Of a DNA stretch of 64,000 bases, positions 1 to 64,000 are shown one piece after another. Position numbers and translations under genes: made by a program. The stretch is taken from contig NZ_OUNR01000018.1 of NCBI RefSeq assembly GCF_900403705.1, positions 62,001 to 126,000 on the forward strand, read 5' to 3'. The notes beneath the pieces were generated by a model. The model was not told the origin of the DNA and searched no databases. It saw only the letters and a list, made by a program, of their open reading frames with translations. This DNA is from Nitrospira lenta (GTDB taxonomy: Bacteria > Nitrospirota > Nitrospiria > Nitrospirales > Nitrospiraceae). Numbering within the stretch: position 1 is the first letter of the stretch; every line of letters begins with the position of its first letter.

Positions 1-1
1 C

Positions 2-169
2 GCCACAGAACTGGTGCACATCGGTCAGATGGCCTTGCAGCAAGGCGCGCTGGTCGAATCGTTTATCGACAACGTCTTCAACTTCCCCACCTACGCCGAA
101 GCCTATCGCGTCGCCGCGCTGGACATCCTCGGCCAGGTCGCCAAACGCCAAACCGCGGCGGCGGCCTAG
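2..169 (+). CDS. sthA: Soluble pyridine nucleotide transhydrogenase, C-terminal end (partial)
   Basis: The window opens inside this gene; only the last 55 codons remain, ending in TAG at 167-169. The translated tail contains ELVHIGQ, a phenylalanine-rich NVFNFPT stretch and AEAYRVAAL, which match the C-terminal dimerisation domain of SthA (Si-specific NAD(P)+ transhydrogenase, a flavoprotein disulfide reductase relative that moves reducing equivalents between NADPH and NAD+ in the cytoplasm). Other members of the dihydrolipoamide dehydrogenase family have a similar tail, so the exact enzyme is inferred. The FAD and NAD domains lie outside the window. Confidence 0.7.
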   Translation, partial: ATELVHIGQMALQQGALVESFIDNVFNFPTYAEAYRVAALDILGQVAKRQTAAAA

Positions 170-256
170 CATGCCCGCCCTTTGACCCCGCGCATCTTTT
201 TCGTATAGGCTGAGCCTGACGCTCGACACTGCCGTCGATACCGCCAGGAACCGCCC

Positions 257-1954
257 ATGAACCGATCAAACCGCCGCCGTCAGGAATCCCGTCAGGCCAA
301 GACCGGCTCCACGTCCAATAGTTTTGCCGTTCATTCACTGCTCGACCAGGGGAAACGCCATCATCAGGCAGGGCAATTGGCTGAGGCGGAACGCAATTAC
401 CAATTGGCTCTGAATATGGTGCCGGGCCATCCCGAAGCACTGCACCTCTTAGGATTATTGGCCTATCGCGTCGGCAGCTACGATCAGGCGATCGAACTCA
501 TCACCCAAGCCATCGAGGGCACTCCGTCCTCCCCGCTCTATCGGTTCAACCTCGGGGTGGTCACGCAACGAGCGGGAAAAGCCGAAGACGCGATCCGGGC
601 GTATGAGAAAGCCCTGGTGCTCAATCCCAAATACGTGGATGCCCTCATCAACCTCGGCAACGTGCTCAAAGACCTGCATCGCCTCGCCGCCGCCGTCGAG
701 ACCTATCGAAAAGCCCTCTTCCTGAATCCAGCACACGCCGACACCCACAACAACCTCGGCGTCGCGCTCAAAGAACAGCATGCCCTCCGGGAGGCCATCG
801 CCGCCTATCGAGAAGCCATCAGGCTGAAACCCACGCACTTTGAGGCCTGGAACAACCTAGGCCTGGCCCTGTTGGAAATCGGCTCGAGCGATGAGGCCAT
901 CGCCTCGTTTCAGCAGGCGCTGAACATCGCGCCGCAGTCATCGAAAGCTCTGTATAACTTGGGCATCGCCGCCATGTGGACGGGCGATCACGCCGGCGCC
1001 ATTGCTCGCTTCTCCCACGTAGCCACAGCAAAACACCATCATAGCGGTCCAATTCAAGAGACCGCCCTGTTTCGATCACGGCTGAAGCACGACGCCGAGC
1101 AAACTCGATTGCTCATTGAGCGAGGCCGTCTTGATGCTTCACACCGAAGTTATATTGATGCGCTGGAGCGATTGGAAATCACTCTGGCCGCAGCCTACCC
1201 TACACGCAACCGATGTCCCGTCGATCCGGCGGCGCTTACAGCCATTGCGCCGTCTTTCAATCAATTCCTCTATCGCGCCCCCTGTGAACGGCTGGCCGAT
1301 GGCGCACTGAATCCGCAACTCGATATCCGAGCCATCGAAACACGCTACCTGGGACAGCAGCCGGAAGTGACCTACATCGATCACCTGCTCAAGCCGGAAG
1401 CCCTAGCCGCACTGCGAACCTTTTGCCTCGAATCCACGATTTGGAAGAAGGACTACGAAAACGGCTACCTCGGGGCGTTTCTCGGCGATGGATTCGCCAC
1501 CCCCCTCCTCTTGCAAATTGCCGAAGAACTACGCCGCACACTTCCCGGCATTTTTAAAGACCATCGGCTCACCCAAGCCTGGGCCTTTAAACAGGATAGC
1601 GCCAGGCGCGGCCTCTCCATCCATGCCGACGCCGCTGCCGTGAATGTGAATTTCTGGATTACACCGGACGAGGCGAACCTGAATCCCGAGAAGGGTGGAC
1701 TCGTGGTCTACGATAAAGAAGCGCCGGCAGATTGGAATTTCGCGGCCTACAACAGCGAGCAGAATAAACCGAAGATTCTTGAATGGCTGACACAAGCCGG
1801 GGCCCAGACGATTCGGGTACCCTATCGCGCCAACCGCGCGGTGGTCTTCAACTCAGACTTGTTTCACGAAACCGACGACGTGACCTTCCGCGACGACTAC
1901 CTCAGCCGACGCATCAATATCACACTGCTCTACGGCTATCGCCATCGCGCCTAG
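257..1954 (+). CDS. TPR-repeat protein with C-terminal 2OG-Fe(II) oxygenase-like domain
   Basis: A 565-residue protein in two parts. Residues about 25-270 are tandem tetratricopeptide repeats (alternating small/aromatic residues, with NNLGVAL- and NLGNVL-type helices and a proline at repeat ends), as in O-GlcNAc-transferase-like TPR proteins that bind partners. The C-terminal part (about 370-560) has the pattern of a putative 2-oxoglutarate/Fe(II) oxygenase: an iron-ligand motif HADAAAVNVNFW, then PYRANRAVVFNSDLFHET with the distal histidine, and an arginine near the end for the co-substrate. TPR plus this oxygenase fold is a known bacterial combination; the substrate is unknown. It stands alone, 87 bp after sthA. 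The ATG start is preceded by no strong ribosome site. Confidence 0.75.
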   Translation: MNRSNRRRQESRQAKTGSTSNSFAVHSLLDQGKRHHQAGQLAEAERNYQLALNMVPGHPEALHLLGLLAYRVGSYDQAIELITQAIEGTPSSPLYRFNLGVVTQRAGKAEDAIRAYEKALVLNPKYVDALINLGNVLKDLHRLAAAVETYRKALFLNPAHADTHNNLGVALKEQHALREAIAAYREAIRLKPTHFEAWNNLGLALLEIGSSDEAIASFQQALNIAPQSSKALYNLGIAAMWTGDHAGAIARFSHVATAKHHHSGPIQETALFRSRLKHDAEQTRLLIERGRLDASHRSYIDALERLEITLAAAYPTRNRCPVDPAALTAIAPSFNQFLYRAPCERLADGALNPQLDIRAIETRYLGQQPEVTYIDHLLKPEALAALRTFCLESTIWKKDYENGYLGAFLGDGFATPLLLQIAEELRRTLPGIFKDHRLTQAWAFKQDSARRGLSIHADAAAVNVNFWITPDEANLNPEKGGLVVYDKEAPADWNFAAYNSEQNKPKILEWLTQAGAQTIRVPYRANRAVVFNSDLFHETDDVTFRDDYLSRRINITLLYGYRHRA

Positions 1955-2000
1955 TCGCGACCGAAACAACATGGGCAGACGCCGTCATCCGCCCGTCCGC

Positions 2001-2348
2001 TCACGGCGCTTCTGAAGCGCCGGCACGCTGATAGGGCTCCAACTCCAGCTCTTTTACGACGTGCTGGAGTCGCGCCCATTCATCCGGCGTCAAACTCGCA
2101 AACTCCAATCCAAACTTGCGATCACGGCACCAGCGGACCACCGCTTGCTTGACCTGAATCGGCGGCGCATCGCCCGACACGTCAACCTGCAGCTGCAATG
2201 TTGTGCCGGGTTTCACCGAGGTCGCACTGAAGACGCAGCAGCCTCGGATCGAGAGATCGCTCAGAGTCCCGTCACCGGAAACAATGTTGGCGGAGCTAAA
2301 AGAGCTGCGAAACTGGACGAGGAAACGAGGATGTTGCCGATGTTCCAC
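2001..2348 (-). CDS. PilZ domain protein (probable c-di-GMP binding)
   Basis: A 115-residue single-domain protein. It has the two PilZ signatures: an N-terminal arginine motif (HRQHPRF, the RxxxR-type element) and a DLSIRGC motif of the D/NxSxxG type about 24 residues later, followed by the beta-barrel ending in KFGLEFASL. PilZ proteins bind cyclic di-GMP and pass the signal to motility, polysaccharide or secretion machinery. The first motif holds only part of the usual arginine pair, so binding should be tested. The start is GTG at 2348 with GAGG seven bases upstream. It lies 33 bp downstream of rtcB on the same strand. Confidence 0.8.
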   Translation of the reverse strand: MEHRQHPRFLVQFRSSFSSANIVSGDGTLSDLSIRGCCVFSATSVKPGTTLQLQVDVSGDAPPIQVKQAVVRWCRDRKFGLEFASLTPDEWARLQHVVKELELEPYQRAGASEAP

Positions 2349-2381
2349 GTGGAGACCTCATCGCTTGATGCCTGAAAGTGT

Positions 2382-3833
2382 CTAGCCCTTAATATTGCCA
2401 ATGGGTCGGAGTTCCGCTACCTTTTTTGTAATTCCCGCGCGCTCGACCGACTCCACCACTTCAGAAATGTTTTTGTAGGCACATCCGGCCTCTTCCGCGA
2501 GCCCGGACATCGAGACTGCCTTCACCAGAATCCCCCGCTGTTTCATCTGCTGTTGGAGTTGCTCGCCGCTGATCGATTTTTTGGCCTGCGTGCGCGACAT
2601 CGTGCGTCCGGAGCCGTGCATCGTCGAACCGAACGTGTCCTCCGCCGCCCGCGTCGTACCCACCAGTAGATAAGACCCCGTTTCCATCGAGCCGCCGCAG
2701 ATCACCGGCTGGCCGACGGACCGATAGCAGGCCGGCAAGTCCGGACTGCCCGGGCCAAGCGCACGCGTCGCCCCTTTTCGGTGCACGACCAAATCCCCCT
2801 CGGGATATCGCTCCACGCTGGCAATGTTGTGGGCCACGTCATAGACCAACTCCATGCCCAACTCTTCTCCCGACCGGCCAAAGACCGCGGCGAATGCTTC
2901 GCGGATCTGATGCGTGATGACTTGCCGATTCGCAAACGCGGTATTAGCCGCACAGTTCATCGCCGAGAAATAGTTCTGGCCTTCCTCGGATAGAAACGGC
3001 GCGCAGGCCAACTGTTGATCCTTTACCGTAATCCCATATCGCCGCATCGCCTTCTCAAACACTTTGAGATAATCGCTGGCCACCTGATGGCCGAAGCCGC
3101 GCGACCCGCAATGCACCATGACGACGATCTGGTCATTTCCGGTGATCCCGAACGTGGCTGCGACCTCCGGGTCGAACATGCGGTCGTTCGACACGACTTG
3201 GACCTCAAGGTAGTGATTGCCCGAACCCAGCGTCCCCAGCTGATTCATCCCCCGCGTCACCGCGTGGTCGCTGACGTTACCAGGATCGGCGCCGGGCAGA
3301 CATCCGCCATGCTCCATCCGCTCTAAGTCGCGAGGCCATCCATAGCCCTGCTCAATGCACCATCGGGCTCCCTGGGTCATCACCCGATTGAAGGACGACC
3401 GATCCATCGACACAAATCCGCTCGCCCCGACACCGGCCGGGACGCGGCGAAACAATTCCGTCATTAATCGATCGAGCTTGGGCTGCACCTCCGCCAAAGT
3501 CAGGTCCGTTCGAATCAACCGCATGCCGCAGTTGACGTCATATCCCACCCCGCCGGGGGAAATGATCCCCGAGCGCACATCGAACGCGGCCACGCCGCCG
3601 ATCGGAAATCCGTAGCCCCAATGGCCGTCCGGCATGCAGAGCGCATAGCGGCTGATGCCGGGAAGGCACGCCACATTCGTCACCTGCTCGAACACCCCGG
3701 TATCCATGGCGCGAAGAATGGCCTCCGTCCCATAAATGCGAGCCGGCACCAGCATGCCCGATTTCTCCGTGACGGGAATCTCCCAGACCTCGCCGGACAG
3801 ACGCACGACCTTCATGGCGGTATTACATTTCAT
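2382..3833 (-). CDS. rtcB: RNA-splicing ligase RtcB
   Basis: A 483-residue RtcB, the GTP/Mn-dependent ligase that joins 2',3'-cyclic phosphate (3'-phosphate) and 5'-OH RNA ends during tRNA splicing or RNA repair. All hallmark residues are visible: Cys102 in YDVNCGMR, His241 in VHCGSRGFGHQ, the SAMNCAANTAFANRQ loop, His335 in DVAHNIAS, and the guanylylated His406 in MHGSGRTMSR. Full length for the family. Its start overlaps the archease stop by 4 bp (ATGA), so the two are translationally coupled, which fits the known role of archease as RtcB activator. An internal ATG at codon 7 is an alternative start. Confidence 0.97.
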   Translation of the reverse strand: MKCNTAMKVVRLSGEVWEIPVTEKSGMLVPARIYGTEAILRAMDTGVFEQVTNVACLPGISRYALCMPDGHWGYGFPIGGVAAFDVRSGIISPGGVGYDVNCGMRLIRTDLTLAEVQPKLDRLMTELFRRVPAGVGASGFVSMDRSSFNRVMTQGARWCIEQGYGWPRDLERMEHGGCLPGADPGNVSDHAVTRGMNQLGTLGSGNHYLEVQVVSNDRMFDPEVAATFGITGNDQIVVMVHCGSRGFGHQVASDYLKVFEKAMRRYGITVKDQQLACAPFLSEEGQNYFSAMNCAANTAFANRQVITHQIREAFAAVFGRSGEELGMELVYDVAHNIASVERYPEGDLVVHRKGATRALGPGSPDLPACYRSVGQPVICGGSMETGSYLLVGTTRAAEDTFGSTMHGSGRTMSRTQAKKSISGEQLQQQMKQRGILVKAVSMSGLAEEAGCAYKNISEVVESVERAGITKKVAELRPIGNIKG

Positions 3834-4264
3834 ACGTCGAGTACCACCCTCACACGCCAGCGCCCATGATCCTGATGCAGCCGGTACAAGTGTTTGGTCA
3901 CGCCCTTCACATCATCGCGCAACACCTGCGTCGTCTGATTCACCGGCTCGCCGCTCAGTGTCCCCACCAGTTTCCAGATATCTCCCTCCCGAATCAGCGA
4001 GACCTCAGCCCGGCTGAATACGACGCCCGCCGCATCTTTCCAATACACCAAGTCGGACAGCCACTCAAACAGCAGCGCGGCGAGATCGCCATCCGCATGT
4101 TCCATGCGGCGTTCCCAGATCGCGCCGACCGTGGCGGGATCGGCCATCGCCTCCATCACCGCACTCGACGCCGCCTCAAAGAGCTCCTGAATGGAGTCGC
4201 CCTCGGCATCGAAGGCCAGATCCGCGAGAGCCACATCCTCAAGAAATTGGAAGGAAGCCGGCAT
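3830..4264 (-). CDS. Archease, RtcB cofactor
   Basis: A 144-residue archease. It starts with FQFLEDVALADLAFDAEG, the acidic metal-binding beginning of the family, has the LLFEWLSDLVYWKD core, and ends in the family pattern of a His/acid segment (KGVTKHLYRL) and a short strand RVRVVLDV. Archease speeds RtcB guanylylation and gives it multiple turnover. The gene lies 9 bp downstream of the SdhB-like gene and overlaps rtcB by 4 bp, so the three may form one transcript. The typical second histidine of the N-terminal HTADxx motif is replaced (EDVALAD), a small divergence from archaeal and human forms. Confidence 0.9.
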   Translation of the reverse strand: MPASFQFLEDVALADLAFDAEGDSIQELFEAASSAVMEAMADPATVGAIWERRMEHADGDLAALLFEWLSDLVYWKDAAGVVFSRAEVSLIREGDIWKLVGTLSGEPVNQTTQVLRDDVKGVTKHLYRLHQDHGRWRVRVVLDV

Positions 4265-4273
4265 TGATGAGCG

Positions 4274-5239
4274 CTACAGCCTCGTCGGACGGCGAGCCCG
4301 CCGGAAGATCGCCCGCACTTGCGCCAAACCAGGAATCCGATGCGCGAAGGGATTGGGGACTTTCCCTTTGAACAACATCCTGATGCCCAGAGGCAGAATC
4401 CTGAGAAAGCGTGACATATCGAACCCGACCACCTTGAGCGGCATGATCGCTTCGTTCAGCCGCCCCTGCTGTTCAATGATCGACACAAATCCGGTGATAT
4501 GGCGCGCACCGCCCGTTGATGCGAGGCCCCGATCGAGCGCCGCTCGTCGCAGCCGGATGATCGCCTCCATCGGCTGCACATCCTTCGGACAGACTTCCAC
4601 GCAATAGTTGCATCGCGTGCAGTCCCACATCCCGTTCGCCTCTTGCAACACGGCGAGCCGCGCCCGCTTCAGCTTCTCCGGCTCACGCGGATCCGACAGA
4701 AATCGATCGACCTTGGCCAGCGCCGCCGGTCCGGCAAATCCCGGCGACACCTCCTGCACCGTACAGGCAGCCACGCAGGCGCCGCACATGATGCAGGCAT
4801 CGACATTGTGATAGCCGGAGCCGGTTGAACCGGGATTGTGAGTCTCCGCTCGTACAATTGGCACGGCCATCGATGTGGAAAGCCAGGGCGTGATGTCGCG
4901 GATCTTCCCCCAGAACGGCCGCATATCCACGACCAGATCTTTGATGACCGGAAGATGGTCCAGCGGGGCGATACGGAGCCGGCCATGCCGTTCCAATTCC
5001 TTCCTGACCGATGTCCGGCAGGCCAGCTTCTCGCCTCCGTTGATACTCATGGCACAGGATCCGCAGATGGCGGACCGGCAGGAATAGCGCAGCGCCAGAC
5101 TGCCATCAACCTCGTTCTTGATCCGAATCAGCAGGTCGAGCACGGTCGAACCGCGCCGCACATCGAGGCGCACCTCTTCATCGTGCGGCGTCGCATCCTG
5201 TTCGGGATTGAATCGTTGAAGGGTAATGGAGAGACGCAT
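4274..5239 (-). CDS. Succinate dehydrogenase/fumarate reductase iron-sulfur subunit (SdhB-like)
   Basis: A 321-residue electron-transfer subunit. The N-terminal ferredoxin domain carries the [2Fe-2S] ligands C54, C59, C62 and C74 (SCRSAICGSC...C). The C-terminal domain has CIMCGACVAAC (C149-C159) and CTRCNYCVEVCP (C207-C217). In classical SdhB the second motif has Ile or another residue where C210 stands here, giving a [3Fe-4S] cluster; with C210 present a second [4Fe-4S] cluster is possible, as in TfrB/HdrC-like or non-classical enzymes. The protein also has a roughly 80-residue C-terminal extension. No flavoprotein or membrane anchor gene is adjacent, so its partner must be elsewhere. Confidence 0.85.
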   Translation of the reverse strand: MRLSITLQRFNPEQDATPHDEEVRLDVRRGSTVLDLLIRIKNEVDGSLALRYSCRSAICGSCAMSINGGEKLACRTSVRKELERHGRLRIAPLDHLPVIKDLVVDMRPFWGKIRDITPWLSTSMAVPIVRAETHNPGSTGSGYHNVDACIMCGACVAACTVQEVSPGFAGPAALAKVDRFLSDPREPEKLKRARLAVLQEANGMWDCTRCNYCVEVCPKDVQPMEAIIRLRRAALDRGLASTGGARHITGFVSIIEQQGRLNEAIMPLKVVGFDMSRFLRILPLGIRMLFKGKVPNPFAHRIPGLAQVRAIFRRARRPTRL

Positions 5240-5310
5240 GGGAAGCTTCAGCCTTCCGCAATCAGCCCTCAGTACACGGAAAGCCGATCGTTGAGCACTG
5301 ATCGCCCAGG

Positions 5311-6459
5311 TTAGCCGAGTTCGAAGGTCTTGGGGAAATCAGTCAGGTTGCGGCAACCATCGCTCGTGACCAGCACCATATCTTCGATTCGCACGGCGCC
5401 TAATCCAGGGTAGTAGAGCCCCGGCTCGACCGTCACGACGTGACCTTCCTGCAAGAGCGAACCGGTCCGGCTGATGCGTGGCGCTTCATGAATATCCAAC
5501 CCGACGCCATGCCCGGTTCCATGAAAGTAGCCCTGCATCCGACCATCGACCAATCCGGTCTTATACCCGGCCTTTTCAAAGCGGTCGCAGATCCCTTGAT
5601 GAATCTTCATGCCGTCGGCGCCGTCTTTAACCTTCGTAATAGCTTCTTCCTGCGCATCTTTGACGGTCTGGTAGAGCCGCTTGAGTTCAGGACTGGCGGT
5701 ACCGCGAATCACCGTGCGGGACATGTCGGCAAAATACCGGCTGTTGGCGGATCGAGGAAACACATCGAAAATAATACTGCGGTTCGCGGGCAAGGGGCCG
5801 GTGCCTTCATGGTGCGGATCGCAAGCCTGTTCGCCGCCGGCCACAATCGTATGTTGCGCGACGCAATCGCGCTCCATCAATTTGACATTGATGAGCTTCT
5901 TAATCCGTTCCGAGGTCAGCACTTCCCCATCCAACCAGAGCTCTTCGCCGCGAATCGTCGCCAGTTTGAGCGTGGCATGGGCCGCCGCGACGGCTTCTTC
6001 CGTCGCCCGCTGCGCCGCTTCAATGCACCGCACTTCTTCGGCGGTCTTCACGACACGCCGCTCATAGAAGGGATCACGCTTCGGCTTCATGCTGTAGCCC
6101 AGCTCTTGAAGCCGCGTGGCGTGGATAAAGGGGAAATTGGCTGGGACCAGCAACTGCCTGATTTTGGCTTCCCGGAGAATCACATGGACAATATCGACCG
6201 TGCTCGGCTCCTTGGTCCCATTCGACTTCGCCTTCTTTTCCAGCTCGGAATAGGACAAGACTCGATCCACCGACGCCTGCGATTTAGCCCGATCCATTTC
6301 GAGGTCACTCATGACCAGCAACCGCTCGCCTTTGACCTCCATATAGATAAAGGGGTCCGGCGCAACGAACTTCGTCGCATAGTAGAGATTAGAATCGAGT
6401 TCGCTGGCGGCAATAAACAGCGTCGCGACCTCAGGTTGTGCAGCGGTAGTTCGTTTCAT
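5311..6459 (-). CDS. M24 family metallopeptidase (Xaa-Pro aminopeptidase-like)
   Basis: A 382-residue cytoplasmic peptidase with an N-terminal creatinase-like domain and a C-terminal pita-bread domain. The five metal ligands can be placed: the first Asp in IIFDVFPRS, the second in YFADMSRT, His in HGTGHGVGLDIHE, Glu in VTVEPGLYY and Glu in VRIEDMVLV. The two Asp ligands are separated by 13 rather than the usual 11 residues, so the loop between them is slightly enlarged. Such enzymes remove an N-terminal residue before proline. It lies 71 bp upstream of the SdhB-like gene on the same strand. Confidence 0.88.
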   Translation of the reverse strand: MKRTTAAQPEVATLFIAASELDSNLYYATKFVAPDPFIYMEVKGERLLVMSDLEMDRAKSQASVDRVLSYSELEKKAKSNGTKEPSTVDIVHVILREAKIRQLLVPANFPFIHATRLQELGYSMKPKRDPFYERRVVKTAEEVRCIEAAQRATEEAVAAAHATLKLATIRGEELWLDGEVLTSERIKKLINVKLMERDCVAQHTIVAGGEQACDPHHEGTGPLPANRSIIFDVFPRSANSRYFADMSRTVIRGTASPELKRLYQTVKDAQEEAITKVKDGADGMKIHQGICDRFEKAGYKTGLVDGRMQGYFHGTGHGVGLDIHEAPRISRTGSLLQEGHVVTVEPGLYYPGLGAVRIEDMVLVTSDGCRNLTDFPKTFELG

Positions 6460-6544
6460 AGATGAGTGAGACGAGGGAAAAGAGACAGGCTGGAGGTGGT
6501 TCGGTGCATGAGTGGGCTGATGCTAACATGAGGTCAGATGACGG

Positions 6545-9500
6545 TCAAGGCGTTGCAGGCACGGCTTCCGGCGCAAACTCAAGCTCGGGCGTGACAGGCT
6601 TATCCTCATTCGGCGTCATGAGATCGATCGGGAGTGTCAGCGTGTTCTTCAAGACATCGACGGCCAGTTGCGCCAATCCCGACAATCCGGTCGTAAACGA
6701 TTTCATCGGCAGATACGTCACCTCGGGATCTTCCACCGCGCCCTTCAGCGAAAAAATGGCCGTGGCCATCCCTTTGCGATCCCCCGCAAAGATGCGGCCG
6801 AACAAAGGGATCGTCTTGAGAAACGTGGCATAGGACCCGAAGGGACTGACCGCCACGACCATATCCAACTGATCCGTGGGCAGATCGTAGTTGCCCGCCG
6901 CCGTAATCTTCAGGATCGGACTGTCGACAACCAGATTCTCCGTCTGGAACGATCCGTTCTGAATCATCACCGTGGCGGAGATGCGGTTATAGGGCAAGCC
7001 CTCTTTTTCCAGATCCACTTTTCCTTGCAGCACGGCAGGAAGATTCAGGATGCTCAAAATTTTCCAGATCGCGCGTTCCTCGGATTTTAAGATGCGTCCA
7101 TTCTCCAACAACACCTCGGTTTTCCCATTCAGCGAGGGATAGACCCCATGAGGGTTACGCCCATGCGCGCGAATGGTTCCGTTCAGCCGCACTTGGCCCG
7201 AGACGCCCTGGATGTTCGCATTCGTCAGCCGCAATAGATCTTCCACCGCGACTCCGGTGGCTCGCAGGGAGACCTCGGTCTCGGCCGGCGCTTTGGCGGG
7301 GAGTTGCACAACCACCCGGCCGGCCACTTGGCCGTTGGCCGAATCCCCGCTGATCCGATCGATATCCAATACGCCGTCTTGAATCGTGATTCGCGCCGTC
7401 AATCCGCCGAACTTGAGATGCCGATAGTGCGCCCTGGCCGCTGACGCCGTCATCGTCACCTGACTGGAGGACGCCAATGTCTCCAACAACTCCCGCATCG
7501 GCGAGCGCTCACCTTTGGGAATCACCAGGTCAAGATCCAGCTGATTCGACTCAATCTTGCCGGTGATCACCGGCTTGGACGGCCAGTTCCGCACCGTGGC
7601 TTCCAGCGCCAGATCACTGTCCTGTACCTTGAAGGACAACCGCTTCACTTCCGCTCCGTTCCGCACCAATTTCACGCGGGCATACAGATCGTCGATATGC
7701 CCCGCACCCTTGACCAGCATCAGGCCGTTCGTCACCGCCACCCAGCCCGTGGTCTTCCACGTCTTCCAATCCGTGCCTTTCCCCTTCACATCAAGCGACA
7801 CCTCGACATTGCCGGCTTCGAACCCGCCCTTCGCAATCCACTCCGGCAGACCGGATAGGGATAGCTCTCCCGTAACCAGCGTGGCATCAATAGAGAATTT
7901 CTCGCCAATCTGAATCGCCCCTTTCACAGGAATGCGCACGGAGGGCAACACCAACTCAACCCGTGTGACCGTCGCGGTATTCGTCCTGGTCAGATGGCCA
8001 TCAAACTCCAGCATCGCCGGAGCGCCGACCGGCTTCTCGATCGCATTCGGCACCACCACCTTGGCGTCCGTCAACACCAGATTGCCGCGTACTTGCGGCG
8101 CCTCCGCGGCACCGCTCAGCTGGACGGCCCCGCTGAGCAACCCTTCAAACATCCCCGCCGGAATCGCCCTGGAGGGAACAAATTTGACGATATGCCCGGC
8201 ATCGCCGTTCACTCGAATGACAAATTCTTGAAACACACTCGCCGATCCGCCAGACAAGCCGCCCTGAACCTGAACGATCGTATCTCCTAAATGACCGGTG
8301 ACCTGTTCAAACCGCGTCCCGCCGTCAGCCAATACAAACTTCCCTTGGAGCGCCGTCAGCCGTTCGGGCAGAGACGGATGCGTGAGACTGATGTACCGGG
8401 CCGTGATCTCCCCACCGGCAAACGTCACGCCACCGGGTTCGTTCAGCGGCCCCACCAGGCGAAACGTCGGCAATGCCGTCCCTTCGACATCGCGGAGGCC
8501 GCCGAGCAAATGCGCAAACCGATCGGCCTTGACCGTCTTAGCCAACAGTTGCACCAAATCGGTCGCCGCCATGCTGCCGGTAATTTCCAATTCCAGCCAC
8601 GGACCCGCGTCAAGGAAAGACACCGCTGCCTTGCCCTCCGTGATCTGAATGGCACCATACCTGCCGGTGAAATTCGCAGCCCGCACACGACCGGTCTCCA
8701 CGACAATGACTCCGGTCAAGTCTTTGGTGGGCACGCGATCATCTCCCAGCAAAGCCTGTCCCTCTTGCACACGGAATTCCCCCGTCACCGACAATTGCGG
8801 CCCCGACGTCGCCGATCCGGTAAGCGTGGCGTTTACCACCTGCACTTTCCCATCAATCTGCCGCTCCACCAACACCGCCGGAAGTTGCGGATGAATCCAT
8901 TGAGCCGGAATAGTATTGAGCAATTCCTTGAGCGTCACCAGCGACGAGTTGAACGTCACGGCAAAGGTCGGTTGCGCCGTGAGGAGTCCCGCGAGATTGG
9001 CCTTGCCGGTCAACGTGAGCTGATTCAAGCGAGCCGTCATGCTCGACAACACCGCATCGTATCCGGCGAGGCCCGGCATGATCCGCACCTGGCCTTGCAC
9101 ATTCACCAGCCCGTCCAATTGTTCTGGAATCGGCCGAGGACCGAAGAAATCCGCCACGTCGCGCAACACGACATTCGCGGCATCCACCTGCCCCTCGAAC
9201 TGAAACATTGACGCAGGAGCCGATGCCGCAGGCTCTTCAGCGGTCAGTGCATCAGATCGCTCCACCCGTTTGATTTGCCCGACAAGCGACACGGCCGACA
9301 GACCGTCCCGACCGGTCTGCGCCACCGACAGATGCACGTCGGCCATCGCACGCTCCGGGCGAATCACGATCCCGCCTTCGACCCGCTCCAGCTTCAGTGT
9401 TCTGGTCCCGCCGGGCCGCCCCTCATCGATAACCGTGATACTCCCGTTCACCACCGTGGCCTGCCGGATCATGAAGACACGCGTCATCATATCCAGTGTG

Positions 9501-9910
9501 CGCTGATCCGTTGCCGCCTGATCGGCGTTATCCAGGATATTCCAGTGACCGGCTTCAGTCCGATGAATCGTGAGGACCGGGTCTTCAACCAGGAGCCGCT
9601 TCCCCACCACCTGCTTGCGCAACAAGGGAAGCAGACGGAGCACGAGATCGATACGCTTCGCCGAAAACACGACTTGATCGGAATTGGGATTGTGAATGGA
9701 GACCTGGGTCAGTTCGACGCGGATGCGCGGGAAAATGACGAACTTGGCGCGATGCACTTCGATTTTTCGCCCGAGGCTCTCCTCAAGCTGCTGCAAGACA
9801 AACTTTTTCAGATAGTCTTCGCCGATCAGCGTATTGGAAAAGAGCAGGAAGGTACCGGCACTCGCCGCAAGGACCAGCACAATGACCAAAAACAGCCGAA
9901 GACGCGACAC
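6545..9910 (-). CDS. AsmA family protein (large, envelope)
   Basis: A 1121-residue protein with one N-terminal membrane helix (LFLVIVLVLAASAGTFLLF) and a long periplasmic part rich in beta-strands. The opening EVHRAKFVIFPRIRVELTQV and the C-terminal segment with NGRILKSEERAIWKIL and LVVDSPILKITAAGNYDL are typical of AsmA/AsmA-like proteins, which belong to the bridge-type lipid transport proteins acting between inner and outer membranes. It has a TonB-free, purely structural look with no catalytic motif. The start is GTG at 9910 after a GGGGGAAG ribosome site. It is 85 bp upstream of the peptidase gene. Confidence 0.85.
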   Translation of the reverse strand: MSRLRLFLVIVLVLAASAGTFLLFSNTLIGEDYLKKFVLQQLEESLGRKIEVHRAKFVIFPRIRVELTQVSIHNPNSDQVVFSAKRIDLVLRLLPLLRKQVVGKRLLVEDPVLTIHRTEAGHWNILDNADQAATDQRTLDMMTRVFMIRQATVVNGSITVIDEGRPGGTRTLKLERVEGGIVIRPERAMADVHLSVAQTGRDGLSAVSLVGQIKRVERSDALTAEEPAASAPASMFQFEGQVDAANVVLRDVADFFGPRPIPEQLDGLVNVQGQVRIMPGLAGYDAVLSSMTARLNQLTLTGKANLAGLLTAQPTFAVTFNSSLVTLKELLNTIPAQWIHPQLPAVLVERQIDGKVQVVNATLTGSATSGPQLSVTGEFRVQEGQALLGDDRVPTKDLTGVIVVETGRVRAANFTGRYGAIQITEGKAAVSFLDAGPWLELEITGSMAATDLVQLLAKTVKADRFAHLLGGLRDVEGTALPTFRLVGPLNEPGGVTFAGGEITARYISLTHPSLPERLTALQGKFVLADGGTRFEQVTGHLGDTIVQVQGGLSGGSASVFQEFVIRVNGDAGHIVKFVPSRAIPAGMFEGLLSGAVQLSGAAEAPQVRGNLVLTDAKVVVPNAIEKPVGAPAMLEFDGHLTRTNTATVTRVELVLPSVRIPVKGAIQIGEKFSIDATLVTGELSLSGLPEWIAKGGFEAGNVEVSLDVKGKGTDWKTWKTTGWVAVTNGLMLVKGAGHIDDLYARVKLVRNGAEVKRLSFKVQDSDLALEATVRNWPSKPVITGKIESNQLDLDLVIPKGERSPMRELLETLASSSQVTMTASAARAHYRHLKFGGLTARITIQDGVLDIDRISGDSANGQVAGRVVVQLPAKAPAETEVSLRATGVAVEDLLRLTNANIQGVSGQVRLNGTIRAHGRNPHGVYPSLNGKTEVLLENGRILKSEERAIWKILSILNLPAVLQGKVDLEKEGLPYNRISATVMIQNGSFQTENLVVDSPILKITAAGNYDLPTDQLDMVVAVSPFGSYATFLKTIPLFGRIFAGDRKGMATAIFSLKGAVEDPEVTYLPMKSFTTGLSGLAQLAVDVLKNTLTLPIDLMTPNEDKPVTPELEFAPEAVPATP

Positions 9911-10109
9911 ACTTCCCCCTCAGCACCCATACGTACAATTGCCATTTCGATCTTACCGGAAGCCTCTAGTTAAATCCACCAACCCTGCGGGAGACAAGGA
10001 GTTTTCCGCCGATATACAACCGGCCTCAACTCGATCTGCATGGAGTTTGCGCTAGAGCCCCTGCCCGAGACTCGTTATAATACTGCTCTCCACTGGATCG
10101 ACATGACCG

Positions 10110-11429
10110 TTGCACCCACACCATTCCACTGATCACGACTCCCCGCCTCTTACACGCATTCGCTGGGTGATACTCGGATTGCTCTTTGCCATCAGTGTCG
10201 TCACCTACATCGACCGCGTCAATATTTCCGTGACGGCCCGGCAGATGATGCCGGCGCTGGGCCTGACCGATCAGCAGATGGGCTTCGTCTTTTCGGCCTT
10301 CGTGATCGGCTATGCCCTGTTTCAAATTCCCGGCGGCTGGCTCGGTGACCGCTGGGGCGCGCGGATCATTCTGACCCTGGCGCTGCTCTGGTGGTCCGTC
10401 TTCACCGCCTGGACGGCCATGGCCCCGGCCTCGCCGCTGGCCGGATGGCTGGGCATCATGGGAGCGCTCGCACTGGCGCGCTTTCTCTTGGGCGTCGGTG
10501 AAGCGGTGGCGTTGCCGAATTTTAATCGTGTCGTCACGGATTGGCTTCCCGCGGGAGAACGCGGGCTCGGCATTGGGATCGCCATCGGTGGCATCGGCGT
10601 CGGCGCCGCGATCACGCCGCCCGTCACCGCCTGGATCATGGTGAACTTCGGCTGGCAAACGGCCTTTTATCTGTCGGCCGTCCTCGGCCTGGGCCTCGCC
10701 GTCATCTGGTGGTTCATCGCGCGCAATCATCCGCTCGACCATCCCTGGGTCGCTAATCGGACTGCCAATCAAAATACCGGTACTGCTACGACAACCGGCC
10801 AGGCGTCCTCTCCCGCTATTCCCTGGGCGGCTTTGCGGAAAACTCCGACGGTCTGGTGGCTCGTCCTAAGTTACAGCTGCCTCGGCTATGTTGCCTACGT
10901 CTACATGTCCTGGTTCTATCTCTATCTCGTCAACGTGCGCGGCTTCGATATCCTGCGCGGCGGAGTCTTCGCATCCGCACCCTTCCTCGCAATTCTGATC
11001 TTTTGCCCGATCGGAGGCTGGGTCACGGATCGAATGGCCGCCCGCCACGGACTTACGGCCGGCCGCCGGCAAACGGGCATGGCGGGAATGCTCCTCGCCG
11101 GCGCGGCCATCGGACTCGGCGCCTGGCTCGACTCACCCTACCTCGCCATTGCCAGTCTGTCCCTGGGCGCGGGCTGGCTCTACTTCAGCGTCGGCGCCTA
11201 TTGGTCCTCTACCAGCGACTTATCCAGGACGCACGCCGGCAGTCTGTCGGGTTTAATGAACATGGGCGCCAATATCGGAGGAGCTATTTCCCCCACCGTC
11301 ACGCCCTGGATTGCCGAACAGTGGGGCTGGCCTTTGTCCCTCGGCACCGCCGCCCTGATTGCCATCATCGGCGGACTGCTCTGGCTCTGGATCGATCCTG
11401 AAAAAGGACTTGCGCAAGAGAAGTCCTGA
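10110..11429 (+). CDS. MFS transporter, anion:cation symporter type
   Basis: A 439-residue major facilitator with about 12 membrane helices. The first helix ends in SVVTYIDRVNISV, a signature of the ACS branch (glucarate, hexuronate, phthalate and similar organic anions), and the loop 2-3 motif GGWLGDRWGARI is the MFS A-motif. The substrate cannot be read from sequence. The likely start is TTG at 10110, because the nearby ATG at 10103 runs into a stop after nine codons. A TATAAT hexamer occurs at 10076-10081 but without a well spaced -35 box. No partner gene is adjacent. Confidence 0.85.
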   Translation: MHPHHSTDHDSPPLTRIRWVILGLLFAISVVTYIDRVNISVTARQMMPALGLTDQQMGFVFSAFVIGYALFQIPGGWLGDRWGARIILTLALLWWSVFTAWTAMAPASPLAGWLGIMGALALARFLLGVGEAVALPNFNRVVTDWLPAGERGLGIGIAIGGIGVGAAITPPVTAWIMVNFGWQTAFYLSAVLGLGLAVIWWFIARNHPLDHPWVANRTANQNTGTATTTGQASSPAIPWAALRKTPTVWWLVLSYSCLGYVAYVYMSWFYLYLVNVRGFDILRGGVFASAPFLAILIFCPIGGWVTDRMAARHGLTAGRRQTGMAGMLLAGAAIGLGAWLDSPYLAIASLSLGAGWLYFSVGAYWSSTSDLSRTHAGSLSGLMNMGANIGGAISPTVTPWIAEQWGWPLSLGTAALIAIIGGLLWLWIDPEKGLAQEKS

Positions 11430-11522
11430 GTCCTTTAGATTCACACCGCACTCACAACTCAATACTCAGCACTGCCCCGAGGCCTTGCCTCGAAAGCCGC
11501 GCCCCTGCTACATTGCTCGCCT

Positions 11523-12044
11523 ATGACTATGCAATTTCAAAAGAAGGATCCGCGCGCAACTATCGCCACCAAGTTCGGCGAGATCAAGATCCGCTTCTAT
11601 CCCGACGATGCCCCGCGCCATGTGGAGAATTTCATCAATCTGGCCAAAATGGGTTTCTTCGACGGCACCACCTTCCACCGCGTAGTCCCCGGCTTTCTCA
11701 TTCAAGGCGGCGACCCCTTCAGCAAAAGCGCCGACCGGACGACGCACGGCACCGGCGGCCCCGGCTACTTTCTGACCCCCGAGCCAAGCGACCGCCCACA
11801 CAAACGCGGCGCCGTCTCCATGGCGAAGATGCCGCGTGAAAGCAACAGCACGCGCGACTTCAACGACAACGGCTCACAGTTCTTTATTTGCGTGGGAGAT
11901 AATAGCGGACTGGACCGGCGCTACACTGTGTTCGGAGAAATCTTTCGCGGCATCGAAGTCCTGGACAAAATCGTCGCCGCCGCCCGCGACGCCGCCGATA
12001 ACCCGCTGGATCCGATCACGATGACCGTGACGGTGAAAGAATAG
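11523..12044 (+). CDS. Peptidyl-prolyl cis-trans isomerase, cyclophilin type
   Basis: A 173-residue cytoplasmic cyclophilin without signal peptide. It contains the family core: NFINLAKMGFFDGTTFHRVV, FLIQGGDP, GPGYFL, the SMAKMPRESN segment with the Met/Ala positions of the active site, and GSQFFICVGDN followed by YTVFGEI. It catalyses proline isomerisation in folding proteins. The usual tryptophan of eukaryotic, cyclosporin-sensitive forms is not present. A 6-bp GC-rich hairpin (CGAGGC/GCCTCG, 11478-11492) lies in its leader and no clear Shine-Dalgarno is seen; the ATG at 11529 is an alternative start. Confidence 0.93.
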   Translation: MTMQFQKKDPRATIATKFGEIKIRFYPDDAPRHVENFINLAKMGFFDGTTFHRVVPGFLIQGGDPFSKSADRTTHGTGGPGYFLTPEPSDRPHKRGAVSMAKMPRESNSTRDFNDNGSQFFICVGDNSGLDRRYTVFGEIFRGIEVLDKIVAAARDAADNPLDPITMTVTVKE

Positions 12045-12227
12045 CCACTCGCCATCCGTCACCCCGACGAACACTCCACCCCACAGAAAATCCGACGCCT
12101 CGTTTCTGCTAGCCAGTTCCCAGCATAGATATCGAACGCGCTGGTGAGAGGCCGCCCCGCGTGAAGCCTCCATTCCTTGCCGCCCGCGATGCCCTGTGTT
12201 AGGGTTTGATCTGTACGGAGTGCCTGC

Positions 12228-12710
12228 GTGGGAATATTGCACACATACAATTCATGGCCGCACAGCATGTTGCGCGTCTGGATCATGGTCTGGATGCTGG
12301 CCATCCCCTTATTCCACGTCCATCCTGAAGCGGACCATCACCACGGAGCAGCGAACCATATCCACGGCGGCACCGTGCATACCGTCTTCTCCCCCGACCT
12401 GGACGACGAATTCAGCCACCACCAAGGCGAGGCTGCTGCAGCCGAACAACCGCCGGCAAACGAGTCCATTCTCTTCGAGCATCCCTCCCACGCGTCGGAC
12501 AATGGCGAAGTCGGATTTTCTTTCATCAGCGATTCGACCGATCGAACTCTGCCCAAGCCGCTCACCACATCGGCGCTCCTCGTTGAGCCTCCCGCTCCAA
12601 CTCCCCTGATCGCCAACCCATCGGTCGTTCACCCCATCCCCGTCACGCTTCCGCATACGCTCCTCACTCACGACATCCCCTCGCGCGCGCCGCCATCAGT
12701 GCCCGTCTAG
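12228..12710 (+). CDS. Histidine-rich membrane-anchored/exported protein upstream of czc operon
   Basis: A 160-residue protein I do not recognise as a named family. It has one hydrophobic segment near the N terminus (RVWIMVWMLAIPLF) followed at once by a histidine cluster, HVHPEADHHHGAANHIHGG, and a proline-rich, low-complexity C-terminal half. Such a layout is common in small exported metal-binding proteins encoded beside metal efflux pumps, and here the czcCBA-type genes start 107 bp downstream. The start is GTG with GGAG seven bases upstream. A metal-buffer or metal-sensing accessory role is an inference from composition and position only. Confidence 0.6.
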   Translation: MGILHTYNSWPHSMLRVWIMVWMLAIPLFHVHPEADHHHGAANHIHGGTVHTVFSPDLDDEFSHHQGEAAAAEQPPANESILFEHPSHASDNGEVGFSFISDSTDRTLPKPLTTSALLVEPPAPTPLIANPSVVHPIPVTLPHTLLTHDIPSRAPPSVPV

Positions 12711-12816
12711 CCTACACAACGCATTACACATTGTCCTCACGCGTAGCTCTCGCTGCGTAGGCAGGCCCTGACCCTGCCGGCGGTGAGATCTATCGACGAA
12801 ACCTAAGGAGGCTCTG

Positions 12817-14067
12817 ATGAGTCCCCGGATATTCTTGTTCGGCTTCATTCTGTGCGGTCTCGCGGGACGCACTCAGATCGCATGGCCCGCTGAGGTCGCC
12901 GCATCCATCTACTCATTGACCGATATCCTGTCGCTTGCCGTAGAACATAGCCCGACGCTCGCCGGTGCGGAAGGCTTGCTGAAACAGCGTCATGGTCAAC
13001 AGATTGCCGCCGGCGCGTATCCCAATCCGTCGATCTCGGGGACTGCCGGCCGCGGCGCCATTCGCGATCCGAGTACCGGGACCAGGATTACCGAACGAAC
13101 AGTCAGCATCGAGCAACCGTTGGAATGGATTGGGAAGCGACAGGCCCGTCAGGACGCCGCAAATGCGGGCGTGGCCGGAGCGGACGCGGCGCTGGAAGAA
13201 ACCCGCCTGACGCTCCTCGCCGACGTCAAAGTGGCATTTTATTCGGTGCTCTTTGCCCAGCGCGACGCCGAACTCGCCGCGCAAAACGTGGCGATGGTCG
13301 AGGAAGTGCTGCGCACGGTGAAAGCCAGGGTCGCGGCCGGAGAAGCGACTTCCTTCGATACGATGAAAGCCGGAGTCGAGGCGCAGAAGGCCAGAAAGGA
13401 AGTCGCTCGGGCACAGAATGCCCTGATCGTGGCGAGGACACGACTCAATACGCTCACCGCCGGATCGCTGGGAAAACAGTTCTCGATCCAAGGGGATTTC
13501 CTGAGTCCCCGGCAAGAGATGGACATAGATCGTCTGACTCCTCGGGCCGTCGAGCAACATCCCACCGTACGGCGCGTCGCCAAGCTCGCGGAGCAGGCCG
13601 AGCATACCGTGCAACTCGAACGAGAATCCCGCGTCCCCAATCTCAGCGTGCAAGGCAGCTATCACCGCGAGGCGGGCGATGAATCGCTGATCGCCGGCCT
13701 GAGCCTATCCCTCCCGCTGTGGTATCGGCGGCAAGGTGAGATCGAGGCGGCCCTGGGCGCCAAATATCGGGCGGACGCTGAGCGGCTCCTGGCCAAACAC
13801 GAGTTGGAGCAAGCCATCACGCAACACACGCAAGACGCGCGAACGGCCCAGGATCAACTACAGGTCTTTGAGACCGGTTTGCTGAAACAAGCCGAACAGA
13901 CATTGACCGTGGCCCGCACCAGCTTCCGACAGGGCGCAGCGAGCCTGTTGGATGTGCTGGATGCCCAGCGCGTCTACCGGCAGACCTTGCTGGAATATGC
14001 CCAGGTGCGCGCGGATCTCTCGATCGCGTTAGTCCGCTTAGAGCGATCCCTGGGTGCACCTCTATGA
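12817..14067 (+). CDS. czcC: TolC-family outer membrane efflux protein (CzcC-like)
   Basis: A 416-residue outer membrane factor with a Sec signal (ending near WPAEVA) and two long coiled-coil halves typical of TolC folds: the LLADVKVAFYSVLFAQRDAE helix in the first half and the C-terminal VARTSFRQGAASLLDVLDAQR motif. It would form the outer-membrane exit duct of the tripartite metal efflux complex with the next two genes. A good ribosome site (AAGGAGG) precedes the ATG. The following adaptor gene begins 40 bp after its stop. CzcC-type assignment follows from the operon, because outer membrane factors alone do not reveal substrate. Confidence 0.85.
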   Translation: MSPRIFLFGFILCGLAGRTQIAWPAEVAASIYSLTDILSLAVEHSPTLAGAEGLLKQRHGQQIAAGAYPNPSISGTAGRGAIRDPSTGTRITERTVSIEQPLEWIGKRQARQDAANAGVAGADAALEETRLTLLADVKVAFYSVLFAQRDAELAAQNVAMVEEVLRTVKARVAAGEATSFDTMKAGVEAQKARKEVARAQNALIVARTRLNTLTAGSLGKQFSIQGDFLSPRQEMDIDRLTPRAVEQHPTVRRVAKLAEQAEHTVQLERESRVPNLSVQGSYHREAGDESLIAGLSLSLPLWYRRQGEIEAALGAKYRADAERLLAKHELEQAITQHTQDARTAQDQLQVFETGLLKQAEQTLTVARTSFRQGAASLLDVLDAQRVYRQTLLEYAQVRADLSIALVRLERSLGAPL

Positions 14068-14107
14068 GCACACCATCGTGGCAGAACGCTTGGCCGGGAG
14101 TATTCCA

Positions 14108-15286
14108 ATGACATCACGAAGAACGCTAACCAGAATGATCGCGGCAGTCTTCCTGTTTCTTGCAGGGTGCGGAGATCGAGGGACAGAGCCGACACCGCAC
14201 CCTTCGGCCTCACCCGCCAACATGAACACGGCAGCTCCCCGCCTGCTCCAACCTCCCGCGGTTGTCCGAGAGCGACTGCGAACGGAGCCCGTCACCCTGC
14301 ACCAGATTCCCGATCTGGTTACAGCTCCCGGGGAAGTCGCGCTGGATTTGAAACAGGTGGCGAAGATTACCTCCCGTATCGCCGGACAGGTTGAAAAGAT
14401 CCACGTCCAATTGGGCGATCGAGTCAAATCCGGTCAGCCCCTGGCGGCCATCGGCAGCTTGCAGCTCGATCAACTCATCGAAGAATACCTTGTCGGGAAG
14501 GCCCAGGCCGATGTCGCCGAGAACAGCTTCCGACGAACGGAACAATTGCGAGCCGACGACATTGTGACCGAGCGGAAGCTCATCGAAGACAAGGGTCGAT
14601 ACTTGGAAACCCAGGCGCGGTACCAGCATATCCGCGAGAAACTCCTGAACATGGGTCTGTCGACGGCGGAGCTGACCGCACTTGAGCGAGGCCGGCATGA
14701 AGAGAGTCATCGCTATACGCTGACATCGCCTATCGCCGGAACGGTCATCGCGCAAAATGCCGTGCGCGGTCAGGGGGTGGATCCGGGAACTGAATTATTC
14801 GAAGTCGTGGATACGAGCCGAGTCTGGGTCTTTGCCAATCTGCCGATTGAACAGGCCAGAAAATTTAAGGAAGGCGACGTGGGGACTATTCTGCCCACGG
14901 GCGGCGCCCCCATCACCGCGCCACTCACCTATCTTGCGCCGGTTGCGGACGAGACGACCCGCACGATTCGAATCCGCTTCGAGGTCGCGAACCGGCAGCA
15001 CAGGCTGAAGCCGCGAGAGTATGTGGATGTTCAGTTGACCGTGGCGAGTCCGCCGACTCCGGCGGTTCCCGTCTCCGCTGTGACGATGGTGGACAACGTG
15101 CGCGGGATCTTCGTCCGGCGCGAGACCGGGTATGTCTTCCTACCGATCGAAACCGGCCGCGAGGGCGGAGGGTGGGTTGAAGTGAAAAGCAGACTGGCGG
15201 CGGGCGAGCAGGCGGTGATCGACGGCGTCTTCGACTTGAAGAACGTGCTGCTGAAAGAACACATCGGATCCGGAGAGGGAGACTAA
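14108..15286 (+). CDS. czcB: RND efflux periplasmic adaptor lipoprotein (CzcB-like)
   Basis: A 392-residue membrane fusion protein. The chosen ATG at 14108 follows GGGAG by seven bases and gives a lipoprotein signal with lipobox FLFLAGC; the frame is open upstream to 14054 but that would bury the signal. The barrel-sandwich half-motifs GQVEKIHVQLGDRVKSGQPLA and TSPIAGTVIAQNAV flank a short hairpin, as in CusB/CzcB adaptors. It joins the inner membrane pump to the outer membrane duct. There is no histidine-rich N-terminal metal-binding segment, unlike some CzcB; that role may be met by the His-rich protein encoded upstream. Confidence 0.88.
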   Translation: MTSRRTLTRMIAAVFLFLAGCGDRGTEPTPHPSASPANMNTAAPRLLQPPAVVRERLRTEPVTLHQIPDLVTAPGEVALDLKQVAKITSRIAGQVEKIHVQLGDRVKSGQPLAAIGSLQLDQLIEEYLVGKAQADVAENSFRRTEQLRADDIVTERKLIEDKGRYLETQARYQHIREKLLNMGLSTAELTALERGRHEESHRYTLTSPIAGTVIAQNAVRGQGVDPGTELFEVVDTSRVWVFANLPIEQARKFKEGDVGTILPTGGAPITAPLTYLAPVADETTRTIRIRFEVANRQHRLKPREYVDVQLTVASPPTPAVPVSAVTMVDNVRGIFVRRETGYVFLPIETGREGGGWVEVKSRLAAGEQAVIDGVFDLKNVLLKEHIGSGEGD

Positions 15287-15287
15287 C

Positions 15288-18200
15288 ATGGAACGGCTGT
15301 TCACCCTCTCGCTGCGCTACCGATTCTTCACCCTGGTGGCGGCGAGTCTCGTCATCGTCATCGGTCTCTGGTCCTTCAGCCATCTCACCATCGATGCCAT
15401 GCCCGATCTGACGCCGGTCCAGGTTCAGGTCTTGACCCTTTCACCGGCGCTGGGCCCGGTTGAAGTGGAGCAGTTCATCACCTTTCCCATCGAAGCCTCG
15501 CTGAGCGGGCTGCCGGCCCTGCGTGAGCTTCGCTCGGTGTCCCGGTACGGGCTCTCGGCGGTCACGGCCATTTTCGAAGATCGGGTCGACATCTACCGCG
15601 CGCGACAGTTGGTCACCGAACGGCTGGCCCGCGCGATGGAGCGTATTCCCGCCGAGTACGGCCGTCCGCTTGTCGGTCCGCTGACGACGGGATTGGGCGA
15701 AGTCTATCAGTTCACACTCAAGGGACAGGGCTACAGCCCCATGGCGCTGCGCACGCTGCTTGAGTGGGAGATCGGCATGCGGCTGCGGGCGGTACCCGGC
15801 GTGGTGGAAGTCAACATTTGGGGAGGAGAACCGCAACAGTTCCAAGTCATCGTGGATCCGGCCAAGCTCCTGTCCTACAAGCTGTCCCTTCGGCAGGTGT
15901 TTGAGGCGCTCGAACGCAACAATGCCATCGCCGGCGGCGGCTATATCGAACGGCACCGCGAGCAACTGCTCATTCGCGGTGAAGCCTTAGCGACACAGGT
16001 GGCCGACCTCGCGAGGATCGTAGTCGCGCACGGCCCCGGCGGAGTGCCGATCTACATTGCGGATCTCGCGGAGGTGAAGGAGGCCTCGGCCCTCCGCATC
16101 GGCGCGGCGACGGCGATGGGACACGGCGAAACCGTCATCGGCATGGTTCAGATGTTGGCCGGCGAGAATGCGCAGCAGGTGGTTGAGCGGGTCAAGGCCA
16201 GAGTCAAAGAGATTGAAGCGACCCTTCCTCCAGGCGTGACCATCGAACCCTACTATGACCGAACGCTGTTGGTGTCGCAGGTGATGCGCACCGTGCGCAA
16301 CAATCTGCTCGAAGGGGGCTTGCTCGTCATTGCCGTGCTGTTCCTCTTCCTCGGCGATCTCCGGGCAGGCGTGATCGTGGCGGCCGCCATTCCGTTGTCG
16401 ATGCTGATCGCCTTCAGCGGCATGATGCAGGCGGGCCTCTCCGGCAATCTGATGAGCCTCGGGGCGATCGACTTCGGCTTACTCGTGGATGGTTCGGTCG
16501 TGATGGTCGATAGCATCCTCCGGCGATTGGCGAAGCACGGCGCGATGAGCCGGGAGGAGCGATTGAACGAGATCCTGGCGGCCGGCCGCGACATTCTTCG
16601 TCCCATGACCCTCGCCGTCACCATCATTATTCTTGTGTACGTGCCGATTCTGGCGCTGACCGGGATCGAGGGGAAAATGTTCCGTCCGATGGCGCTCACC
16701 GTTATCCTGGCGCTGGCGGGCTCTCTCCTCCTCGCCGTGACGGTAACGCCTCTGCTCGCCTTCTGGTTTGTGCGGGCTCCGTCAGGACGCAAAGACACTC
16801 GCCTGTTCGAACGGCTGCGCCGTGCCTATGAACCCTGTCTTAGGTGGGCGACGGCGCGCCCCACCTGGGTGGTGACGCCGGCGGTCGGGCTGTTTGTCGC
16901 GAGTCTCGGAATCGGCGCATGGATCGGCCTGGAGTTTGTGCCTCGGCTCGACGAGGGGGACCTGGCGATTCAAGTCTGGCGATTGCCCAGTGTCTCGCTG
17001 AACGAGTCGGTCAAAAATGCCCTGGACGTTGAACGGGTGCTTCGAACGTTTCCGGAAGTCGTACAGGTGGTCAGCAGGACCGGAAGTCCTGAGGTGGCAA
17101 CCGACGTAATGGGCGTCGAGCTGTCCGATGTGTTCGTCAATCTCAAGCCGCAACACGAATGGACGACGGCCAGGACACGCGAGGATTTGATTGCGGCCAT
17201 GAAGCCCGCCATTCTCGATGCGGTGCCCGGCGTCGGCCTCGGCTTTACGCAACCGATCGAGATGCGTTTCAACGAGCTCATCGCAGGCACGCGCTCCGAC
17301 CTCGCGGTCAAGATCTTCGGGCCGGATCTGGACGTGCTCCGGCGGCAGGCCGAATCCGTGGCGCGGGTCTTGGAAACCGTTCGCGGCGCAGCAGACGTCA
17401 AAGTCGAGCAGGTGGCAGGCCTTCCGCTGCTGCGCGTGATTGTGGACCGGGAACAGATCGCCCGCTATGGGCTGACGGCAGACGATGTGCTCACCCTTGT
17501 GCGAACCACGCGCGTGGGGCGCGTCGTCGGCACCGTGGTGCAAGGCCCTCGCCGCTTCGACCTCGTCGTTCGCTTAGCCGACAGCGCGTCGGCTGATCCT
17601 GCGGCATTGGGCAATCTGCTCATCCCGACCGCGCAGGGCGAACTGGTCCCTCTCTCCCGCGTGGCGGCCATCCGGGTGGACACGGGGCCGGCTCAGATCA
17701 GCAGAGAACATGTACAGCGGCGCATCGTGGTGGAGAACAACATCCGGGGAAGGGACTTGGGAAGTTTTGTGGCAGAGGCTCAGCGAGCCGTCTCACGGGA
17801 GGTCTCGCTCCCCACGGGATACGAATTGACCTGGGGCGGACAGTATCAGCATCTTCAAGAAGCCGCCAGCCGGTTAGCCATAGTCGTGTCCATCACCCTC
17901 CTCCTGATTCTCGGCGTGCTGTCGGTGATTTTCAGCGCTATGCGCCCCGCGCTGCTGATTTTCCTCAATGTGCCCTTAGCGTTGTCCGGCGGAGTGCTCG
18001 CGCTCTGGCTGCGTGGTCTGCCGCTCAGCATTTCAGCGGTGATCGGATTCATTGCGCTGTTTGGCATTGCGGTGCTCAATGGGGTGGTCCTGGTTAGCCA
18101 CATCCGGCAACTCGAAACGGAAGGGCTTTCGACGGAAGACGCAGTGAGGCAAGGCGCCATGGATCGACTCCGGCCCGTGCTGATGACCGCACTCGTCGCC

Positions 18201-18362
18201 AGCCTCGGCTTTCTCCCCATGGCAGTCGCCGCCAGCATGGGCGCCGAAGTCCAGCGGCCCCTCGCCACCGTTGTCATCGGAGGCTTAATCACGTCGACGC
18301 TGTTAACGCTGCTCGTCATTCCGGCAGTGTACGGTAGATTCTGCGGGAGACGCCTGCCATAG
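15288..18362 (+). CDS. czcA: Heavy-metal efflux RND pump (CzcA-like)
   Basis: A 1024-residue inner membrane proton antiporter of the heavy-metal-efflux RND class, starting one base after the adaptor stop. Transmembrane helix 4 carries the class signature LGAIDFGLLVDGSVVMVDS with D395, D401 and D408; in classical CzcA the third acidic residue is Glu (VEN), so D408 is a conservative change. The two repeated halves each have a large periplasmic loop and six helices, and the GYxxxWGGQYQH segment near residue 850 is also HME-like. HME pumps export divalent (Zn, Co, Cd, Ni) or monovalent (Cu, Ag) ions; the divalent-type DFGxxVDG motif favours divalent metals. Confidence 0.92.
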   Translation: MERLFTLSLRYRFFTLVAASLVIVIGLWSFSHLTIDAMPDLTPVQVQVLTLSPALGPVEVEQFITFPIEASLSGLPALRELRSVSRYGLSAVTAIFEDRVDIYRARQLVTERLARAMERIPAEYGRPLVGPLTTGLGEVYQFTLKGQGYSPMALRTLLEWEIGMRLRAVPGVVEVNIWGGEPQQFQVIVDPAKLLSYKLSLRQVFEALERNNAIAGGGYIERHREQLLIRGEALATQVADLARIVVAHGPGGVPIYIADLAEVKEASALRIGAATAMGHGETVIGMVQMLAGENAQQVVERVKARVKEIEATLPPGVTIEPYYDRTLLVSQVMRTVRNNLLEGGLLVIAVLFLFLGDLRAGVIVAAAIPLSMLIAFSGMMQAGLSGNLMSLGAIDFGLLVDGSVVMVDSILRRLAKHGAMSREERLNEILAAGRDILRPMTLAVTIIILVYVPILALTGIEGKMFRPMALTVILALAGSLLLAVTVTPLLAFWFVRAPSGRKDTRLFERLRRAYEPCLRWATARPTWVVTPAVGLFVASLGIGAWIGLEFVPRLDEGDLAIQVWRLPSVSLNESVKNALDVERVLRTFPEVVQVVSRTGSPEVATDVMGVELSDVFVNLKPQHEWTTARTREDLIAAMKPAILDAVPGVGLGFTQPIEMRFNELIAGTRSDLAVKIFGPDLDVLRRQAESVARVLETVRGAADVKVEQVAGLPLLRVIVDREQIARYGLTADDVLTLVRTTRVGRVVGTVVQGPRRFDLVVRLADSASADPAALGNLLIPTAQGELVPLSRVAAIRVDTGPAQISREHVQRRIVVENNIRGRDLGSFVAEAQRAVSREVSLPTGYELTWGGQYQHLQEAASRLAIVVSITLLLILGVLSVIFSAMRPALLIFLNVPLALSGGVLALWLRGLPLSISAVIGFIALFGIAVLNGVVLVSHIRQLETEGLSTEDAVRQGAMDRLRPVLMTALVASLGFLPMAVAASMGAEVQRPLATVVIGGLITSTLLTLLVIPAVYGRFCGRRLP

Positions 18363-18473
18363 CGCGCGCTTCTAGCGCTGCGCCACGGGCGGAAGAAGCA
18401 GACGTATCCGGCGTCGACGGGAACCGCTCACGCTGACCGTGACAGTGAAAGAAAAGTCGTCCCTCAAATCCGC

Positions 18474-18905
18474 CTAATTCATCTTTGCCAAGCCCAGCGC
18501 TTTGATCGAGGCTCGAGCCGCGGCACTGGCTTTACTTGCGGGATTGAGCAACTGACCGGGATCGGCATGAACGCCGGCGGCCGACACACGCTTGCACTGT
18601 TGAATCACATCCGTAAGAGGCGCCAGGACCTGACTCCGGCGAGGATCCGAATCCGGCAATTGCGTGAGAATGGCGGCGGCGTCATTGGCAGCGGCTTCGC
18701 AGTGATGGACGATCGCCTTGGCGTCCCCCATGCCGCCGTGCGCCATCATGTCCTCCACATTCTTCATCAACGCCTCTCTCCGTTCTTGCAGCGCCGGCTC
18801 GGAGGCATCCGCCGTGCGAAGCCCAAACGCGAGATCACCGGACAACACGATAGTCACAAGACACACACACACAATACGGCCGACGGATACGTGAAGCTGT
18901 GTCAC
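18474..18905 (-). CDS. Small exported helical protein, unknown function
   Basis: A 143-residue protein with an N-terminal signal (IVCVCLVTIVLSGDLAFG) and a mature part predicted to be all helical. Residues MAHGGMGDAKAIVHHCEAA and a later conserved-looking CKRVSAAGVHAD supply several His and Cys residues. The size and helix-bundle look recall small periplasmic metal-binding proteins (SmbP type), but sequence similarity is weak and the name is not claimed. Start is GTG with AAGGAG five bases before. It is the last of three small genes downstream of the giant multicopper oxidase and lies 9 bp after the preceding one. Confidence 0.6.
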   Translation of the reverse strand: MTQLHVSVGRIVCVCLVTIVLSGDLAFGLRTADASEPALQERREALMKNVEDMMAHGGMGDAKAIVHHCEAAANDAAAILTQLPDSDPRRSQVLAPLTDVIQQCKRVSAAGVHADPGQLLNPASKASAAARASIKALGLAKMN

Positions 18906-18914
18906 CTGCTCTCC

Positions 18915-19418
18915 TTAATAGCGCCCAGGCGGCTCTTTCATGGTCGTGAGCCTGCGATACAGTTGATGAAACTCGTCCGTACTGAGCGCAGGATTCTGCA
19001 GCTGCGCCAGCGCCGTCTGGTCGATTGTGGACTCCACCGTGTCGTCGTAGTTCGACGAGGCGATCGTCACGAAACGGGGGGGGAATAATCGCTCCGGTAA
19101 GAGAATGCCCACGTTCAGGTTGTACTTGAGCGCCAGACGGATCGCTTCCCGTGCCTTGTCGGCGGGAACGTCACGGCCAAGACCGATGTTCTGTGGCGGC
19201 CGGCCCATTCTGGCGAACTGAAAATGAACGTTCGTCAAGCCTGCCTGAGTAAACTCTTCGGTCAAGGTCGCCGTCCGACTCCGATACTGATCGGCCAGCA
19301 CGACCTCGACGCGGCTCACCGGGGGAACCGCCGTTCCCTCGGCGATGACCGCCGGTGTCCCTGTCGCACCGACACCGACGGCCATGGCAAATGCGCACAC
19401 AAATCGGCGAAGCGTCAT
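18915..19418 (-). CDS. Exported protein of unknown function in the multicopper oxidase cluster
   Basis: A 167-residue protein with a signal peptide (FVCAFAMAVGVGATGTPAVIAEG). The mature part has an alpha/beta pattern (VEVVLADQYRSR, then NIGLGRDVPADKAREAIRLA and NVGILLPERLFPPR) and no metal motif. I do not recognise the family. The segment with regularly spaced DVPADKAREAIRLALKY suggests a small globular sensor or binding domain. It begins 3 bp after the stop of the gene before it and ends 9 bp before the next, so the three small exported proteins probably share one transcript. Confidence 0.6.
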   Translation of the reverse strand: MTLRRFVCAFAMAVGVGATGTPAVIAEGTAVPPVSRVEVVLADQYRSRTATLTEEFTQAGLTNVHFQFARMGRPPQNIGLGRDVPADKAREAIRLALKYNLNVGILLPERLFPPRFVTIASSNYDDTVESTIDQTALAQLQNPALSTDEFHQLYRRLTTMKEPPGRY

Positions 19419-19421
19419 GCT

Positions 19422-20198
19422 CTATTTCGCGTCGAAGGTAAATCCAACCGACGCGCTCCCATTCTCGACCACGGTGACTTCTTGTTCTCTCTCGCCGAGG
19501 ACCGGATGCCAGGCCTTGATGCGATAGGTCCCGGCAGGAAGATCCTTGATCGCGAACGTTCCCTCCGTGCCGGTGACGGCATAATAGGGATTGTCCACGG
19601 CGAGCCCGTGTCCCTGCATGAAGGGGTGCATCCCACATTGCATCGTGACCTCGCGCCGGGTGCCGGTGAACCGAACCACGTCGCTCGTCCCCGCTTTCGT
19701 CAGGGCCGGCCGGTGAAACATGATGAAAATATGTTCCCGGTCCCGTTCATAAAACTGCAAATCGTGGGCGACTGAATCCAGATTGACGACGCTGAGCGGG
19801 CGCTCGTTCCGCACGACGGAGACGAACGGCACAAACTGGCAGATGTTCGCTTCGAGTTTGGTCTCTTGAAATTCGAACGGCTTGCCCTTGAACACACCTT
19901 CAATCGTCACCACCGCATCTTTCAATCCCTGCTGTTCGCCGACCGACACCTCACGCAGCAGCCGATAGCCCGACCCGTCTGACAGCGCCCCGCAATAGAC
20001 CCGGTCATAATACCGTCGCAGCTCGAACCGCTGAGGATCCGGAATGTCACCGGAAAATTGGACCGTCCCCTTCACGGTCCCTCCGTTAGTGACCGTCGTT
20101 TCCTCGTAGGCCGCGGCCTGGGCCGCTCCCATCAGCCACACCGTCAGCAGTATCCCCATCATCATCCTCGCCACAACTCGACGTGCAGATCCAGACAT
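19422..20198 (-). CDS. Exported cupredoxin/carboxypeptidase-regulatory-like protein
   Basis: A 258-residue exported protein. After the signal (ILLTVWLMGAAQA) comes a segment like those of the methylamine-utilisation-type exported proteins: GTVKGTVQFSGDIP, SVVNLDSVAHDLQFYER (a cupredoxin-like loop with a histidine) and VTMQCGMHPFMQGHGLAV, where Cys, Met and His residues could bind copper. The C-terminal part (EGTFAIKDLPAGTYRIKAWHP) is a carboxypeptidase-regulatory-like beta sandwich. It lies directly downstream of the giant multicopper oxidase, so a copper delivery or electron-transfer role is plausible but inferred. ATG at 20198 is preferred over an upstream TTG at 20216 because it begins the signal peptide. 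Confidence 0.7.
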   Translation of the reverse strand: MSGSARRVVARMMMGILLTVWLMGAAQAAAYEETTVTNGGTVKGTVQFSGDIPDPQRFELRRYYDRVYCGALSDGSGYRLLREVSVGEQQGLKDAVVTIEGVFKGKPFEFQETKLEANICQFVPFVSVVRNERPLSVVNLDSVAHDLQFYERDREHIFIMFHRPALTKAGTSDVVRFTGTRREVTMQCGMHPFMQGHGLAVDNPYYAVTGTEGTFAIKDLPAGTYRIKAWHPVLGEREQEVTVVENGSASVGFTFDAK

Positions 20199-20220
20199 AG
20201 TTCCCACCGTATACAAGGTT

Positions 20221-20248
20221 CATGGGGGAGCAGACATGCTCCCCCATG
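20221..20248. repeat. Perfect 12-bp stem hairpin between oxidase and downstream genes
   Basis: The arms CATGGGGGAGCA and TGCTCCCCCATG are perfect complements around the loop GACA. It lies 22 bp upstream of the ATG at 20198 on the minus strand. No run of T follows on either strand, so it is not a classical intrinsic terminator; an mRNA-stabilising, processing or attenuating structure in the operon leader of the small exported proteins is more likely. Confidence 0.65.
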
Positions 20249-20285
20249 GTCTGAGTGATAGTGGACCGGCTTGGCACACTGTGTC

Positions 20286-20320
20286 GGCAGCATCCCCGCC
20301 TGAAAAGCGGAGACGCTGCC
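20286..20320 (-). terminator. Imperfect hairpin just after the oxidase stop codon
   Basis: GGCAGC/GCTGCC outer arms and CCGC/GCGG inner arms form an interrupted stem with the loop CTGAAAA, starting 10 bp past the stop of the multicopper oxidase. There is no U-tract behind it, so termination would be partial at best; it may set the ratio between the oxidase mRNA and the downstream small genes. Confidence 0.35.
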
Positions 20321-20330
20321 TGATGGCTGC

Positions 20331-23300
20331 TTAGCGTCCCACCAGCGATGTCCGCGAGACGGTTCCGTTGTCGCTCCCAAACTCCGCCTTCTTGCTGGCC
20401 GGAATTTGTGGAGTCAACGGAAGGACCCGCTGATCATCGATGGGAAGGACCTTGAAGAGTCCCCATTGTCCGGCGTTCACAAAGCCCGGACGCTGGTTCT
20501 TCCACATGTAGTCGCCGACGATCTTGTTCGGGCCGCCCGCGCCGCCCGTCAGATAGGCGTTGATGACTTCTGACCCGCCGAACTCCATGGTGCTGACCTG
20601 GTCGGCACCCTGCATGTACGGCTCATGCGGCCATTCGTGGCCGTCCACGGTGAACAGCTGCACCTGCTCGCTGAAGGCGCCGAGCACGTGCACCGCCACC
20701 GGATCGCCCACATGCGCCAGCAAGAGCGGCGTCGAGGGCGTGTCGCCGGTCTTCACGCAACTGAAGACCTCGGACACGTCGCAGCCCTTTTCCATCCGAT
20801 ACGCGGTCGGCTCAGACCGGTAGTTGACCGCCGTGATGCCGGCGACCTGTTGGATGTAGGGCATGAAGCTGACACCCACGATGTTGTCCTCGTCCTGGAA
20901 CATCAACGAGAAATCGCGGTAGTTCTTCCGATTATCGTTCCCGGGGATCGTCCGATCCACGAGCACGTCGGCGCGCCAGCTGCTCTTCATCGTAATGTCG
21001 TGGCCCGTCACCGGATCGCGGTAGCGCGATCCCTTCGGACCGACGATGATCGACCCGAACAAGCCGTTCCGTGGATTCTCCACCACGTTCCCCCAATCCT
21101 GGATGAGGGCGGCCAGTTCGCCGTACTCCGGATGCGCAAAGTACGTGTAGGTCTTGCTCTGCCCCGGAGCGATCGTTTGATCGCCGGGGTTGTTGCCGAC
21201 GTTGGCCCCGAACGAATCTTTCGGATCGAACGCCATCATATCGACGTGGAATCCGGCCCGTTCCTTGGCCATGTCGTTCTTCAGATTGATCTTCACGCAA
21301 TCCCCGACGTTCACGTGCAGCGTCAGCGGGCTCGGCCGCAATTCACCGGCCTTGACCCGTCCACGATCCTCGTCGAGCACATACATCTTGCCCTGCTGAT
21401 TCTCCATGACCATCTTGCGTTCGAGATCGACTTCCATCGTACCCGGCGCGCCCTCGTGATACCGGATGACTTGATCGATCGCCGACACATTGAAAGCCTT
21501 CACCGGCGCGTCTGCCGAGCAGACCGACGGCGCGGACTTCTGAATCTCTTCCCGGCTCGGCAAGGGCTTCAGATCCCCTTGCAGTTCATCAAAGACCCGG
21601 AAGATCCCCCAACTGCCTTCCGCAAAATGGGACGCGCGGCCGCTGTAGTAGAGATAGTCGCCCGCCTGCTTCTGCGGTCCACCCGCGGCAGGAATCGCCG
21701 GGTCGTACCGTTCACCGATCACCAGGTGCACCGTACTGCGCGGCATCGCCATGGTGGCGTACCGCTCCATCGGGAACCAGTGTCCGGTCACGTGCCAGGT
21801 ATGCACTTCGTTGGCCGACCCGACCAGCGCCCGCACCAAGATCGGATCGCCGAGATAGCTCCGCAACAACGGCGTCCCCGGATCCCCGTGAATGCCGGAC
21901 ACAAACAGCTTCGACGGATCCGGATTGTTGGCCAGACGCACGCTCAACGGTTCGACACGCATGCTGTAGCCGCTGCCCGTCGTGGCTTCGCCGCCGTTCA
22001 GGAACGTCATCGCCGACTTGTTGATGCGCTCCGGGAACTGGTGCGACGGAGGTCCGTCTACCGTGACCGCCCCCATGCGGGCCTGCGGATTATCGGTCAT
22101 GATCAGCTCCGCCGACCGGGCATTGCTGTCCATGATATGCATCATGACTTCGCGGAAACTGCCCCGGATATGGGCCGAGACCGGCTCCAGGGTGTGAATG
22201 TCCGCGATGGGACCGCTCCGGAGTTCTTTTCCGGTATACGGGTCATGATAGGTCGATCGCGGCGGCTCGGTGATGAACGCTGAGAACAGACCATGTCCCC
22301 AGGTATCGGTGCCGAACACGTGATCGTGCCAATAGACTGTGCCGAGGTCCGCGTCGACATACCAGCGCTCACGAATGAACTCGACGCTCGCAATGTCGTT
22401 CTTCTTGTGCGCGTACTTCAACGGACGGTCAAAGGTAATGGTATTGCCCTTGATGTCCTTGATCCGCGCGACCTCGAAATACTTCGGATCGTCCATGCCT
22501 ACGCCGAGTTCCGTATTGACGTGGAACTTCGACGAATTCTTCACCGTGATGCTGCGTGAACCGGCTTTCGTATCAGCCGTCAGCGTCGTGTTGCCGGGCA
22601 GGGGCATGCCCTTGTCCGGTTGCGGATCCTCCAGCATCGTGAAGGCTCGCAACGACATGTCGTACGAGAATCCGATCGTCGGACCGTCGGACGCACTCGT
22701 ATCGAACTGGAAGAAGTGCGGATGGAGATTGATCTTGTTCGCCCATCCGGTCCGCGCATCGTCCGGGATTTCGTTCTTGAAGACCACGTCCACGCAATCG
22801 TGCACGTTCCCGCGAATCACCAAGGGCACTTGTTTCTTGGGATTCTTGCGGACTTCTTCTTCCTCTTCATGCAGTACATAGATCATGCCGATCGGATCCA
22901 CCACCGCGGCGGTTTTGGGAGTCGCCGGCTTGAGGGTGATCGGCAAGGTGATCGAATGGATATTGAAATACTTTCTCGGCGCATTTTCAGGACAGAGACT
23001 CCAGGGCCCCTGCGCGCCCGGCACAGGAGGCTCCGTGCTTCTGGTGCCGTCTTCACGGACACGGAACGGTTCCAACCAGGGCGCGCCGCCGTGATTGGGC
23101 GCAAACGGAGGCCGCTTCCCGAGGTGCGGACGCAACCAGGGGAACGCCAGCTTGCCCGTCTGCGGATCGAACGTGATCGCCGGACGCTGCAACGGCGTCG
23201 GCGAAACATAATCCGCCCACTTGTGCGGCGTCTCCGGCTCGTTCATCGCCCGCGTCCCGTTCCACTTCCAGTTCACCACGGTCGCATCATGCGCTTGTGC

Positions 23301-25073
23301 TTGCTTGACCTGATCTTCGGTCTTACCCGGCAAGCCCTGCGGCGGCAGCATGTACTCAACCCAATCCTTGATCGAGACCTTCACGGGATTGGCTTTCCAA
23401 TCCGTCTTGTCCTTGGTGATCTCGTACTTCTTGCCGCCGTACCAATCGACCGTGGTGCCGACCAACTTGTCCGAACTCACGGACAACTTGATCTTCCCTT
23501 TGCGATCGGGCAACTCCACCAACGGCTTCATCACGTCAGTCTGGAATCCGACCGACTGCAATGTGTTGTACACACGCCAGAAGCCCCACATGCCGGTCAC
23601 ATAATGCTGGGGGATATGGCAATGGAAGACGAACTCACCCGCCAGCGCCTGGAGTCCGCCCGATCCGCCTTCGATGACTTCATCGTAGATCTCGGACGGA
23701 CCGATGGATTGCACATCCAACCGGTCTGACGTATCGCTGATCGGCGGGAACTTCACCGGGCCGCTCTTCGACAACGTCGGATCGAGCTTGCTCGTACCGG
23801 GCTGTCTGGCCCAGCGGATCGATCCGCCATGCAAGTGATGCGAATGGACGATTTCGGATCCGCCGATCATGCGGAACTTGGCCGGATCCCCCAAGTAGGA
23901 ACGGGGAACCGTCGTCGCCGGATCACCGAACGTGTAGGAGCCATAGCCCTGTGATTCATCGGCAAATCCCACCAGATGCGCTTGAATCTCCAAACGCTCG
24001 CCGTGCGGCTCACTGCGATAGTTCAGCAAGCGCGCCGCCGGACGATAGGTGTCCGTATGGGCATCGCGCTGCGGCAACATGTCGCCTTTGCGATCCAACA
24101 AGCGGAACGTCTCGTCGCCTGCCTCGTGATAGAAAATCACGAATTCGCGGAAGTCCGAGGCGTTCGCCAGGTCGATCATGGCTTCCCACCCGCTCTTCAT
24201 CTCTTCCCCCGTAAACGGGCTGAGGAACCGGGCCCCGCGTGGCTCGACGACAATCGATCCCAGCAAGCCTAGAGAGTACTGATCACGGCTGGCATGGCTA
24301 TGGAAGGCGCGGCCGCCTTCCTGTAAATCGATGGGAATGTACCATTCGAACTCGCCCGCTTTTCCCGTCGGAACCAGCGCCTCAGGGTTCATGGCATTCG
24401 CCGGCTTCCCCGTGCTGGCCACGAGCATCTGCGAACCGTTCACGATCATGTTCGTGGGTTCATTCTCAATCTGATTGCGCAATGTAATCCGCAGGCAATC
24501 GCCCTGGTTCGCCCGAATCACCAGCGGCTGGATCAGATCGCCCTGCAACCCGTTCGAGATGGCGCCGCCGGCAAACGTCGGATCCTCACTGTCCCGCGCC
24601 GCCTTGTTCTTCGTTTCTTCCTCACGCACACCCGCGACATTTTCGGTCAACGCATACATGTAGCCCGGATAAAAATCGCCGAACCGGTTCACGGTGATCT
24701 CGACATTCATCGCCGTGATGTCATACGCGCGGACCGGCGCCGTCACCGGGCAACGAGCGCCCTGCGTCACTTGCACCTTATCCGGATCCTCCGCCACCAG
24801 CAGCACACCCTGCTGCATGGCGTGGGCGCCGGCTCCCTGGAACGGCCCCTTACTCTTGACCTCTCGCTCGATCTGCTCGATCGCCTTCGACATCTTGTCC
24901 TGCAGCACCGGACCGGCCTGCGCATGCACCGGCGTCGCCACATCCGCATTGTGATCGACGGCGACATGCCCATCATGCGACATGACCGCGCCTGCAGGCA
25001 TGGTCCCGGCCAACCCAAGACAGGTCGTCAGTCCCAACATTCCTACCCGCACCCACTTCGTTGATACACCCAT
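20331..25073 (-). CDS. Giant six-domain multicopper oxidase (MnxG/MofA-type)
   Basis: A 1580-residue exported oxidase. The ATG at 25073 is chosen because GGAGGAGG lies just upstream and a Sec signal follows (VGMLGLTTCLGLAGTMPAGA); the frame stays open to a GTG at 25247. Six cupredoxin-like units can be traced. Copper motifs occur in the order HSHHLH (410-415), HCHIPQHYVTGM (484-495, type 1 Cys485 with Met495), HPHFF (784-786) and YWHDHV (916-918). In laccases the HxH motifs come first, so here the order is permuted and the trinuclear site would form between domains 2 and 3. Later units keep the fold (THWHVTGHW-like and AHPEYGEL-type) but no further complete site. Size and permuted order recall MnxG and MofA, implicated in Mn(II) oxidation; the substrate here is inferred. 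Sigma-54-type promoter and enhancers lie upstream. Confidence 0.88.
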   Translation of the reverse strand: MGVSTKWVRVGMLGLTTCLGLAGTMPAGAVMSHDGHVAVDHNADVATPVHAQAGPVLQDKMSKAIEQIEREVKSKGPFQGAGAHAMQQGVLLVAEDPDKVQVTQGARCPVTAPVRAYDITAMNVEITVNRFGDFYPGYMYALTENVAGVREEETKNKAARDSEDPTFAGGAISNGLQGDLIQPLVIRANQGDCLRITLRNQIENEPTNMIVNGSQMLVASTGKPANAMNPEALVPTGKAGEFEWYIPIDLQEGGRAFHSHASRDQYSLGLLGSIVVEPRGARFLSPFTGEEMKSGWEAMIDLANASDFREFVIFYHEAGDETFRLLDRKGDMLPQRDAHTDTYRPAARLLNYRSEPHGERLEIQAHLVGFADESQGYGSYTFGDPATTVPRSYLGDPAKFRMIGGSEIVHSHHLHGGSIRWARQPGTSKLDPTLSKSGPVKFPPISDTSDRLDVQSIGPSEIYDEVIEGGSGGLQALAGEFVFHCHIPQHYVTGMWGFWRVYNTLQSVGFQTDVMKPLVELPDRKGKIKLSVSSDKLVGTTVDWYGGKKYEITKDKTDWKANPVKVSIKDWVEYMLPPQGLPGKTEDQVKQAQAHDATVVNWKWNGTRAMNEPETPHKWADYVSPTPLQRPAITFDPQTGKLAFPWLRPHLGKRPPFAPNHGGAPWLEPFRVREDGTRSTEPPVPGAQGPWSLCPENAPRKYFNIHSITLPITLKPATPKTAAVVDPIGMIYVLHEEEEEVRKNPKKQVPLVIRGNVHDCVDVVFKNEIPDDARTGWANKINLHPHFFQFDTSASDGPTIGFSYDMSLRAFTMLEDPQPDKGMPLPGNTTLTADTKAGSRSITVKNSSKFHVNTELGVGMDDPKYFEVARIKDIKGNTITFDRPLKYAHKKNDIASVEFIRERWYVDADLGTVYWHDHVFGTDTWGHGLFSAFITEPPRSTYHDPYTGKELRSGPIADIHTLEPVSAHIRGSFREVMMHIMDSNARSAELIMTDNPQARMGAVTVDGPPSHQFPERINKSAMTFLNGGEATTGSGYSMRVEPLSVRLANNPDPSKLFVSGIHGDPGTPLLRSYLGDPILVRALVGSANEVHTWHVTGHWFPMERYATMAMPRSTVHLVIGERYDPAIPAAGGPQKQAGDYLYYSGRASHFAEGSWGIFRVFDELQGDLKPLPSREEIQKSAPSVCSADAPVKAFNVSAIDQVIRYHEGAPGTMEVDLERKMVMENQQGKMYVLDEDRGRVKAGELRPSPLTLHVNVGDCVKINLKNDMAKERAGFHVDMMAFDPKDSFGANVGNNPGDQTIAPGQSKTYTYFAHPEYGELAALIQDWGNVVENPRNGLFGSIIVGPKGSRYRDPVTGHDITMKSSWRADVLVDRTIPGNDNRKNYRDFSLMFQDEDNIVGVSFMPYIQQVAGITAVNYRSEPTAYRMEKGCDVSEVFSCVKTGDTPSTPLLLAHVGDPVAVHVLGAFSEQVQLFTVDGHEWPHEPYMQGADQVSTMEFGGSEVINAYLTGGAGGPNKIVGDYMWKNQRPGFVNAGQWGLFKVLPIDDQRVLPLTPQIPASKKAEFGSDNGTVSRTSLVGR

Positions 25074-25288
25074 ACGTCCAGCCTCCTCCATCAAACCGTC
25101 TAGGCACCGTTCACTTCTACTGACTCGCAGCAACCCGGCTCTATCGAATTCGAAGTCTGGTGAAGGCCAATCTTCATCGGGGGGATCGTCAGGAAGCCGG
25201 TCCTTTCTCTCCCACTCCTTCACCAGACAGCGCTCAATTTCATTCACGCAGGACGTTGACTGCGCAGACTCTCGTGGACAGGGCTTAG

Positions 25289-25304
25289 AGCAAATTGTGT
25301 TCCC
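25289..25304 (-). promoter_or_regulatory. Sigma-54-like promoter for the multicopper oxidase
   Basis: On the minus strand the sequence reads GGGAACACAATTTGCT, with GG and GC ten bases apart and an intact TTGCT -12 element; the -24 element differs from TGGCAC at two positions. Transcription would begin near 25278, leaving a leader of about 205 bases to the ATG at 25073. Two enhancer-like inverted repeats lie 72-182 bp upstream. Confidence 0.5.
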
Positions 25305-25375
25305 TATGTTCAGGCAGGAACGTTTCGACGATTTACAGAAATCGCCGACGATTCAGACGAGCGAGCGAATGGAGC

Positions 25376-25397
25376 GATGGGACAGCGCCGCCCCATC
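25376..25397. promoter_or_regulatory. Enhancer-like inverted repeat 1 (oxidase promoter)
   Basis: GATGGG and CCCATC arms surround a ten-base centre; the 20-base core ATGGGACAGCGCCGCCCCAT differs by a single base from the site at 28617-28636 before the degenerate regulator gene. It lies about 72 bp upstream of the -24 element of the oxidase promoter, a normal distance for an NtrC-type activator site. Confidence 0.55.
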
Positions 25398-25464
25398 AGC
25401 GCAGGCAGGCACGCACAAATCTTTGAAGTTACAACTGTCTTCGATTTTCTACGGCGCGAGGCTG

Positions 25465-25486
25465 AATGGGGCGGCCAGGCCCCATT
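25465..25486. promoter_or_regulatory. Enhancer-like inverted repeat 2 (oxidase promoter)
   Basis: AATGGGGC and GCCCCATT are perfect 8-bp arms around GGCCAG. It shares the ATGGG/CCCAT core with the repeat at 25376-25397 and lies about 160 bp upstream of the oxidase -24 element. A third half-site, ATGGGGCG, follows at 25503-25510. Confidence 0.55.
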
Positions 25487-25594
25487 TTCACTCAGCCGGA
25501 CGATGGGGCGAACAGAGCGGCGAAGAGGAACGGGCATGCGCATCGACAGCGGCCCGCTTGGATGACCGAGAAGAAAATCACGCCGCCAGAAATC

Positions 25595-25623
25595 TTGCAC
25601 TGCGGAGATCTCCGCATTATAGT
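25595..25623 (+). promoter_or_regulatory. Sigma-70 promoter with a 16-bp palindrome filling its spacer
   Basis: TTGCAC (25595-25600) and TATAGT (25618-25623) are 17 bp apart. The perfect palindrome TGCGGAGATCTCCGCA (25601-25616) occupies almost the whole spacer, which would place a dimeric repressor directly over the promoter. The first gene start, at 25653, is 30 bp downstream of the -10 box. Confidence 0.55.
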
Positions 25624-25652
25624 GCGCCTCTTCTATTCACCCTGCGCACCTT

Positions 25653-26585
25653 ATGCAAACCCCTCGACGCTTCACGGGATACACGTCACGACCGCTGAAG
25701 TATCGCGGCGTCTTCAGCGCGGCGGTCTTCATCGCGCTCATGGGCGCCACGTGCCTGTTTGCAGCAACCGCGGCGACACCTGATATCGCCGCTCTCATCG
25801 CCGCGCAGGCCGAACCCTCTCCGATGCAGACCGTGGCAGCAGGCTCGTTCCTCATGGGTACGGCCCGTGCCAACCACGGATTGTTCAGCCTCGATCTTCA
25901 CTATGACGACACAGAACAACCGCAGCGGCGCGTGTGGCTCCACCGGTATGAGATCGATCGGGATGAGGTGAGTCTGGGACAATTTTTACTGTGGCTCAGC
26001 CAGCAACAGCGCCCGCTCTCCGAGGGCCTGCGCAAACTGATCGAACATGTCACGACCGTCCATGCCCTGCCGCCGGATACCCTGGCGCGCTGGCCCGCGC
26101 TGTATGTCACCTGGTCCGAGGCGTCTGATTATTGCCGCGCGCAGGGAAAGCGTCTCCCGACCGAAGCCGAGTGGGAAAAGGCCGCGCGCGGCGAGCAGGC
26201 GAATCTCTTTCCCTGGGGGCCGCAATCACCGACACCGGCGCTGGCGATGTTCGGCCAGTCTAATGTACACGAGATTCCCATCGTCGCGCCCGTCGACAGC
26301 GGAGAGCAGGGACGCAGCCCCTATGGCCTGCATCACATGGCGGGCAATGCCGCCGAGTGGGTCGAAGACTGGTTCGGAATCGACTATTACATGACCATGC
26401 CGGAACGCGATCCACCCGGCCCGTCCACTGGACGCTACAAAGTCGTCCGCGGAGGGTCGTGGAAGAGTACGCCCGCCTTGCTGCGAACGGCGACCAGAAG
26501 CGGAGCGGCGCCGGACCAGCGGACGGCGTCCATCGGATTCCGCTGCACGCGTTCCCTGACGTCTGCCACCACTCCGACTCCATGA
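25653..26585 (+). CDS. Exported formylglycine-generating-enzyme-like (SUMF1 domain) protein
   Basis: A 310-residue exported protein, divergent from the multicopper oxidase. After a signal (VFIALMGATCLFAATAA) comes a complete FGE-sulfatase/C-type-lectin-like domain: AAGSFLMGTARAN, RYEIDRDEVSLGQFL, LPTEAEWEKAARGE, NLFPWG, HHMAGNAAEWVEDWFG, VVRGGSWKS and IGFRC. The two active-site cysteines of true formylglycine-generating enzymes are not visible (only a late FRC cysteine), so it is more likely a structural or partner-modifying relative of the PvdO/NirV kind than a sulfatase activator. The promoter upstream has an operator-like palindrome. It overlaps the next gene by 4 bp. Confidence 0.85.
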   Translation: MQTPRRFTGYTSRPLKYRGVFSAAVFIALMGATCLFAATAATPDIAALIAAQAEPSPMQTVAAGSFLMGTARANHGLFSLDLHYDDTEQPQRRVWLHRYEIDRDEVSLGQFLLWLSQQQRPLSEGLRKLIEHVTTVHALPPDTLARWPALYVTWSEASDYCRAQGKRLPTEAEWEKAARGEQANLFPWGPQSPTPALAMFGQSNVHEIPIVAPVDSGEQGRSPYGLHHMAGNAAEWVEDWFGIDYYMTMPERDPPGPSTGRYKVVRGGSWKSTPALLRTATRSGAAPDQRTASIGFRCTRSLTSATTPTP

Positions 26586-27226
26586 GGACCTGTATGTATT
26601 GGATGTGTCTCTTGTTGACGATTGGATTCAGCTTCGGCCCAATCACGCCGCCGCTTTCAGCCGCGTCACTCGACCGCGAACTCCCTGGCTGGAGAAGCTA
26701 CACCAACGCCCGCTTCGGATTTTCTGTCCGCTATCCCGACACCTGGACACTCGGCCATCCGCTGCCGGACGGCATCGGCATCACGTTTCAGCCGCCGATC
26801 GATCAGAGCCTCGTCGCGCTATCCGGCCACATGAATCTCCTGGAGGGCACAAGCCAGGATGGGCGACAGACCCTCACTGAATTCGCCGCCGCGCATCGCC
26901 GGATCATCGCGGATCTCTACCGCAAGAAGACGGTCGAGATCACGTGGCAACCGGATCAGGCGGCGACCTTCGCGGGGCTCCCGGCCAAGCGCCTGGCCTT
27001 CACCTACCAAGACGACCAGCATCGCGCGATGCTGGAGATCCATATTTTTTCTTTGGGACGCAACGAAGGCCGAGGGGTCCGGATCAAGATGCCGGTCTCG
27101 GCGCACGATCAATTGATGCCGGCCATCACCGGCATGCTGAAGACCTATCAGCCGGGACGCGATCAGAACGCCGTGAGCCCTGTGGCGCCGAAACCCGATG
27201 CGCCACAGGCTGCGCCGCGCTCATGA
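26582..27226 (+). CDS. Exported PsbP-like/DUF1795-type protein
   Basis: A 214-residue protein with a signal peptide (CLLLTIGFSFGPITPPLSA) and a mature domain that opens YTNARFGFSVRYPDTWTL, the hallmark of the PsbP/DUF1795 fold, with a later strand FAGLPAKRLAFTYQDD and ends in MLKTYQP. The ATG at 26582 overlaps the upstream stop (ATGA), showing translational coupling; ATG at 26594, after GAGG, is an equally possible start. Proteins of this fold have varied roles. Position beside a possible metal oxidase is noted but no function is claimed. Confidence 0.7.
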   Translation: MRTCMYWMCLLLTIGFSFGPITPPLSAASLDRELPGWRSYTNARFGFSVRYPDTWTLGHPLPDGIGITFQPPIDQSLVALSGHMNLLEGTSQDGRQTLTEFAAAHRRIIADLYRKKTVEITWQPDQAATFAGLPAKRLAFTYQDDQHRAMLEIHIFSLGRNEGRGVRIKMPVSAHDQLMPAITGMLKTYQPGRDQNAVSPVAPKPDAPQAAPRS

Positions 27227-27280
27227 TTGGAAACCGGCGCGATGGGCCGGCCACTCCGTCAGGCGCATATGTCACGGACC

Positions 27281-28489
27281 TTACCGTGCCGTTCGCAGCC
27301 GATCCGGCAGATGCGTCAAATCGATGAGCGATCCATCGGCCAGCACCGCCGCGTGTTCGATGACACTCCATAGCTCGCGCAGATTGCCGGGCCAGGGATA
27401 GTGGCGCAGTCGCCGCCGTGCGCGGGGCGTGAAATTCTGCCACATGAGGTGGTCGTCCCTATGGCCCACCTGACAGGTCCTGAGAATCCAGTGCGCCAAG
27501 GCGTCGATATCGTCGACCCGCTCGCGCAGCGGACGAAGCAGAACCGGAACGACGTTCAGATGCCAATAGAGATCTTCACGGAACTCCCTTCTGTCGCAGC
27601 AGGCTTGCAGATCCTGCGTTGATGCGGCCATGACGCGCAAGTCTAGATCGTAATACCGTTCCTCCCCCACCCGGCGCCCACGGCACTCCTTCAACGCGCG
27701 CGCGATTTTTGCCTGGAGCCGCGGACTGAGACCGCCGACCTCGTTGAGATACAGGGTACCGCCTCGCGCCATTTCCAACAGGCCCGGCTGTGAACCCGAT
27801 GATCCCGCGACGCCGAACACCTGCGCGTCCAGCGTCGCGTCATCGCCGGCGATACAGCCGACGGAGACGAATGGCTTTGACCGGCGCACGCAGCGCGCAT
27901 GAATCGTTCGCGCCAGATATTCTTTGCCGGTGCCCGCTTCACCGGAAATCAGCAGAGCGGCCTCCGTCGCCGCCACTCGCTCAACGACGTCTCGCACCAT
28001 CTGGGTTGCCGCACTGTTTCCAATCAACACTCCTTCTTGAGCGGCCGTGCCGCGCTCCATCAGGCCAGTGACCGGAGCGCGCGAGACCTCCGCGCGGACA
28101 CTCGCAACGCCGCGTTCTTGACCGAGCGCGCGCTGCACCACGGTCCGGAGTTCCTGCCCGGTAAACGGCTTGGCCAGATAATCGAAGGCGCCATGCCGCA
28201 TGGACGCCACCGCAGTTTGAATGGACGCATAGGCCGTCAGCAACACCACCGTGATCGCCGGATCGATCCGCTTGGCCGCTTGCAATAACCCAATGCCGTC
28301 GAGGCCCGGCATGCGAAGATCGGTGAGCAGAACTTGCGGACGCTCGCGCTCGATCACGGCCAACGCCCGATTCGAATCGGCTTCGCCCACGCACTGGTAG
28401 CGATGCCGGCTCAGAATTCGTCGACAGTTTTCAATCGCCTCGGGCTCATCATCGACAATCAATATCTTATCCGGCGTCAACGTCTCCAC
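27281..28489 (-). CDS. Degenerate NtrC-type response regulator (receiver plus AAA+, no GAFTGA, no DNA-binding domain)
   Basis: A 402-residue protein. The receiver (about 1-125) is intact with phosphoacceptor Asp57 (LLTDLRMPGLDG) and Lys107. The AAA+ domain keeps Walker A (GEAGTGKE, 183-190) but Walker B reads GGTLYLNEV, with Asn249 for the catalytic Asp, and the sigma-54-contact loop GAFTGA is replaced by GVAGSSGSQPG (226-236). The protein stops after the AAA+ lid, PGNLRELW...LPDRLRTAR, with no Fis-type helix-turn-helix. It is therefore unlikely to activate sigma-54 polymerase itself. It lies downstream of an intact paralogue and its own sigma-54-like promoter, and may act by mixed assembly with that paralogue. 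Confidence 0.85.
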   Translation of the reverse strand: METLTPDKILIVDDEPEAIENCRRILSRHRYQCVGEADSNRALAVIERERPQVLLTDLRMPGLDGIGLLQAAKRIDPAITVVLLTAYASIQTAVASMRHGAFDYLAKPFTGQELRTVVQRALGQERGVASVRAEVSRAPVTGLMERGTAAQEGVLIGNSAATQMVRDVVERVAATEAALLISGEAGTGKEYLARTIHARCVRRSKPFVSVGCIAGDDATLDAQVFGVAGSSGSQPGLLEMARGGTLYLNEVGGLSPRLQAKIARALKECRGRRVGEERYYDLDLRVMAASTQDLQACCDRREFREDLYWHLNVVPVLLRPLRERVDDIDALAHWILRTCQVGHRDDHLMWQNFTPRARRRLRHYPWPGNLRELWSVIEHAAVLADGSLIDLTHLPDRLRTAR

Positions 28490-28586
28490 ACGGTCCTCTT
28501 TCTGTGTCGCAGGGGGAAAGAGCGCGCAGACTCAGAGCTTCATCACGTGGAGCCCTGCCCGCCCAAGCCTCTCTGGCTAAAAGCTA

Positions 28587-28602
28587 AGCAAGTGCGATGC
28601 CG
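28587..28602 (-). promoter_or_regulatory. Sigma-54-like promoter for the degenerate regulator
   Basis: The minus strand reads CGGCATCGCACTTGCT: GG and GC ten bases apart, TTGCT intact, two mismatches to TGGCAC at -24. The start codon at 28489 would be about 86 bases from the expected transcription start. The ATGGG/CCCAT repeat lies only 14 bp upstream of it, closer than usual for an enhancer. Confidence 0.45.
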
Positions 28603-28616
28603 ACAAGAAAGAGAAT

Positions 28617-28636
28617 ATGGGACAGCGACGCCCCAT
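28617..28636. promoter_or_regulatory. Enhancer-like repeat matching the oxidase site
   Basis: ATGGGACAGCGACGCCCCAT differs by one base from the site at 25377-25396 upstream of the multicopper oxidase. Two such 20-bp matches in intergenic DNA 3.2 kb apart, each next to a sigma-54-like promoter, point to a shared activator. Confidence 0.5.
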
Positions 28637-28730
28637 CAAAATGCAGACATGACTGAAGAGTTTCTGGCGAGACACTATCGAAGAACTGAGTCGGTCGCTC
28701 CTGCCCGCAGAGGAGTCAGAGAGATTCCAG

Positions 28731-30137
28731 CTAACTTGGCTCTCGAAGGCCGTGCCGCTTCACCATGCGTTCGATCGTCTTGCGATCCACGCCGGCTTCT
28801 TGCGCGGCGTTGCTCATGTGCCAGTCATGGCGTCTCAGAAGTTCCAGGAGAAAACTGCGCTCGAACGAACGGACGACTTCCTGCTTGGCCTGCTTGTAAG
28901 ACCCCGCTTCCTCCGCGCCGGACTCATCCGATCCTGCCGCACGAATACGCTCGGGGAAGTGTTCGGCCCGGATCGTGGGTCCATCGGCCAGCGCCGCCAC
29001 CCGCTCAATCACATTCTGAAGTTCACGAACATTGCCCGGCCAGGTGTGCGCCGTCAAACAAGCTAAGGCCGCCGGATCGAAGGCCGGCTCGCTCCCGCGC
29101 CCCCGGAAGCGCATCAGAAATTCCTGCGCCAACACCTGCACATCGCCCTGACGTTCCCGCAACGGAGGCAGCAGGATCGGAATGACGTTGAGGCGGTAAA
29201 AGAGATCCTCGCGAAACTCTCCCTTGCGGCACGCGTCTTCCAGATCCCGGTTGGACGCCGCAATCACCCGGACATCGATATCCGCGTAGCGCGTCCCGCC
29301 CACGCGGCGGACATGGCGTTCCTGCAAGACCCGGAGCAACCGCGATTGAAGCGTCTGGCTCATGCCGCTGACTTCATCCAGAAAAACCGTGCCGCGATTG
29401 GCCGTTTCGAATAGGCCGACCTTCGCCGCATGCGCTCCGGTAAACGCCCCCTTCTCATGGCCGAAGAGTTCAGATTCGAGCAAGGAATCCGGAAGCGCCA
29501 CACAATCGAGCGGCACGAAGGGCCGGCTCGCCCGGTCACTTTCATCATGAATGGCGCGCGCCACCAATTCCTTCCCCGTTCCGCTCTCACCGTAGATCAA
29601 CACGTTGGCATCTGTCCGCGCGACTTTTCTGACGAGCTCCTTCACGCCGCAAATCGCCGAGCTGGTTCCCCGAATAAAATCGATGCCGCTCTTCCTGACC
29701 GCGTCGCCGGCCGAGGCCGGCCGATCGAGCCCCGCCACAGAAGGGCTGCCGGTGCGCGGCTGCCCGCGGTATTCAAAGGCTCGCTTGGCCACATCTTCCA
29801 GATTCTTGCTGGAGTAGGGCTTGAGCACATAATCCAGCGCGCCGTATCGCATGGAGTCCACGGCAGTTTGTACTGTCGCGTAGGCAGTCATCAACACCAC
29901 GTTGATCTTCGGATCGACCCGTTTTGCCTCAACCAGGACACTGATTCCATCGAGCCCGGGCATGCGCAGATCCGTCAAGACCAGTTCAGGCCGCTCCTGC
30001 TGGATGCGTTGCACGGCACGAATGGGGTCGTGCTCCGTCAGACAGTCATAGCCCAAACGGCTCAAGATGCGGCGGCAGTTGTCCAGCGCATCCACTTCAT
30101 CGTCAACGATCAGTATCTTGCCTGTTCCCATTCCCAT
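28731..30137 (-). CDS. Sigma-54-dependent response regulator (NtrC family)
   Basis: A 468-residue activator with all three NtrC domains. Receiver: Asp56 (LVLTDLRMPGLDG). AAA+: Walker A GESGTGKE (183-190), GAFTGA (230-235) and Walker B VFLDEV (about 251-256). The C-terminal helix-turn-helix (NAAQEAGVDRKTIERMVKRHGL) is of Fis type. The gene overlaps the histidine kinase gene by 28 bp, so the pair is a two-component system. It would bind an upstream inverted repeat and activate sigma-54 promoters; the ATGGG/CCCAT repeats before the oxidase and before the degenerate regulator are the natural candidate sites, an inference from position. Confidence 0.95.
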   Translation of the reverse strand: MGMGTGKILIVDDEVDALDNCRRILSRLGYDCLTEHDPIRAVQRIQQERPELVLTDLRMPGLDGISVLVEAKRVDPKINVVLMTAYATVQTAVDSMRYGALDYVLKPYSSKNLEDVAKRAFEYRGQPRTGSPSVAGLDRPASAGDAVRKSGIDFIRGTSSAICGVKELVRKVARTDANVLIYGESGTGKELVARAIHDESDRASRPFVPLDCVALPDSLLESELFGHEKGAFTGAHAAKVGLFETANRGTVFLDEVSGMSQTLQSRLLRVLQERHVRRVGGTRYADIDVRVIAASNRDLEDACRKGEFREDLFYRLNVIPILLPPLRERQGDVQVLAQEFLMRFRGRGSEPAFDPAALACLTAHTWPGNVRELQNVIERVAALADGPTIRAEHFPERIRAAGSDESGAEEAGSYKQAKQEVVRSFERSFLLELLRRHDWHMSNAAQEAGVDRKTIERMVKRHGLREPS

Positions 30138-32146
30138 CCGGCCTCCTGCTGCGACTCCGCTGCCGACACCAACGCGGGAAGAGAGACCGTCGCCACGGCC
30201 CCGCGCCGGCCGTTGTCGATTTCAAGACGTCCACGATGATCGGCCACGATGCCGTAACTGAGGAATAACCCCAGGCCGGTGCCCTGCCCTTCACCCTTCG
30301 TCGTAAAGAACGGATCGAAGATGCGTCCCAACATCTCTGCTGGAATGCCGGGGCCCGTATCGCTGATCCGTACCGCCACCAAGCCGCCCTCTTTGCCCGG
30401 CCCCCCTTCGGAATGAACCGTGACGACACCTGGAGAAACGCCGCTTTCAGCCGCATCGATCGCATTATTGATCAAGTTTAACATCACCGTTTCGATGCGG
30501 TCGCGATCGCCCATGATCGGCGGCAGACTGGGCGACAAGACTGATTCAATACTGACCCCTTTGGTCAAGGCCCTCTCCTTAGATGCATCGATACAGGCTC
30601 GGAGGACACAATTCACATCCATGGGTTTCAACACGGTGGCCGATCCTCGGGACAAGGCCAACATACTCTTCGTGATCCGCGAGATGCGATCCGCCTGAGT
30701 CCGGATCGCCACCAAGTCTCGTTGCTGCTCCTCCGACACCCCCAACTGCGCGGCCTCGGCCTCCATACACTCGATCCGGTTGAGAATGATCCCCAACGGA
30801 TTATTGATTTCATGCGCGATCCCGCTGGCCACCTTGCCCAGCGTCGCCAGACGTTCGGAGAACTGCAGCTGCTTCATGTGCTCCGTGACTTCGGCGGTTT
30901 TGTCTTCGACGCGCCGGGCCAGATCGGCATTCAACGCTTCCAGTTCCCCACGCGAGGCTTTCAGCCGGTCCGCCATATGGTGAACGGCGGCGGCCAGCTC
31001 CTCAAATTCATCGCCGGTCCGTATATTCAACGGACGGTCATAGGTGCCCTGACTGATGGCCTCTACACCGGTCTGGAGAATCTGAATCGGACGGGCAATC
31101 CGCGCGGCCACATAGCGCCCCATCGCCCAGAGCAATCCCAGCATCACCAGGCCGATCGCCGCCAGGTTCCGCAGCTGATCGCGAATCGGCGCATAGCTTT
31201 CCCCCGGCTCTTGCCGCACAAAGATATGCCACGAGTTATCCGGCAACGGCAGACCGGCGACCGGCGCAAACCCGACGACCGTATCCATCGCTCCATGCCC
31301 GTCGTCTTCCGCAATGCCCCATCCCGGGTGCGACGATACGATCATCGTCATCAATTGAGCGGGAATGCGATGGGCTTGCCGGGGCAAGATAGGACAGACC
31401 AGCGGATTGCCCGCCGCATCGAAGAGCATGGCGTGGCCGGTCTGCCCGATCCGAATCTGATTGATCATCGCGAAGAGGCTGTCGAATCGATAGGACGCTT
31501 TCACCGCTCCGATGACGGTGTGCTGCCGGTCATCGAGAATCGGCACGGCAATGTCGATGGTTTCCTCGGGCGTCCTGAAGGACCCCTCGTGCGCCGGAAT
31601 CAGCCCGCTGATATAGACCTGATCGACGCCGCCCGCATGAATGGCCGTCCACCAGAGCTCCTGTTTGAATGAATAGTGGTCCGGCTCTGAACTCGCCGCC
31701 ACCAGAGCCCCGTGCTGATCGGCAATCAACAGACCGACGACTTTGTCTCCGTCGCGCACCTTGGTCTCCAACAGGAAGCGGGAGAGTTCGGCGTTCACCA
31801 GCCGCCCGACCCCATCCCCGCCTTTCTCCCACGCCTGCATCCGCTCCGCAATCAATGCCTGCGTCTTCTCGCGATCGACCGGATAGGATTCATTGGCGGC
31901 CTCGACCGGCTGGCGCACACGCAACGGCGCAGATCCAAGGAGCCGCACCCCTTGGACTTCGCCCTGAACCAGCATCGTGACGCGATCGGCAGCCTGGATC
32001 GCCACCGCCTGAAGATTCCCGCCGATGACATCGCGCAACGAACGCATGCCCGACACATAGGCCAACACCAGACCGATCAGCAGCGGGATACACCCCACCA
32101 GCACAATGGCCAATACAATACGTCCGCGAATGGTTCGAATTTTCAT
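30110..32146 (-). CDS. Membrane sensor histidine kinase with extracytoplasmic dCache-like domain
   Basis: A 678-residue kinase. Transmembrane helices at about 10-32 and 327-347 enclose a 290-residue periplasmic sensor with Cache-type features (VVGLLIADQHGALVAASSEPD, ETIDIAVPILDDRQHTVIGAVKASY). A HAMP linker (348-400) and coiled coil lead to HisKA with His445 in GIAHEINNPLG and an HATPase domain with NLINNAIDAAE, DTGPGIP and GTGLGLFLS. The domain order fits kinases that phosphorylate NtrC-type regulators, here the overlapping downstream gene. The signal is unknown; a periplasmic Cache domain suggests a small ligand or metal-related cue. Confidence 0.93.
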   Translation of the reverse strand: MKIRTIRGRIVLAIVLVGCIPLLIGLVLAYVSGMRSLRDVIGGNLQAVAIQAADRVTMLVQGEVQGVRLLGSAPLRVRQPVEAANESYPVDREKTQALIAERMQAWEKGGDGVGRLVNAELSRFLLETKVRDGDKVVGLLIADQHGALVAASSEPDHYSFKQELWWTAIHAGGVDQVYISGLIPAHEGSFRTPEETIDIAVPILDDRQHTVIGAVKASYRFDSLFAMINQIRIGQTGHAMLFDAAGNPLVCPILPRQAHRIPAQLMTMIVSSHPGWGIAEDDGHGAMDTVVGFAPVAGLPLPDNSWHIFVRQEPGESYAPIRDQLRNLAAIGLVMLGLLWAMGRYVAARIARPIQILQTGVEAISQGTYDRPLNIRTGDEFEELAAAVHHMADRLKASRGELEALNADLARRVEDKTAEVTEHMKQLQFSERLATLGKVASGIAHEINNPLGIILNRIECMEAEAAQLGVSEEQQRDLVAIRTQADRISRITKSMLALSRGSATVLKPMDVNCVLRACIDASKERALTKGVSIESVLSPSLPPIMGDRDRIETVMLNLINNAIDAAESGVSPGVVTVHSEGGPGKEGGLVAVRISDTGPGIPAEMLGRIFDPFFTTKGEGQGTGLGLFLSYGIVADHRGRLEIDNGRRGAVATVSLPALVSAAESQQEAGWEWEQARY

Positions 32147-32331
32147 CGCGCGGTATTGTAATCACCACGCCACGGAAAACTCTAGCCCATCGAAAGCGGG
32201 CGTTCACCGCTGTCATTCGCCCGACATCGCAGTCGTTGAACTCCCCGCGTCGAACGTTTATGGTACTCCCCATCGACCACGAACAGGGGTCACGCGACGA
32301 GGCGAGAGGCCGGACATTTGCGGAGGGCAGG

Positions 32332-32667
32332 GTGAAGCGAACGACACCGAATAAGACCGTCACCGCTCAGGAATGCGCCGTCATTCTGCGCGCAGTCGGC
32401 GACCCCACCCGGCTCGCTATTCTTGAGTCTTTGCTGACGCAGGAAAAATGCGTGAGCGATCTCGTGACGGAACTGAACCGTCCTCAACCGTACATTTCCC
32501 ATCATCTCCGCATTCTCCGACAGGCAGGCCTCATCGAGGGGCAACGTGCCGGCAAGCAAGTCTGCTATCGCATTGCGCCCCATATGCAGAGCGCGCTGAA
32601 GCAGCGTGGCAAACAGGGGCTGGACTTTGGCTGCTGCCAACTGAATTTCCCCACCGCTAGCCGATAA
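32332..32667 (+). CDS. ArsR/SmtB family metal(loid)-sensing repressor
   Basis: A 111-residue winged-helix repressor: LRAVGDPTRLAILESLL, then recognition helix QPYISHHLRILRQAGLI and wing GKQVCYRIA. Cys40 sits at the ArsR metal-site position (EKCVSDL, where classical ArsR has ELCVCDL) and a C-terminal Cys101-Cys102 pair (DFGCCQL) adds possible As(III) ligands, reminiscent of type-2 ArsR with C-terminal cysteines. The GTG at 32332 follows GGAGG by five bases; a longer form from ATG at 32236 or 32260 cannot be excluded. It is 4 bp ahead of the PiT gene and heads the arsenite oxidation cluster, so arsenite sensing is likely. Confidence 0.85.
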   Translation: MKRTTPNKTVTAQECAVILRAVGDPTRLAILESLLTQEKCVSDLVTELNRPQPYISHHLRILRQAGLIEGQRAGKQVCYRIAPHMQSALKQRGKQGLDFGCCQLNFPTASR

Positions 32668-32671
32668 TCAA

Positions 32672-33799
32672 ATGGACCTCGCGCTGTTCACGCTCATGCT
32701 GGCCCTCGCATTCGCGAATGGCACGAATGACGTATCCAAAGCCATTGCCACATTGGTCGGCAGCGGAGTCACGAACTATTCGACCGCCATTCGATGGGGC
32801 ACGGCCTGGACCGCGGTGGGGGCCGGCCTGTCTGCCCTCGTCGCCACGGCCATGGTCAATACCTTCAGCACCGGACTGGTGCAACCGGACCGCAGCATTC
32901 CCCTGGCGTTCGCGTTAGCCGTACTCAGCGGGGCGATGGCGTGGGTCCTCTTGGCCTCACGAACGGGACTGCCCGTCTCGACCACTCATGCGCTGACCGG
33001 GGCAATTATGGGCGCCGGCCTGATGGCGTTCGGACAGGAAGGCCTCATGTGGCCGGCCCTGGCCAAGAAAATCGCCCTCCCCCTGCTGTTGAGTCCTCTG
33101 CTGGCCTTCACCGTGGCCATCATCGTCCATCCGCTGATCCGCGCGCTGGCGAATCGGTGGGAAGGACACTGCCTCTGCCTCATGCCCGCCGCCCGCGCCC
33201 TGGTGACGATTGACGCGCAGGGGATGACTCGCACCCTGTTTCAAACGGCTGGTCCGGGACAGCCGGTGCTGGCCGTCCCGTCTCAGTGCGACCGCGCCGG
33301 ACTGAAGGGACTGGTCGTCGGCCTGGATAGCATCCATTGGATCTCCAGCGGCCTGGCCTCTCTCGCGCGCGGCACCAACGATGCGCCGAAGATCGTCGCG
33401 ATGCTCCTGCTGGGACAAGCCCTTGCACTGCCCGCCGATAGCCCTCTTCGGATGGCGGCCTTTGCCGGTGTCACGCTCGCGATGGGATTCGGGAGCTACT
33501 GGGGCGGACTCCGCGTCACACAGGTGCTCGCAGAGAAAGTCACCCGCATGAACCATGTCGAAGGATTGTCGGCCAACCTCACGACCTCCTCTCTGGTGAT
33601 GATCTCCGCCATGCTCGGACTGCCCGTCTCCACCACCCATGTCAGCAGCTCGTCGATCATCGGCATCGGCCTCCTCAACGGCATCCAGGCCGTTCGCTGG
33701 ACAACCGTGCGCGATATGGTCCTGGCCTGGATCGTCACCATCCCCGCAGCCGCCTTGCTGGCCTGCTTCGCGTATCTGCTCATCACGCACCTCTCCTAA
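32672..33799 (+). CDS. pit: PiT family inorganic phosphate transporter
   Basis: A 375-residue permease with about 10-11 helices and the two inverted PiT signatures: ANGTNDVSKAIATLVG near the N terminus and RGTNDAPKIVAMLLLG near the middle, each followed by GLPVSTTH in both repeats. PiT carriers take up metal-phosphate with protons. In arsenic clusters a low-affinity phosphate carrier can offset arsenate competition, since arsenate is the product of the arsenite oxidase encoded nearby; this link is inference. It starts 4 bp after the ArsR gene and probably shares its promoter. Confidence 0.93.
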   Translation: MDLALFTLMLALAFANGTNDVSKAIATLVGSGVTNYSTAIRWGTAWTAVGAGLSALVATAMVNTFSTGLVQPDRSIPLAFALAVLSGAMAWVLLASRTGLPVSTTHALTGAIMGAGLMAFGQEGLMWPALAKKIALPLLLSPLLAFTVAIIVHPLIRALANRWEGHCLCLMPAARALVTIDAQGMTRTLFQTAGPGQPVLAVPSQCDRAGLKGLVVGLDSIHWISSGLASLARGTNDAPKIVAMLLLGQALALPADSPLRMAAFAGVTLAMGFGSYWGGLRVTQVLAEKVTRMNHVEGLSANLTTSSLVMISAMLGLPVSTTHVSSSSIIGIGLLNGIQAVRWTTVRDMVLAWIVTIPAAALLACFAYLLITHLS

Positions 33800-33837
33800 C
33801 CGGGATCCCCGACACCCTCTCGCCATCGGCTTTGCCA

Positions 33838-33871
33838 TACATATAGACACATGTACATGTGTTTATGTATA
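33838..33871. promoter_or_regulatory. Palindromic operator candidate upstream of the arsenite oxidation genes
   Basis: A perfect 16-bp palindrome ACACATGTACATGTGT (33847-33862) extends with mostly matching flanks to an imperfect 34-bp repeat. It is AT-rich in a GC-rich region, lies 38 bp upstream of the porin ATG and begins 38 bp after the PiT stop. Length and symmetry suit a dimeric winged-helix repressor such as the ArsR encoded 1.2 kb upstream. It has no terminator tail. Confidence 0.55.
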
Positions 33872-33909
33872 AACGGGGCCTTCTTCAGCCGAGAAAGGAG
33901 CCTCTTCAC

Positions 33910-35373
33910 ATGCACCGCCGGAACAACCGACAGACCGCGCGCATATTCTTGGTCCTCCTCCTCCTGGTCGGGAGTCCGGTTCGCGCCGACCAACTCCCGT
34001 TCCCCGAGCCGGCCAATGAAAACGCCTATGCCGTGCCGATGGAAAACTTGCGCCTGCGCCTGTGGGCTCAGTACCGCGTGCTGTACAACGCGAGCAACAT
34101 TCCCGGCGGCATCAATAACGGCAGCTTGCCGTCCGCGGGAACCGGGCCGGGGAAACTGAATTACGGAGACACGACCGGCTACGACTTCTTCCGGCAACGG
34201 ATGCGGTTGGCCTTCGATATCAGACCCAAGGACGACGACCATGTCGGCGGCTATATGCAAATGGAATTTCGCGGCGGCTTCGGTGGTTCCAGCCCGGCGG
34301 CCAGCGACCCGCGCGGAGAGTCCGGGGCGAATGCCGACGGAACGCCCAACGCCTTCAACCGGCTGCAAGCCCGCGGCGTCCGATACGGCTATGTCTATTT
34401 CACACCGATTGAAAACCATACCCTCGTCGTGGGAATTCTTCCGACGCTCGACCAGGTCGGCCGCGTACTGTGGGACGGCGAATGGGATTTCTTCGTCGGC
34501 GGCGCGTCGTTGGGCGGCAAATTCGGGGAAGCCGATTACCGAGTGGGATTCTACCGCTTCGCATCGGATCTAAAGGCCGGGACGATCGGACAGGGATTCG
34601 GGAAAGACGGTGACATGTGGGTGACGGACTACAATACCCCACTCAAGCTCGGTTCGTACGACCTCAAGGTCGGCGGCCACTACTACACCATGAATCTCGG
34701 CAAGACCGAGAATATCTCGATCGGCGATACGCATGAACATTGGATCGCACTGACGGCCTCAGGGTCCTTGTTCACCACCGGCGCATGGAACAGCTACCTC
34801 ATGGTGAACAGCGGCCGTATCGGCACCGGCACGACCGGGAATAACCACACCGGCTACTCCGGCAAGTTTGAAGGCACCCTGCCCATCGGCCCGGCGACGC
34901 TCAACCTCTTTGCGCTCTATTCATCCGGCGACAAGGCCGGCCAAACCAGCAATCAGTTCACCACGCCCGAAGCGATCCTCGGGACAAACGGCTATTGGGG
35001 CTACTCCCATATCTTCAACGCCAATGCGCCAGGCGACGTCAATGACTTCGGGATCAATCTAAACAACGGCGGAGCCGGACTCTGGACCGTTCAAGGACAG
35101 CTCAAATTTCCCATCATCCCCAGACTGACCGGCACTCTGGAGAGCGCGTACTTCGCCGCCGCTCGTTCGCGTGACTTCGGCACACGCGGAGCCACGACTT
35201 ATATGGGTACGGAAACCGGCGGTATGCTGACTTATAACCTGGCAAAGAATCTGAATCTGGATGTCGGCTTCGCGCATGCCTTTATGGGCGACTTCCTAGC
35301 CAATCGGACGCAAGCAACCAATGTCGAACGATCCATCTATGAATTCTTCACGCGGTTTCAGTATGCGCTCTAA
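33910..35373 (+). CDS. Outer membrane beta-barrel channel, porin-like
   Basis: A 487-residue protein with a Sec signal (FLVLLLLVGSPVRA) followed by alternating amphipathic strands, many Gly-aromatic turns and a C-terminal strand ending RSIYEFFTRFQYAL, as expected for an outer membrane barrel. It resembles the alginate-export/porin superfamily found in several environmental Gram-negatives; no specificity can be read. AAAGGAG lies ten bases before ATG 33910, the preferred start. Position between ArsR-PiT and aioB suggests a path for arsenite, arsenate or phosphate through the outer membrane (inference). Confidence 0.75.
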   Translation: MHRRNNRQTARIFLVLLLLVGSPVRADQLPFPEPANENAYAVPMENLRLRLWAQYRVLYNASNIPGGINNGSLPSAGTGPGKLNYGDTTGYDFFRQRMRLAFDIRPKDDDHVGGYMQMEFRGGFGGSSPAASDPRGESGANADGTPNAFNRLQARGVRYGYVYFTPIENHTLVVGILPTLDQVGRVLWDGEWDFFVGGASLGGKFGEADYRVGFYRFASDLKAGTIGQGFGKDGDMWVTDYNTPLKLGSYDLKVGGHYYTMNLGKTENISIGDTHEHWIALTASGSLFTTGAWNSYLMVNSGRIGTGTTGNNHTGYSGKFEGTLPIGPATLNLFALYSSGDKAGQTSNQFTTPEAILGTNGYWGYSHIFNANAPGDVNDFGINLNNGGAGLWTVQGQLKFPIIPRLTGTLESAYFAAARSRDFGTRGATTYMGTETGGMLTYNLAKNLNLDVGFAHAFMGDFLANRTQATNVERSIYEFFTRFQYAL

Positions 35374-35374
35374 C

Positions 35375-35470
35375 AGGAGGCTGAAAAAGGCCGCCAGAGG
35401 CGAGGGAACCCTTCATGCCCAGCAGAGGATGTCCCCATATAATTCGCACATACCACGTGGTTCAGCCTCC
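35375..35470. repeat. Dispersed inverted repeat, copy 1
   Basis: GGAGGCTGAA (35376-35385) and TTCAGCCTCC (35461-35470) form 10-bp perfect arms around 75 bp. The AGGAGGCTGA-type edge is shared with the element at 58820-58947. It lies right after the porin stop and before the aioB start, so it may also act as an mRNA end or stabiliser in this operon. Confidence 0.5.
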
Positions 35471-35521
35471 AGCTAAGACCACACCGGCGTTCGATGATGG
35501 TTGCAGAAAGGAAGGGACAAG

Positions 35522-36046
35522 ATGAGCGATTTATCCAGACGACACTTTCTCAAGCTGGGCGCCTGCGTAGTCGGAGGCGCCTGTGCGGCAAGCGCTCTGC
35601 CCGAGACGGGACATGCGGGAGACGCAGTAGCCGCTTCCACGCTGACGACCACCTTACCCTATCCGCGCGTCAAGCTGGTCCACCTCACCGATCTGAAAGC
35701 GGGCCAGGAGTTGCGATTGTCGTATCCGGACAACGCGTCGCCCATCAGCCTGCTGAAATTCGGCAAGCCTGTGCTGACCGGCATGGGGCCGGATCAGGAT
35801 ATTGTCGCCTTCAGCCGGTACTGCACCCACATGGGCGGCACCCTGCAATTCAAGGCAGACACCGGAGCGTTTCATTGCCCGCTCCACTACGCCATGTTCG
35901 ATGCACAAAAGGGAGGCCTCACCGTCATTGGCCAGGCAACGGATAATCTGCCGCAGGTTGAGCTGGAGATCGACGCGAAAGGCGATATCTATGCCGTCGG
36001 CATCAAGGGCCTCATCTATGGACGGCAGGCGAATGTATTGGCGTAA
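35522..36046 (+). CDS. aioB: Arsenite oxidase small subunit, Rieske protein
   Basis: A 174-residue Rieske protein with a Tat signal (SRRHFLKLGACVVGG). The [2Fe-2S] ligands are Cys101-His103 (YCTHMGG) and Cys119-His122 (CPLHYAMFD). The C-terminal LIYGRQANVLA and GPDQDIVAFSRYCTH are close to AioB of known arsenite oxidisers. Some AioB have a disulfide beside the cluster; here Gly106 and Leu121 occupy those places, so no disulfide bridge can form. The Tat signal lets the folded AioA/AioB pair reach the periplasm together. A strong GGAAGGGA site precedes ATG 35522; aioA starts 32 bp after its stop. Confidence 0.95.
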   Translation: MSDLSRRHFLKLGACVVGGACAASALPETGHAGDAVAASTLTTTLPYPRVKLVHLTDLKAGQELRLSYPDNASPISLLKFGKPVLTGMGPDQDIVAFSRYCTHMGGTLQFKADTGAFHCPLHYAMFDAQKGGLTVIGQATDNLPQVELEIDAKGDIYAVGIKGLIYGRQANVLA

Positions 36047-36078
36047 CCGGTGATGGCCCGGAGAGGAGAACACTTATT

Positions 36079-38541
36079 ATGAGCACGATTTCGCATGGCG
36101 AAGACCGGGTGCCGGTCCCGCCGACCGATGCCCAGCAATTCACTACCGTCTGTTCCTACTGCATCGTGGGCTGCGGGTATAACGTCTATAAATGGCCGCT
36201 CGGCACAGAAGGCGGCCCGAAGCCTCATCAAAACGCGCTGCACACAGATTTCACCAAGCAACAGCCGGAGCGAACCGGCACCTGGATTTCACCGGCCATG
36301 CACAATGTCATCACGGAACGGAATGGCCGGAAGTATAACCTTGTCGTATTGCCGGATCATGACTGTGTCGTGAACAAGGGCAACCATTCGGTCCGCGGTG
36401 GAACGCACGCGGATGTGCTGTATGCCCCGGATCGTCCCACTGCCGACCGGCTGACGACACCCCTGCTCTATCGAGGCGGCCAGCAGCTCCCGACCACCTG
36501 GGACGACGCCTTGACCCTCGGCGCGAGAATTATCAAAGCCAGCCTCGACAAGTGGGGACCGGACGCCATCGCCATGAAATTCTTCGATCACGGCGGCGGA
36601 GGCGGAGGGTTTGAAAACAACTGGGCGGTAGGGAAATTCTTCTTCACAGGAATCGGCACCCAGATGGCCTCCATCCACAATCGGCCCGCCTATAACAGCG
36701 AAGTCTTCGCCTCAGGCGACGCCGGTATTGCCGCACTTCCCTCCGCCTATCTGGATGCCGAACTCGCCGATACCATCCTGTTGATCGGCGCGAATTCCTA
36801 TGAAACCCAGTCGGTGTATTTCCTCGAACATATGGTGCCGAATCTGTCCGGGGGAACGTTGGCTCAGAAAAACGCATCGCTGCCGGGCGAGCCGCATGCA
36901 GCTGGCAAGATCATCATCGTCGATCCGCGCCGGACGTCCACAGTCGCGGTGGCGGAAGCCGCGGCGGGCAAACAGAACGTCTTGCATCTGCAACTCAACA
37001 ACGGGACCGATATTGCGTTGCTGAACAGCCTCTCCCGTTTGATCTATGAACAGGGATGGCACGACTCCGCGTTCATCGAGCGGCGGACGGAGAACTTTGC
37101 AGCATGCAAGGCGAAGAACCTCGCACAAGATCTCGACGAGGCCATTCGTCTGACAGGGATCTCCAGAGAACAGATGATGACCGCCGCCGAGTGGATCGCC
37201 AAACCGAAATCCCCAACACACCGGAGACGAACGCTTCTGCTCTACGAGAAGGGACTGATTTGGGGACTGAAGAACTATGAGAACGTGGCGTCGGTCGTCG
37301 ATTTGGCCCTGTTGACCGGCAACCTCGGAAAACCCGGCACGGGATGCGGCCGGCTGGGCGGCCATCAAGAGGGGTACAGCCGTCCGAGCTATCCGGGCAA
37401 GCGCCCGCCGGTGAACGTGGACGAAGTTGCCATCAAAGGAGGCGCCTCCAAAGTCTTCTGGGTCGCCGGCTGCAACCCGGCGGGCGGCACGTTGAACGCA
37501 CAGCAGTTTCGCCTCGCCCTCGCCCGGCGCACGGCACTGGTCAACCAGGCCTTGGATGCCGCCGGCGGTGGGACGCTCGAAGAGCGGGTACAGGCGGTCC
37601 TCGGCGCGTTGGAGCAAGGCGGTCTCTTTCTCATCGTGCAGGACATCTATCCGATCGACACCGCCCGCTATGCGCATCTCGTGCTGCCGGCGGCACAATG
37701 GGGCGAAATGAATCTGACCTCGATCAACGGAGAGCGGCGCTTGCGGCTCTACCAGAAATTTATGGATGCGCCGGGAGTCGCGGAGCCTGATTGGAAAATC
37801 ATGGCGATGATGGCGCAGAAAATCCAGGCGCTCTACCAGGCAGAGGGGAACAGCGAGAAGGCCGCGCGGTTTTCCGGCTTCGACTGGCGCACGGACGAAG
37901 AGGTGTTTCGTGCCGCCGCAGCCGGCGTCAAAGGTGCGCAAGAAGATTACGGCGAGACCACCTATGCCATGCTCGCACAATTGAAAACCAACGGCGTACA
38001 GACGCCGGTCAAGGAAATCACAAACGGACTCCCCGTAGGAACCACGCGGCTGTTTGAGGATGCAGGGAAATTCACATTCATTCCGGCATCCTGGCCAGGC
38101 TTTCCTCCGCAACTGCAACAGTTGATGAGCGACGCACGGTATCCGTTCTGGGTGAACAACGGCCGATCCAATCACGGATGGCAAACGCTGTACGACGATC
38201 TGCGCAAACCCTACGTCATCGGCCGCGAACCGTTGCCGCACGTCGAAATCCATCCGCAAGATGCCGCGACACTCGAAGTTGAAAACGGAGATCTCGTTGA
38301 ACTCTTCAATCCCTACGGCACGGTGACCGCGCTGGTCGTCGTGGTAGAGTCCAACCAAACTGGCCATGTGTTTATGTTGTTCGAGCATCCGAAGGGGTGG
38401 GCCAATAGCCTGACGACAGACTATGTCGACCCTGATACCACGATCCCCTATTACAAAGGCACCAAGGCCGGGATCCGGAAAATTGGAACGCTTCCTGAGC
38501 TGAAAGAACAGCTCTCCTTTATTCCAACGAATCGAACATGA
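36079..38541 (+). CDS. aioA: Arsenite oxidase large subunit, molybdopterin protein
   Basis: An 820-residue DMSO-reductase-family molybdoenzyme. The [3Fe-4S] ligands are C25, C28 and C32 (CSYCIVGC), with Ser104 where relatives have a fourth cysteine. The arsenite-site residues of characterised AioA can be matched by spacing: His200 and Glu208 (HNRPAYNSE), Arg425 and His429 (RLGGHQEGY). The C-terminal WVNNGRSNHGWQT and PYYKGTKAGIRK segments are also AioA-like. The enzyme oxidises As(III) to As(V) in the periplasm and passes electrons to AioB. No signal peptide of its own is present, as in other AioA. No cytochrome c gene is adjacent, so the electron acceptor is unknown. Confidence 0.96.
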   Translation: MSTISHGEDRVPVPPTDAQQFTTVCSYCIVGCGYNVYKWPLGTEGGPKPHQNALHTDFTKQQPERTGTWISPAMHNVITERNGRKYNLVVLPDHDCVVNKGNHSVRGGTHADVLYAPDRPTADRLTTPLLYRGGQQLPTTWDDALTLGARIIKASLDKWGPDAIAMKFFDHGGGGGGFENNWAVGKFFFTGIGTQMASIHNRPAYNSEVFASGDAGIAALPSAYLDAELADTILLIGANSYETQSVYFLEHMVPNLSGGTLAQKNASLPGEPHAAGKIIIVDPRRTSTVAVAEAAAGKQNVLHLQLNNGTDIALLNSLSRLIYEQGWHDSAFIERRTENFAACKAKNLAQDLDEAIRLTGISREQMMTAAEWIAKPKSPTHRRRTLLLYEKGLIWGLKNYENVASVVDLALLTGNLGKPGTGCGRLGGHQEGYSRPSYPGKRPPVNVDEVAIKGGASKVFWVAGCNPAGGTLNAQQFRLALARRTALVNQALDAAGGGTLEERVQAVLGALEQGGLFLIVQDIYPIDTARYAHLVLPAAQWGEMNLTSINGERRLRLYQKFMDAPGVAEPDWKIMAMMAQKIQALYQAEGNSEKAARFSGFDWRTDEEVFRAAAAGVKGAQEDYGETTYAMLAQLKTNGVQTPVKEITNGLPVGTTRLFEDAGKFTFIPASWPGFPPQLQQLMSDARYPFWVNNGRSNHGWQTLYDDLRKPYVIGREPLPHVEIHPQDAATLEVENGDLVELFNPYGTVTALVVVVESNQTGHVFMLFEHPKGWANSLTTDYVDPDTTIPYYKGTKAGIRKIGTLPELKEQLSFIPTNRT

Positions 38542-39593
38542 CGATGCGCCACCCACAGACAGCACCACCTCGGCGACTCGATACGCTATGGAAGCAGAGC
38601 TGTGCCGCTCTCGTGCTGAGTGCTTGCGTACTCAGCAGCGCCTGCGCGACCGTGGGGCCAGTCGGCCGGTCGATTTACGAAAGTCCCGATACAATCGTTC
38701 GGCTGGAACCACGCAGCAAGATCGCCTTCCTGCACGACCGCGGCCCCACCCATGCGGTGTCATTCACTCGCGAGCAAATCGAGATCCTGCTTACTTCAAT
38801 TTCAGCGAGAAATAAGATCGGGCTCTTGCGCTCCTTCACCGGTGACCCAGGGACGCCCAGACTGTTCGACTCGTCAGACATTCACCTCCTGAGCGGACCG
38901 CTTCAGGAGGCATTCGCGCAAGCGAATGCCGAAGAGGCCGTCGTGTTCTACCGCGCGAAACCAGGCACGGGCGCGCGCCAGCGCGTGACCTCCGGCACCA
39001 TCGTCGCACACCAAGATACGCTGCGGCTGGCCATCGCGAACTTCTGGCACCCCCTTATCACGACCGCGTCAGAGGTGGGCAGCACGGACCGGCTGCACGA
39101 TATCCGTGAAACCACCGGGTATGTCCGCGACCACCCTTGGACCTCGGTCGGCGAACAGGACTTTGCCGTCTTTTTTGATGATGCTCGCTACCAAACGACC
39201 CAGCGCCAAGGCAGTCTGGTTGAATATCCCGAGCGGCGCTTGTCCATCGCTTATCAGTCTTATCTGAACGCCAATCCCGATCCGATCAGGCGGGCACAAG
39301 AAGCCCACGATGCCGTGCAGCAGGCAACGCTGGGAAAAGCGGAAAGTCTGGCGATTGCCGATCTGAAAAAGAGAATTGCCGACTTGGAGCGGGCGAATGC
39401 GGAACTCACAGCGAAGGTGCCGAAGACGGCCGCCCCCCTTGATCCGGCGCCTACGTCGACTCAGGGATCCGCCGTTCAAGCGGGCGCATCCTCGCAGTCT
39501 CAAAATCAGATTCAGGAATTCATGCAGCGGCTAGAGAAGCGCGTAGCAGAGCTGGAACAGGCACTCAAAGAAAGCGAGTCCCACAGGAAATAA
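38538..39593 (+). CDS. Lipoprotein with C-terminal coiled coil, arsenite oxidase cluster
   Basis: A 351-residue exported protein overlapping the aioA stop by 4 bp (ATGA). The signal ends in a lipobox (VLSSAC), so it is a lipoprotein. The mature region has a mixed alpha/beta domain (about 40-250) I do not recognise and, after a Pro/Ser-rich linker, a C-terminal heptad coiled coil (QEFMQRLEKRVAELEQALK). Translational coupling suggests it works with or beside AioBA, for example as an envelope anchor or assembly factor, but no family supports this. Confidence 0.65.
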   Translation: MTMRHPQTAPPRRLDTLWKQSCAALVLSACVLSSACATVGPVGRSIYESPDTIVRLEPRSKIAFLHDRGPTHAVSFTREQIEILLTSISARNKIGLLRSFTGDPGTPRLFDSSDIHLLSGPLQEAFAQANAEEAVVFYRAKPGTGARQRVTSGTIVAHQDTLRLAIANFWHPLITTASEVGSTDRLHDIRETTGYVRDHPWTSVGEQDFAVFFDDARYQTTQRQGSLVEYPERRLSIAYQSYLNANPDPIRRAQEAHDAVQQATLGKAESLAIADLKKRIADLERANAELTAKVPKTAAPLDPAPTSTQGSAVQAGASSQSQNQIQEFMQRLEKRVAELEQALKESESHRK

Positions 39594-39671
39594 CCGAGTA
39601 CGCCGCACGCGCTCGGCAACAAGGCTGCCGCCGCCAGGCCGCATGGAGCAGGACAACCTGCGCGCCAAGAT

Positions 39672-41060
39672 CTACTCGTCGTGGGTTTTCTTGAGTCGCC
39701 GATCCAGGGCGAAGCGGGTCATTCCAAGATGTTTGGCCGCCAGCGTCTTGTTGTAATCGGCCAGCCGCAAGACTTCTTCCACGATCGCGCCCTCTACATC
39801 GGCCAGCGATTGCTGCCCCAGCTTCATCTCGACCCGCACGACCGGCTCCGGTCCCGGCGCCGTAGTGACGGCCACCTGCTTGCCTGCTTCGCGCAACTCC
39901 GCCGGCAAACAGCTCGGCGCAAGCGTCCGGCCCTGACAGAAGATCATGGCCCGCTCAAGAATATTCTGGAGCTCGCGGATATTTCCCGGATAGTGATAGC
40001 GCTCCAGCAGCGTGCGGGCCTCCGGGTCCAGTTCGGGCACCGGCTTCCCGAAATCCTGAGCGAACCGGACCAGCGCGCGCTGGCAGAGATCGAAGATGTC
40101 CTCCACTCGATTCCTCAACGGCGGCAGCTCGAAGGCGACCACGTTGAGCCTGAAATAGAGATCCTCGCGAAAGGCCCCGCGCCCCACTTCCTTTTTGAGA
40201 TCGCGGTTCGTGGCCGTGATCAGACGGAAATCCACGCCGATATCATCGGTCCCTCCCAGGCGCCGGAAAGAGCGTTCCTGGATGACGCGCAAGAGTTTGG
40301 CCTGCATCGAAAGATCGAGATCACCGATTTCATCCAGGAACAGGGTCCCGCCTTCAGATTTTTCGAGCAGCCCGAGCTTGCGCTGATTCGCGCCGGTAAA
40401 CGCGCCCCGCTCAAACCCAAACAATTCGCTCTCAAACAGCTCCTTGGGAATCGCCGTGCAGTTGACCCCGATAAACGGCGCCGACGCCCGGGCGCCGTTG
40501 TGATGAATCACGCGCGCAAAAAACTCCTTCCCCGTTCCGGTTTCACCGAGCAGCATCACCGACGATTTGGGATTCTCTGCCACTTCACGCACCTGTTCGA
40601 GCAACTGCTTCATCACGTGGCTCTGCGCGACCAGATGGCTCAATTGGTATTGACTGTCCCGATGTTCGAGCTCGGCATCCAGGCGGCGGCGAAGGCTCAC
40701 GACATCCAACACGCGGGCGACCACCGGATCGATGCCCTCCAGATCGACCGACTTAATCAGAAAGTCGTACGCCCCCAGCTTCATCGCTTCCACGGCATCC
40801 TGCACCGTCCCGTACGCCGTCAGCATAATCACCATGGCGGACGGAGCCAGCTGCCGCAGACGCTTCAAGGTGTCGAGACCGTTGAGGCCGGGCATCTTCA
40901 GATCGAGCAAGATGAGATCGGGCAGCTCGTGCCGGAGCGCTTCCAGCAGCGCTTCGCCGGATTCATATCCGACGGCACGATGCCCCTGCCGAGTCAGCCG
41001 CTTGACGATCGCGGCGCGAATCGCCTGTTCATCATCCGTTACAAATACCGTTGCACGCAT
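39672..41060 (-). CDS. Sigma-54-dependent response regulator, probable activator of the CGCAC/GTGCG regulon
   Basis: A 462-residue NtrC/AtoC-type activator: receiver with Asp53 (LILLDLKMPGLNG), AAA+ with GETGTGKEF, intact GAFTGA and FLDEIGDL, and a C-terminal helix-turn-helix (NKTLAAKHLGMTRFALDRRL). It is encoded 3 bp after its kinase and next to the intergenic region that holds the sigma-54 promoter of the FNT gene. Because this promoter and three more share one upstream repeat, this protein is the best candidate for their activator; that is inference from position. Confidence 0.93.
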   Translation of the reverse strand: MRATVFVTDDEQAIRAAIVKRLTRQGHRAVGYESGEALLEALRHELPDLILLDLKMPGLNGLDTLKRLRQLAPSAMVIMLTAYGTVQDAVEAMKLGAYDFLIKSVDLEGIDPVVARVLDVVSLRRRLDAELEHRDSQYQLSHLVAQSHVMKQLLEQVREVAENPKSSVMLLGETGTGKEFFARVIHHNGARASAPFIGVNCTAIPKELFESELFGFERGAFTGANQRKLGLLEKSEGGTLFLDEIGDLDLSMQAKLLRVIQERSFRRLGGTDDIGVDFRLITATNRDLKKEVGRGAFREDLYFRLNVVAFELPPLRNRVEDIFDLCQRALVRFAQDFGKPVPELDPEARTLLERYHYPGNIRELQNILERAMIFCQGRTLAPSCLPAELREAGKQVAVTTAPGPEPVVRVEMKLGQQSLADVEGAIVEEVLRLADYNKTLAAKHLGMTRFALDRRLKKTHDE

Positions 41061-41063
41061 CGA

Positions 41064-42992
41064 TTAGCCTTTCACCGCCTGAGCATTCTGACTCAGCGGA
41101 AGCCAAATTCTCACGGAGGTCCCTTTGCCCGGCTCACTCGTCATGTGAATATCGCCACCATGGCTTTCAATAATATTTCTGCAGATCGCCAGCCCCAATC
41201 CCGTCCCATGCCGCTTGCCCGTCGTATAGAACGGCTCGAACACGTGCGGCAGCGCCGCTGAGGAAATCCCGACGCCGGCATCTTTGACCAGCACCACGAT
41301 ACCCGGCCGCTCCTGGCCGGACAACTCGAACGCCGTCACGTCGATGGCCGCCCCGTCCATCGGAGACGCATCGATCGCATTGTGGATGACGTTCAAGAGC
41401 ACCTGCTTGATCTGATCCCGATCGGCATGCACGCGATCGGCCAGCGGCGACAGGGCCGACTGAATAGCCAGATGCTTGGCCTGCAGCGGCACATCGAGCG
41501 TCTTGACGACTTCGGCGATCAATCCAGATAGTTCGAACAGTACCGGCGCCAGCTCTCGCGGCCGCGCATATTCGACGATTTGATTGACGATGCGGTCCAA
41601 TCGTTTCGCCTCTTTCAAAATCACATCGATATCCGCCCGTCGCGAATCGCCGTCCGCGAAATCATCGAGTAGAAGCGAGGCGGTCGAGCCGATCCCGACC
41701 AGCGGATTCCTGAGCTCATGCGCGATGCCGGCCGCCACCTGCCCCAACATCGCCAGATGCTCCGCCCGGCTCAATCGGGACTGCAAATCCTCCAGCGCCG
41801 TGATATCGACGTTGAAGCCCACGTAGACTTGCGAAACGCCGTCGCCGCCGTCGATGGGCAACCGGCGGCTCAAGACTTTGCGCACACTTCCGTCCTTGTG
41901 CAAAAAGCGAAAGACGGTTTCGTACGACTGGCCTTGCGTCACCGCCTGCGAAAATTCGGACAGCACCCGATCGCGATCTTCCGGATGAATCTGCTCTCTG
42001 AAGGCATCGGGATCCACCGGATCATTGGGACCGAGGCCCGCTAATTCTTGGTTATAGCGATTGCTGAAGGTGATCTGCATGCCCTTCGTGGTAAAGATTC
42101 CAAACGGCGCATGATCGACGAGACCGCGATACTTCGCCTCCGAGGTGGCTAAATGCTCGTTCAGCTGACGAAGCGCGGCTTCGGACTTCTCCATCGCATT
42201 GAGGTGGCCGCGAATCTGGGTGCTCATGTCGTGCATGACCCGCGTGAGATCCCCGATCTCGTCCGTGCGCGCCAGCACGGCAATCGCCGGGACGAGACCC
42301 GCGGGCGAAGAACCGACCGTCGTGGCCAGGCTAAGCAGCGGAGCGGCTATCGAACGGGCAATCAGATACAAGGCGCCGACCATCAACCCGAAGGTAAAGA
42401 CGCCTCCGCCCAGCACCACAAACAGCGTGGAGGTGCGATCTTGGCTCAATTGTGCCAGCTTTTCAGCGACGCTCTGCTGCTCGAACCGGTCGAAAATCCC
42501 CATTTGCCGGCGAATCTCGACCATCAGTTCCCGCCCGCGCCCCTCTTCCATATAATGAAAGGCGTCCTGTTTATGGCCGTCCTTGATCGCGTGAATCAAG
42601 GCCTCTTTCTCCGTCACCAACTGGACGACGAGCGCCTGGATATTCTTGAACCGATCCGACTGGTCGCCTGAAATGCGCCCGGCAAGATCACGGCCGATGG
42701 CATCGATCCCTTCCTGCGCGACGCGATAGGGACGCAGATACCGGTATTGCTCGGTCAGTACGTAGCCCCGGAACCCGGTCTCCAGATCGACAACCAACCG
42801 CATATACTCAGCTGCATTTTTTTGCGCCACATACAGATTATCCAGCTGCTCTTCGTCCTGCGAAAACGTCTGAATGCTCTGATAGGTCATCACGCTCAAG
42901 ACAATGAGGGCGACGAGAGGAATAAACGACGCGAGCAACAGCTTGCGGTGAATCGGAAGATTGTTGAACAAGCGGGCGGCACGCTCGCGCAT
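41064..42992 (-). CDS. Membrane sensor histidine kinase with CHASE3 and PAS domains
   Basis: A 642-residue kinase from the chosen ATG at 42992, which has GGAG five bases before it (a longer form from 43016 is possible). Helices at 19-38 and 190-212 frame a CHASE3-type periplasmic domain (DLETGFRGYVLTEQYRYLRPY). HAMP (213-265), a PAS domain (about 285-400, with HPEDRDRVLSEFSQAV and FRFLHKDGSVRK), HisKA with His425 (AAGIAHELRNPLVG) and HATPase with HNAIDASP, DAGVGIS and GTGLGLAI follow. It pairs with the sigma-54 regulator immediately downstream. Confidence 0.93.
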   Translation of the reverse strand: MRERAARLFNNLPIHRKLLLASFIPLVALIVLSVMTYQSIQTFSQDEEQLDNLYVAQKNAAEYMRLVVDLETGFRGYVLTEQYRYLRPYRVAQEGIDAIGRDLAGRISGDQSDRFKNIQALVVQLVTEKEALIHAIKDGHKQDAFHYMEEGRGRELMVEIRRQMGIFDRFEQQSVAEKLAQLSQDRTSTLFVVLGGGVFTFGLMVGALYLIARSIAAPLLSLATTVGSSPAGLVPAIAVLARTDEIGDLTRVMHDMSTQIRGHLNAMEKSEAALRQLNEHLATSEAKYRGLVDHAPFGIFTTKGMQITFSNRYNQELAGLGPNDPVDPDAFREQIHPEDRDRVLSEFSQAVTQGQSYETVFRFLHKDGSVRKVLSRRLPIDGGDGVSQVYVGFNVDITALEDLQSRLSRAEHLAMLGQVAAGIAHELRNPLVGIGSTASLLLDDFADGDSRRADIDVILKEAKRLDRIVNQIVEYARPRELAPVLFELSGLIAEVVKTLDVPLQAKHLAIQSALSPLADRVHADRDQIKQVLLNVIHNAIDASPMDGAAIDVTAFELSGQERPGIVVLVKDAGVGISSAALPHVFEPFYTTGKRHGTGLGLAICRNIIESHGGDIHMTSEPGKGTSVRIWLPLSQNAQAVKG

Positions 42993-43078
42993 AGGCACTC
43001 CATGAAACTGCGTCATCCTAGGAGGGCACTCCCCACCCTGTCAAATGTCCGAATGACTCACCGTCAGCGCCCATTCAA

Positions 43079-43091
43079 TCGCACTGTGCGA
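43079..43091. promoter_or_regulatory. Enhancer-like repeat of the FNT promoter
   Basis: TCGCACTGTGCGA is a 6-bp inverted repeat with one central base, 77 bp upstream of the -24 element at 43169. A second half-site, CCGTGCG, follows, and the surrounding 45 bp closely resemble those at 56294-56340 before another sigma-54 promoter. Confidence 0.7.
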
Positions 43092-43168
43092 GCCGTGCGA
43101 AACCGCTCAATACCATTTCAGCACGGACCAAAGTCAGAACTATTGCGCGGTTTATGCGAAGCACACGA

Positions 43169-43184
43169 CTGGCACCGAGGTTGC
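43169..43184 (+). promoter_or_regulatory. Sigma-54 promoter of the FNT transporter operon
   Basis: TGGCACCGAGGTTGCT is a full match to the -24/-12 consensus TGGCAC-N5-TTGCW. Transcription would start near 43196, giving a leader of about 73 bases before the ATG at 43269. Confidence 0.85.
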
Positions 43185-43268
43185 TTAACGAGATTGCTGA
43201 ATTTATTCACGGCCTCCAACCCAGGCGATCAACCGGCGGCACCATGGAATCCTAAAGGAGAATCCGCA

Positions 43269-44138
43269 ATGGACTACGTCAAACCTCTCGGCGTTGTAGA
43301 AAGCATGCTGGCCGGCGGTACCACCAAGCTGAACGTGCCCCCGCGGCATCTGGTCATTCGAGGGATGCTGGCCGGCGCGTACCTGGGAATCGCGACCAGC
43401 ATGGCCGTCACGGTCGCCGTCGAGACCGGGTCCTGGATTGCCGGCAGCCTCCTGTTTCCCTTCGGACTGGCGTTGGCCATCCTCCTGGGAACGGAAATCA
43501 TCACCGGCAGCTTCGCGCTGCTGCCCTGCATCGCCGTCGCGAGCCGCGGGCAGGTCAGCATGAGTCGCGTACTGGCCAATTGGGGATGGGTCTTTCTCGG
43601 CAATCTCTTAGGGTCGATGCTGTATGCCCTCCTGTTCGCACTCTGCATTACGACGGCATGGGACAATATCGTCCCTCCGGTCGGCGCCAAACTGATCGCG
43701 ATTGCCGAAGCCAAAACGAACTACTATGCCGCCCACGGCTCCGCCGGCATGCTCACGGTCTTTACCAAAGCCATCCTCTGCAATTGGATGGTGAGCTTGG
43801 CCGTCGTCGCGTCCTACGCCTCGAACTCCTTTAGCGGGAAATTACTTGCCATCTGGGGACCGACCGTGCTCTTCTTCTCTCAGGGATTTGAACATGCGGT
43901 CGTCAATATGTTCGTGATCCCGGTCGGTATGCTGCTCGGCGCCAACGTCACGGTCTCCACCTGGTGGCTCTGGAATCAAATCCCGGTGACATTAGGCAAT
44001 CTGGTCGGCGGCATGCTCTTCACTGGAATGGCCATCTATCTGACGCATCGGACACCCGCACCGGCAGTGAACCTGCCCGTCTCAACAGTCCAACCGCCCC
44101 CGGCCCAGGCCCAGCACAGCTATTCTCCGTCTTTTTAA
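43269..44138 (+). CDS. Formate/nitrite transporter family channel (FNT)
   Basis: A 289-residue FNT family protein with six helices, PLGVVESMLAGGTTKLNVPP at the N terminus, broken helices (ILLGTEIITGSFALLP) and the conserved central-His motif QGFEHAVVNMFVIPVG. FNT channels pass formate or nitrite (FocA, NirC). In a nitrite oxidiser nitrite uptake or export would be the natural role, but the organism and substrate are inferred. AAAGGAG lies eight bases before the ATG. The sigma-54 promoter upstream is an unmistakable -24/-12 type. It ends 21 bp ahead of an efflux pump operon, so the genes may be co-transcribed. Confidence 0.9.
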   Translation: MDYVKPLGVVESMLAGGTTKLNVPPRHLVIRGMLAGAYLGIATSMAVTVAVETGSWIAGSLLFPFGLALAILLGTEIITGSFALLPCIAVASRGQVSMSRVLANWGWVFLGNLLGSMLYALLFALCITTAWDNIVPPVGAKLIAIAEAKTNYYAAHGSAGMLTVFTKAILCNWMVSLAVVASYASNSFSGKLLAIWGPTVLFFSQGFEHAVVNMFVIPVGMLLGANVTVSTWWLWNQIPVTLGNLVGGMLFTGMAIYLTHRTPAPAVNLPVSTVQPPPAQAQHSYSPSF

Positions 44139-44158
44139 GAGAGTGAAGGCAGCGCGGA

Positions 44159-45757
44159 ATGACAACGGTGTTTCTCAGACGATTGCGGGGCTGGCGGTTT
44201 GTGCTCTTCAATGCCATCCTCGGCCTGGCGCACATCGTGGTGTTGTTCAATGCCGGTTCGTATATCGCGCTGCTGCCGCACGTCTCCGGCGACCTCGGCG
44301 GCGTCCTGCCGAGTTTTCTCACCTGGGCGCAAACCGACTTCATGGTCGGGCTGGCGCTGGGCTTTCCTCTGGCGCGCTATCTCTCCGGCCGCATCGGCGA
44401 CTATCGCCTGCTGATCAGCGCATTCCTCGTCTATAGCTGCGCCTCGTACCTCTGCGGCGCCAGCGAAACCCTCTCGCAATTTCTCCCGGCCCGAATCGCG
44501 CAGGGCATCGCCGGCGGCATCACATTGCCGATCGCCCAAGCGATGCTGCTGAACGAGTACCCGAAGCGGTCGAAAGCGCTGGCCCTGAGCGTCTGGGGAT
44601 TGTTCAGCATCACTCCCTTCACCATTGGGATGCCGGTCGGCGGGTACCTCGTCTATCTATTCGGCTGGCGCTCACTGTTCTATTTGGATTTTGTGCTGAC
44701 GATGATCGTGGTCGGAACGCTGGCGGCGCTCCTCCACGGACGGGGGTTCCGCCGGCGATACGGGCGGTTCGACCTCGTGGGATTTTTGCTGCTCCTGCTC
44801 CTGCTTCTGGGTCTCCAGACCTTCCTCAACATGGGCAACGATTTCGATTGGATGGACTCTCCCCTCCTCCAAGCGATCGCGATCGTCCTGGCGGTCGCGC
44901 TTCCCTGTTTTGTGATATGGGAACTCGGCGAGCGGCACCCCACCCTGGACCTCCGGCTGTTTCGACACCGGAACTTTTTCATCGGCGTCACCTGCCTGAC
45001 CGTTGGATTCTTTTCCGTTCAGGGACTGCTCTCGCTCCTGATTGTGCAAATCCAGCTGATCCTGGGCTATTCGTCTGAATTGGCCGGCTTGGCGCTGCTC
45101 CCCCTGGTGCTCTTCGGCGCCCCCGCTATTGCGGTCATGCACATCCTCTGCAAATACGTCGATGCGCGCTGGCTGATCTGTTTCAACAGTCTCGGATTTG
45201 CCGCCACGTTTTACTGGATGGGCCTGTACGACGACCCACACTCCTTTGACCAACTCTTCTGGCCCATGGTCGTCGAAGGCATCTTTCTGGGATCGTTCTT
45301 TACCCCGTTGACCGTGTTGATTCTGCACGGCTTGTCCGGCCCTCTGATTCTCCGCGCGGCCGAGGTCGCCAATCTGTTGCGCGTCACAGCCGGGGCCTTC
45401 GGCATCACATTCCAAAGCATCATCCTCTTTCGACGCGCGCACTTCCATCAACTCAATCTGGCCGACCATTTCGGCGGGCGGCTGTCGATCTCGTACGATC
45501 CGCTGGGACAGTTGATGACCAAACTCATCGAGGCGGGAGTCGCGCCGGCGCAAGTGAATGCCACGCTCGGCACCATGATCAAACAAGAGGCGGCGATCTT
45601 GAGTCTGAACGATGCCTTTCTGGTGGCCAGCGGCCTGTTCCTCGGCATCGCCGCGCTGGTCTGGTTCGCGCATCCGACCCACAGGCCGCTCCCGCTGACT
45701 CCAGCAGAAGAGTTGCGAGAACTCCGTGCGGAAGAATTGATCGAGGAGATGCCATGA
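44159..45757 (+). CDS. MFS drug efflux transporter, DHA2 family (EmrB-like)
   Basis: A 532-residue, 14-helix MFS antiporter. It has FPLARYLSGRIGDYRLLI at the A-motif, the GGITLPIAQAMLL segment and the long KTPF-type second half of DHA2 carriers. With the following outer membrane factor and EmrA-type adaptor it forms a complete tripartite pump. Substrate cannot be read. It starts 21 bp after the FNT gene and overlaps the next gene by 4 bp. Confidence 0.88.
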   Translation: MTTVFLRRLRGWRFVLFNAILGLAHIVVLFNAGSYIALLPHVSGDLGGVLPSFLTWAQTDFMVGLALGFPLARYLSGRIGDYRLLISAFLVYSCASYLCGASETLSQFLPARIAQGIAGGITLPIAQAMLLNEYPKRSKALALSVWGLFSITPFTIGMPVGGYLVYLFGWRSLFYLDFVLTMIVVGTLAALLHGRGFRRRYGRFDLVGFLLLLLLLLGLQTFLNMGNDFDWMDSPLLQAIAIVLAVALPCFVIWELGERHPTLDLRLFRHRNFFIGVTCLTVGFFSVQGLLSLLIVQIQLILGYSSELAGLALLPLVLFGAPAIAVMHILCKYVDARWLICFNSLGFAATFYWMGLYDDPHSFDQLFWPMVVEGIFLGSFFTPLTVLILHGLSGPLILRAAEVANLLRVTAGAFGITFQSIILFRRAHFHQLNLADHFGGRLSISYDPLGQLMTKLIEAGVAPAQVNATLGTMIKQEAAILSLNDAFLVASGLFLGIAALVWFAHPTHRPLPLTPAEELRELRAEELIEEMP

Positions 45758-47268
45758 CCTTCCCTGGCATTGCAACCTCGCGACTACGGACCGGCCTCGG
45801 CATCGCCGGTGCGCTGCTCTTCGGCAGTTGCGCCTGGATTCCGCCGGGGAATCCTCCCGCTGAGTTGCTTGAGCCGCCGGAAATGCGCGAGACCCTGGCT
45901 GAAGTCGAGAGCCGGCTGCAGCAATGGCCGGAAGATCGCTGGTGGACGCAATTCAGCAATCAGGAATTGAACGACCTGATCGACAGCGCCCTCAAAGATA
46001 ACCCCGGCCTCAAGCGCGCGTCCGCGCGGTTGCGAGAAGCGGAAGCCCTGGTGAAAGTGGAAGGCGCGCGGCTGCTGCCGTTTCTGGAGGCCGATGCCTC
46101 GCTGACCCATGAGCGCATTTCGCAACATGGCGTGTTTGCGGTGCTGAATCCGAAAGTGGCGGGAGACAAGATTCTGCTGGGCATCGTCAACCCGCTGAGC
46201 TTTCGGTACGAATTCGATTTCTGGGGGAAGAACCGGGCCACGGTCGAAGCGGCCCTAGGACAGGCAGCTGCGGAAGAAGCGGAAAAGGCCGACGTGCGCC
46301 TGCGGCTGACCGCCGCCATGGCGCGATCCTATTTCAAAGGACAAGCATTACAGCAGCAGCTCGACATCGTGAAAACCTTGGTTGCCATCCGCCGGGATCT
46401 CAAGACACTCGCGGAAACCCGATTCCGTCTCGGCCTGGATAACGAACAGCCGGTAAAAATCGCCGTCGCGGATTATGAAGCGGCCTTCAAGCGGCAAGCG
46501 GGGCTCCGCGATCAACTCGACGTCCAGCGCCATGTGCTGGCGCGGCTGGCCGGCCAAGGCCCGGATTATTCGCTCCACTTGTTCGCGAAACCGGCCGTCG
46601 TGATTCCCGAACAGATTACCGCCCCCGACCATCTATCCATCGGACTGTTGGTCCGCCGTCCTGATCTGGCCGCGGCCCTCTACCGGGCCGATGCCGCCGC
46701 CCGGTTGGTCAAGGTCGCGAAGACCCAATTTTACCCCACGATCGATCTCACCGCGTTCGTCGGATTCAATGCGCTGACGCTGATGAAACACGCCGATAAA
46801 TTGTCCAACCTGTTATTCAGCGGTCAAAGCAACTCCTATGGCTTCGCGCCGGGACTGCGCATGCCCTGGTTCGAGGGCGGCCGGCTGCGTGGTGAACTGG
46901 CCGCGCAACGGGCGGAATATGACTCGGCCGTGGAGCTTTATAATGAAACGCTGCTCGATGCGATGCGCGATGTGGCGGACAGCCTCAGTGCCTGGCAATC
47001 GACGCGCGAGATGATTGAATCGCACAAGCGCCTGATGGCCTCCCTCGGTGAAGACGTGCAGTTGGCGAAAGTGCGGCTCATCACCGGCCTGGACGACGAC
47101 CGCGAGGTCTTGCGGCACCGCCAGCCCGTGCTGGAACAGGAGTATGCCCTGCGCGCGCTGGAAAGCGACCAACTGGTGGCGGCCGTCGACCTCATCGAAG
47201 CGCTGGGCGGGGGCTATAAGAATCAGGACATCGAAAAGAGACCACACCATAACCCGAGTGCACAATGA
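45754..47268 (+). CDS. Outer membrane efflux lipoprotein (NodT/OprM type)
   Basis: A 504-residue outer membrane factor with a lipobox (LLFGSC) and the two-repeat TolC fold: DLIDSALKDNPGLKRASARLREAE, EARFELGLDNEQ-like helix (FRLGLDNEQPVK) and a C-terminal DLIEALGGGY segment. It would link the EmrB-like transporter and EmrA-like adaptor to the outside. It overlaps both neighbours by 4 bp, showing tight coupling. Confidence 0.87.
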   Translation: MTFPGIATSRLRTGLGIAGALLFGSCAWIPPGNPPAELLEPPEMRETLAEVESRLQQWPEDRWWTQFSNQELNDLIDSALKDNPGLKRASARLREAEALVKVEGARLLPFLEADASLTHERISQHGVFAVLNPKVAGDKILLGIVNPLSFRYEFDFWGKNRATVEAALGQAAAEEAEKADVRLRLTAAMARSYFKGQALQQQLDIVKTLVAIRRDLKTLAETRFRLGLDNEQPVKIAVADYEAAFKRQAGLRDQLDVQRHVLARLAGQGPDYSLHLFAKPAVVIPEQITAPDHLSIGLLVRRPDLAAALYRADAAARLVKVAKTQFYPTIDLTAFVGFNALTLMKHADKLSNLLFSGQSNSYGFAPGLRMPWFEGGRLRGELAAQRAEYDSAVELYNETLLDAMRDVADSLSAWQSTREMIESHKRLMASLGEDVQLAKVRLITGLDDDREVLRHRQPVLEQEYALRALESDQLVAAVDLIEALGGGYKNQDIEKRPHHNPSAQ

Positions 47269-48776
47269 CGACCACACCGACTCCACCCACGCCTTCACCG
47301 GCACCGGCACCGACTTCGTTCCGAATCCATCCCAAAGCCATCCGCGCCCGCCGGAACCGCCGGCTGCTAATCGTGGCCGCGCTCGTGCTGATCGCCTCCA
47401 TCGTCTACCTCAACTACTGGTGGACGCACGACCGGTTCTGGGTCCGCACCGACAACGCCTACGTGACCGGGAACCTCGTCCCGGTGGCGGCGCAGGCCTC
47501 CGGGATTGTCACGCAGGTCCTGGCCGAAGAAACGCAATTCGTCAATCGAGGCGACTTGATGATCCGCCTCGACGAACATCAGGCCTACGCGGCATTAGGA
47601 CGCGCGCGCGGGCACCTCGGCGAAGAAGTCCGGCGCATTGCAGCGCTGTTCATGACCAGAAAACAGCTGGCGGAACAATTGACCTCGCGGTCCGCCCGCC
47701 TGAATCTGGCACTCCACGATCTGGCACGCTATCGGACCGCGGCGGCGAGCGGCGCCGTGTCTAAGCAAATTCTCCAAAATACGTCCGACAAAATTCTGTC
47801 GCTGGAAGCGGATGTGCGGGAAACGAAGGCCGAGCTCGATACGCTCGATGCGCGGGTGGGCGGCACCACCGTCATCGCGCACCCAGCCGTCGAGCTGGCG
47901 AAACACCAGCTCATCGAAGCCTATCTGGAATACACCCGCCAACAGATCAAAGCCCCGGTCTCCGGCTATGTGGCGAAGCGGAAAGCCCAGGTGGGCGATC
48001 GCGTGCATCCCGGCTCACCGCTGATGACCATCGTGCCGCTGGATCATTTGTGGGTTGAGGCGAATCTGCGTGAAACCGAGATGCAACACATTCGCCCCGG
48101 GCAGACGGCGTTGGTCAACGTCGGCCTGTATGGATCGCAATATACGTTTCACGGCACCGTCGAAGGCCTCGTGCCCGGCAGCGGGAGCGCCTTCGCCCTG
48201 TTGCCGCCGGACAATGCCACGGGAAACTTCATCCATATCGTTGAACGCGTGCCGGTCCGCATTGCGTTGCAGGAACAGGAAATTCGCGAGCATCCGGTCA
48301 GACCCGGTCTGTCCACCGTCACATCGATCAACATCGGGGAACCTGGTCAATCCGTATGGTCGTCTTCCGCCGCGCCTTCGACGGCGGAATATGCCACCGA
48401 TGTCTATGCCGACGAACTGCCCACGGCGGAGGCCATGGCGAAAGAGGTCATGGCCAGCAATCTGGCTGTCGCACACAACGGCGAATTGGACGAGCTCCAA
48501 CTGGTACGCGAAGGGGGCGAAGTCAGACAGACCGATCTGGAGCAAGGCACCTGGCGAAAATCCGAAAAGGCCGCGACGCCTCTCGATGTACCCGTACGGT
48601 CCGAACGCAGCGATCACACGCCCCGCTCTTACGTTCCGCGGCACAGTCCCGATATGGGGAACACGTCACCTCCACTGACGCCCTCCATCGGTCCAGGTTC
48701 CGGCTCACTGGGACCGGAGGGAGGGCGCAGCCCCTCCCGACTCCGCCTGGGCTCCGATCAGGATCGCGGGAAATAA
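47265..48776 (+). CDS. Membrane fusion protein, EmrA-like, with C-terminal extension
   Basis: A 503-residue adaptor. One N-terminal helix (LLIVAALVLIASIVYLNYWW) is followed by the EmrA pattern: RTDNAYVTGNLVPVAAQ, a long coiled-coil hairpin, QIKAPVSGYVAKRKAQVGD and the EmrA-diagnostic GSGSAFALLPPDNATGNF. EmrA proteins are about 390 residues; this one has some 130 extra residues rich in Ser, Pro, Glu and Arg and probably disordered. The unusual tail is distinct from any folded domain I recognise. Confidence 0.85.
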   Translation: MTTTPTPPTPSPAPAPTSFRIHPKAIRARRNRRLLIVAALVLIASIVYLNYWWTHDRFWVRTDNAYVTGNLVPVAAQASGIVTQVLAEETQFVNRGDLMIRLDEHQAYAALGRARGHLGEEVRRIAALFMTRKQLAEQLTSRSARLNLALHDLARYRTAAASGAVSKQILQNTSDKILSLEADVRETKAELDTLDARVGGTTVIAHPAVELAKHQLIEAYLEYTRQQIKAPVSGYVAKRKAQVGDRVHPGSPLMTIVPLDHLWVEANLRETEMQHIRPGQTALVNVGLYGSQYTFHGTVEGLVPGSGSAFALLPPDNATGNFIHIVERVPVRIALQEQEIREHPVRPGLSTVTSINIGEPGQSVWSSSAAPSTAEYATDVYADELPTAEAMAKEVMASNLAVAHNGELDELQLVREGGEVRQTDLEQGTWRKSEKAATPLDVPVRSERSDHTPRSYVPRHSPDMGNTSPPLTPSIGPGSGSLGPEGGRSPSRLRLGSDQDRGK

Positions 48777-48918
48777 TCTTTCGATTGCAGAAGGCACTCA
48801 CGCGCAACGGGATTCAAGTTCCCATTTCACGATCCCTGCCTCACGATCAGATCCACCCAGACTTGCGCCATCCAGCCTGCGCTGAGACCTGAACGGCGTA
48901 GCGATTACCGGCATCCGG

Positions 48919-50535
48919 TCAAGGAACCGGCGGCTTGGTCAGATCATTGTATATCCGGTTATTGCCTACATGGACATCGATACCGCCCGCAGGCGCCGGC
49001 TTGTCGAGATTCGTATATTGGAAAGTCTCGAACGGCTGGATTTGCTCGTCAGTCGGCAACTGATTCCGGTTCCAGCCTCCGCCGAGCGCACGGATCAGCG
49101 CCACCGACGCTCTCAGAAGTTCGACCTTGATCTGTACCGATTCGATCCGCGCCGTGAGTGTAACCTCCTGCGCATAAATCAGTTCCAGGCTGGAGGCCAG
49201 CCCGCCCTGATACAGCTCCATGGTCAGACTTTGCGTCTTCATCGTCGCTCCGACCGCCGCCTCTTGCCGGTTGACGGCAAGGTTCAGCTGATTGGTCAGA
49301 CTCAAATTATTTTCGACTTCGCGGAAGGCGTTGAGCACGATCGCCCGGTATCGATCTTCTGTTTCGCGGTAGGCCGACCAGGCCTGCTGCAATTGAGCGC
49401 GTCGGTAGCCTCCCTGAAACATCGGCACCGATACCGTCGCGCCATAGGACCATAAACTGTTGGCGAGCTGGACAAGATTGAAACCGCCGTCCTCAAAGCC
49501 GCCTCCGATCCGGAAATTCACGTTCGGATAAAAAGCGGAACGGGCAATGCCGATGGCCCGGTTCGCTTGCGCCATCTGGCGCTCCATTGCAGCGACATCC
49601 GGCCGGCGCTCCAGCAAGGTCGACGGCATAGTCTGCGGAATCGTGATCCGCGTCACACGAAGCTGATCGACCGGTTTGATCGTGAACCCGGCCGGCGCCA
49701 TGTTGACGAGGGTGGCAATCGACTGTTCCGTCACTTGGCGTTGTCCTTGAACCTGGGCCAGTTTCGTCTCAGTGCTGTATAGGAGCGATTCGACGCGAGC
49801 CACGTCGAGAGCCGAGGCAATCGCCCCGGCAAACTGCGCCTTCACGATGGCGAGGGACCGTCGATAGAGATCGATCGATTGGGTATAGGTCGCGATCTCG
49901 GCGTCGTAGCCGCGTAGCGAAAAATAGTTGGCCGCGATCTCCGCCTGCAGACTGAGACGCGCGAGGCCATAGTCGGCGGCCCGCTGTTCCGCGCGATACG
50001 TTTCCACGCGCGTCGCATTGCGGATCGCCGACCAAAAATCTGGCTCCCAAGAGGCCAGCCCTCCAAGGTTCACGGAGGGGTCCTGGAGCGGACTATCGGG
50101 AGCGCGAAACAGGGTATTCTCTGACTGCCTGTTATTCGAGGCACCGAACCCCAGTCCGATCTGCGGCATTCGGCGCGACCGGACTTTCATCATTTCATCG
50201 CGCGCCTGGATAAACCGTTCCGCCGTGGCCTGGAGATCCGCATTCGCCGCCATCGCCTGCTCTTCGAGCTGGTTCAGGAGCGGATCCTCGTAGAGGGTCC
50301 ACCAATCCGGACGCATCGCGCCATCCGACGGATTCGCCTCGACGAAGGGACTGGCCCCATGCCACGAGGCAGGGACGACAAATTCAGCCGGTTGATAGGG
50401 CGGGGCCAGATCGACATGCGGCACATCGCTACAGGCCGATGCCGTGAGCGCCAGCACGGCCATCGCACTGCGCCGGACCCCGGCGAGGAGAAAGCCTGGC
50501 GCGTGGGATCCTGTGCGGACACGCTCGCTCAGCAT
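48919..50535 (-). CDS. RND-type outer membrane efflux lipoprotein (NodT family)
   Basis: A 538-residue outer membrane factor with a lipoprotein signal (ALTASAC, lipobox cysteine at about 35) and NodT-type features: WWTLYEDPLLNQLEEQAMAAN, AEIAANYFSLRGYDAEIA, RRPDVAAMERQMAQAN and VALIRALGGGWN near the end. It is the last gene of the RND operon, 13 bp after the adaptor stop, and converges with the EmrA-like gene on the other strand. Confidence 0.9.
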   Translation of the reverse strand: MLSERVRTGSHAPGFLLAGVRRSAMAVLALTASACSDVPHVDLAPPYQPAEFVVPASWHGASPFVEANPSDGAMRPDWWTLYEDPLLNQLEEQAMAANADLQATAERFIQARDEMMKVRSRRMPQIGLGFGASNNRQSENTLFRAPDSPLQDPSVNLGGLASWEPDFWSAIRNATRVETYRAEQRAADYGLARLSLQAEIAANYFSLRGYDAEIATYTQSIDLYRRSLAIVKAQFAGAIASALDVARVESLLYSTETKLAQVQGQRQVTEQSIATLVNMAPAGFTIKPVDQLRVTRITIPQTMPSTLLERRPDVAAMERQMAQANRAIGIARSAFYPNVNFRIGGGFEDGGFNLVQLANSLWSYGATVSVPMFQGGYRRAQLQQAWSAYRETEDRYRAIVLNAFREVENNLSLTNQLNLAVNRQEAAVGATMKTQSLTMELYQGGLASSLELIYAQEVTLTARIESVQIKVELLRASVALIRALGGGWNRNQLPTDEQIQPFETFQYTNLDKPAPAGGIDVHVGNNRIYNDLTKPPVP

Positions 50536-50548
50536 GTGATCGAGGCCG

Positions 50549-51748
50549 TCATTGTGCGTGGCCTTCCTTTGAGGCCGGCGTATCTGGCGTCACGAGATCA
50601 TACCCGGGCGCCGGCGTCACGATGCGCACGATATCGCCTTCCAACAACGCGGCGCTGGGGTTATTGATAATGCGTTCGCTCTCAGAGACTCCGTCGATCA
50701 GCTCGATAGCACTGTCGAGAATGCGCCCGACGGTAATCGGGATAAAATGCACGCGGCCGTCCACCGCCACCACCGCCACTTGCGCCCCGTGCTCTTGGAA
50801 GACCATGGCGGTCGAGGGAATGGTGAACAGGCGTTTTTCTACGGGCGCCGTGAGATGGACAGTGGCGTAGGAGCCCGGCCACAGCGCTCGGTCCTCGTTC
50901 TCGATCGTGAATTCCGTGACGGCGGTGCGCGTGCTCACATCGAATCCTCGGGCAACGGTCAGGAACTTGGCGGTGAAATGGCGATTCGGCAATTGCGGCA
51001 CCGTCACGTCGGCCGTCAGACCCGGTTGGAGAAAGGGCCCGAACATTTCCGGCACATTGACGAACAGACGCATCATGCTGACGTCGGCCACGGTAAACAG
51101 GTTGCTGATGGTCCCGGAGGTGCTGATCGTACCGTCTTTATTGACGTAGTCGCCGACATTGATATTGCGGACAGTGACCACGCCGTCGTAGGGCGCGACG
51201 ATGGTCTTGAACTGAATCATCGCTTCGAAGTTCTTGACGTTTTGTTCCGCCGCCTTGACCTTGGCCGCCTGGGCTTTCGCCTCGGCCACTTGCACCGAGA
51301 TGGCCTGCTCAGAGAGGGCATGATTGGTGCGCATGGCCAGGTAGCGTTTGGCCGTCAGCTCGGCCAGCGCATTCTTGGCCCGTTCCGACTCCAAGTCCGC
51401 CTTGGCTTGCGCATATTGCGCGTCGAGAGACGGCGCGTTGATTTCGGCGAGCACATCGCCTTTCTTGGCCTGCGCGCCGTAGTCCTTGTACCACATCTTC
51501 ACGTAGCCCGAGACCTGCGCATAGATCGGCGCCTCATACCACGCTTGGATATTGCCGGGGAGCGTAATCGTCTCGTTCGACGGCAACGGCGTGGCATGGA
51601 TGACGGCCACGGTCGGAACGGCGCGCTCGAGCGTGGCCTCACGCAGCGCCACCGCGTCGAGCCGGCTTTCATATACTCGATATCCGACATAGCTCAGACA
51701 TAAAACAAGTGCCGCGATCGCAAGGCCTTTCCCGCGCAGGACATTCAT
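50549..51748 (-). CDS. RND efflux periplasmic adaptor (HlyD family)
   Basis: A 399-residue adaptor from ATG 51748; the frame is open upstream but this ATG follows the RND stop by one base with GGAG within the end of the RND gene, and gives an N-terminal helix (GLAIAALVLCLSYVGYRVYES). The barrel-sandwich motif ADIYAQVSGYVK-like (APIYAQVSGYVKMWYKDYG), a coiled-coil hairpin and IVAPYDGVVTVRNINVGDYV are typical of AcrA/MexA-type adaptors. It connects the RND pump with the outer membrane factor encoded next. Confidence 0.9.
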   Translation of the reverse strand: MNVLRGKGLAIAALVLCLSYVGYRVYESRLDAVALREATLERAVPTVAVIHATPLPSNETITLPGNIQAWYEAPIYAQVSGYVKMWYKDYGAQAKKGDVLAEINAPSLDAQYAQAKADLESERAKNALAELTAKRYLAMRTNHALSEQAISVQVAEAKAQAAKVKAAEQNVKNFEAMIQFKTIVAPYDGVVTVRNINVGDYVNKDGTISTSGTISNLFTVADVSMMRLFVNVPEMFGPFLQPGLTADVTVPQLPNRHFTAKFLTVARGFDVSTRTAVTEFTIENEDRALWPGSYATVHLTAPVEKRLFTIPSTAMVFQEHGAQVAVVAVDGRVHFIPITVGRILDSAIELIDGVSESERIINNPSAALLEGDIVRIVTPAPGYDLVTPDTPASKEGHAQ

Positions 51749-51749
51749 C

Positions 51750-54700
51750 TTAGACAAGCTCCTGCCGCCGGACGGAACGCCGGTTATACACAATGGCATA
51801 CAGGCAGGGAACGAACACCAGCGTGAATACGGTGGCCACGATCAAGCCGCCCATAACGGCGCGACCGAGCGGCGCATTCTGCGAGCTTCCCATCGACATC
51901 GGCAACATCCCGATGATCATGGCGGCCGCGGTCATAAGGACGGGACGGATGCGGGCCTTTCCGGCTTCGATCGCAGCCCGCAATGCGTCGCCATGCTCGG
52001 CGAGCCGTTCGCGGGCATAGGAAACGACGAGGATGGAATTGGCCGTGGCCGTGCCCATGGTCATAATCGCGCCGGTCAATGCCGGGGTGGAGAGATTGGT
52101 GTGGGTCAGGAACAAACTCCAGGCAATGCCCGCCAAGGCACCGGGTAGGGCCGCAACGATGATGAAGGGGTCGAGCCACGACTGAAAGTTGACGACGATC
52201 AGAAGGTAGACCAGCACGATGGCCACGGCGAGACCGATGGCCAGTTCAGCGTAGGCCTCGCGCATCAATTCGGCCTGGCCATGGATTTCAATCGCCGCGC
52301 TTCTGGGCAGCTCGGGTTCCATGCTACGGGCGACCGCTTCGACATCCGCCAGCACACTGCCCAGGTCACGCTCGTCGGTGGAGACATAGATGTCGATCAG
52401 CGGCATGATATCTTTGTGCGTAATCACACCGGGCGTGCCGACCGCCGACAGCGTAGTCACATTGCCAAGCAATTTCAGATCCTTGTCCGACGCGGACCGA
52501 TCGTCCCGATCGACGGGAACCGTCATCAGATCCTTGAGGCTGGTGAGCTGCTGCTGAGGCGTATACACATTGATTCGGTAGGACATGCCGGTCTTTCGGT
52601 CAAGCCAGTACTGTTGATCGACCTGTTGGCTGCCGGCCGTCGTCAACAGCAGGTTGCCGGCAATGTCCTTCTGAGTCAGGTTCATGCCAAGCCCGAACAT
52701 GCGGTTGGTTTCGGCCAGGAGTGTCGGCGTGCGCATGGTCTGCTGAATCACAACATCGGTAGTCCCGGGGATCTGGCGCAACCGGCCGGCGAGATTGCGC
52801 GCGAAGTCGTAGTTGGCATACCGGTCGGGGCCGTTGATTTGCACATCAATAGGTGAGGGCGAGCCGAAGTTGAGAATCTTCGCGGTCAGGTCCGCCGGCT
52901 GGAACGTGAATTCGGTGCCGGGATATCGCTCGCGCAAGCCCTGGCGGAGAATACGCCGATAGTCCCACACCGGCGACTTTTCATTCTTGAGCGAGATGGT
53001 CATATCGCAATCCTGCGGGCCGATCGTCGGAGTGGGAATGAACGCCAGGTTATGCGCGCCGACCGGCAGACCGCAGTTGCTCACAATGCCTTCGACCTGG
53101 CCGGGGAGCAACCGCTCAATGTCTTTCGAAACCAGCGAGGCGATGCGGCCCGTGGCCTCGATCCGCATGCCGAGAGGCGCCCGCATGTGCATCTGCAACG
53201 TCCCGGACTTGATCTCGGGAAAGAAATCCCGCCCATTGAAGTACAAGAGACTGAGCGAGCTGACAGCGAGAATCAGAGCGATGCTGACGACCCCCTTGCG
53301 ATGGGCGACGGCCAGTTCGAGCCGCTCGTTGTACCAGTCGCGGAAGCGATCGAAGCCGCGTTCGAAGCCCTGCTGAAATCTGGCGAAGAAGCCCGGCGGT
53401 GCCGTTCTACCACTCCCCTCCCCATCCATCCCCGCGTGCGGCGCCTGATGGCCGGCCAGCATATAGTTCGCCATGGTCGGCACCAGCGTCCGCGACAGGA
53501 TGAAGGACGCCAGCATTGCGAAGATGATCGCCTCTGCCATCGGCATGAACAGCCACCCGGAGACCCCGCTCAACTTAAAGAGCGGCAACCACACGATCGC
53601 GATCGCCAATGTGGCTACAAACGTCGGCAGCAGAATCTGCCTGGAGGCATCCATAATGGCATCCTCCAGCGGCTTGTTCATGGCGAGATGGGTGTCGATA
53701 TTCTCAATCATCACCGTGGCATCGTCGACGAGCACGCCCACCGCCAGCGCCAATCCGCCCAACGTCATGACATTGATGGACTGTCCAATCCAGTGCAGGC
53801 AGATGATGGACGTCAAAATGGAGAGCGGAATGGTGGTCGCCACGATGACCGTCGACTGCCAGGAGCCGAGCAGCAGGAGGACGATGAGGCCGACCAGGAC
53901 GGCCGCAATCACCATTTCAGAGACCACATCCACAATCGATTCTCGTACGAAGATCGACGCGTCGTTCAGCAACTTGATATTCACGCCGGCCGGCACAACC
54001 TTCTCGATGCGCGGGATCATGTCTCTGATCCCGTCAACGACATCCAATGTCGAGGCCTCGCTGCTCTTCATCACAATGATGATGACGGACTGCTGACCAT
54101 CCACTAGCACGGAATTTGTTTGCACCCGGCCGGCGAGCCGCACATCAGCGACGTCCCGCAGATGGATGAAAGCGTTCCCTTCCCGCTTGATCGGGATGTT
54201 GTTGAAATCATCGACCTTCAGAGGCGACGCGTTCGTCAGCACAATCCAGTCGGTCGCTTTGACCTTGATGTCGCCCCCGGGCAGCACCAGATTCTGACTC
54301 CCGAGGGCCAGGTGGACGTCTGACGGAGTCAGGTGACGGGCGAGCAATTTCTGCTGGTCGAGCGACACCATAATCTGCATATCCTGCCCGCCGTAGGGAT
54401 GCGGCAGAATGGCCCCGTCGATGGTGACCAAGAGGGGGCGGATTCGCATGATGCAGAGATTGTAGAGCTCCGCCATCGTGAGCGTATCGGAGGTGACTTG
54501 TAACATGGCCACCGGGACCGATGAGGGGGCCAAGCGCATGACCATGGGCGGGGAAATATCCGGCGGCAGCGCTTTGACCACCGTTTGCGAGATCGCCGCG
54601 ATATCGGCCTCGGTCCCGCCGCGGTCGATACCGTCCTGGAGATACACGTTGATGATACTGCTGCCATAATAGGAATGACTGACGATGCGTTTAATCCCCT

Positions 54701-54929
54701 CCACGGTCGAGGTGAGAAAACGCTCAAAGATATAGGTGATGCGCCCTTCGACATCCTGCGGCAGCAGCCCGTCGTAAGCCCAGACCACGGACGTGACGGG
54801 AATCAAGATGTTTGGGAACACATCCGTCGGCATGTGGACGGTTGTCTGAACCCCGAAGAGAACGATCAGAATCGCCAACACCACAAAGGTGTAGGGTTTT
54901 CGCAGGGCGATGTGGACAAGCTGCATCAT
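51750..54929 (-). CDS. RND multidrug-type efflux pump (HAE1/AcrB-like)
   Basis: A 1059-residue inner membrane pump with 12 helices and two large periplasmic loops. Helix 4 has LALAVGVLVDDATVMIEN with the paired Asp of hydrophobe/amphiphile RND pumps (HAE class), unlike the single-Asp pattern of the metal pump at 15288. Motifs PLGRAVMGGLIVATVFTLVF near the C terminus complete the family pattern. It starts with tandem ATG codons after a GGTGG site. Substrate is not readable. It begins an operon with adaptor and outer membrane factor. Confidence 0.92.
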   Translation of the reverse strand: MMQLVHIALRKPYTFVVLAILIVLFGVQTTVHMPTDVFPNILIPVTSVVWAYDGLLPQDVEGRITYIFERFLTSTVEGIKRIVSHSYYGSSIINVYLQDGIDRGGTEADIAAISQTVVKALPPDISPPMVMRLAPSSVPVAMLQVTSDTLTMAELYNLCIMRIRPLLVTIDGAILPHPYGGQDMQIMVSLDQQKLLARHLTPSDVHLALGSQNLVLPGGDIKVKATDWIVLTNASPLKVDDFNNIPIKREGNAFIHLRDVADVRLAGRVQTNSVLVDGQQSVIIIVMKSSEASTLDVVDGIRDMIPRIEKVVPAGVNIKLLNDASIFVRESIVDVVSEMVIAAVLVGLIVLLLLGSWQSTVIVATTIPLSILTSIICLHWIGQSINVMTLGGLALAVGVLVDDATVMIENIDTHLAMNKPLEDAIMDASRQILLPTFVATLAIAIVWLPLFKLSGVSGWLFMPMAEAIIFAMLASFILSRTLVPTMANYMLAGHQAPHAGMDGEGSGRTAPPGFFARFQQGFERGFDRFRDWYNERLELAVAHRKGVVSIALILAVSSLSLLYFNGRDFFPEIKSGTLQMHMRAPLGMRIEATGRIASLVSKDIERLLPGQVEGIVSNCGLPVGAHNLAFIPTPTIGPQDCDMTISLKNEKSPVWDYRRILRQGLRERYPGTEFTFQPADLTAKILNFGSPSPIDVQINGPDRYANYDFARNLAGRLRQIPGTTDVVIQQTMRTPTLLAETNRMFGLGMNLTQKDIAGNLLLTTAGSQQVDQQYWLDRKTGMSYRINVYTPQQQLTSLKDLMTVPVDRDDRSASDKDLKLLGNVTTLSAVGTPGVITHKDIMPLIDIYVSTDERDLGSVLADVEAVARSMEPELPRSAAIEIHGQAELMREAYAELAIGLAVAIVLVYLLIVVNFQSWLDPFIIVAALPGALAGIAWSLFLTHTNLSTPALTGAIMTMGTATANSILVVSYARERLAEHGDALRAAIEAGKARIRPVLMTAAAMIIGMLPMSMGSSQNAPLGRAVMGGLIVATVFTLVFVPCLYAIVYNRRSVRRQELV

Positions 54930-55061
54930 ACGTCACCACCGAGTGCTGCAACGCAACGCTTGTACCACTTTCAAGCAACCCGTTCAAACGATAGCCCCTG
55001 ATGTGTATTAGCGAAACAGGGACGAGCGTCAGCAACCCATACCGCAGCGGCTTTTCGGTTT

Positions 55062-55083
55062 TCGCACTGAGTGCATTGTGCGA
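55062..55083. promoter_or_regulatory. Enhancer-like half-sites of the modA-like promoter
   Basis: TCGCAC (55062-55067) and GTGCGA (55078-55083) are inverted half-sites ten bases apart, with an internal CACTGAGTG. They lie 135 bp upstream of the -24 element at 55219. The spacing differs from the one-base centre of the other three sites but equals the outer half-site spacing at 57507-57528. Confidence 0.5.
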
Positions 55084-55218
55084 TTGCGCTCGATTTAGTG
55101 AGTTCGATCGACGGGAAGATCCTGCATTGCAATGTGGACCTATAAAAAACCGGCAAGAAATCGGCCTATCTAGGCCGCCCGTGCTGAGCGCGCACAGGCC
55201 AGGAAATGATGCAGCTAT

Positions 55219-55234
55219 TGGTATTGATCTTGCT
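55219..55234 (+). promoter_or_regulatory. Sigma-54-like promoter of the modA-like gene
   Basis: TGGTATTGATCTTGCT has GG and GC ten bases apart and TTGCT at -12; two positions in the -24 box differ from TGGCAC. The start codon at 55288 is about 42 bases past the expected transcription start. The rest of 54930-55287 holds no gene that I can support. Confidence 0.6.
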
Positions 55235-55287
55235 GTCACATGCTGTGAGGTGGAATTGCGATACCACGCGACACACAGGGAGCGACG

Positions 55288-56157
55288 ATGCATCACGATA
55301 GACTTTCCCAAGAGATTCACGTGGCATCTGCCCATGGCACCGCTAAAAAGCGTCACACCATCATGAAGTTCGGGAATGTGGGTCTGATCATGGCGATCGC
55401 GATCGGACTAGCCGGTGCCTTTGGAACCAATGGATTCGCGCAGACTGAATCGCTGACGGTCGGAGCTCCCCCGAGCCTCAGAGCGGTCTTCACCGAAATC
55501 CTGCCGATGTTCGAACGAGAGTATGGCGCATCGGTCAATGTGGTCTATGCCCCTTCAAAAACCCTGAGCCATCAGATCGAGCAAGGGGCTCCGATTGACG
55601 TATTCCTTGCCGCGGGGACTGATGAAGTCGCGCAACTCTACAAGAAGGGACTGACGCTCAACGGCAGGCCCCGGACGTACGCACAGACCTCCCTCGTCCT
55701 CGTCATGTCAACGGAGACTCTGGCTACGCTGGTATCCTTTCACGATGCGCTCCCCAATCGCACCACACGCATTGCCCTCGGAGATCCCCGGACATCCGCC
55801 TTGGGAGATGTGACGGCCCGGGTGCTCGCCAGAGTCAATCCGAACTATATGGATAAGAGTCGCTCCAACATTATTTATGCATCCCATAGCGAAGACATCA
55901 TCAATCTGATCCACGCAGGCAAGGCCGACGTAGGGCTCGTCTATCGTGTGGACGCCATCAACGGCGGGCAGGTGCGTATCAGCGATGAGACTCCCGCCGA
56001 ATCTTATGTGCCGGTGCAGTTCGGCCAGGCCGTGGTATCGACCTGTCAGGAAGGCGCTCGGGGGATCGCCAAAGATTTCTCCGATTTCCTCATGACTCCC
56101 CGCGTACAGAAACTCCTGATCAAGTATGGATTTGATTCCCTGCCAACAGTCGGGTGA
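55288..56157 (+). CDS. modA: Molybdate ABC transporter substrate-binding protein (ModA-like)
   Basis: A 289-residue binding protein with an N-terminal signal (LIMAIAIGLAGAFGTNGFA) starting from the second Met; the ATG at 55288 has GGGAG six bases before it, and ATG 55363 is an alternative that trims the leader. The mature part has the ModA pattern: VGAPPSLRAVFTEILPMFE, YAPSKTLSHQIEQGAPIDVFLAAG, GDPRTSALGDVTARVLARV and KADVGLVYRVDAI. ModA binds molybdate or tungstate for a ModBC permease, not seen in this window. Molybdate fits a Mo-enzyme lifestyle (AioA here, possibly NXR). Confidence 0.82.
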   Translation: MHHDRLSQEIHVASAHGTAKKRHTIMKFGNVGLIMAIAIGLAGAFGTNGFAQTESLTVGAPPSLRAVFTEILPMFEREYGASVNVVYAPSKTLSHQIEQGAPIDVFLAAGTDEVAQLYKKGLTLNGRPRTYAQTSLVLVMSTETLATLVSFHDALPNRTTRIALGDPRTSALGDVTARVLARVNPNYMDKSRSNIIYASHSEDIINLIHAGKADVGLVYRVDAINGGQVRISDETPAESYVPVQFGQAVVSTCQEGARGIAKDFSDFLMTPRVQKLLIKYGFDSLPTVG

Positions 56158-56293
56158 TCCGACTGCGTGGATAGCCCTATTCGGCGGTCCGATCCGGCGA
56201 TCAGCAGCACCCCTTCCCTCAATTCATTCCTGCTCATTTCAGCCCTACTCTTCAGCCCTATTCATCCCGTCCTTACTCCCCCCCTCTACTTTG

Positions 56294-56304
56294 CGCACAG
56301 TGCG
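56294..56304. promoter_or_regulatory. Enhancer-like repeat of the small-peptide promoter
   Basis: CGCACAGTGCG is a perfect 5-bp inverted repeat with one central base, 69 bp upstream of the -24 element at 56374. The next bases ATCCGTGCG and CCGCTCAAT repeat those of the FNT enhancer at 43079-43110 almost base for base. Confidence 0.7.
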
Positions 56305-56373
56305 ATCCGTGCGGATCCGCTCAATTTCAGCGAAGCACAAGATGAAAACAGCTGAAATACAGCGTTTTCGCGT

Positions 56374-56389
56374 TGGCACCAGCCTTGCT
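56374..56389 (+). promoter_or_regulatory. Sigma-54 promoter upstream of the 33-residue peptide
   Basis: TGGCACCAGCCTTGCT matches the sigma-54 consensus completely. Transcription would begin near 56401 and cover the small ORF at 56436. Confidence 0.85.
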
Positions 56390-56435
56390 AAGTCTACAGG
56401 TAGACAGTGAGTGACTCTCACAAAGGAGGCTGACG

Positions 56436-56537
56436 ATGAAAGACATGGTAAAGTCCTTCGGAGATCGTGAATTGGCCTGGGCCATGCTGGCAATTGCAGG
56501 AGTTCTCCTCTGGAGCACCTGGGGATTGGTGTCGTAG
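56436..56537 (+). CDS. 33-residue single-pass membrane peptide under sigma-54 control
   Basis: A 33-codon ORF with a strong AAAGGAGG ribosome site seven bases before ATG. The peptide has a charged N terminus (MKDMVKSFGDRE) and one hydrophobic helix (LAWAMLAIAGVLLWSTW). It lies about 35 bases downstream of a consensus sigma-54 start. Such small membrane peptides often modulate transporters or kinases. No family is known to me. Its position between the modA-like and CBS genes suggests it belongs to the same regulon. Confidence 0.65.
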   Translation: MKDMVKSFGDRELAWAMLAIAGVLLWSTWGLVS

Positions 56538-56880
56538 GCACCTGACTTCCACGAATCGCGTTACGCATACCCTGCGAGCACAGGCAGGACACGGCACAGG
56601 AAACGATCTCAACAGTCCGACGCCGGTTTCGCTTTCAAGTGCAGACATCTACCGGCCACAATTCTAATTTCGTGTTGCTGCCGGACAAACTGAATATTCC
56701 GCTTCTTCTTCTCTTATCCTTCCGGGCTGGAGGATGTATGACACTGCTCGCACTTCGCAAGATCTCAGGACGGACAACGAGTATCTGAACGCTTCCCTGA
56801 CACAGCGACCTGATGGCGCGTGGACTGACTCAAGCAAGTTTCTACAATACTCACCCTCCAGGATGGCAAAGGAGCATACG
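56538..56880. other. Intergenic stretch without a supported gene
   Basis: This 343-bp stretch between the small peptide and the CBS gene has no convincing ORF with a ribosome site. An ATG at 56734 in the CBS frame is preceded by GGAGG with no spacing, so an N-terminal extension of the CBS protein is unlikely. No promoter or terminator of note was found. Confidence 0.4.
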
Positions 56881-57333
56881 ATGCCGACAAATCCAACCGC
56901 ATCCAAACCAGGATTACCAGGGGTTCCCGCCGGAGGATTACAGAAGATAGGTCAAATTCGAGGAACCAACAGTCTCGTCTTTCGCATCGGCCACAATGCA
57001 ATGGACGCCGCGTTGGAGCTCGTGTCCTCCCATACTCCCGGGGCTCCAGTCGTCAATGAACGCACTGAGTTCGTCGGGTTCGTCAGCGAAATTGATGTCC
57101 TTCACGCGTTGGAAGCCGGCAAGAATCTTTCCACGTTGAACATCGAACACATCATGGCCCATGACCCAATTGCCGTCACCACCGACACAACCATCAAGGA
57201 AGCCGTGAAATTGATGGAAGAGAAGCGCCTGCTGAATCTTCCTGTGACGAACCAGGGGAAAGTCGCTTACTCGGTGACGCGACACGACCTCTTACGCGCA
57301 GTGATCGGCCTTGGCACGACTGGAGAAGACTGA
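56881..57333 (+). CDS. CBS-domain pair protein
   Basis: A 150-residue cytoplasmic protein made of two CBS motifs (FRIGHNAMDAALELVSSHTPGAPVVN and IEHIMAHDPIAVTTDTTIKEAVKLMEEKRLLNLPVTN). CBS pairs bind adenosine nucleotides or metals and tune channels and enzymes. AAAGGAG lies six bases before ATG 56881. It follows the sigma-54-controlled peptide gene by 343 bp, so it may be on the same transcript or have its own promoter. A link to the FNT or molybdate functions is inferred only. Confidence 0.82.
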   Translation: MPTNPTASKPGLPGVPAGGLQKIGQIRGTNSLVFRIGHNAMDAALELVSSHTPGAPVVNERTEFVGFVSEIDVLHALEAGKNLSTLNIEHIMAHDPIAVTTDTTIKEAVKLMEEKRLLNLPVTNQGKVAYSVTRHDLLRAVIGLGTTGED

Positions 57334-57366
57334 TTCCCGATTAGCTGCACGGCCTCTGCTTAGCAA

Positions 57367-57415
57367 GAGGTTGCTCGGATCTGATAACTCATCCTTTCAG
57401 CATCTGAGCAACCTC
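57367..57415. repeat. Long inverted repeat after the CBS gene
   Basis: GAGGTTGCTC (57367-57376) and GAGCAACCTC (57406-57415) are perfect 10-bp arms; pairing extends inward in part through GATCTGA/TCAGCATC. It lies 34 bp past the CBS stop and could end or stabilise its mRNA, but there is no U-tract. Confidence 0.5.
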
Positions 57416-57506
57416 ACCTCTAGACGATTAGCACCTCTTCCCTCCCCGCATATCCTTGGTTTCATCTGAACATCTCACTTAAAAGACCGCCGTAATTCGA
57501 GCTGCA

Positions 57507-57528
57507 TCGCACACACCGCACCGTGCGA
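57507..57528. promoter_or_regulatory. Enhancer-like repeat of the zinc-ribbon/receiver operon
   Basis: TCGCAC and GTGCGA form outer half-sites ten bases apart, and inside lies CGCACCGTGCG (57517-57527), a perfect 5-bp inverted repeat with one central base. The inner site lies 89 bp upstream of the -24 element at 57617. Confidence 0.65.
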
Positions 57529-57616
57529 ATCCCTTCATATTCCGATCGCGACAACACATTCCCCACGACACCCCATCAAATCAGTTGAATTACGGCAAGA
57601 CGTCACTGTGTCTCAA

Positions 57617-57632
57617 CGGACTAGTTCTTGCT
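57617..57632 (+). promoter_or_regulatory. Sigma-54-like promoter of the zinc-ribbon/receiver operon
   Basis: CGGACTAGTTCTTGCT has GG and GC ten bases apart and an intact TTGCT; three positions in the -24 box differ from consensus. Expected start near 57644, ahead of the ATG at 57679. Confidence 0.5.
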
Positions 57633-57678
57633 CATAGGGAACCTCATCATTGAATTCACCGCCCACGGAGACATCCCT

Positions 57679-57924
57679 ATGCAGCGACACAGACTCGATG
57701 GTCCTCCCGCAGCCATTGTGACCAGAGTTCGTGAACTCGTAGGCCGCGAGCGGACACTGACGTTCACGGCCCTCACCGCCAGACTATCGGACTGCCGGTG
57801 GATCAACCTCTTGCGCGCATTGAATCATCTGGAACAACAGCACGTCATCAAGTTGACTCCCCTCCCATGGGACTATGAAATCCGCCTCATGACGAATGGT
57901 CCGTCGGCGACGAAGGGAGAGTAA
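57679..57924 (+). CDS. Small protein, winged-helix-like, unknown
   Basis: An 81-residue protein with a helical pattern (AAIVTRVRELVGRE, LTFTALTARL, WINLLRALNHLEQQHVIKL) resembling a small winged-helix fold; no named family is recognised. CGGAG lies eight bases before the ATG at 57679; a TTG at 57628 upstream is possible but overlaps the promoter. It starts the operon whose next genes encode a zinc-ribbon protein and an altered receiver. Confidence 0.55.
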   Translation: MQRHRLDGPPAAIVTRVRELVGRERTLTFTALTARLSDCRWINLLRALNHLEQQHVIKLTPLPWDYEIRLMTNGPSATKGE

Positions 57925-57928
57925 GACT

Positions 57929-58327
57929 ATGGCCATAGTGTGCATCCGATGCGGCGGCCTGCTGGTGCGTGAGCGCATTTTTGAAGCCAACGGCATGAGT
58001 TCGACTGAACGGGTCGATTGTGAACGCTGTCTAAACTGCGGCGCGGTTGAAGACGACGTGATCCGGGCCAATCGACAGCTGGCCGAAAGTCCGTTGCTGA
58101 AACGGGAACCGAGAGGGCCTCGTATCCAGCAGCGAGACGTCACCACACTGATGCGCGGTTCAACCGATACTCACCGCTCGGCAACCTCCCCCACCATCGA
58201 ACGGCCGTACCGGCCTCCGGTGCGTGCTGACTACAGCCATGGCAACCGGGCTTATGGTCGGCACCTGGAGCATGATGCCGCTACCGGCACCTCCTACAGG
58301 TATCCTGCTTCAGAAGGTGCCGCATGA
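57929..58327 (+). CDS. Zinc-ribbon-like protein with disordered tail
   Basis: A 132-residue protein from ATG 57929 (GGAG nine bases before). The N terminus has two CxxC-type pairs, CIRCGG (6-9) and CERCLNCG (about 32-39), making a treble- or ribbon-type zinc site. The rest is Arg/Ser/Thr/His-rich and low in hydrophobics. No family is recognised. It overlaps the receiver gene by 4 bp and could be a binding partner or DNA-associated adaptor for it. Confidence 0.6.
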   Translation: MAIVCIRCGGLLVRERIFEANGMSSTERVDCERCLNCGAVEDDVIRANRQLAESPLLKREPRGPRIQQRDVTTLMRGSTDTHRSATSPTIERPYRPPVRADYSHGNRAYGRHLEHDAATGTSYRYPASEGAA

Positions 58328-58740
58328 AACGCCTTCGCATACTGCTGTGCGATGATGCCGCGCCGGCGCTGTCAGAGCTCCAATCGATTCTTGAACTCGA
58401 ATACACCGTCATCGGAACCGCAGAAGATGGACAGGCCCTCATCGCGGCCGCCCAAGCCCTTCGACCTGACCTTGTACTGACCGCCATCGAGCTGCCACGG
58501 ATGGATGGGATCGAAGCCGTGCAGGAACTCCGCAAAACACTGCCGAACTGCCGCGTAATCTTTCACACCTGCCGCACGGAGCCGGAAGTGATGGCGGCCG
58601 CATTTTCAGCGGGCGCAACCGGATACCTGATCAAGGGATCATCGGCATCGTTGCTCGCCGGCCTTCGCACCGTTGTGCAACACGCGCGGGATCGCCACGA
58701 GGAACTTGTCATCGGACGAAACGCCCACCCCATGCTGTAG
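58324..58740 (+). CDS. Altered response-regulator receiver lacking the phosphoacceptor Asp
   Basis: A 138-residue single-domain receiver. It keeps the acidic pair (CDDA, Asp10-Asp11), the switch position (IFHT) and the Lys motif (GYLIKGSS), but at the phosphorylation site reads LVLTAIELPRMDG, with Ala54 where receivers have Asp. It cannot take phosphate there, so it may bind constitutively or be ligand-driven, as in other pseudo-receivers. Overlap with the zinc-ribbon gene suggests one complex. DNA-level codons at this site are clear (ACC GCC ATC). Confidence 0.75.
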   Translation: MKRLRILLCDDAAPALSELQSILELEYTVIGTAEDGQALIAAAQALRPDLVLTAIELPRMDGIEAVQELRKTLPNCRVIFHTCRTEPEVMAAAFSAGATGYLIKGSSASLLAGLRTVVQHARDRHEELVIGRNAHPML

Positions 58741-58819
58741 AGCCCCAGCCGCGAGTGACAGGGAGCAAGCTCTTCCCCAAACTGGACGCACTGAGAATCG
58801 TATTGTTTTGTTTTCTCTC

Positions 58820-58947
58820 AGGAGGCTGCTCAAACAGGTCATCCAACAAGGCCGCAGGCTAGGCAGAACCGGAAACGTACCCTCTGGGGTACGTTGAGGA
58901 TTCCGCCGAGCCGAGAACGAAGTTGGGGATCTGTTTCAGCAGCCTGA
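58820..58947. repeat. Dispersed palindromic repeat, copy 2
   Basis: An imperfect long hairpin of about 128 bp. Outer arms AGGCTGCTCAAACAGGTC (58823-58840) and GATCTGTTTCAGCAGCCT (58928-58945) match at 16 of 18 positions, and the tip is GTACCC-TCT-GGGGTAC. Its right half is repeated at 63918-63981. It abuts the stop codon of the Memo-domain gene, so it may also serve as its mRNA end. Confidence 0.65.
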
Positions 58948-60189
58948 CTAGAAGAACGCCATGCTGGCGTACGTGACCGTCGAGTTGTACTGATCGGTGA
59001 TCCCGCGATCGTAGCGGAGGACTTGGCCGGATTCGGCTTCAATGAGACGCAAGAGAGAATAGATCGGCGCGAAACCTGAAATGCGGCGCTTGTCGTTCTC
59101 GGTGATGATGTATTTGGTAAATTCTTCGGGCTTCCGCTCTTCCACCGGCTTCAACATTTCCAAGTCGTGCTGCATCGATCGATGGAATGAAAAGTCGGTC
59201 GGCGGCTCTTTATCCCCATAGCGCATTCCGAGATGCGCCAGCTCCGCCGCTGCGACAACACAGTAACTGCGGCCTGATGATTTGAGAATATCGCGCAGCC
59301 CGGCCAAAAACACCTCGACCGATTGTTGCACCGGAGCTTCCGCCATGCTCAGCGCGGAAAAGGAACAGAGAATCGGCACAATGGTAAAGGGCTTCTTCGC
59401 CCCGACGATCTGTTGAAGAAACGGCAGTTGGAATTCAATTGCATGTTCGGCTTGGTGGCAGAGATCTTCTTCGAACGCCACCGGGAACCGCTCTCTGATC
59501 TTCGCCAGCAAGGGCTGATCGGCCTTCACGACACCCAACGGCGTTTCAAAATCCTTGTCCGTGACGGCAAAGAGATTGTCGAGCCCGGCGTAGGCTGTCC
59601 CGATGAGGACATACACATCCGGCTGCGTGGCTTCCTGCAGCTCTTTGTACGCCCAGGCGTAGATCGGCCCGGCCTGTTTCAGATCGTAGGTCGGCGCGAC
59701 CACACCTTTGATCGGTTTGCCGGCGTTCTCTGAGGGTTTGAAGTCCGGGCCTTCTTTCGACGTGAAAAACCCATCGATCTGCTTTTTCAACTTTGCCCCA
59801 TCCGCCTCATAGGCGCGTCCGGCAAAGGCCGCCGTGCGCAACGGGCTCTCGCGATACTGGGCGCGCTGCTCTCTGCGGGCCTCTTCCGCCCGTTCCCCTT
59901 CCAAAAACAATTTCTGGTCGAGATCGGTCACCAACTGCTCAACCTTATCGGGCATCAGAAATTCACCGAACCGCTTCAGATAGAGGGCGCCCACTTGTTG
60001 GAGCGAATGCTCGCCGTCGAAATGCTGAACGATGAAAAAGTAGTTGAGCGGAAGCACCAGCCGTTCCTTGCTCAGGCCGGTCGGATCCCACAGCACGATG
60101 TACTGCTCCTCCCCTTCTTTAATGGGGGAGAACTGGAGATTCCGCAATGCGGGATAGTGCTTGGGGTCTTTGGCAGCCGTGGTGGTCAT
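58948..60189 (-). CDS. Memo-domain protein (AmmeMemoRadiSam system B-like) with degenerate active site
   Basis: A 413-residue protein. The N-terminal 100 residues (SPIKEGEEQYIVLWDPTGLS...) form a separate domain, perhaps winged-helix or PqqD-like. The C-terminal part (about 120-413) is a Memo domain: AFAGRAYEADGAKLKKQIDGFF, GVVAPTYDLKQAGPIYAWAYK and EHAIEFQLPFLQQI. At the usual PHAGY the sequence is PTYDL and at the usual GPxH it is GTAYAG, so two histidines of the vestigial metal site are missing. ATG 60189 is chosen because GGAG is four bases before it. It ends a five-gene operon-like row. Confidence 0.85.
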   Translation of the reverse strand: MTTTAAKDPKHYPALRNLQFSPIKEGEEQYIVLWDPTGLSKERLVLPLNYFFIVQHFDGEHSLQQVGALYLKRFGEFLMPDKVEQLVTDLDQKLFLEGERAEEARREQRAQYRESPLRTAAFAGRAYEADGAKLKKQIDGFFTSKEGPDFKPSENAGKPIKGVVAPTYDLKQAGPIYAWAYKELQEATQPDVYVLIGTAYAGLDNLFAVTDKDFETPLGVVKADQPLLAKIRERFPVAFEEDLCHQAEHAIEFQLPFLQQIVGAKKPFTIVPILCSFSALSMAEAPVQQSVEVFLAGLRDILKSSGRSYCVVAAAELAHLGMRYGDKEPPTDFSFHRSMQHDLEMLKPVEERKPEEFTKYIITENDKRRISGFAPIYSLLRLIEAESGQVLRYDRGITDQYNSTVTYASMAFF

Positions 60190-60314
60190 AATGCTCCTTG
60201 GTCGAGCGCTATTGTAAAGGAGGGAAAGAAGAAGCTGCAACCGGGGATATGGCTCAGGGCGAGGTGGAGAAAACGCGCTCCTCGTGACTCTTCAGCCTTG
60301 GCCCCCACCTCGAA

Positions 60315-61064
60315 TCAGTGAGAGTCCGGCGGCTCGCTTCGGCTCCGCCGACTCAGTACGAACAAAGTCCCAATGGTCACGAGCGTCAGCCACAGCGCCG
60401 GTCGTCCATAAGAAGGATCGGAATACTCGATCAAATCGGTCAGCCGGCCGATCAACAAGGACATGCGGGCCATGACCGTATAGCCAAAGGCTGCGCCGAA
60501 CGCGATCATCAGGAACATCACGCCTGTCCTGGCGACCATCTTCCCCGGCCCCTTGTGCTCCACCGAGAAAAAAAAGTAGAACAGCACGGAACTCACGCCG
60601 ATCAGCACGATAATCACGTTCACGCTGCTGGCCGGATTCATCAGATTCCATGAGAAGGTGACGCCCTCCCCCGGCACAAGCATGAGCAGCGGCCGAATGG
60701 TGTCCTCGATTTGCTTCAAGATAAACGACGACACGGTACGCGGAATCGCCAGTCCCGCCCCCACCCCGACGATAAACGCAAACGCATAGCGCGAGAGCCA
60801 GGCGGCTTTCGGCACATAGCGCGTGAGCATGAGCAGTCCGATGGCGACGGGAATCAGGAGCGTCCATTCCTGATTCTCAACGATGGGTTTCCAGATCAGA
60901 TGCACGATCACCGTGTCGTACGTCTTCACGATCGTGTAACCGACCGACACGCCGACATAGAGATTCTCCGCCAGTTTGAAGAGCGGATTATCCTTATACA
61001 AAAAGGAAAAGATAAAGAGCGTTAACCCCGTGGCCACCCACGCGCCGATGATCGTTGCATCCAT
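60315..61064 (-). CDS. Polytopic membrane protein of the DUF6754-type cluster
   Basis: A 249-residue protein with about seven helices and no recognisable catalytic motif; the loops hold TYDTVIVHLIWKP and ETIRP-like segments (IEDTIRPLLMLVP). It belongs to a row of minus-strand genes (62592-63839, 61945-62595, 61080-61925, 60315-61064) with overlaps and short gaps, so it is probably one subunit of a membrane complex of unknown function. Confidence 0.75.
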   Translation of the reverse strand: MDATIIGAWVATGLTLFIFSFLYKDNPLFKLAENLYVGVSVGYTIVKTYDTVIVHLIWKPIVENQEWTLLIPVAIGLLMLTRYVPKAAWLSRYAFAFIVGVGAGLAIPRTVSSFILKQIEDTIRPLLMLVPGEGVTFSWNLMNPASSVNVIIVLIGVSSVLFYFFFSVEHKGPGKMVARTGVMFLMIAFGAAFGYTVMARMSLLIGRLTDLIEYSDPSYGRPALWLTLVTIGTLFVLSRRSRSEPPDSH

Positions 61065-61079
61065 TGCCTGGTCTATCCC

Positions 61080-61925
61080 CTATGACTGCGACCCTTGTTG
61101 TCGGGTCTGACGCCGCACCGAGAAATAAAAGACGTTACAGAGCCCCACCAGGATGATGATCGCGACATGCGTTGCCGATTGCGCATCCATTCCCGCCACC
61201 GCCCGCCCCTTCTGCCCGATCAGACTTTCGTATTCCGCCGCTCCCCGCAACCCGCCGATCAACCCGTTGATCTGGCCGCTTCGCAACAGGGGATACAATC
61301 CCGGCGCCATCACGCCCGTGCAGCCACCGCCCAACTCGAATTTGTATTTATCTTTTCCGAAGACGTACCAGGCTTCGACACCAGGATTCCCCGCTCCGAG
61401 GCTCACCGCATAGGTGACGTCCTTCAAACTGTTGACCCCCTCCAGCACCGGCTGCCCCTTGGTCGGCTTGCCGCCGTAATCGCTGGGGAATGCGGTATAG
61501 AGATTCTGCCCCATGTTGATAATGACGGCCGTCCCTCCCGGGCTCCACCCGAGAAAAACATAGTCCGTGCCGCGCTGTTTGCCGAACTCATTCGCCACCT
61601 TGGTCAGCAACTCGTCGGCCATGCCCGTGCCGGACACCCACAGAGTCATCGACACGACCCGGAGATTCTTCTTAAAGGCATGACGGAGAAGAGCGACCGC
61701 CTGGGGATGGAGCTCCGGCTTCGACGCCGGATCGAAATCGAGCGAGAGGAGGAGCACCGAATGTTCGGGCAGGCTTTCAATATGATCGTAGACGCCGCGC
61801 ACTTCCTGGGAAATCTTGATGGGCAGGCCAACCGGGTAGAGCAACGGCAAGAGCGTGCAGAGGCCGATCACCACAAAGATGATCCGCCGGTCGATCTTGA
61901 GCATGCGTTCCGCGAAACTCATCAT
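61080..61925 (-). CDS. Membrane-anchored protein with large periplasmic domain, DUF6754-type cluster
   Basis: A 281-residue protein with one N-terminal helix (IIFVVIGLCTLLPLLYPVGLP), a periplasmic domain of about 210 residues and a C-terminal helix (ATHVAIIILVGLCNVFYFSV). The domain has an alternating beta/alpha pattern (SVLLLSLDFDPASKPELHPQ, VVSMTLWVSGTGMADELLTK, DYVFLGWSPGGTAVI). No family is recognised. It lies 15 bp from the next and 19 bp from the previous gene, inside the conserved row. Confidence 0.72.
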   Translation of the reverse strand: MMSFAERMLKIDRRIIFVVIGLCTLLPLLYPVGLPIKISQEVRGVYDHIESLPEHSVLLLSLDFDPASKPELHPQAVALLRHAFKKNLRVVSMTLWVSGTGMADELLTKVANEFGKQRGTDYVFLGWSPGGTAVIINMGQNLYTAFPSDYGGKPTKGQPVLEGVNSLKDVTYAVSLGAGNPGVEAWYVFGKDKYKFELGGGCTGVMAPGLYPLLRSGQINGLIGGLRGAAEYESLIGQKGRAVAGMDAQSATHVAIIILVGLCNVFYFSVRRQTRQQGSQS

Positions 61926-61944
61926 CTCCCTACCCCTTGCCCCG

Positions 61945-62595
61945 TCACTCTTTCCCCCCGCCCAGGTAGGACCGTTCCACGCCGAAGATAATCTTGAAAG
62001 ACAGCGCTACCGCCCCCAGGCTGACACCGATCAAAATGGCCCGGCGCACGGAGGCGTTCAGCACGTTCAAAATCCATTGGGAAATATCCCCGCTGACCGG
62101 CACGAGGTATTCACCTAATGGAACGCGGCCCATCATGACAATCACCGCGGCAACCAGGAGTACCGCGGCTTCCCGGCTTCTGGCGCGGAACGAGCGATAG
62201 GCCGCCGAGGCGATGAAGAAGGCCAGGATGGCAAACATGGTCCCTTGCAGTGGGACCATCATAAAGTTGTAGACCCACCCGAATGCCGTCGAGACACCTT
62301 CGACACTCTCCTTGCCGTTGGCCCACCAGCCGACGGCCATCGTGCCCAACATGCCGGCGTAGAGCACCACACTGTAGCCCCAGCCGGCTTCTTTCCGGCG
62401 GATCTTGGCCGCATGGACCTGAAACAGACTGGTCACTCCCAGCACGAGCGCAAAGCCGCCGATAATCTGGAGCCATTTCGTGGCGGAGGTGAGCAACTGT
62501 TCGGAAGCGGGATGCGGCACATAATACTGACCCGCAAAAATCAGCCCGGTGATCATCGTAATCAGCAGCGGCAACTGTCGGCGTAAAAAGATCAT
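61945..62595 (-). CDS. Polytopic membrane protein, DUF6754-type cluster
   Basis: A 216-residue protein with about six helices from ATG 62595, which overlaps the stop of the DUF6754-type gene (ATGA); the longer frame upstream lies inside that gene and is rejected. Segments such as FALVLGVTSLFQVHAAKIRRKEAGWG link the first helices. It has no known motif. Translational coupling places it as partner of the DUF6754 protein. Confidence 0.72.
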   Translation of the reverse strand: MIFLRRQLPLLITMITGLIFAGQYYVPHPASEQLLTSATKWLQIIGGFALVLGVTSLFQVHAAKIRRKEAGWGYSVVLYAGMLGTMAVGWWANGKESVEGVSTAFGWVYNFMMVPLQGTMFAILAFFIASAAYRSFRARSREAAVLLVAAVIVMMGRVPLGEYLVPVSGDISQWILNVLNASVRRAILIGVSLGAVALSFKIIFGVERSYLGGGKE

Positions 62596-63839
62596 TTCAC
62601 ATCCTTGAAGAAATCGAGGGCATATTGCGGCCAGGCGGCCTGCGTCGCGACGCCGACCGTCGCGAGCAACACTCCGATTGCGATGACCGACAGAATCATG
62701 GCTTTCCCGATGTCCTGCCCGCGCAAGGTCCCCAGCTGCACCGGCTCCCGCGACAAATAGGCGCTCGCGGCATACAGCTCTTCGCCGATCAATGTGTAGT
62801 CGCACGTGGTCACGAAGAAGGGCAACTGATGGTCCGAATCGGTTCCCGCGATCTGGATGGCCCCGGTGCTTGCCCCAGTTTCCGTCAGCAGCAGCGCCTC
62901 GGCAAAATAGGATCCCATAAAGAAATTCGCCGCCGGTTGTTTGCGCAGCATGATGCCGTCGACCGCCGCCGTGTAGCTGAACTGGTCACTGGTAATGAAA
63001 AAATTCGAGTCTTCTTTGAACAGATCGGGTTTCCCCGCTTCCAAATAGGCTTGTTTGGTGATCTCCTGACAGACCGCCATCGTAATGGGGTCGCGATGGG
63101 GCACCAGCAGCTCCGTTTCATAGGCCGCCGTCTTTTTTGCCACGCGCCCGAGAATCACGGCCGCCGCGATCGTCGAGGGATCGCTCATATCATGCGCACC
63201 GGTCAGATAGAGGATCGGCTTGCCCAATTCGGTAGCGCGGCCGATGGCTTCATCCACCGCGTCGAGGCCTGGGATGCGACGAAGAAACATCTCACGCCGT
63301 TTGGCTTGCGCAATGGAAAAGAACACCACGCCGCCGAAGATCAGCGTCAACACAAGATTGTTCACCAAGTTCCAATTGAACCAGTTCGGAGCCGGCGTGG
63401 CTTGCAGAAGCGGCCCGACGATTCGCTCCTCTCCTTTGAGCAGCGCCACAGTCACCGTATAGACCGTCCCGTCTGTCAGTTCGACGGCCTTTCCGTTTCT
63501 GATAGTGAACTGATGCCAATTGCGTTCTGCCGTTCTGGTCCACCAGGCCCCCTTGGCGTCCTTCACCAGACGAGTCTGAGCCGGGAACTCGGCGACCACT
63601 TTCAATGCGGCCACATCCGTGACACCGGCCTCGCCGACCAACACCTGATAGCGGGCATCAGGACTCTCCAACGCGCTCGGCGCCCAGTTTACCGTCAGGC
63701 TTTGTCCCCCATCATTCGGCGTATCGAATACGGATAGATGAGCCGGAGCGGCCAACTGATCTTCCGCAAAAACACTGGCAGATGACAGGCCGCAGACCAT
63801 TATCAATATCAGGATGTTCAAAAATCCCGCTGGTCTCAC
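62592..63839 (-). CDS. DUF6754-type membrane protein with FN3-like exported domain
   Basis: A 415-residue protein. A GTG at 63839 gives a signal (FLNILILIMVCGLSSASVFAE) followed by a fibronectin-type-III-like domain (about 30-140, SLTVNWAPSALESPDARYQVLVG). A membrane helix (NNLVLTLIFGGVVFFSIAQA) leads to the conserved domain: RREMFLRRIPGLDAVDEAIGRATELGKPILYLTGAHDMSDP, HRDPITMAVCQEITKQAYLEAG and DSDHQLPFFVTTCDYTLIGEELYAASAYLS, then a C-terminal helix. The start is uncertain, as a longer frame runs to 63974 through the upstream repeat. It heads the row of five genes. Confidence 0.75.
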   Translation of the reverse strand: MRPAGFLNILILIMVCGLSSASVFAEDQLAAPAHLSVFDTPNDGGQSLTVNWAPSALESPDARYQVLVGEAGVTDVAALKVVAEFPAQTRLVKDAKGAWWTRTAERNWHQFTIRNGKAVELTDGTVYTVTVALLKGEERIVGPLLQATPAPNWFNWNLVNNLVLTLIFGGVVFFSIAQAKRREMFLRRIPGLDAVDEAIGRATELGKPILYLTGAHDMSDPSTIAAAVILGRVAKKTAAYETELLVPHRDPITMAVCQEITKQAYLEAGKPDLFKEDSNFFITSDQFSYTAAVDGIMLRKQPAANFFMGSYFAEALLLTETGASTGAIQIAGTDSDHQLPFFVTTCDYTLIGEELYAASAYLSREPVQLGTLRGQDIGKAMILSVIAIGVLLATVGVATQAAWPQYALDFFKDVK

Positions 63840-63917
63840 CCACCCAACCCCAGCGCGCCAAGACGCGCCGTGCCGCGAGTAAGACCGCAGCGAGTGAAGG
63901 GCCGTGGCACATCCACT

Positions 63918-63981
63918 GGGGTACGTTGAGGAGGCCTTCAAGGCGAGAACGCAGTTGGCGGACTTGTTCAGCATCCTGCTA
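63918..63981. repeat. Dispersed palindromic repeat, copy 3 (partial)
   Basis: The stretch from GGGGTACGTTGAGGA to TTGTTCAGCATCCTGCTA follows the right half of the element at 58820-58947 closely, with a few substitutions. Its left half is not clearly preserved, so it is a decayed or partial copy. It lies 79 bp upstream of the GTG start of the DUF6754-type gene. Confidence 0.55.
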
Positions 63982-64000
63982 CGCCCCTTCGATCACTTCG

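Follow-up and report, generated by a model that had tools for sequence, protein, structure and literature searches.

Features of the oxidase locus

The window, a 64,000-nucleotide stretch of Nitrospira lenta DNA, carries on its minus strand a gene for a very large multicopper oxidase (MCO), followed by genes for three exported proteins and preceded by a sigma-54-type promoter element and the genes of an NtrC-type two-component system (Table 1). A reading based on the sequence alone had described the three exported helpers and had proposed a metal-oxidation system in a nitrifier-type genome; all three helper genes are present and the source is indeed a Nitrospira. Translation of the oxidase from the ATG at 25073 gives a protein of 1580 codons, the reading frame being open as far as a GTG at 25247. 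The N-terminus was judged by eye to be signal-peptide-like and of the export type.

Table 1. Features of the MCO locus (positions are those of the window; residues are those of the named protein)
Feature	Position	Strand	Remarks
Six-cupredoxin-domain MCO, MnxG superfamily, clade A, 1580 aa, exported	20331..25073	-	ORF, homology, alignment
Copper motif C, domain 2 (H410, H413, H415)	23829..23846	-	Ligand columns, MnxG alignment
Copper motif D, domain 2 (H484, C485, H486, H490, axial M495; type-1 site)	23589..23624	-	
Enlarged linker between domains 2 and 3, about residues 521-690	23004..23513	-	Linker much shorter in MnxG
Copper motif A, domain 3 (H784, H786)	22716..22724	-	Alignment
Insertion of ~86 residues in domain 3 between motifs A and B, about residues 813-898	22380..22637	-	Absent from MnxG
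Copper motif B, domain 3 (H916, H918)	22320..22328	-	Alignment
Helper 1, exported cupredoxin (residues 114-207) nested in a carboxypeptidase-regulatory-like beta-sandwich	19422..20216	-	
Helper 2, exported 167-aa protein, fold without assignment	18915..19418	-	Beside clade A oxidases only
Helper 3, exported SmbP-like (small metal-binding protein) homologue, 143 aa	18474..18905	-	
Czc/Cus-type heavy-metal RND efflux genes	12817-18362	+	Convergent with the MCO operon
Sigma-54-type promoter element GGGAAC-N5-TTGCT	25289..25304	-	About 230 nt upstream of the MCO start
Exported SUMF1/FGE-domain protein	25653..26585	+	Oriented divergently from the MCO; some other family members also have a homologue nearby
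Second NtrC-like regulator, degenerate paralogue	27281..28489	-	Without HTH domain and GAFTGA loop
NtrC-type sigma-54-dependent response regulator	28731..30137	-	Receiver, AAA+, Fis-type HTH
Sensor histidine kinase	30110..32146	-	dCache, HAMP, HisKA, HATPase

Copper ligands and domain architecture

The four copper motifs that the sequence-only reading had listed in the order HSHHLH, D motif, HPHFF and YWHDHV were all found in that order, in a real open reading frame on the minus strand. In standard MCO nomenclature the order is C-D (domain 2) followed by A-B (domain 3), which is permuted with respect to laccase. The strings H410-S-H-H413-L-H415, H484-C485-H486-IPQ-H490-YVTG-M495, H784-P-H786 and W-H916-D-H918 contain, as their numbered residues, every one of the 12 ligands of the type-1 and trinuclear sites. 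All 12 occur unchanged in Priestia MnxG and in each of the 18 Nitrospirota proteins used for the tree; conservation of the motifs extends through a 98-sequence Nitrospirota alignment comprising three clades (43 sequences of clade A, 19 of clade B and 36 of clade C). In the family alignment, domains 4-6 lack complete sets of ligands, and the protein is thus expected to have a single type-1 site and a single trinuclear cluster. An 'HSH' at residue 258 in domain 1 was considered as an extra copper site and rejected, as it is not conserved (RSH in clade B, Hsy in clade C).

Six cupredoxin units had been traced in the translated sequence, and profile-profile comparison bears this out, resolving the protein into three repeats of a two-domain unit: each pair of the family-alignment slices 100-530, 740-1185 and 1180-1575 matched with 99.1-99.9% probability. 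Every odd domain is headed, in all clades, by a cysteine pair (C108/C193, C694/C760 and C1185/C1259) that probably forms a disulfide. Motif spacing suggests that the Streptomyces and Rubrobacter relatives have a domain-3 insertion similar to that of the N. lenta protein. In oxidase homologues of ~1700-1770 aa from the same order (family f3; genomes G036, G039, G042, G048, G050, G052, G054 and G056-G058), alignment to the MCO breaks at residues 874-877, within the domain-3 insertion, which suggests that these proteins carry a larger insert inside it.

An AlphaFold model of MCO residues 100-1180, made with 47 homologues, was poor (mean pLDDT 58) and left domain 2 unmodelled, so that the cluster geometry between domains 2 and 3 rests on alignment. 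When this weak fragment was compared with known structures using VIA-align, 9bxa ranked first (Z 21.9; next 16). From ligand conservation and the MnxG alignment, we infer that the trinuclear cluster is held between domains 2 and 3. We propose that the gene product is secreted and catalytically complete and belongs to the permuted six-domain MCOs, the MnxG superfamily.

Relationship to MnxG and other multicopper oxidases

MnxG (9bxa_A) is the sole strong relative of the MCO among solved structures in the PDB, and the E-values of the match (phmmer E=1.4e-89; profile E=9.7e-119) exclude chance. Priestia MnxG and the MCO are colinear end to end, with 33% identity over 1128 positions. The one type-1 histidine that is absent from 9bxa was removed by engineering (Ala340 of the H340A mutant) and Priestia MnxG reads HCHLYPH at this place; the native type-1 ligands of MnxG and the MCO therefore match. 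In the tree, the Nitrospiria proteins form a deep clade of their own, outside the branch that contains MnxG and the Rubrobacter and haloarchaeal relatives, with a Streptomyces plasmid protein nearest to them, the deep order being unsure given long branches and a midpoint root. This plasmid protein (L107:5335-10653, 1772 aa) is the nearest non-Nitrospirota relative found, and its gene is followed by one annotated as CopC. Against the NCBIfam MnxG equivalog NF041487, the MCO scores 136.4 bits, below the curated cut-off of 3100.

Bacillus MnxG requires mnxE/mnxF (PMC5622069), and in Priestia two small genes precede mnxG in an mnxE-mnxF-mnxG-like order. No significant match to mnxE or mnxF was obtained in the examined Nitrospirota MCO loci (best E about 0.04). 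By these comparisons the MCO is a cousin of MnxG with the same predicted catalytic layout and is not MnxG itself. The link to Mn(II) oxidases that had been drawn from size and motif order thus stands as far as membership of the permuted six-domain MnxG superfamily, and is weakened by the separate clade, the low equivalog score and the missing mnxE/mnxF. The phylogenetic check suggested along with it likewise gave a divided answer: the Nitrospiria proteins lie apart from the MnxG branch, and a copper-detoxification grouping is without support in a tree composed of Nitrospirota proteins, MnxG and the Streptomyces, Rubrobacter and haloarchaeal relatives. The MCO, with 1580 aa, six domains and the order C-D-A-B, is outside the CueO/PcoA type, whose three-domain enzymes have a different motif order (A and B before C and D).

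Proteins encoded beside the oxidase

The AlphaFold model of the first helper protein has a pLDDT of 88, and its segment 114-207 resembles cupredoxins such as plastocyanins and amicyanin, with Z 9.6-11.5. H151, C194, H197 and M200 are invariant in a 19-row alignment, and the ligand loop has the form C-x2-H-P-F-M (here CGMHPFM), a spacing that we take to be that of amicyanin. By its modelled fold and its conserved H, C, H and M residues, helper 1 is a predicted type-1 copper cupredoxin. A cupredoxin homologue is encoded directly downstream of the MCO at 22/34 clade A, 11/12 clade B and 24/27 clade C loci, the remaining 12/34 clade A loci being without one at this position.

The second helper belongs to a strongly conserved family that was found in the region immediately downstream of the clade A MCO at all 31 of the 31 loci with room for it; a search of PDB sequences with the 167-aa protein gave no significant match. 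The relationship of the third helper to SmbP is seen at the family level, since Pfam SMBP (PF16785) matches 18/18 orthologues (best 8.1e-9), the window copy alone giving E=0.25.

Two further neighbours were considered as parts of the system and rejected. The SUMF1/FGE gene is not a fixed partner, homologues being found upstream of the MCO at 9/27 and downstream at 6/31 clade A loci, and downstream at 6/22 clade C loci. The Czc-type RND genes are downstream of the MCO in 0/31 clade A loci, a neighbourhood unlike that of the relatives; within the window they are preceded by a gene for a His-rich 160-aa protein at 12228. On the other side of the oxidase, 36079-38541 (+) encodes a molybdopterin oxidoreductase with an N-terminal Rieske_3 3Fe-4S domain, like the arsenite oxidase large subunit; a small subunit was not identified. 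Elsewhere in the N. lenta genome, a separate 653-aa protein has two Cu-oxidase_3 matches.

Two-component system and sigma-54-type element

A conserved NGGAA[C/T]-N5-TTGCT, a variant of the sigma-54 -24/-12 element, is located 206-244 nt upstream of the start in clade A carriers. Allowing ≤2 mismatches, it was present at 10/11 clade A loci with the kinase and regulator versus 1/21 without them (Fisher p=1.8e-6), for a motif that was defined after inspection of the data (from the TGGAAC variant in the upstream regions of relatives) and at loci that share ancestry. Each of the 21 regulator-free loci has at least 6.5 kb of upstream sequence. The sequence flanking the element has diverged, and the element recurs upstream of some clade B and clade C copies with the same regulators. 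This co-occurrence of element and regulators supports control of the MCO operon by the two-component system via the sigma-54-type element. The two-component system, which the sequence-only reading had called dedicated, is present at 27281-32146, and its dedication to the operon is best described as probable.

The second NtrC-like regulator gene is in tandem with the intact one, and a copy of high identity turned up only in the closest relative (L023), so it is probably a recent degenerate duplicate. The strict sigma-54 consensus TGGCAC-N5-TTGCW was rejected as the MCO promoter: its two exact matches in the window, a chance-level count, are elsewhere (43170-43185 and 56374-56389, +). Another histidine kinase and NtrC-type regulator are encoded at 39672-43016 (-).

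Distribution and earlier reports

Among 186 genomes of the class Nitrospiria with completeness ≥90%, the MCO was found in 184 (E≤1e-50) and the neighbouring cupredoxin family in 185; one genome, G041, is without both. In a phylum-wide sample, only weak MCO matches were obtained beyond the class (E 1e-14 to 1e-4). The N. lenta genome has three MCO copies, each with a cupredoxin homologue directly downstream, and clade A and clade B MCO genes are often adjacent. A clade C copy is present in the cultured N. moscoviensis (L092). Near the copy on contig C17, bd-like oxidase and cytochrome-like genes were identified by eye, a neighbourhood that resembles the NXR-linked cluster of Nitrospira and Nitrospina (PMC3578206). 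On a Candidatus Troglogloeales contig (L074), a cupredoxin-family gene (8956-9810) is just upstream of the oxidase gene (9749-14812), not downstream.

Luecker et al. (2013) reported that an MnxG-like periplasmic MCO is conserved in Nitrospina and Nitrospira, suggested that it acts through Mn(III) as a defence against ROS, and recorded that the NXR cluster encodes cupredoxin-like proteins (PMC3578206). The MnxG-like MCO of Nitrospina gracilis and Nitrospira defluvii described there is probably of the same family as the MCO studied here. That paper covers the NXR-linked copy and protection from ROS, and we found in it no account of the clade A copy, of the helpers of that copy or of control by sigma-54. 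Putative Mn oxidases have also been reported in most nitrifier MAGs from a subsea tunnel, in a study which stressed that proof is lacking and that, for the nitrifier families under discussion, Mn oxidation has yet to be demonstrated (PMC11995701). In the open-licence papers, we found no report of Mn oxidation by Nitrospira, and no description of the recurrent MCO-cupredoxin pairing across paralogues, of a clade A operon that also encodes SmbP-like and 167-aa proteins or of the sigma-54 switch. What is new with respect to the 2013 account is that the first helper is a predicted cupredoxin paired with most MCO copies, that the third is SmbP-like and that a sigma-54-type element precedes the operon.

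Proposed function

The type-1 copper in domain 2 would take electrons singly from a reduced substrate and pass them through the His-Cys-His bridge to the trinuclear cluster between domains 2 and 3, where O2 would be reduced to water; ligand conservation and the MnxG alignment point to this route. The exported cupredoxin and the copper-binding helpers, judging from their conserved adjacency, may shuttle electrons or supply copper, and in this lineage the NtrC-type two-component system would switch the operon on from the sigma-54 promoter. The likeliest substrate is a low-valent metal ion, with Mn(II) the first candidate; Mn(II) specifically is named tentatively, as we would put it at somewhat under an even chance. 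The reaction would serve to protect the cell, through Mn(III)/ROS cycling or the detoxification of metals, and not to support growth. To this explanation as a whole (an MnxG-superfamily MCO with a cupredoxin and copper helpers, a sigma-54 switch, a low-valent metal substrate and a protective role) we give about even chances of being correct.

It is possible, if rather unlikely, that the neighbouring cupredoxin and not a free metal ion feeds the type-1 copper, and that the two proteins act as a valve for overflow or redox balancing, through which periplasmic electrons derived from nitrite or copper chemistry reach O2. Such a cupredoxin:O2 oxidoreductase is consistent with the adjacency of the two genes in three paralogous clades, with their near-universal joint presence in the class, with the short amicyanin-like ligand loop, which is typical of electron carriers, and with the likeness of the C17 cluster to an NXR-linked cluster that has cupredoxin-like proteins of its own. 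However, the cupredoxin might instead serve to donate copper, an adjoining cupredoxin gene is missing at several clade A loci and none is annotated at the Priestia mnx locus. The stronger form of this proposal, in which the Nitrospiria MCO would be an obligate cupredoxin-coupled periplasmic oxygen reductase and not a free-metal oxidase, giving the cell an electron route to O2 besides the heme oxidases, and in which a dedicated sigma-54 two-component system would switch one paralogue, we regard as quite doubtful.

Copper tolerance offers another explanation, in which the MCO would oxidize periplasmic Cu(I) to Cu(II) and the cupredoxin and SmbP-like protein would act as copper handlers. By family membership, both of these proteins bind copper or metals, the Streptomyces, Priestia and Rubrobacter relatives are near copC genes and heavy-metal RND efflux genes adjoin the MCO operon in the window. 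These efflux genes do not recur downstream of the clade A relatives, the motif order is unlike that of the three-domain CueO/PcoA enzymes and the 653-aa Cu-oxidase_3 protein could take the role of a cuprous oxidase; the explanation is an unlikely one. Highly improbable is an energy-conserving oxidation, in which Mn(II) electrons would leave the MCO for the cupredoxin and respiration. The Candidatus Troglogloeales homologue with its adjoining cupredoxin-family gene would suit such a lithotrophy, and the Candidatus Manganitrophaceae, Mn lithotrophs of the same phylum, have two MCOs each (PMC9040806); however, the trinuclear cluster passes electrons to O2, the authors of that study prefer Cyc2 and PCC_1, and near-universal presence in the class speaks against a special role in growth on Mn.

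Nitrospira carry out much of the nitrite oxidation on Earth. Nearly every sampled genome of their class encodes a giant MnxG-like oxidase, and identification of its substrate would tie nitrification to the manganese or copper cycle, or else uncover a further path for periplasmic electrons to O2. The pairing with a cupredoxin and the switch by sigma-54 provide concrete handles on the problem, namely a partner protein and a promoter.

Comparison with known systems

The closest characterized system is MnxG of Bacillus sp. PL-12 (PDB 9bxa) and Priestia megaterium, which shares with the MCO its six domains, the order C-D-A-B and the 12 ligands. In contrast, the Nitrospira MCO belongs to a separate clade and is encoded without mnxE/mnxF, having cupredoxin and SmbP-like helpers instead, and it differs in its larger linker between domains 2 and 3 and its 86-aa insertion in domain 3. 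MnxG of Pseudomonas putida GB-1 (NF041487) is detectably homologous, yet far from the score of an equivalog. The resemblance here is also one of regulation: mnxG and mcoA of P. putida have predicted IHF/sigma-54 promoters and a proposed MnxS1/S2-MnxR two-component pathway (PMC11930936), a parallel to the Nitrospira MCO operon that modestly favours a metal-oxidation role.

Leptothrix MofA, likened to the MCO here by description, is also a large MCO with four motifs and a redox-protein gene in its operon. In the mof operon this protein is the cytochrome c MofC (PMC8218464), whereas in Nitrospira a cupredoxin takes its place. Helper 1 itself has in common with amicyanin and plastocyanin the fold, the H-C-H-M ligands and a short C-x2-H-x2-M loop, and differs from them in being nested in a carboxypeptidase-regulatory-like domain.
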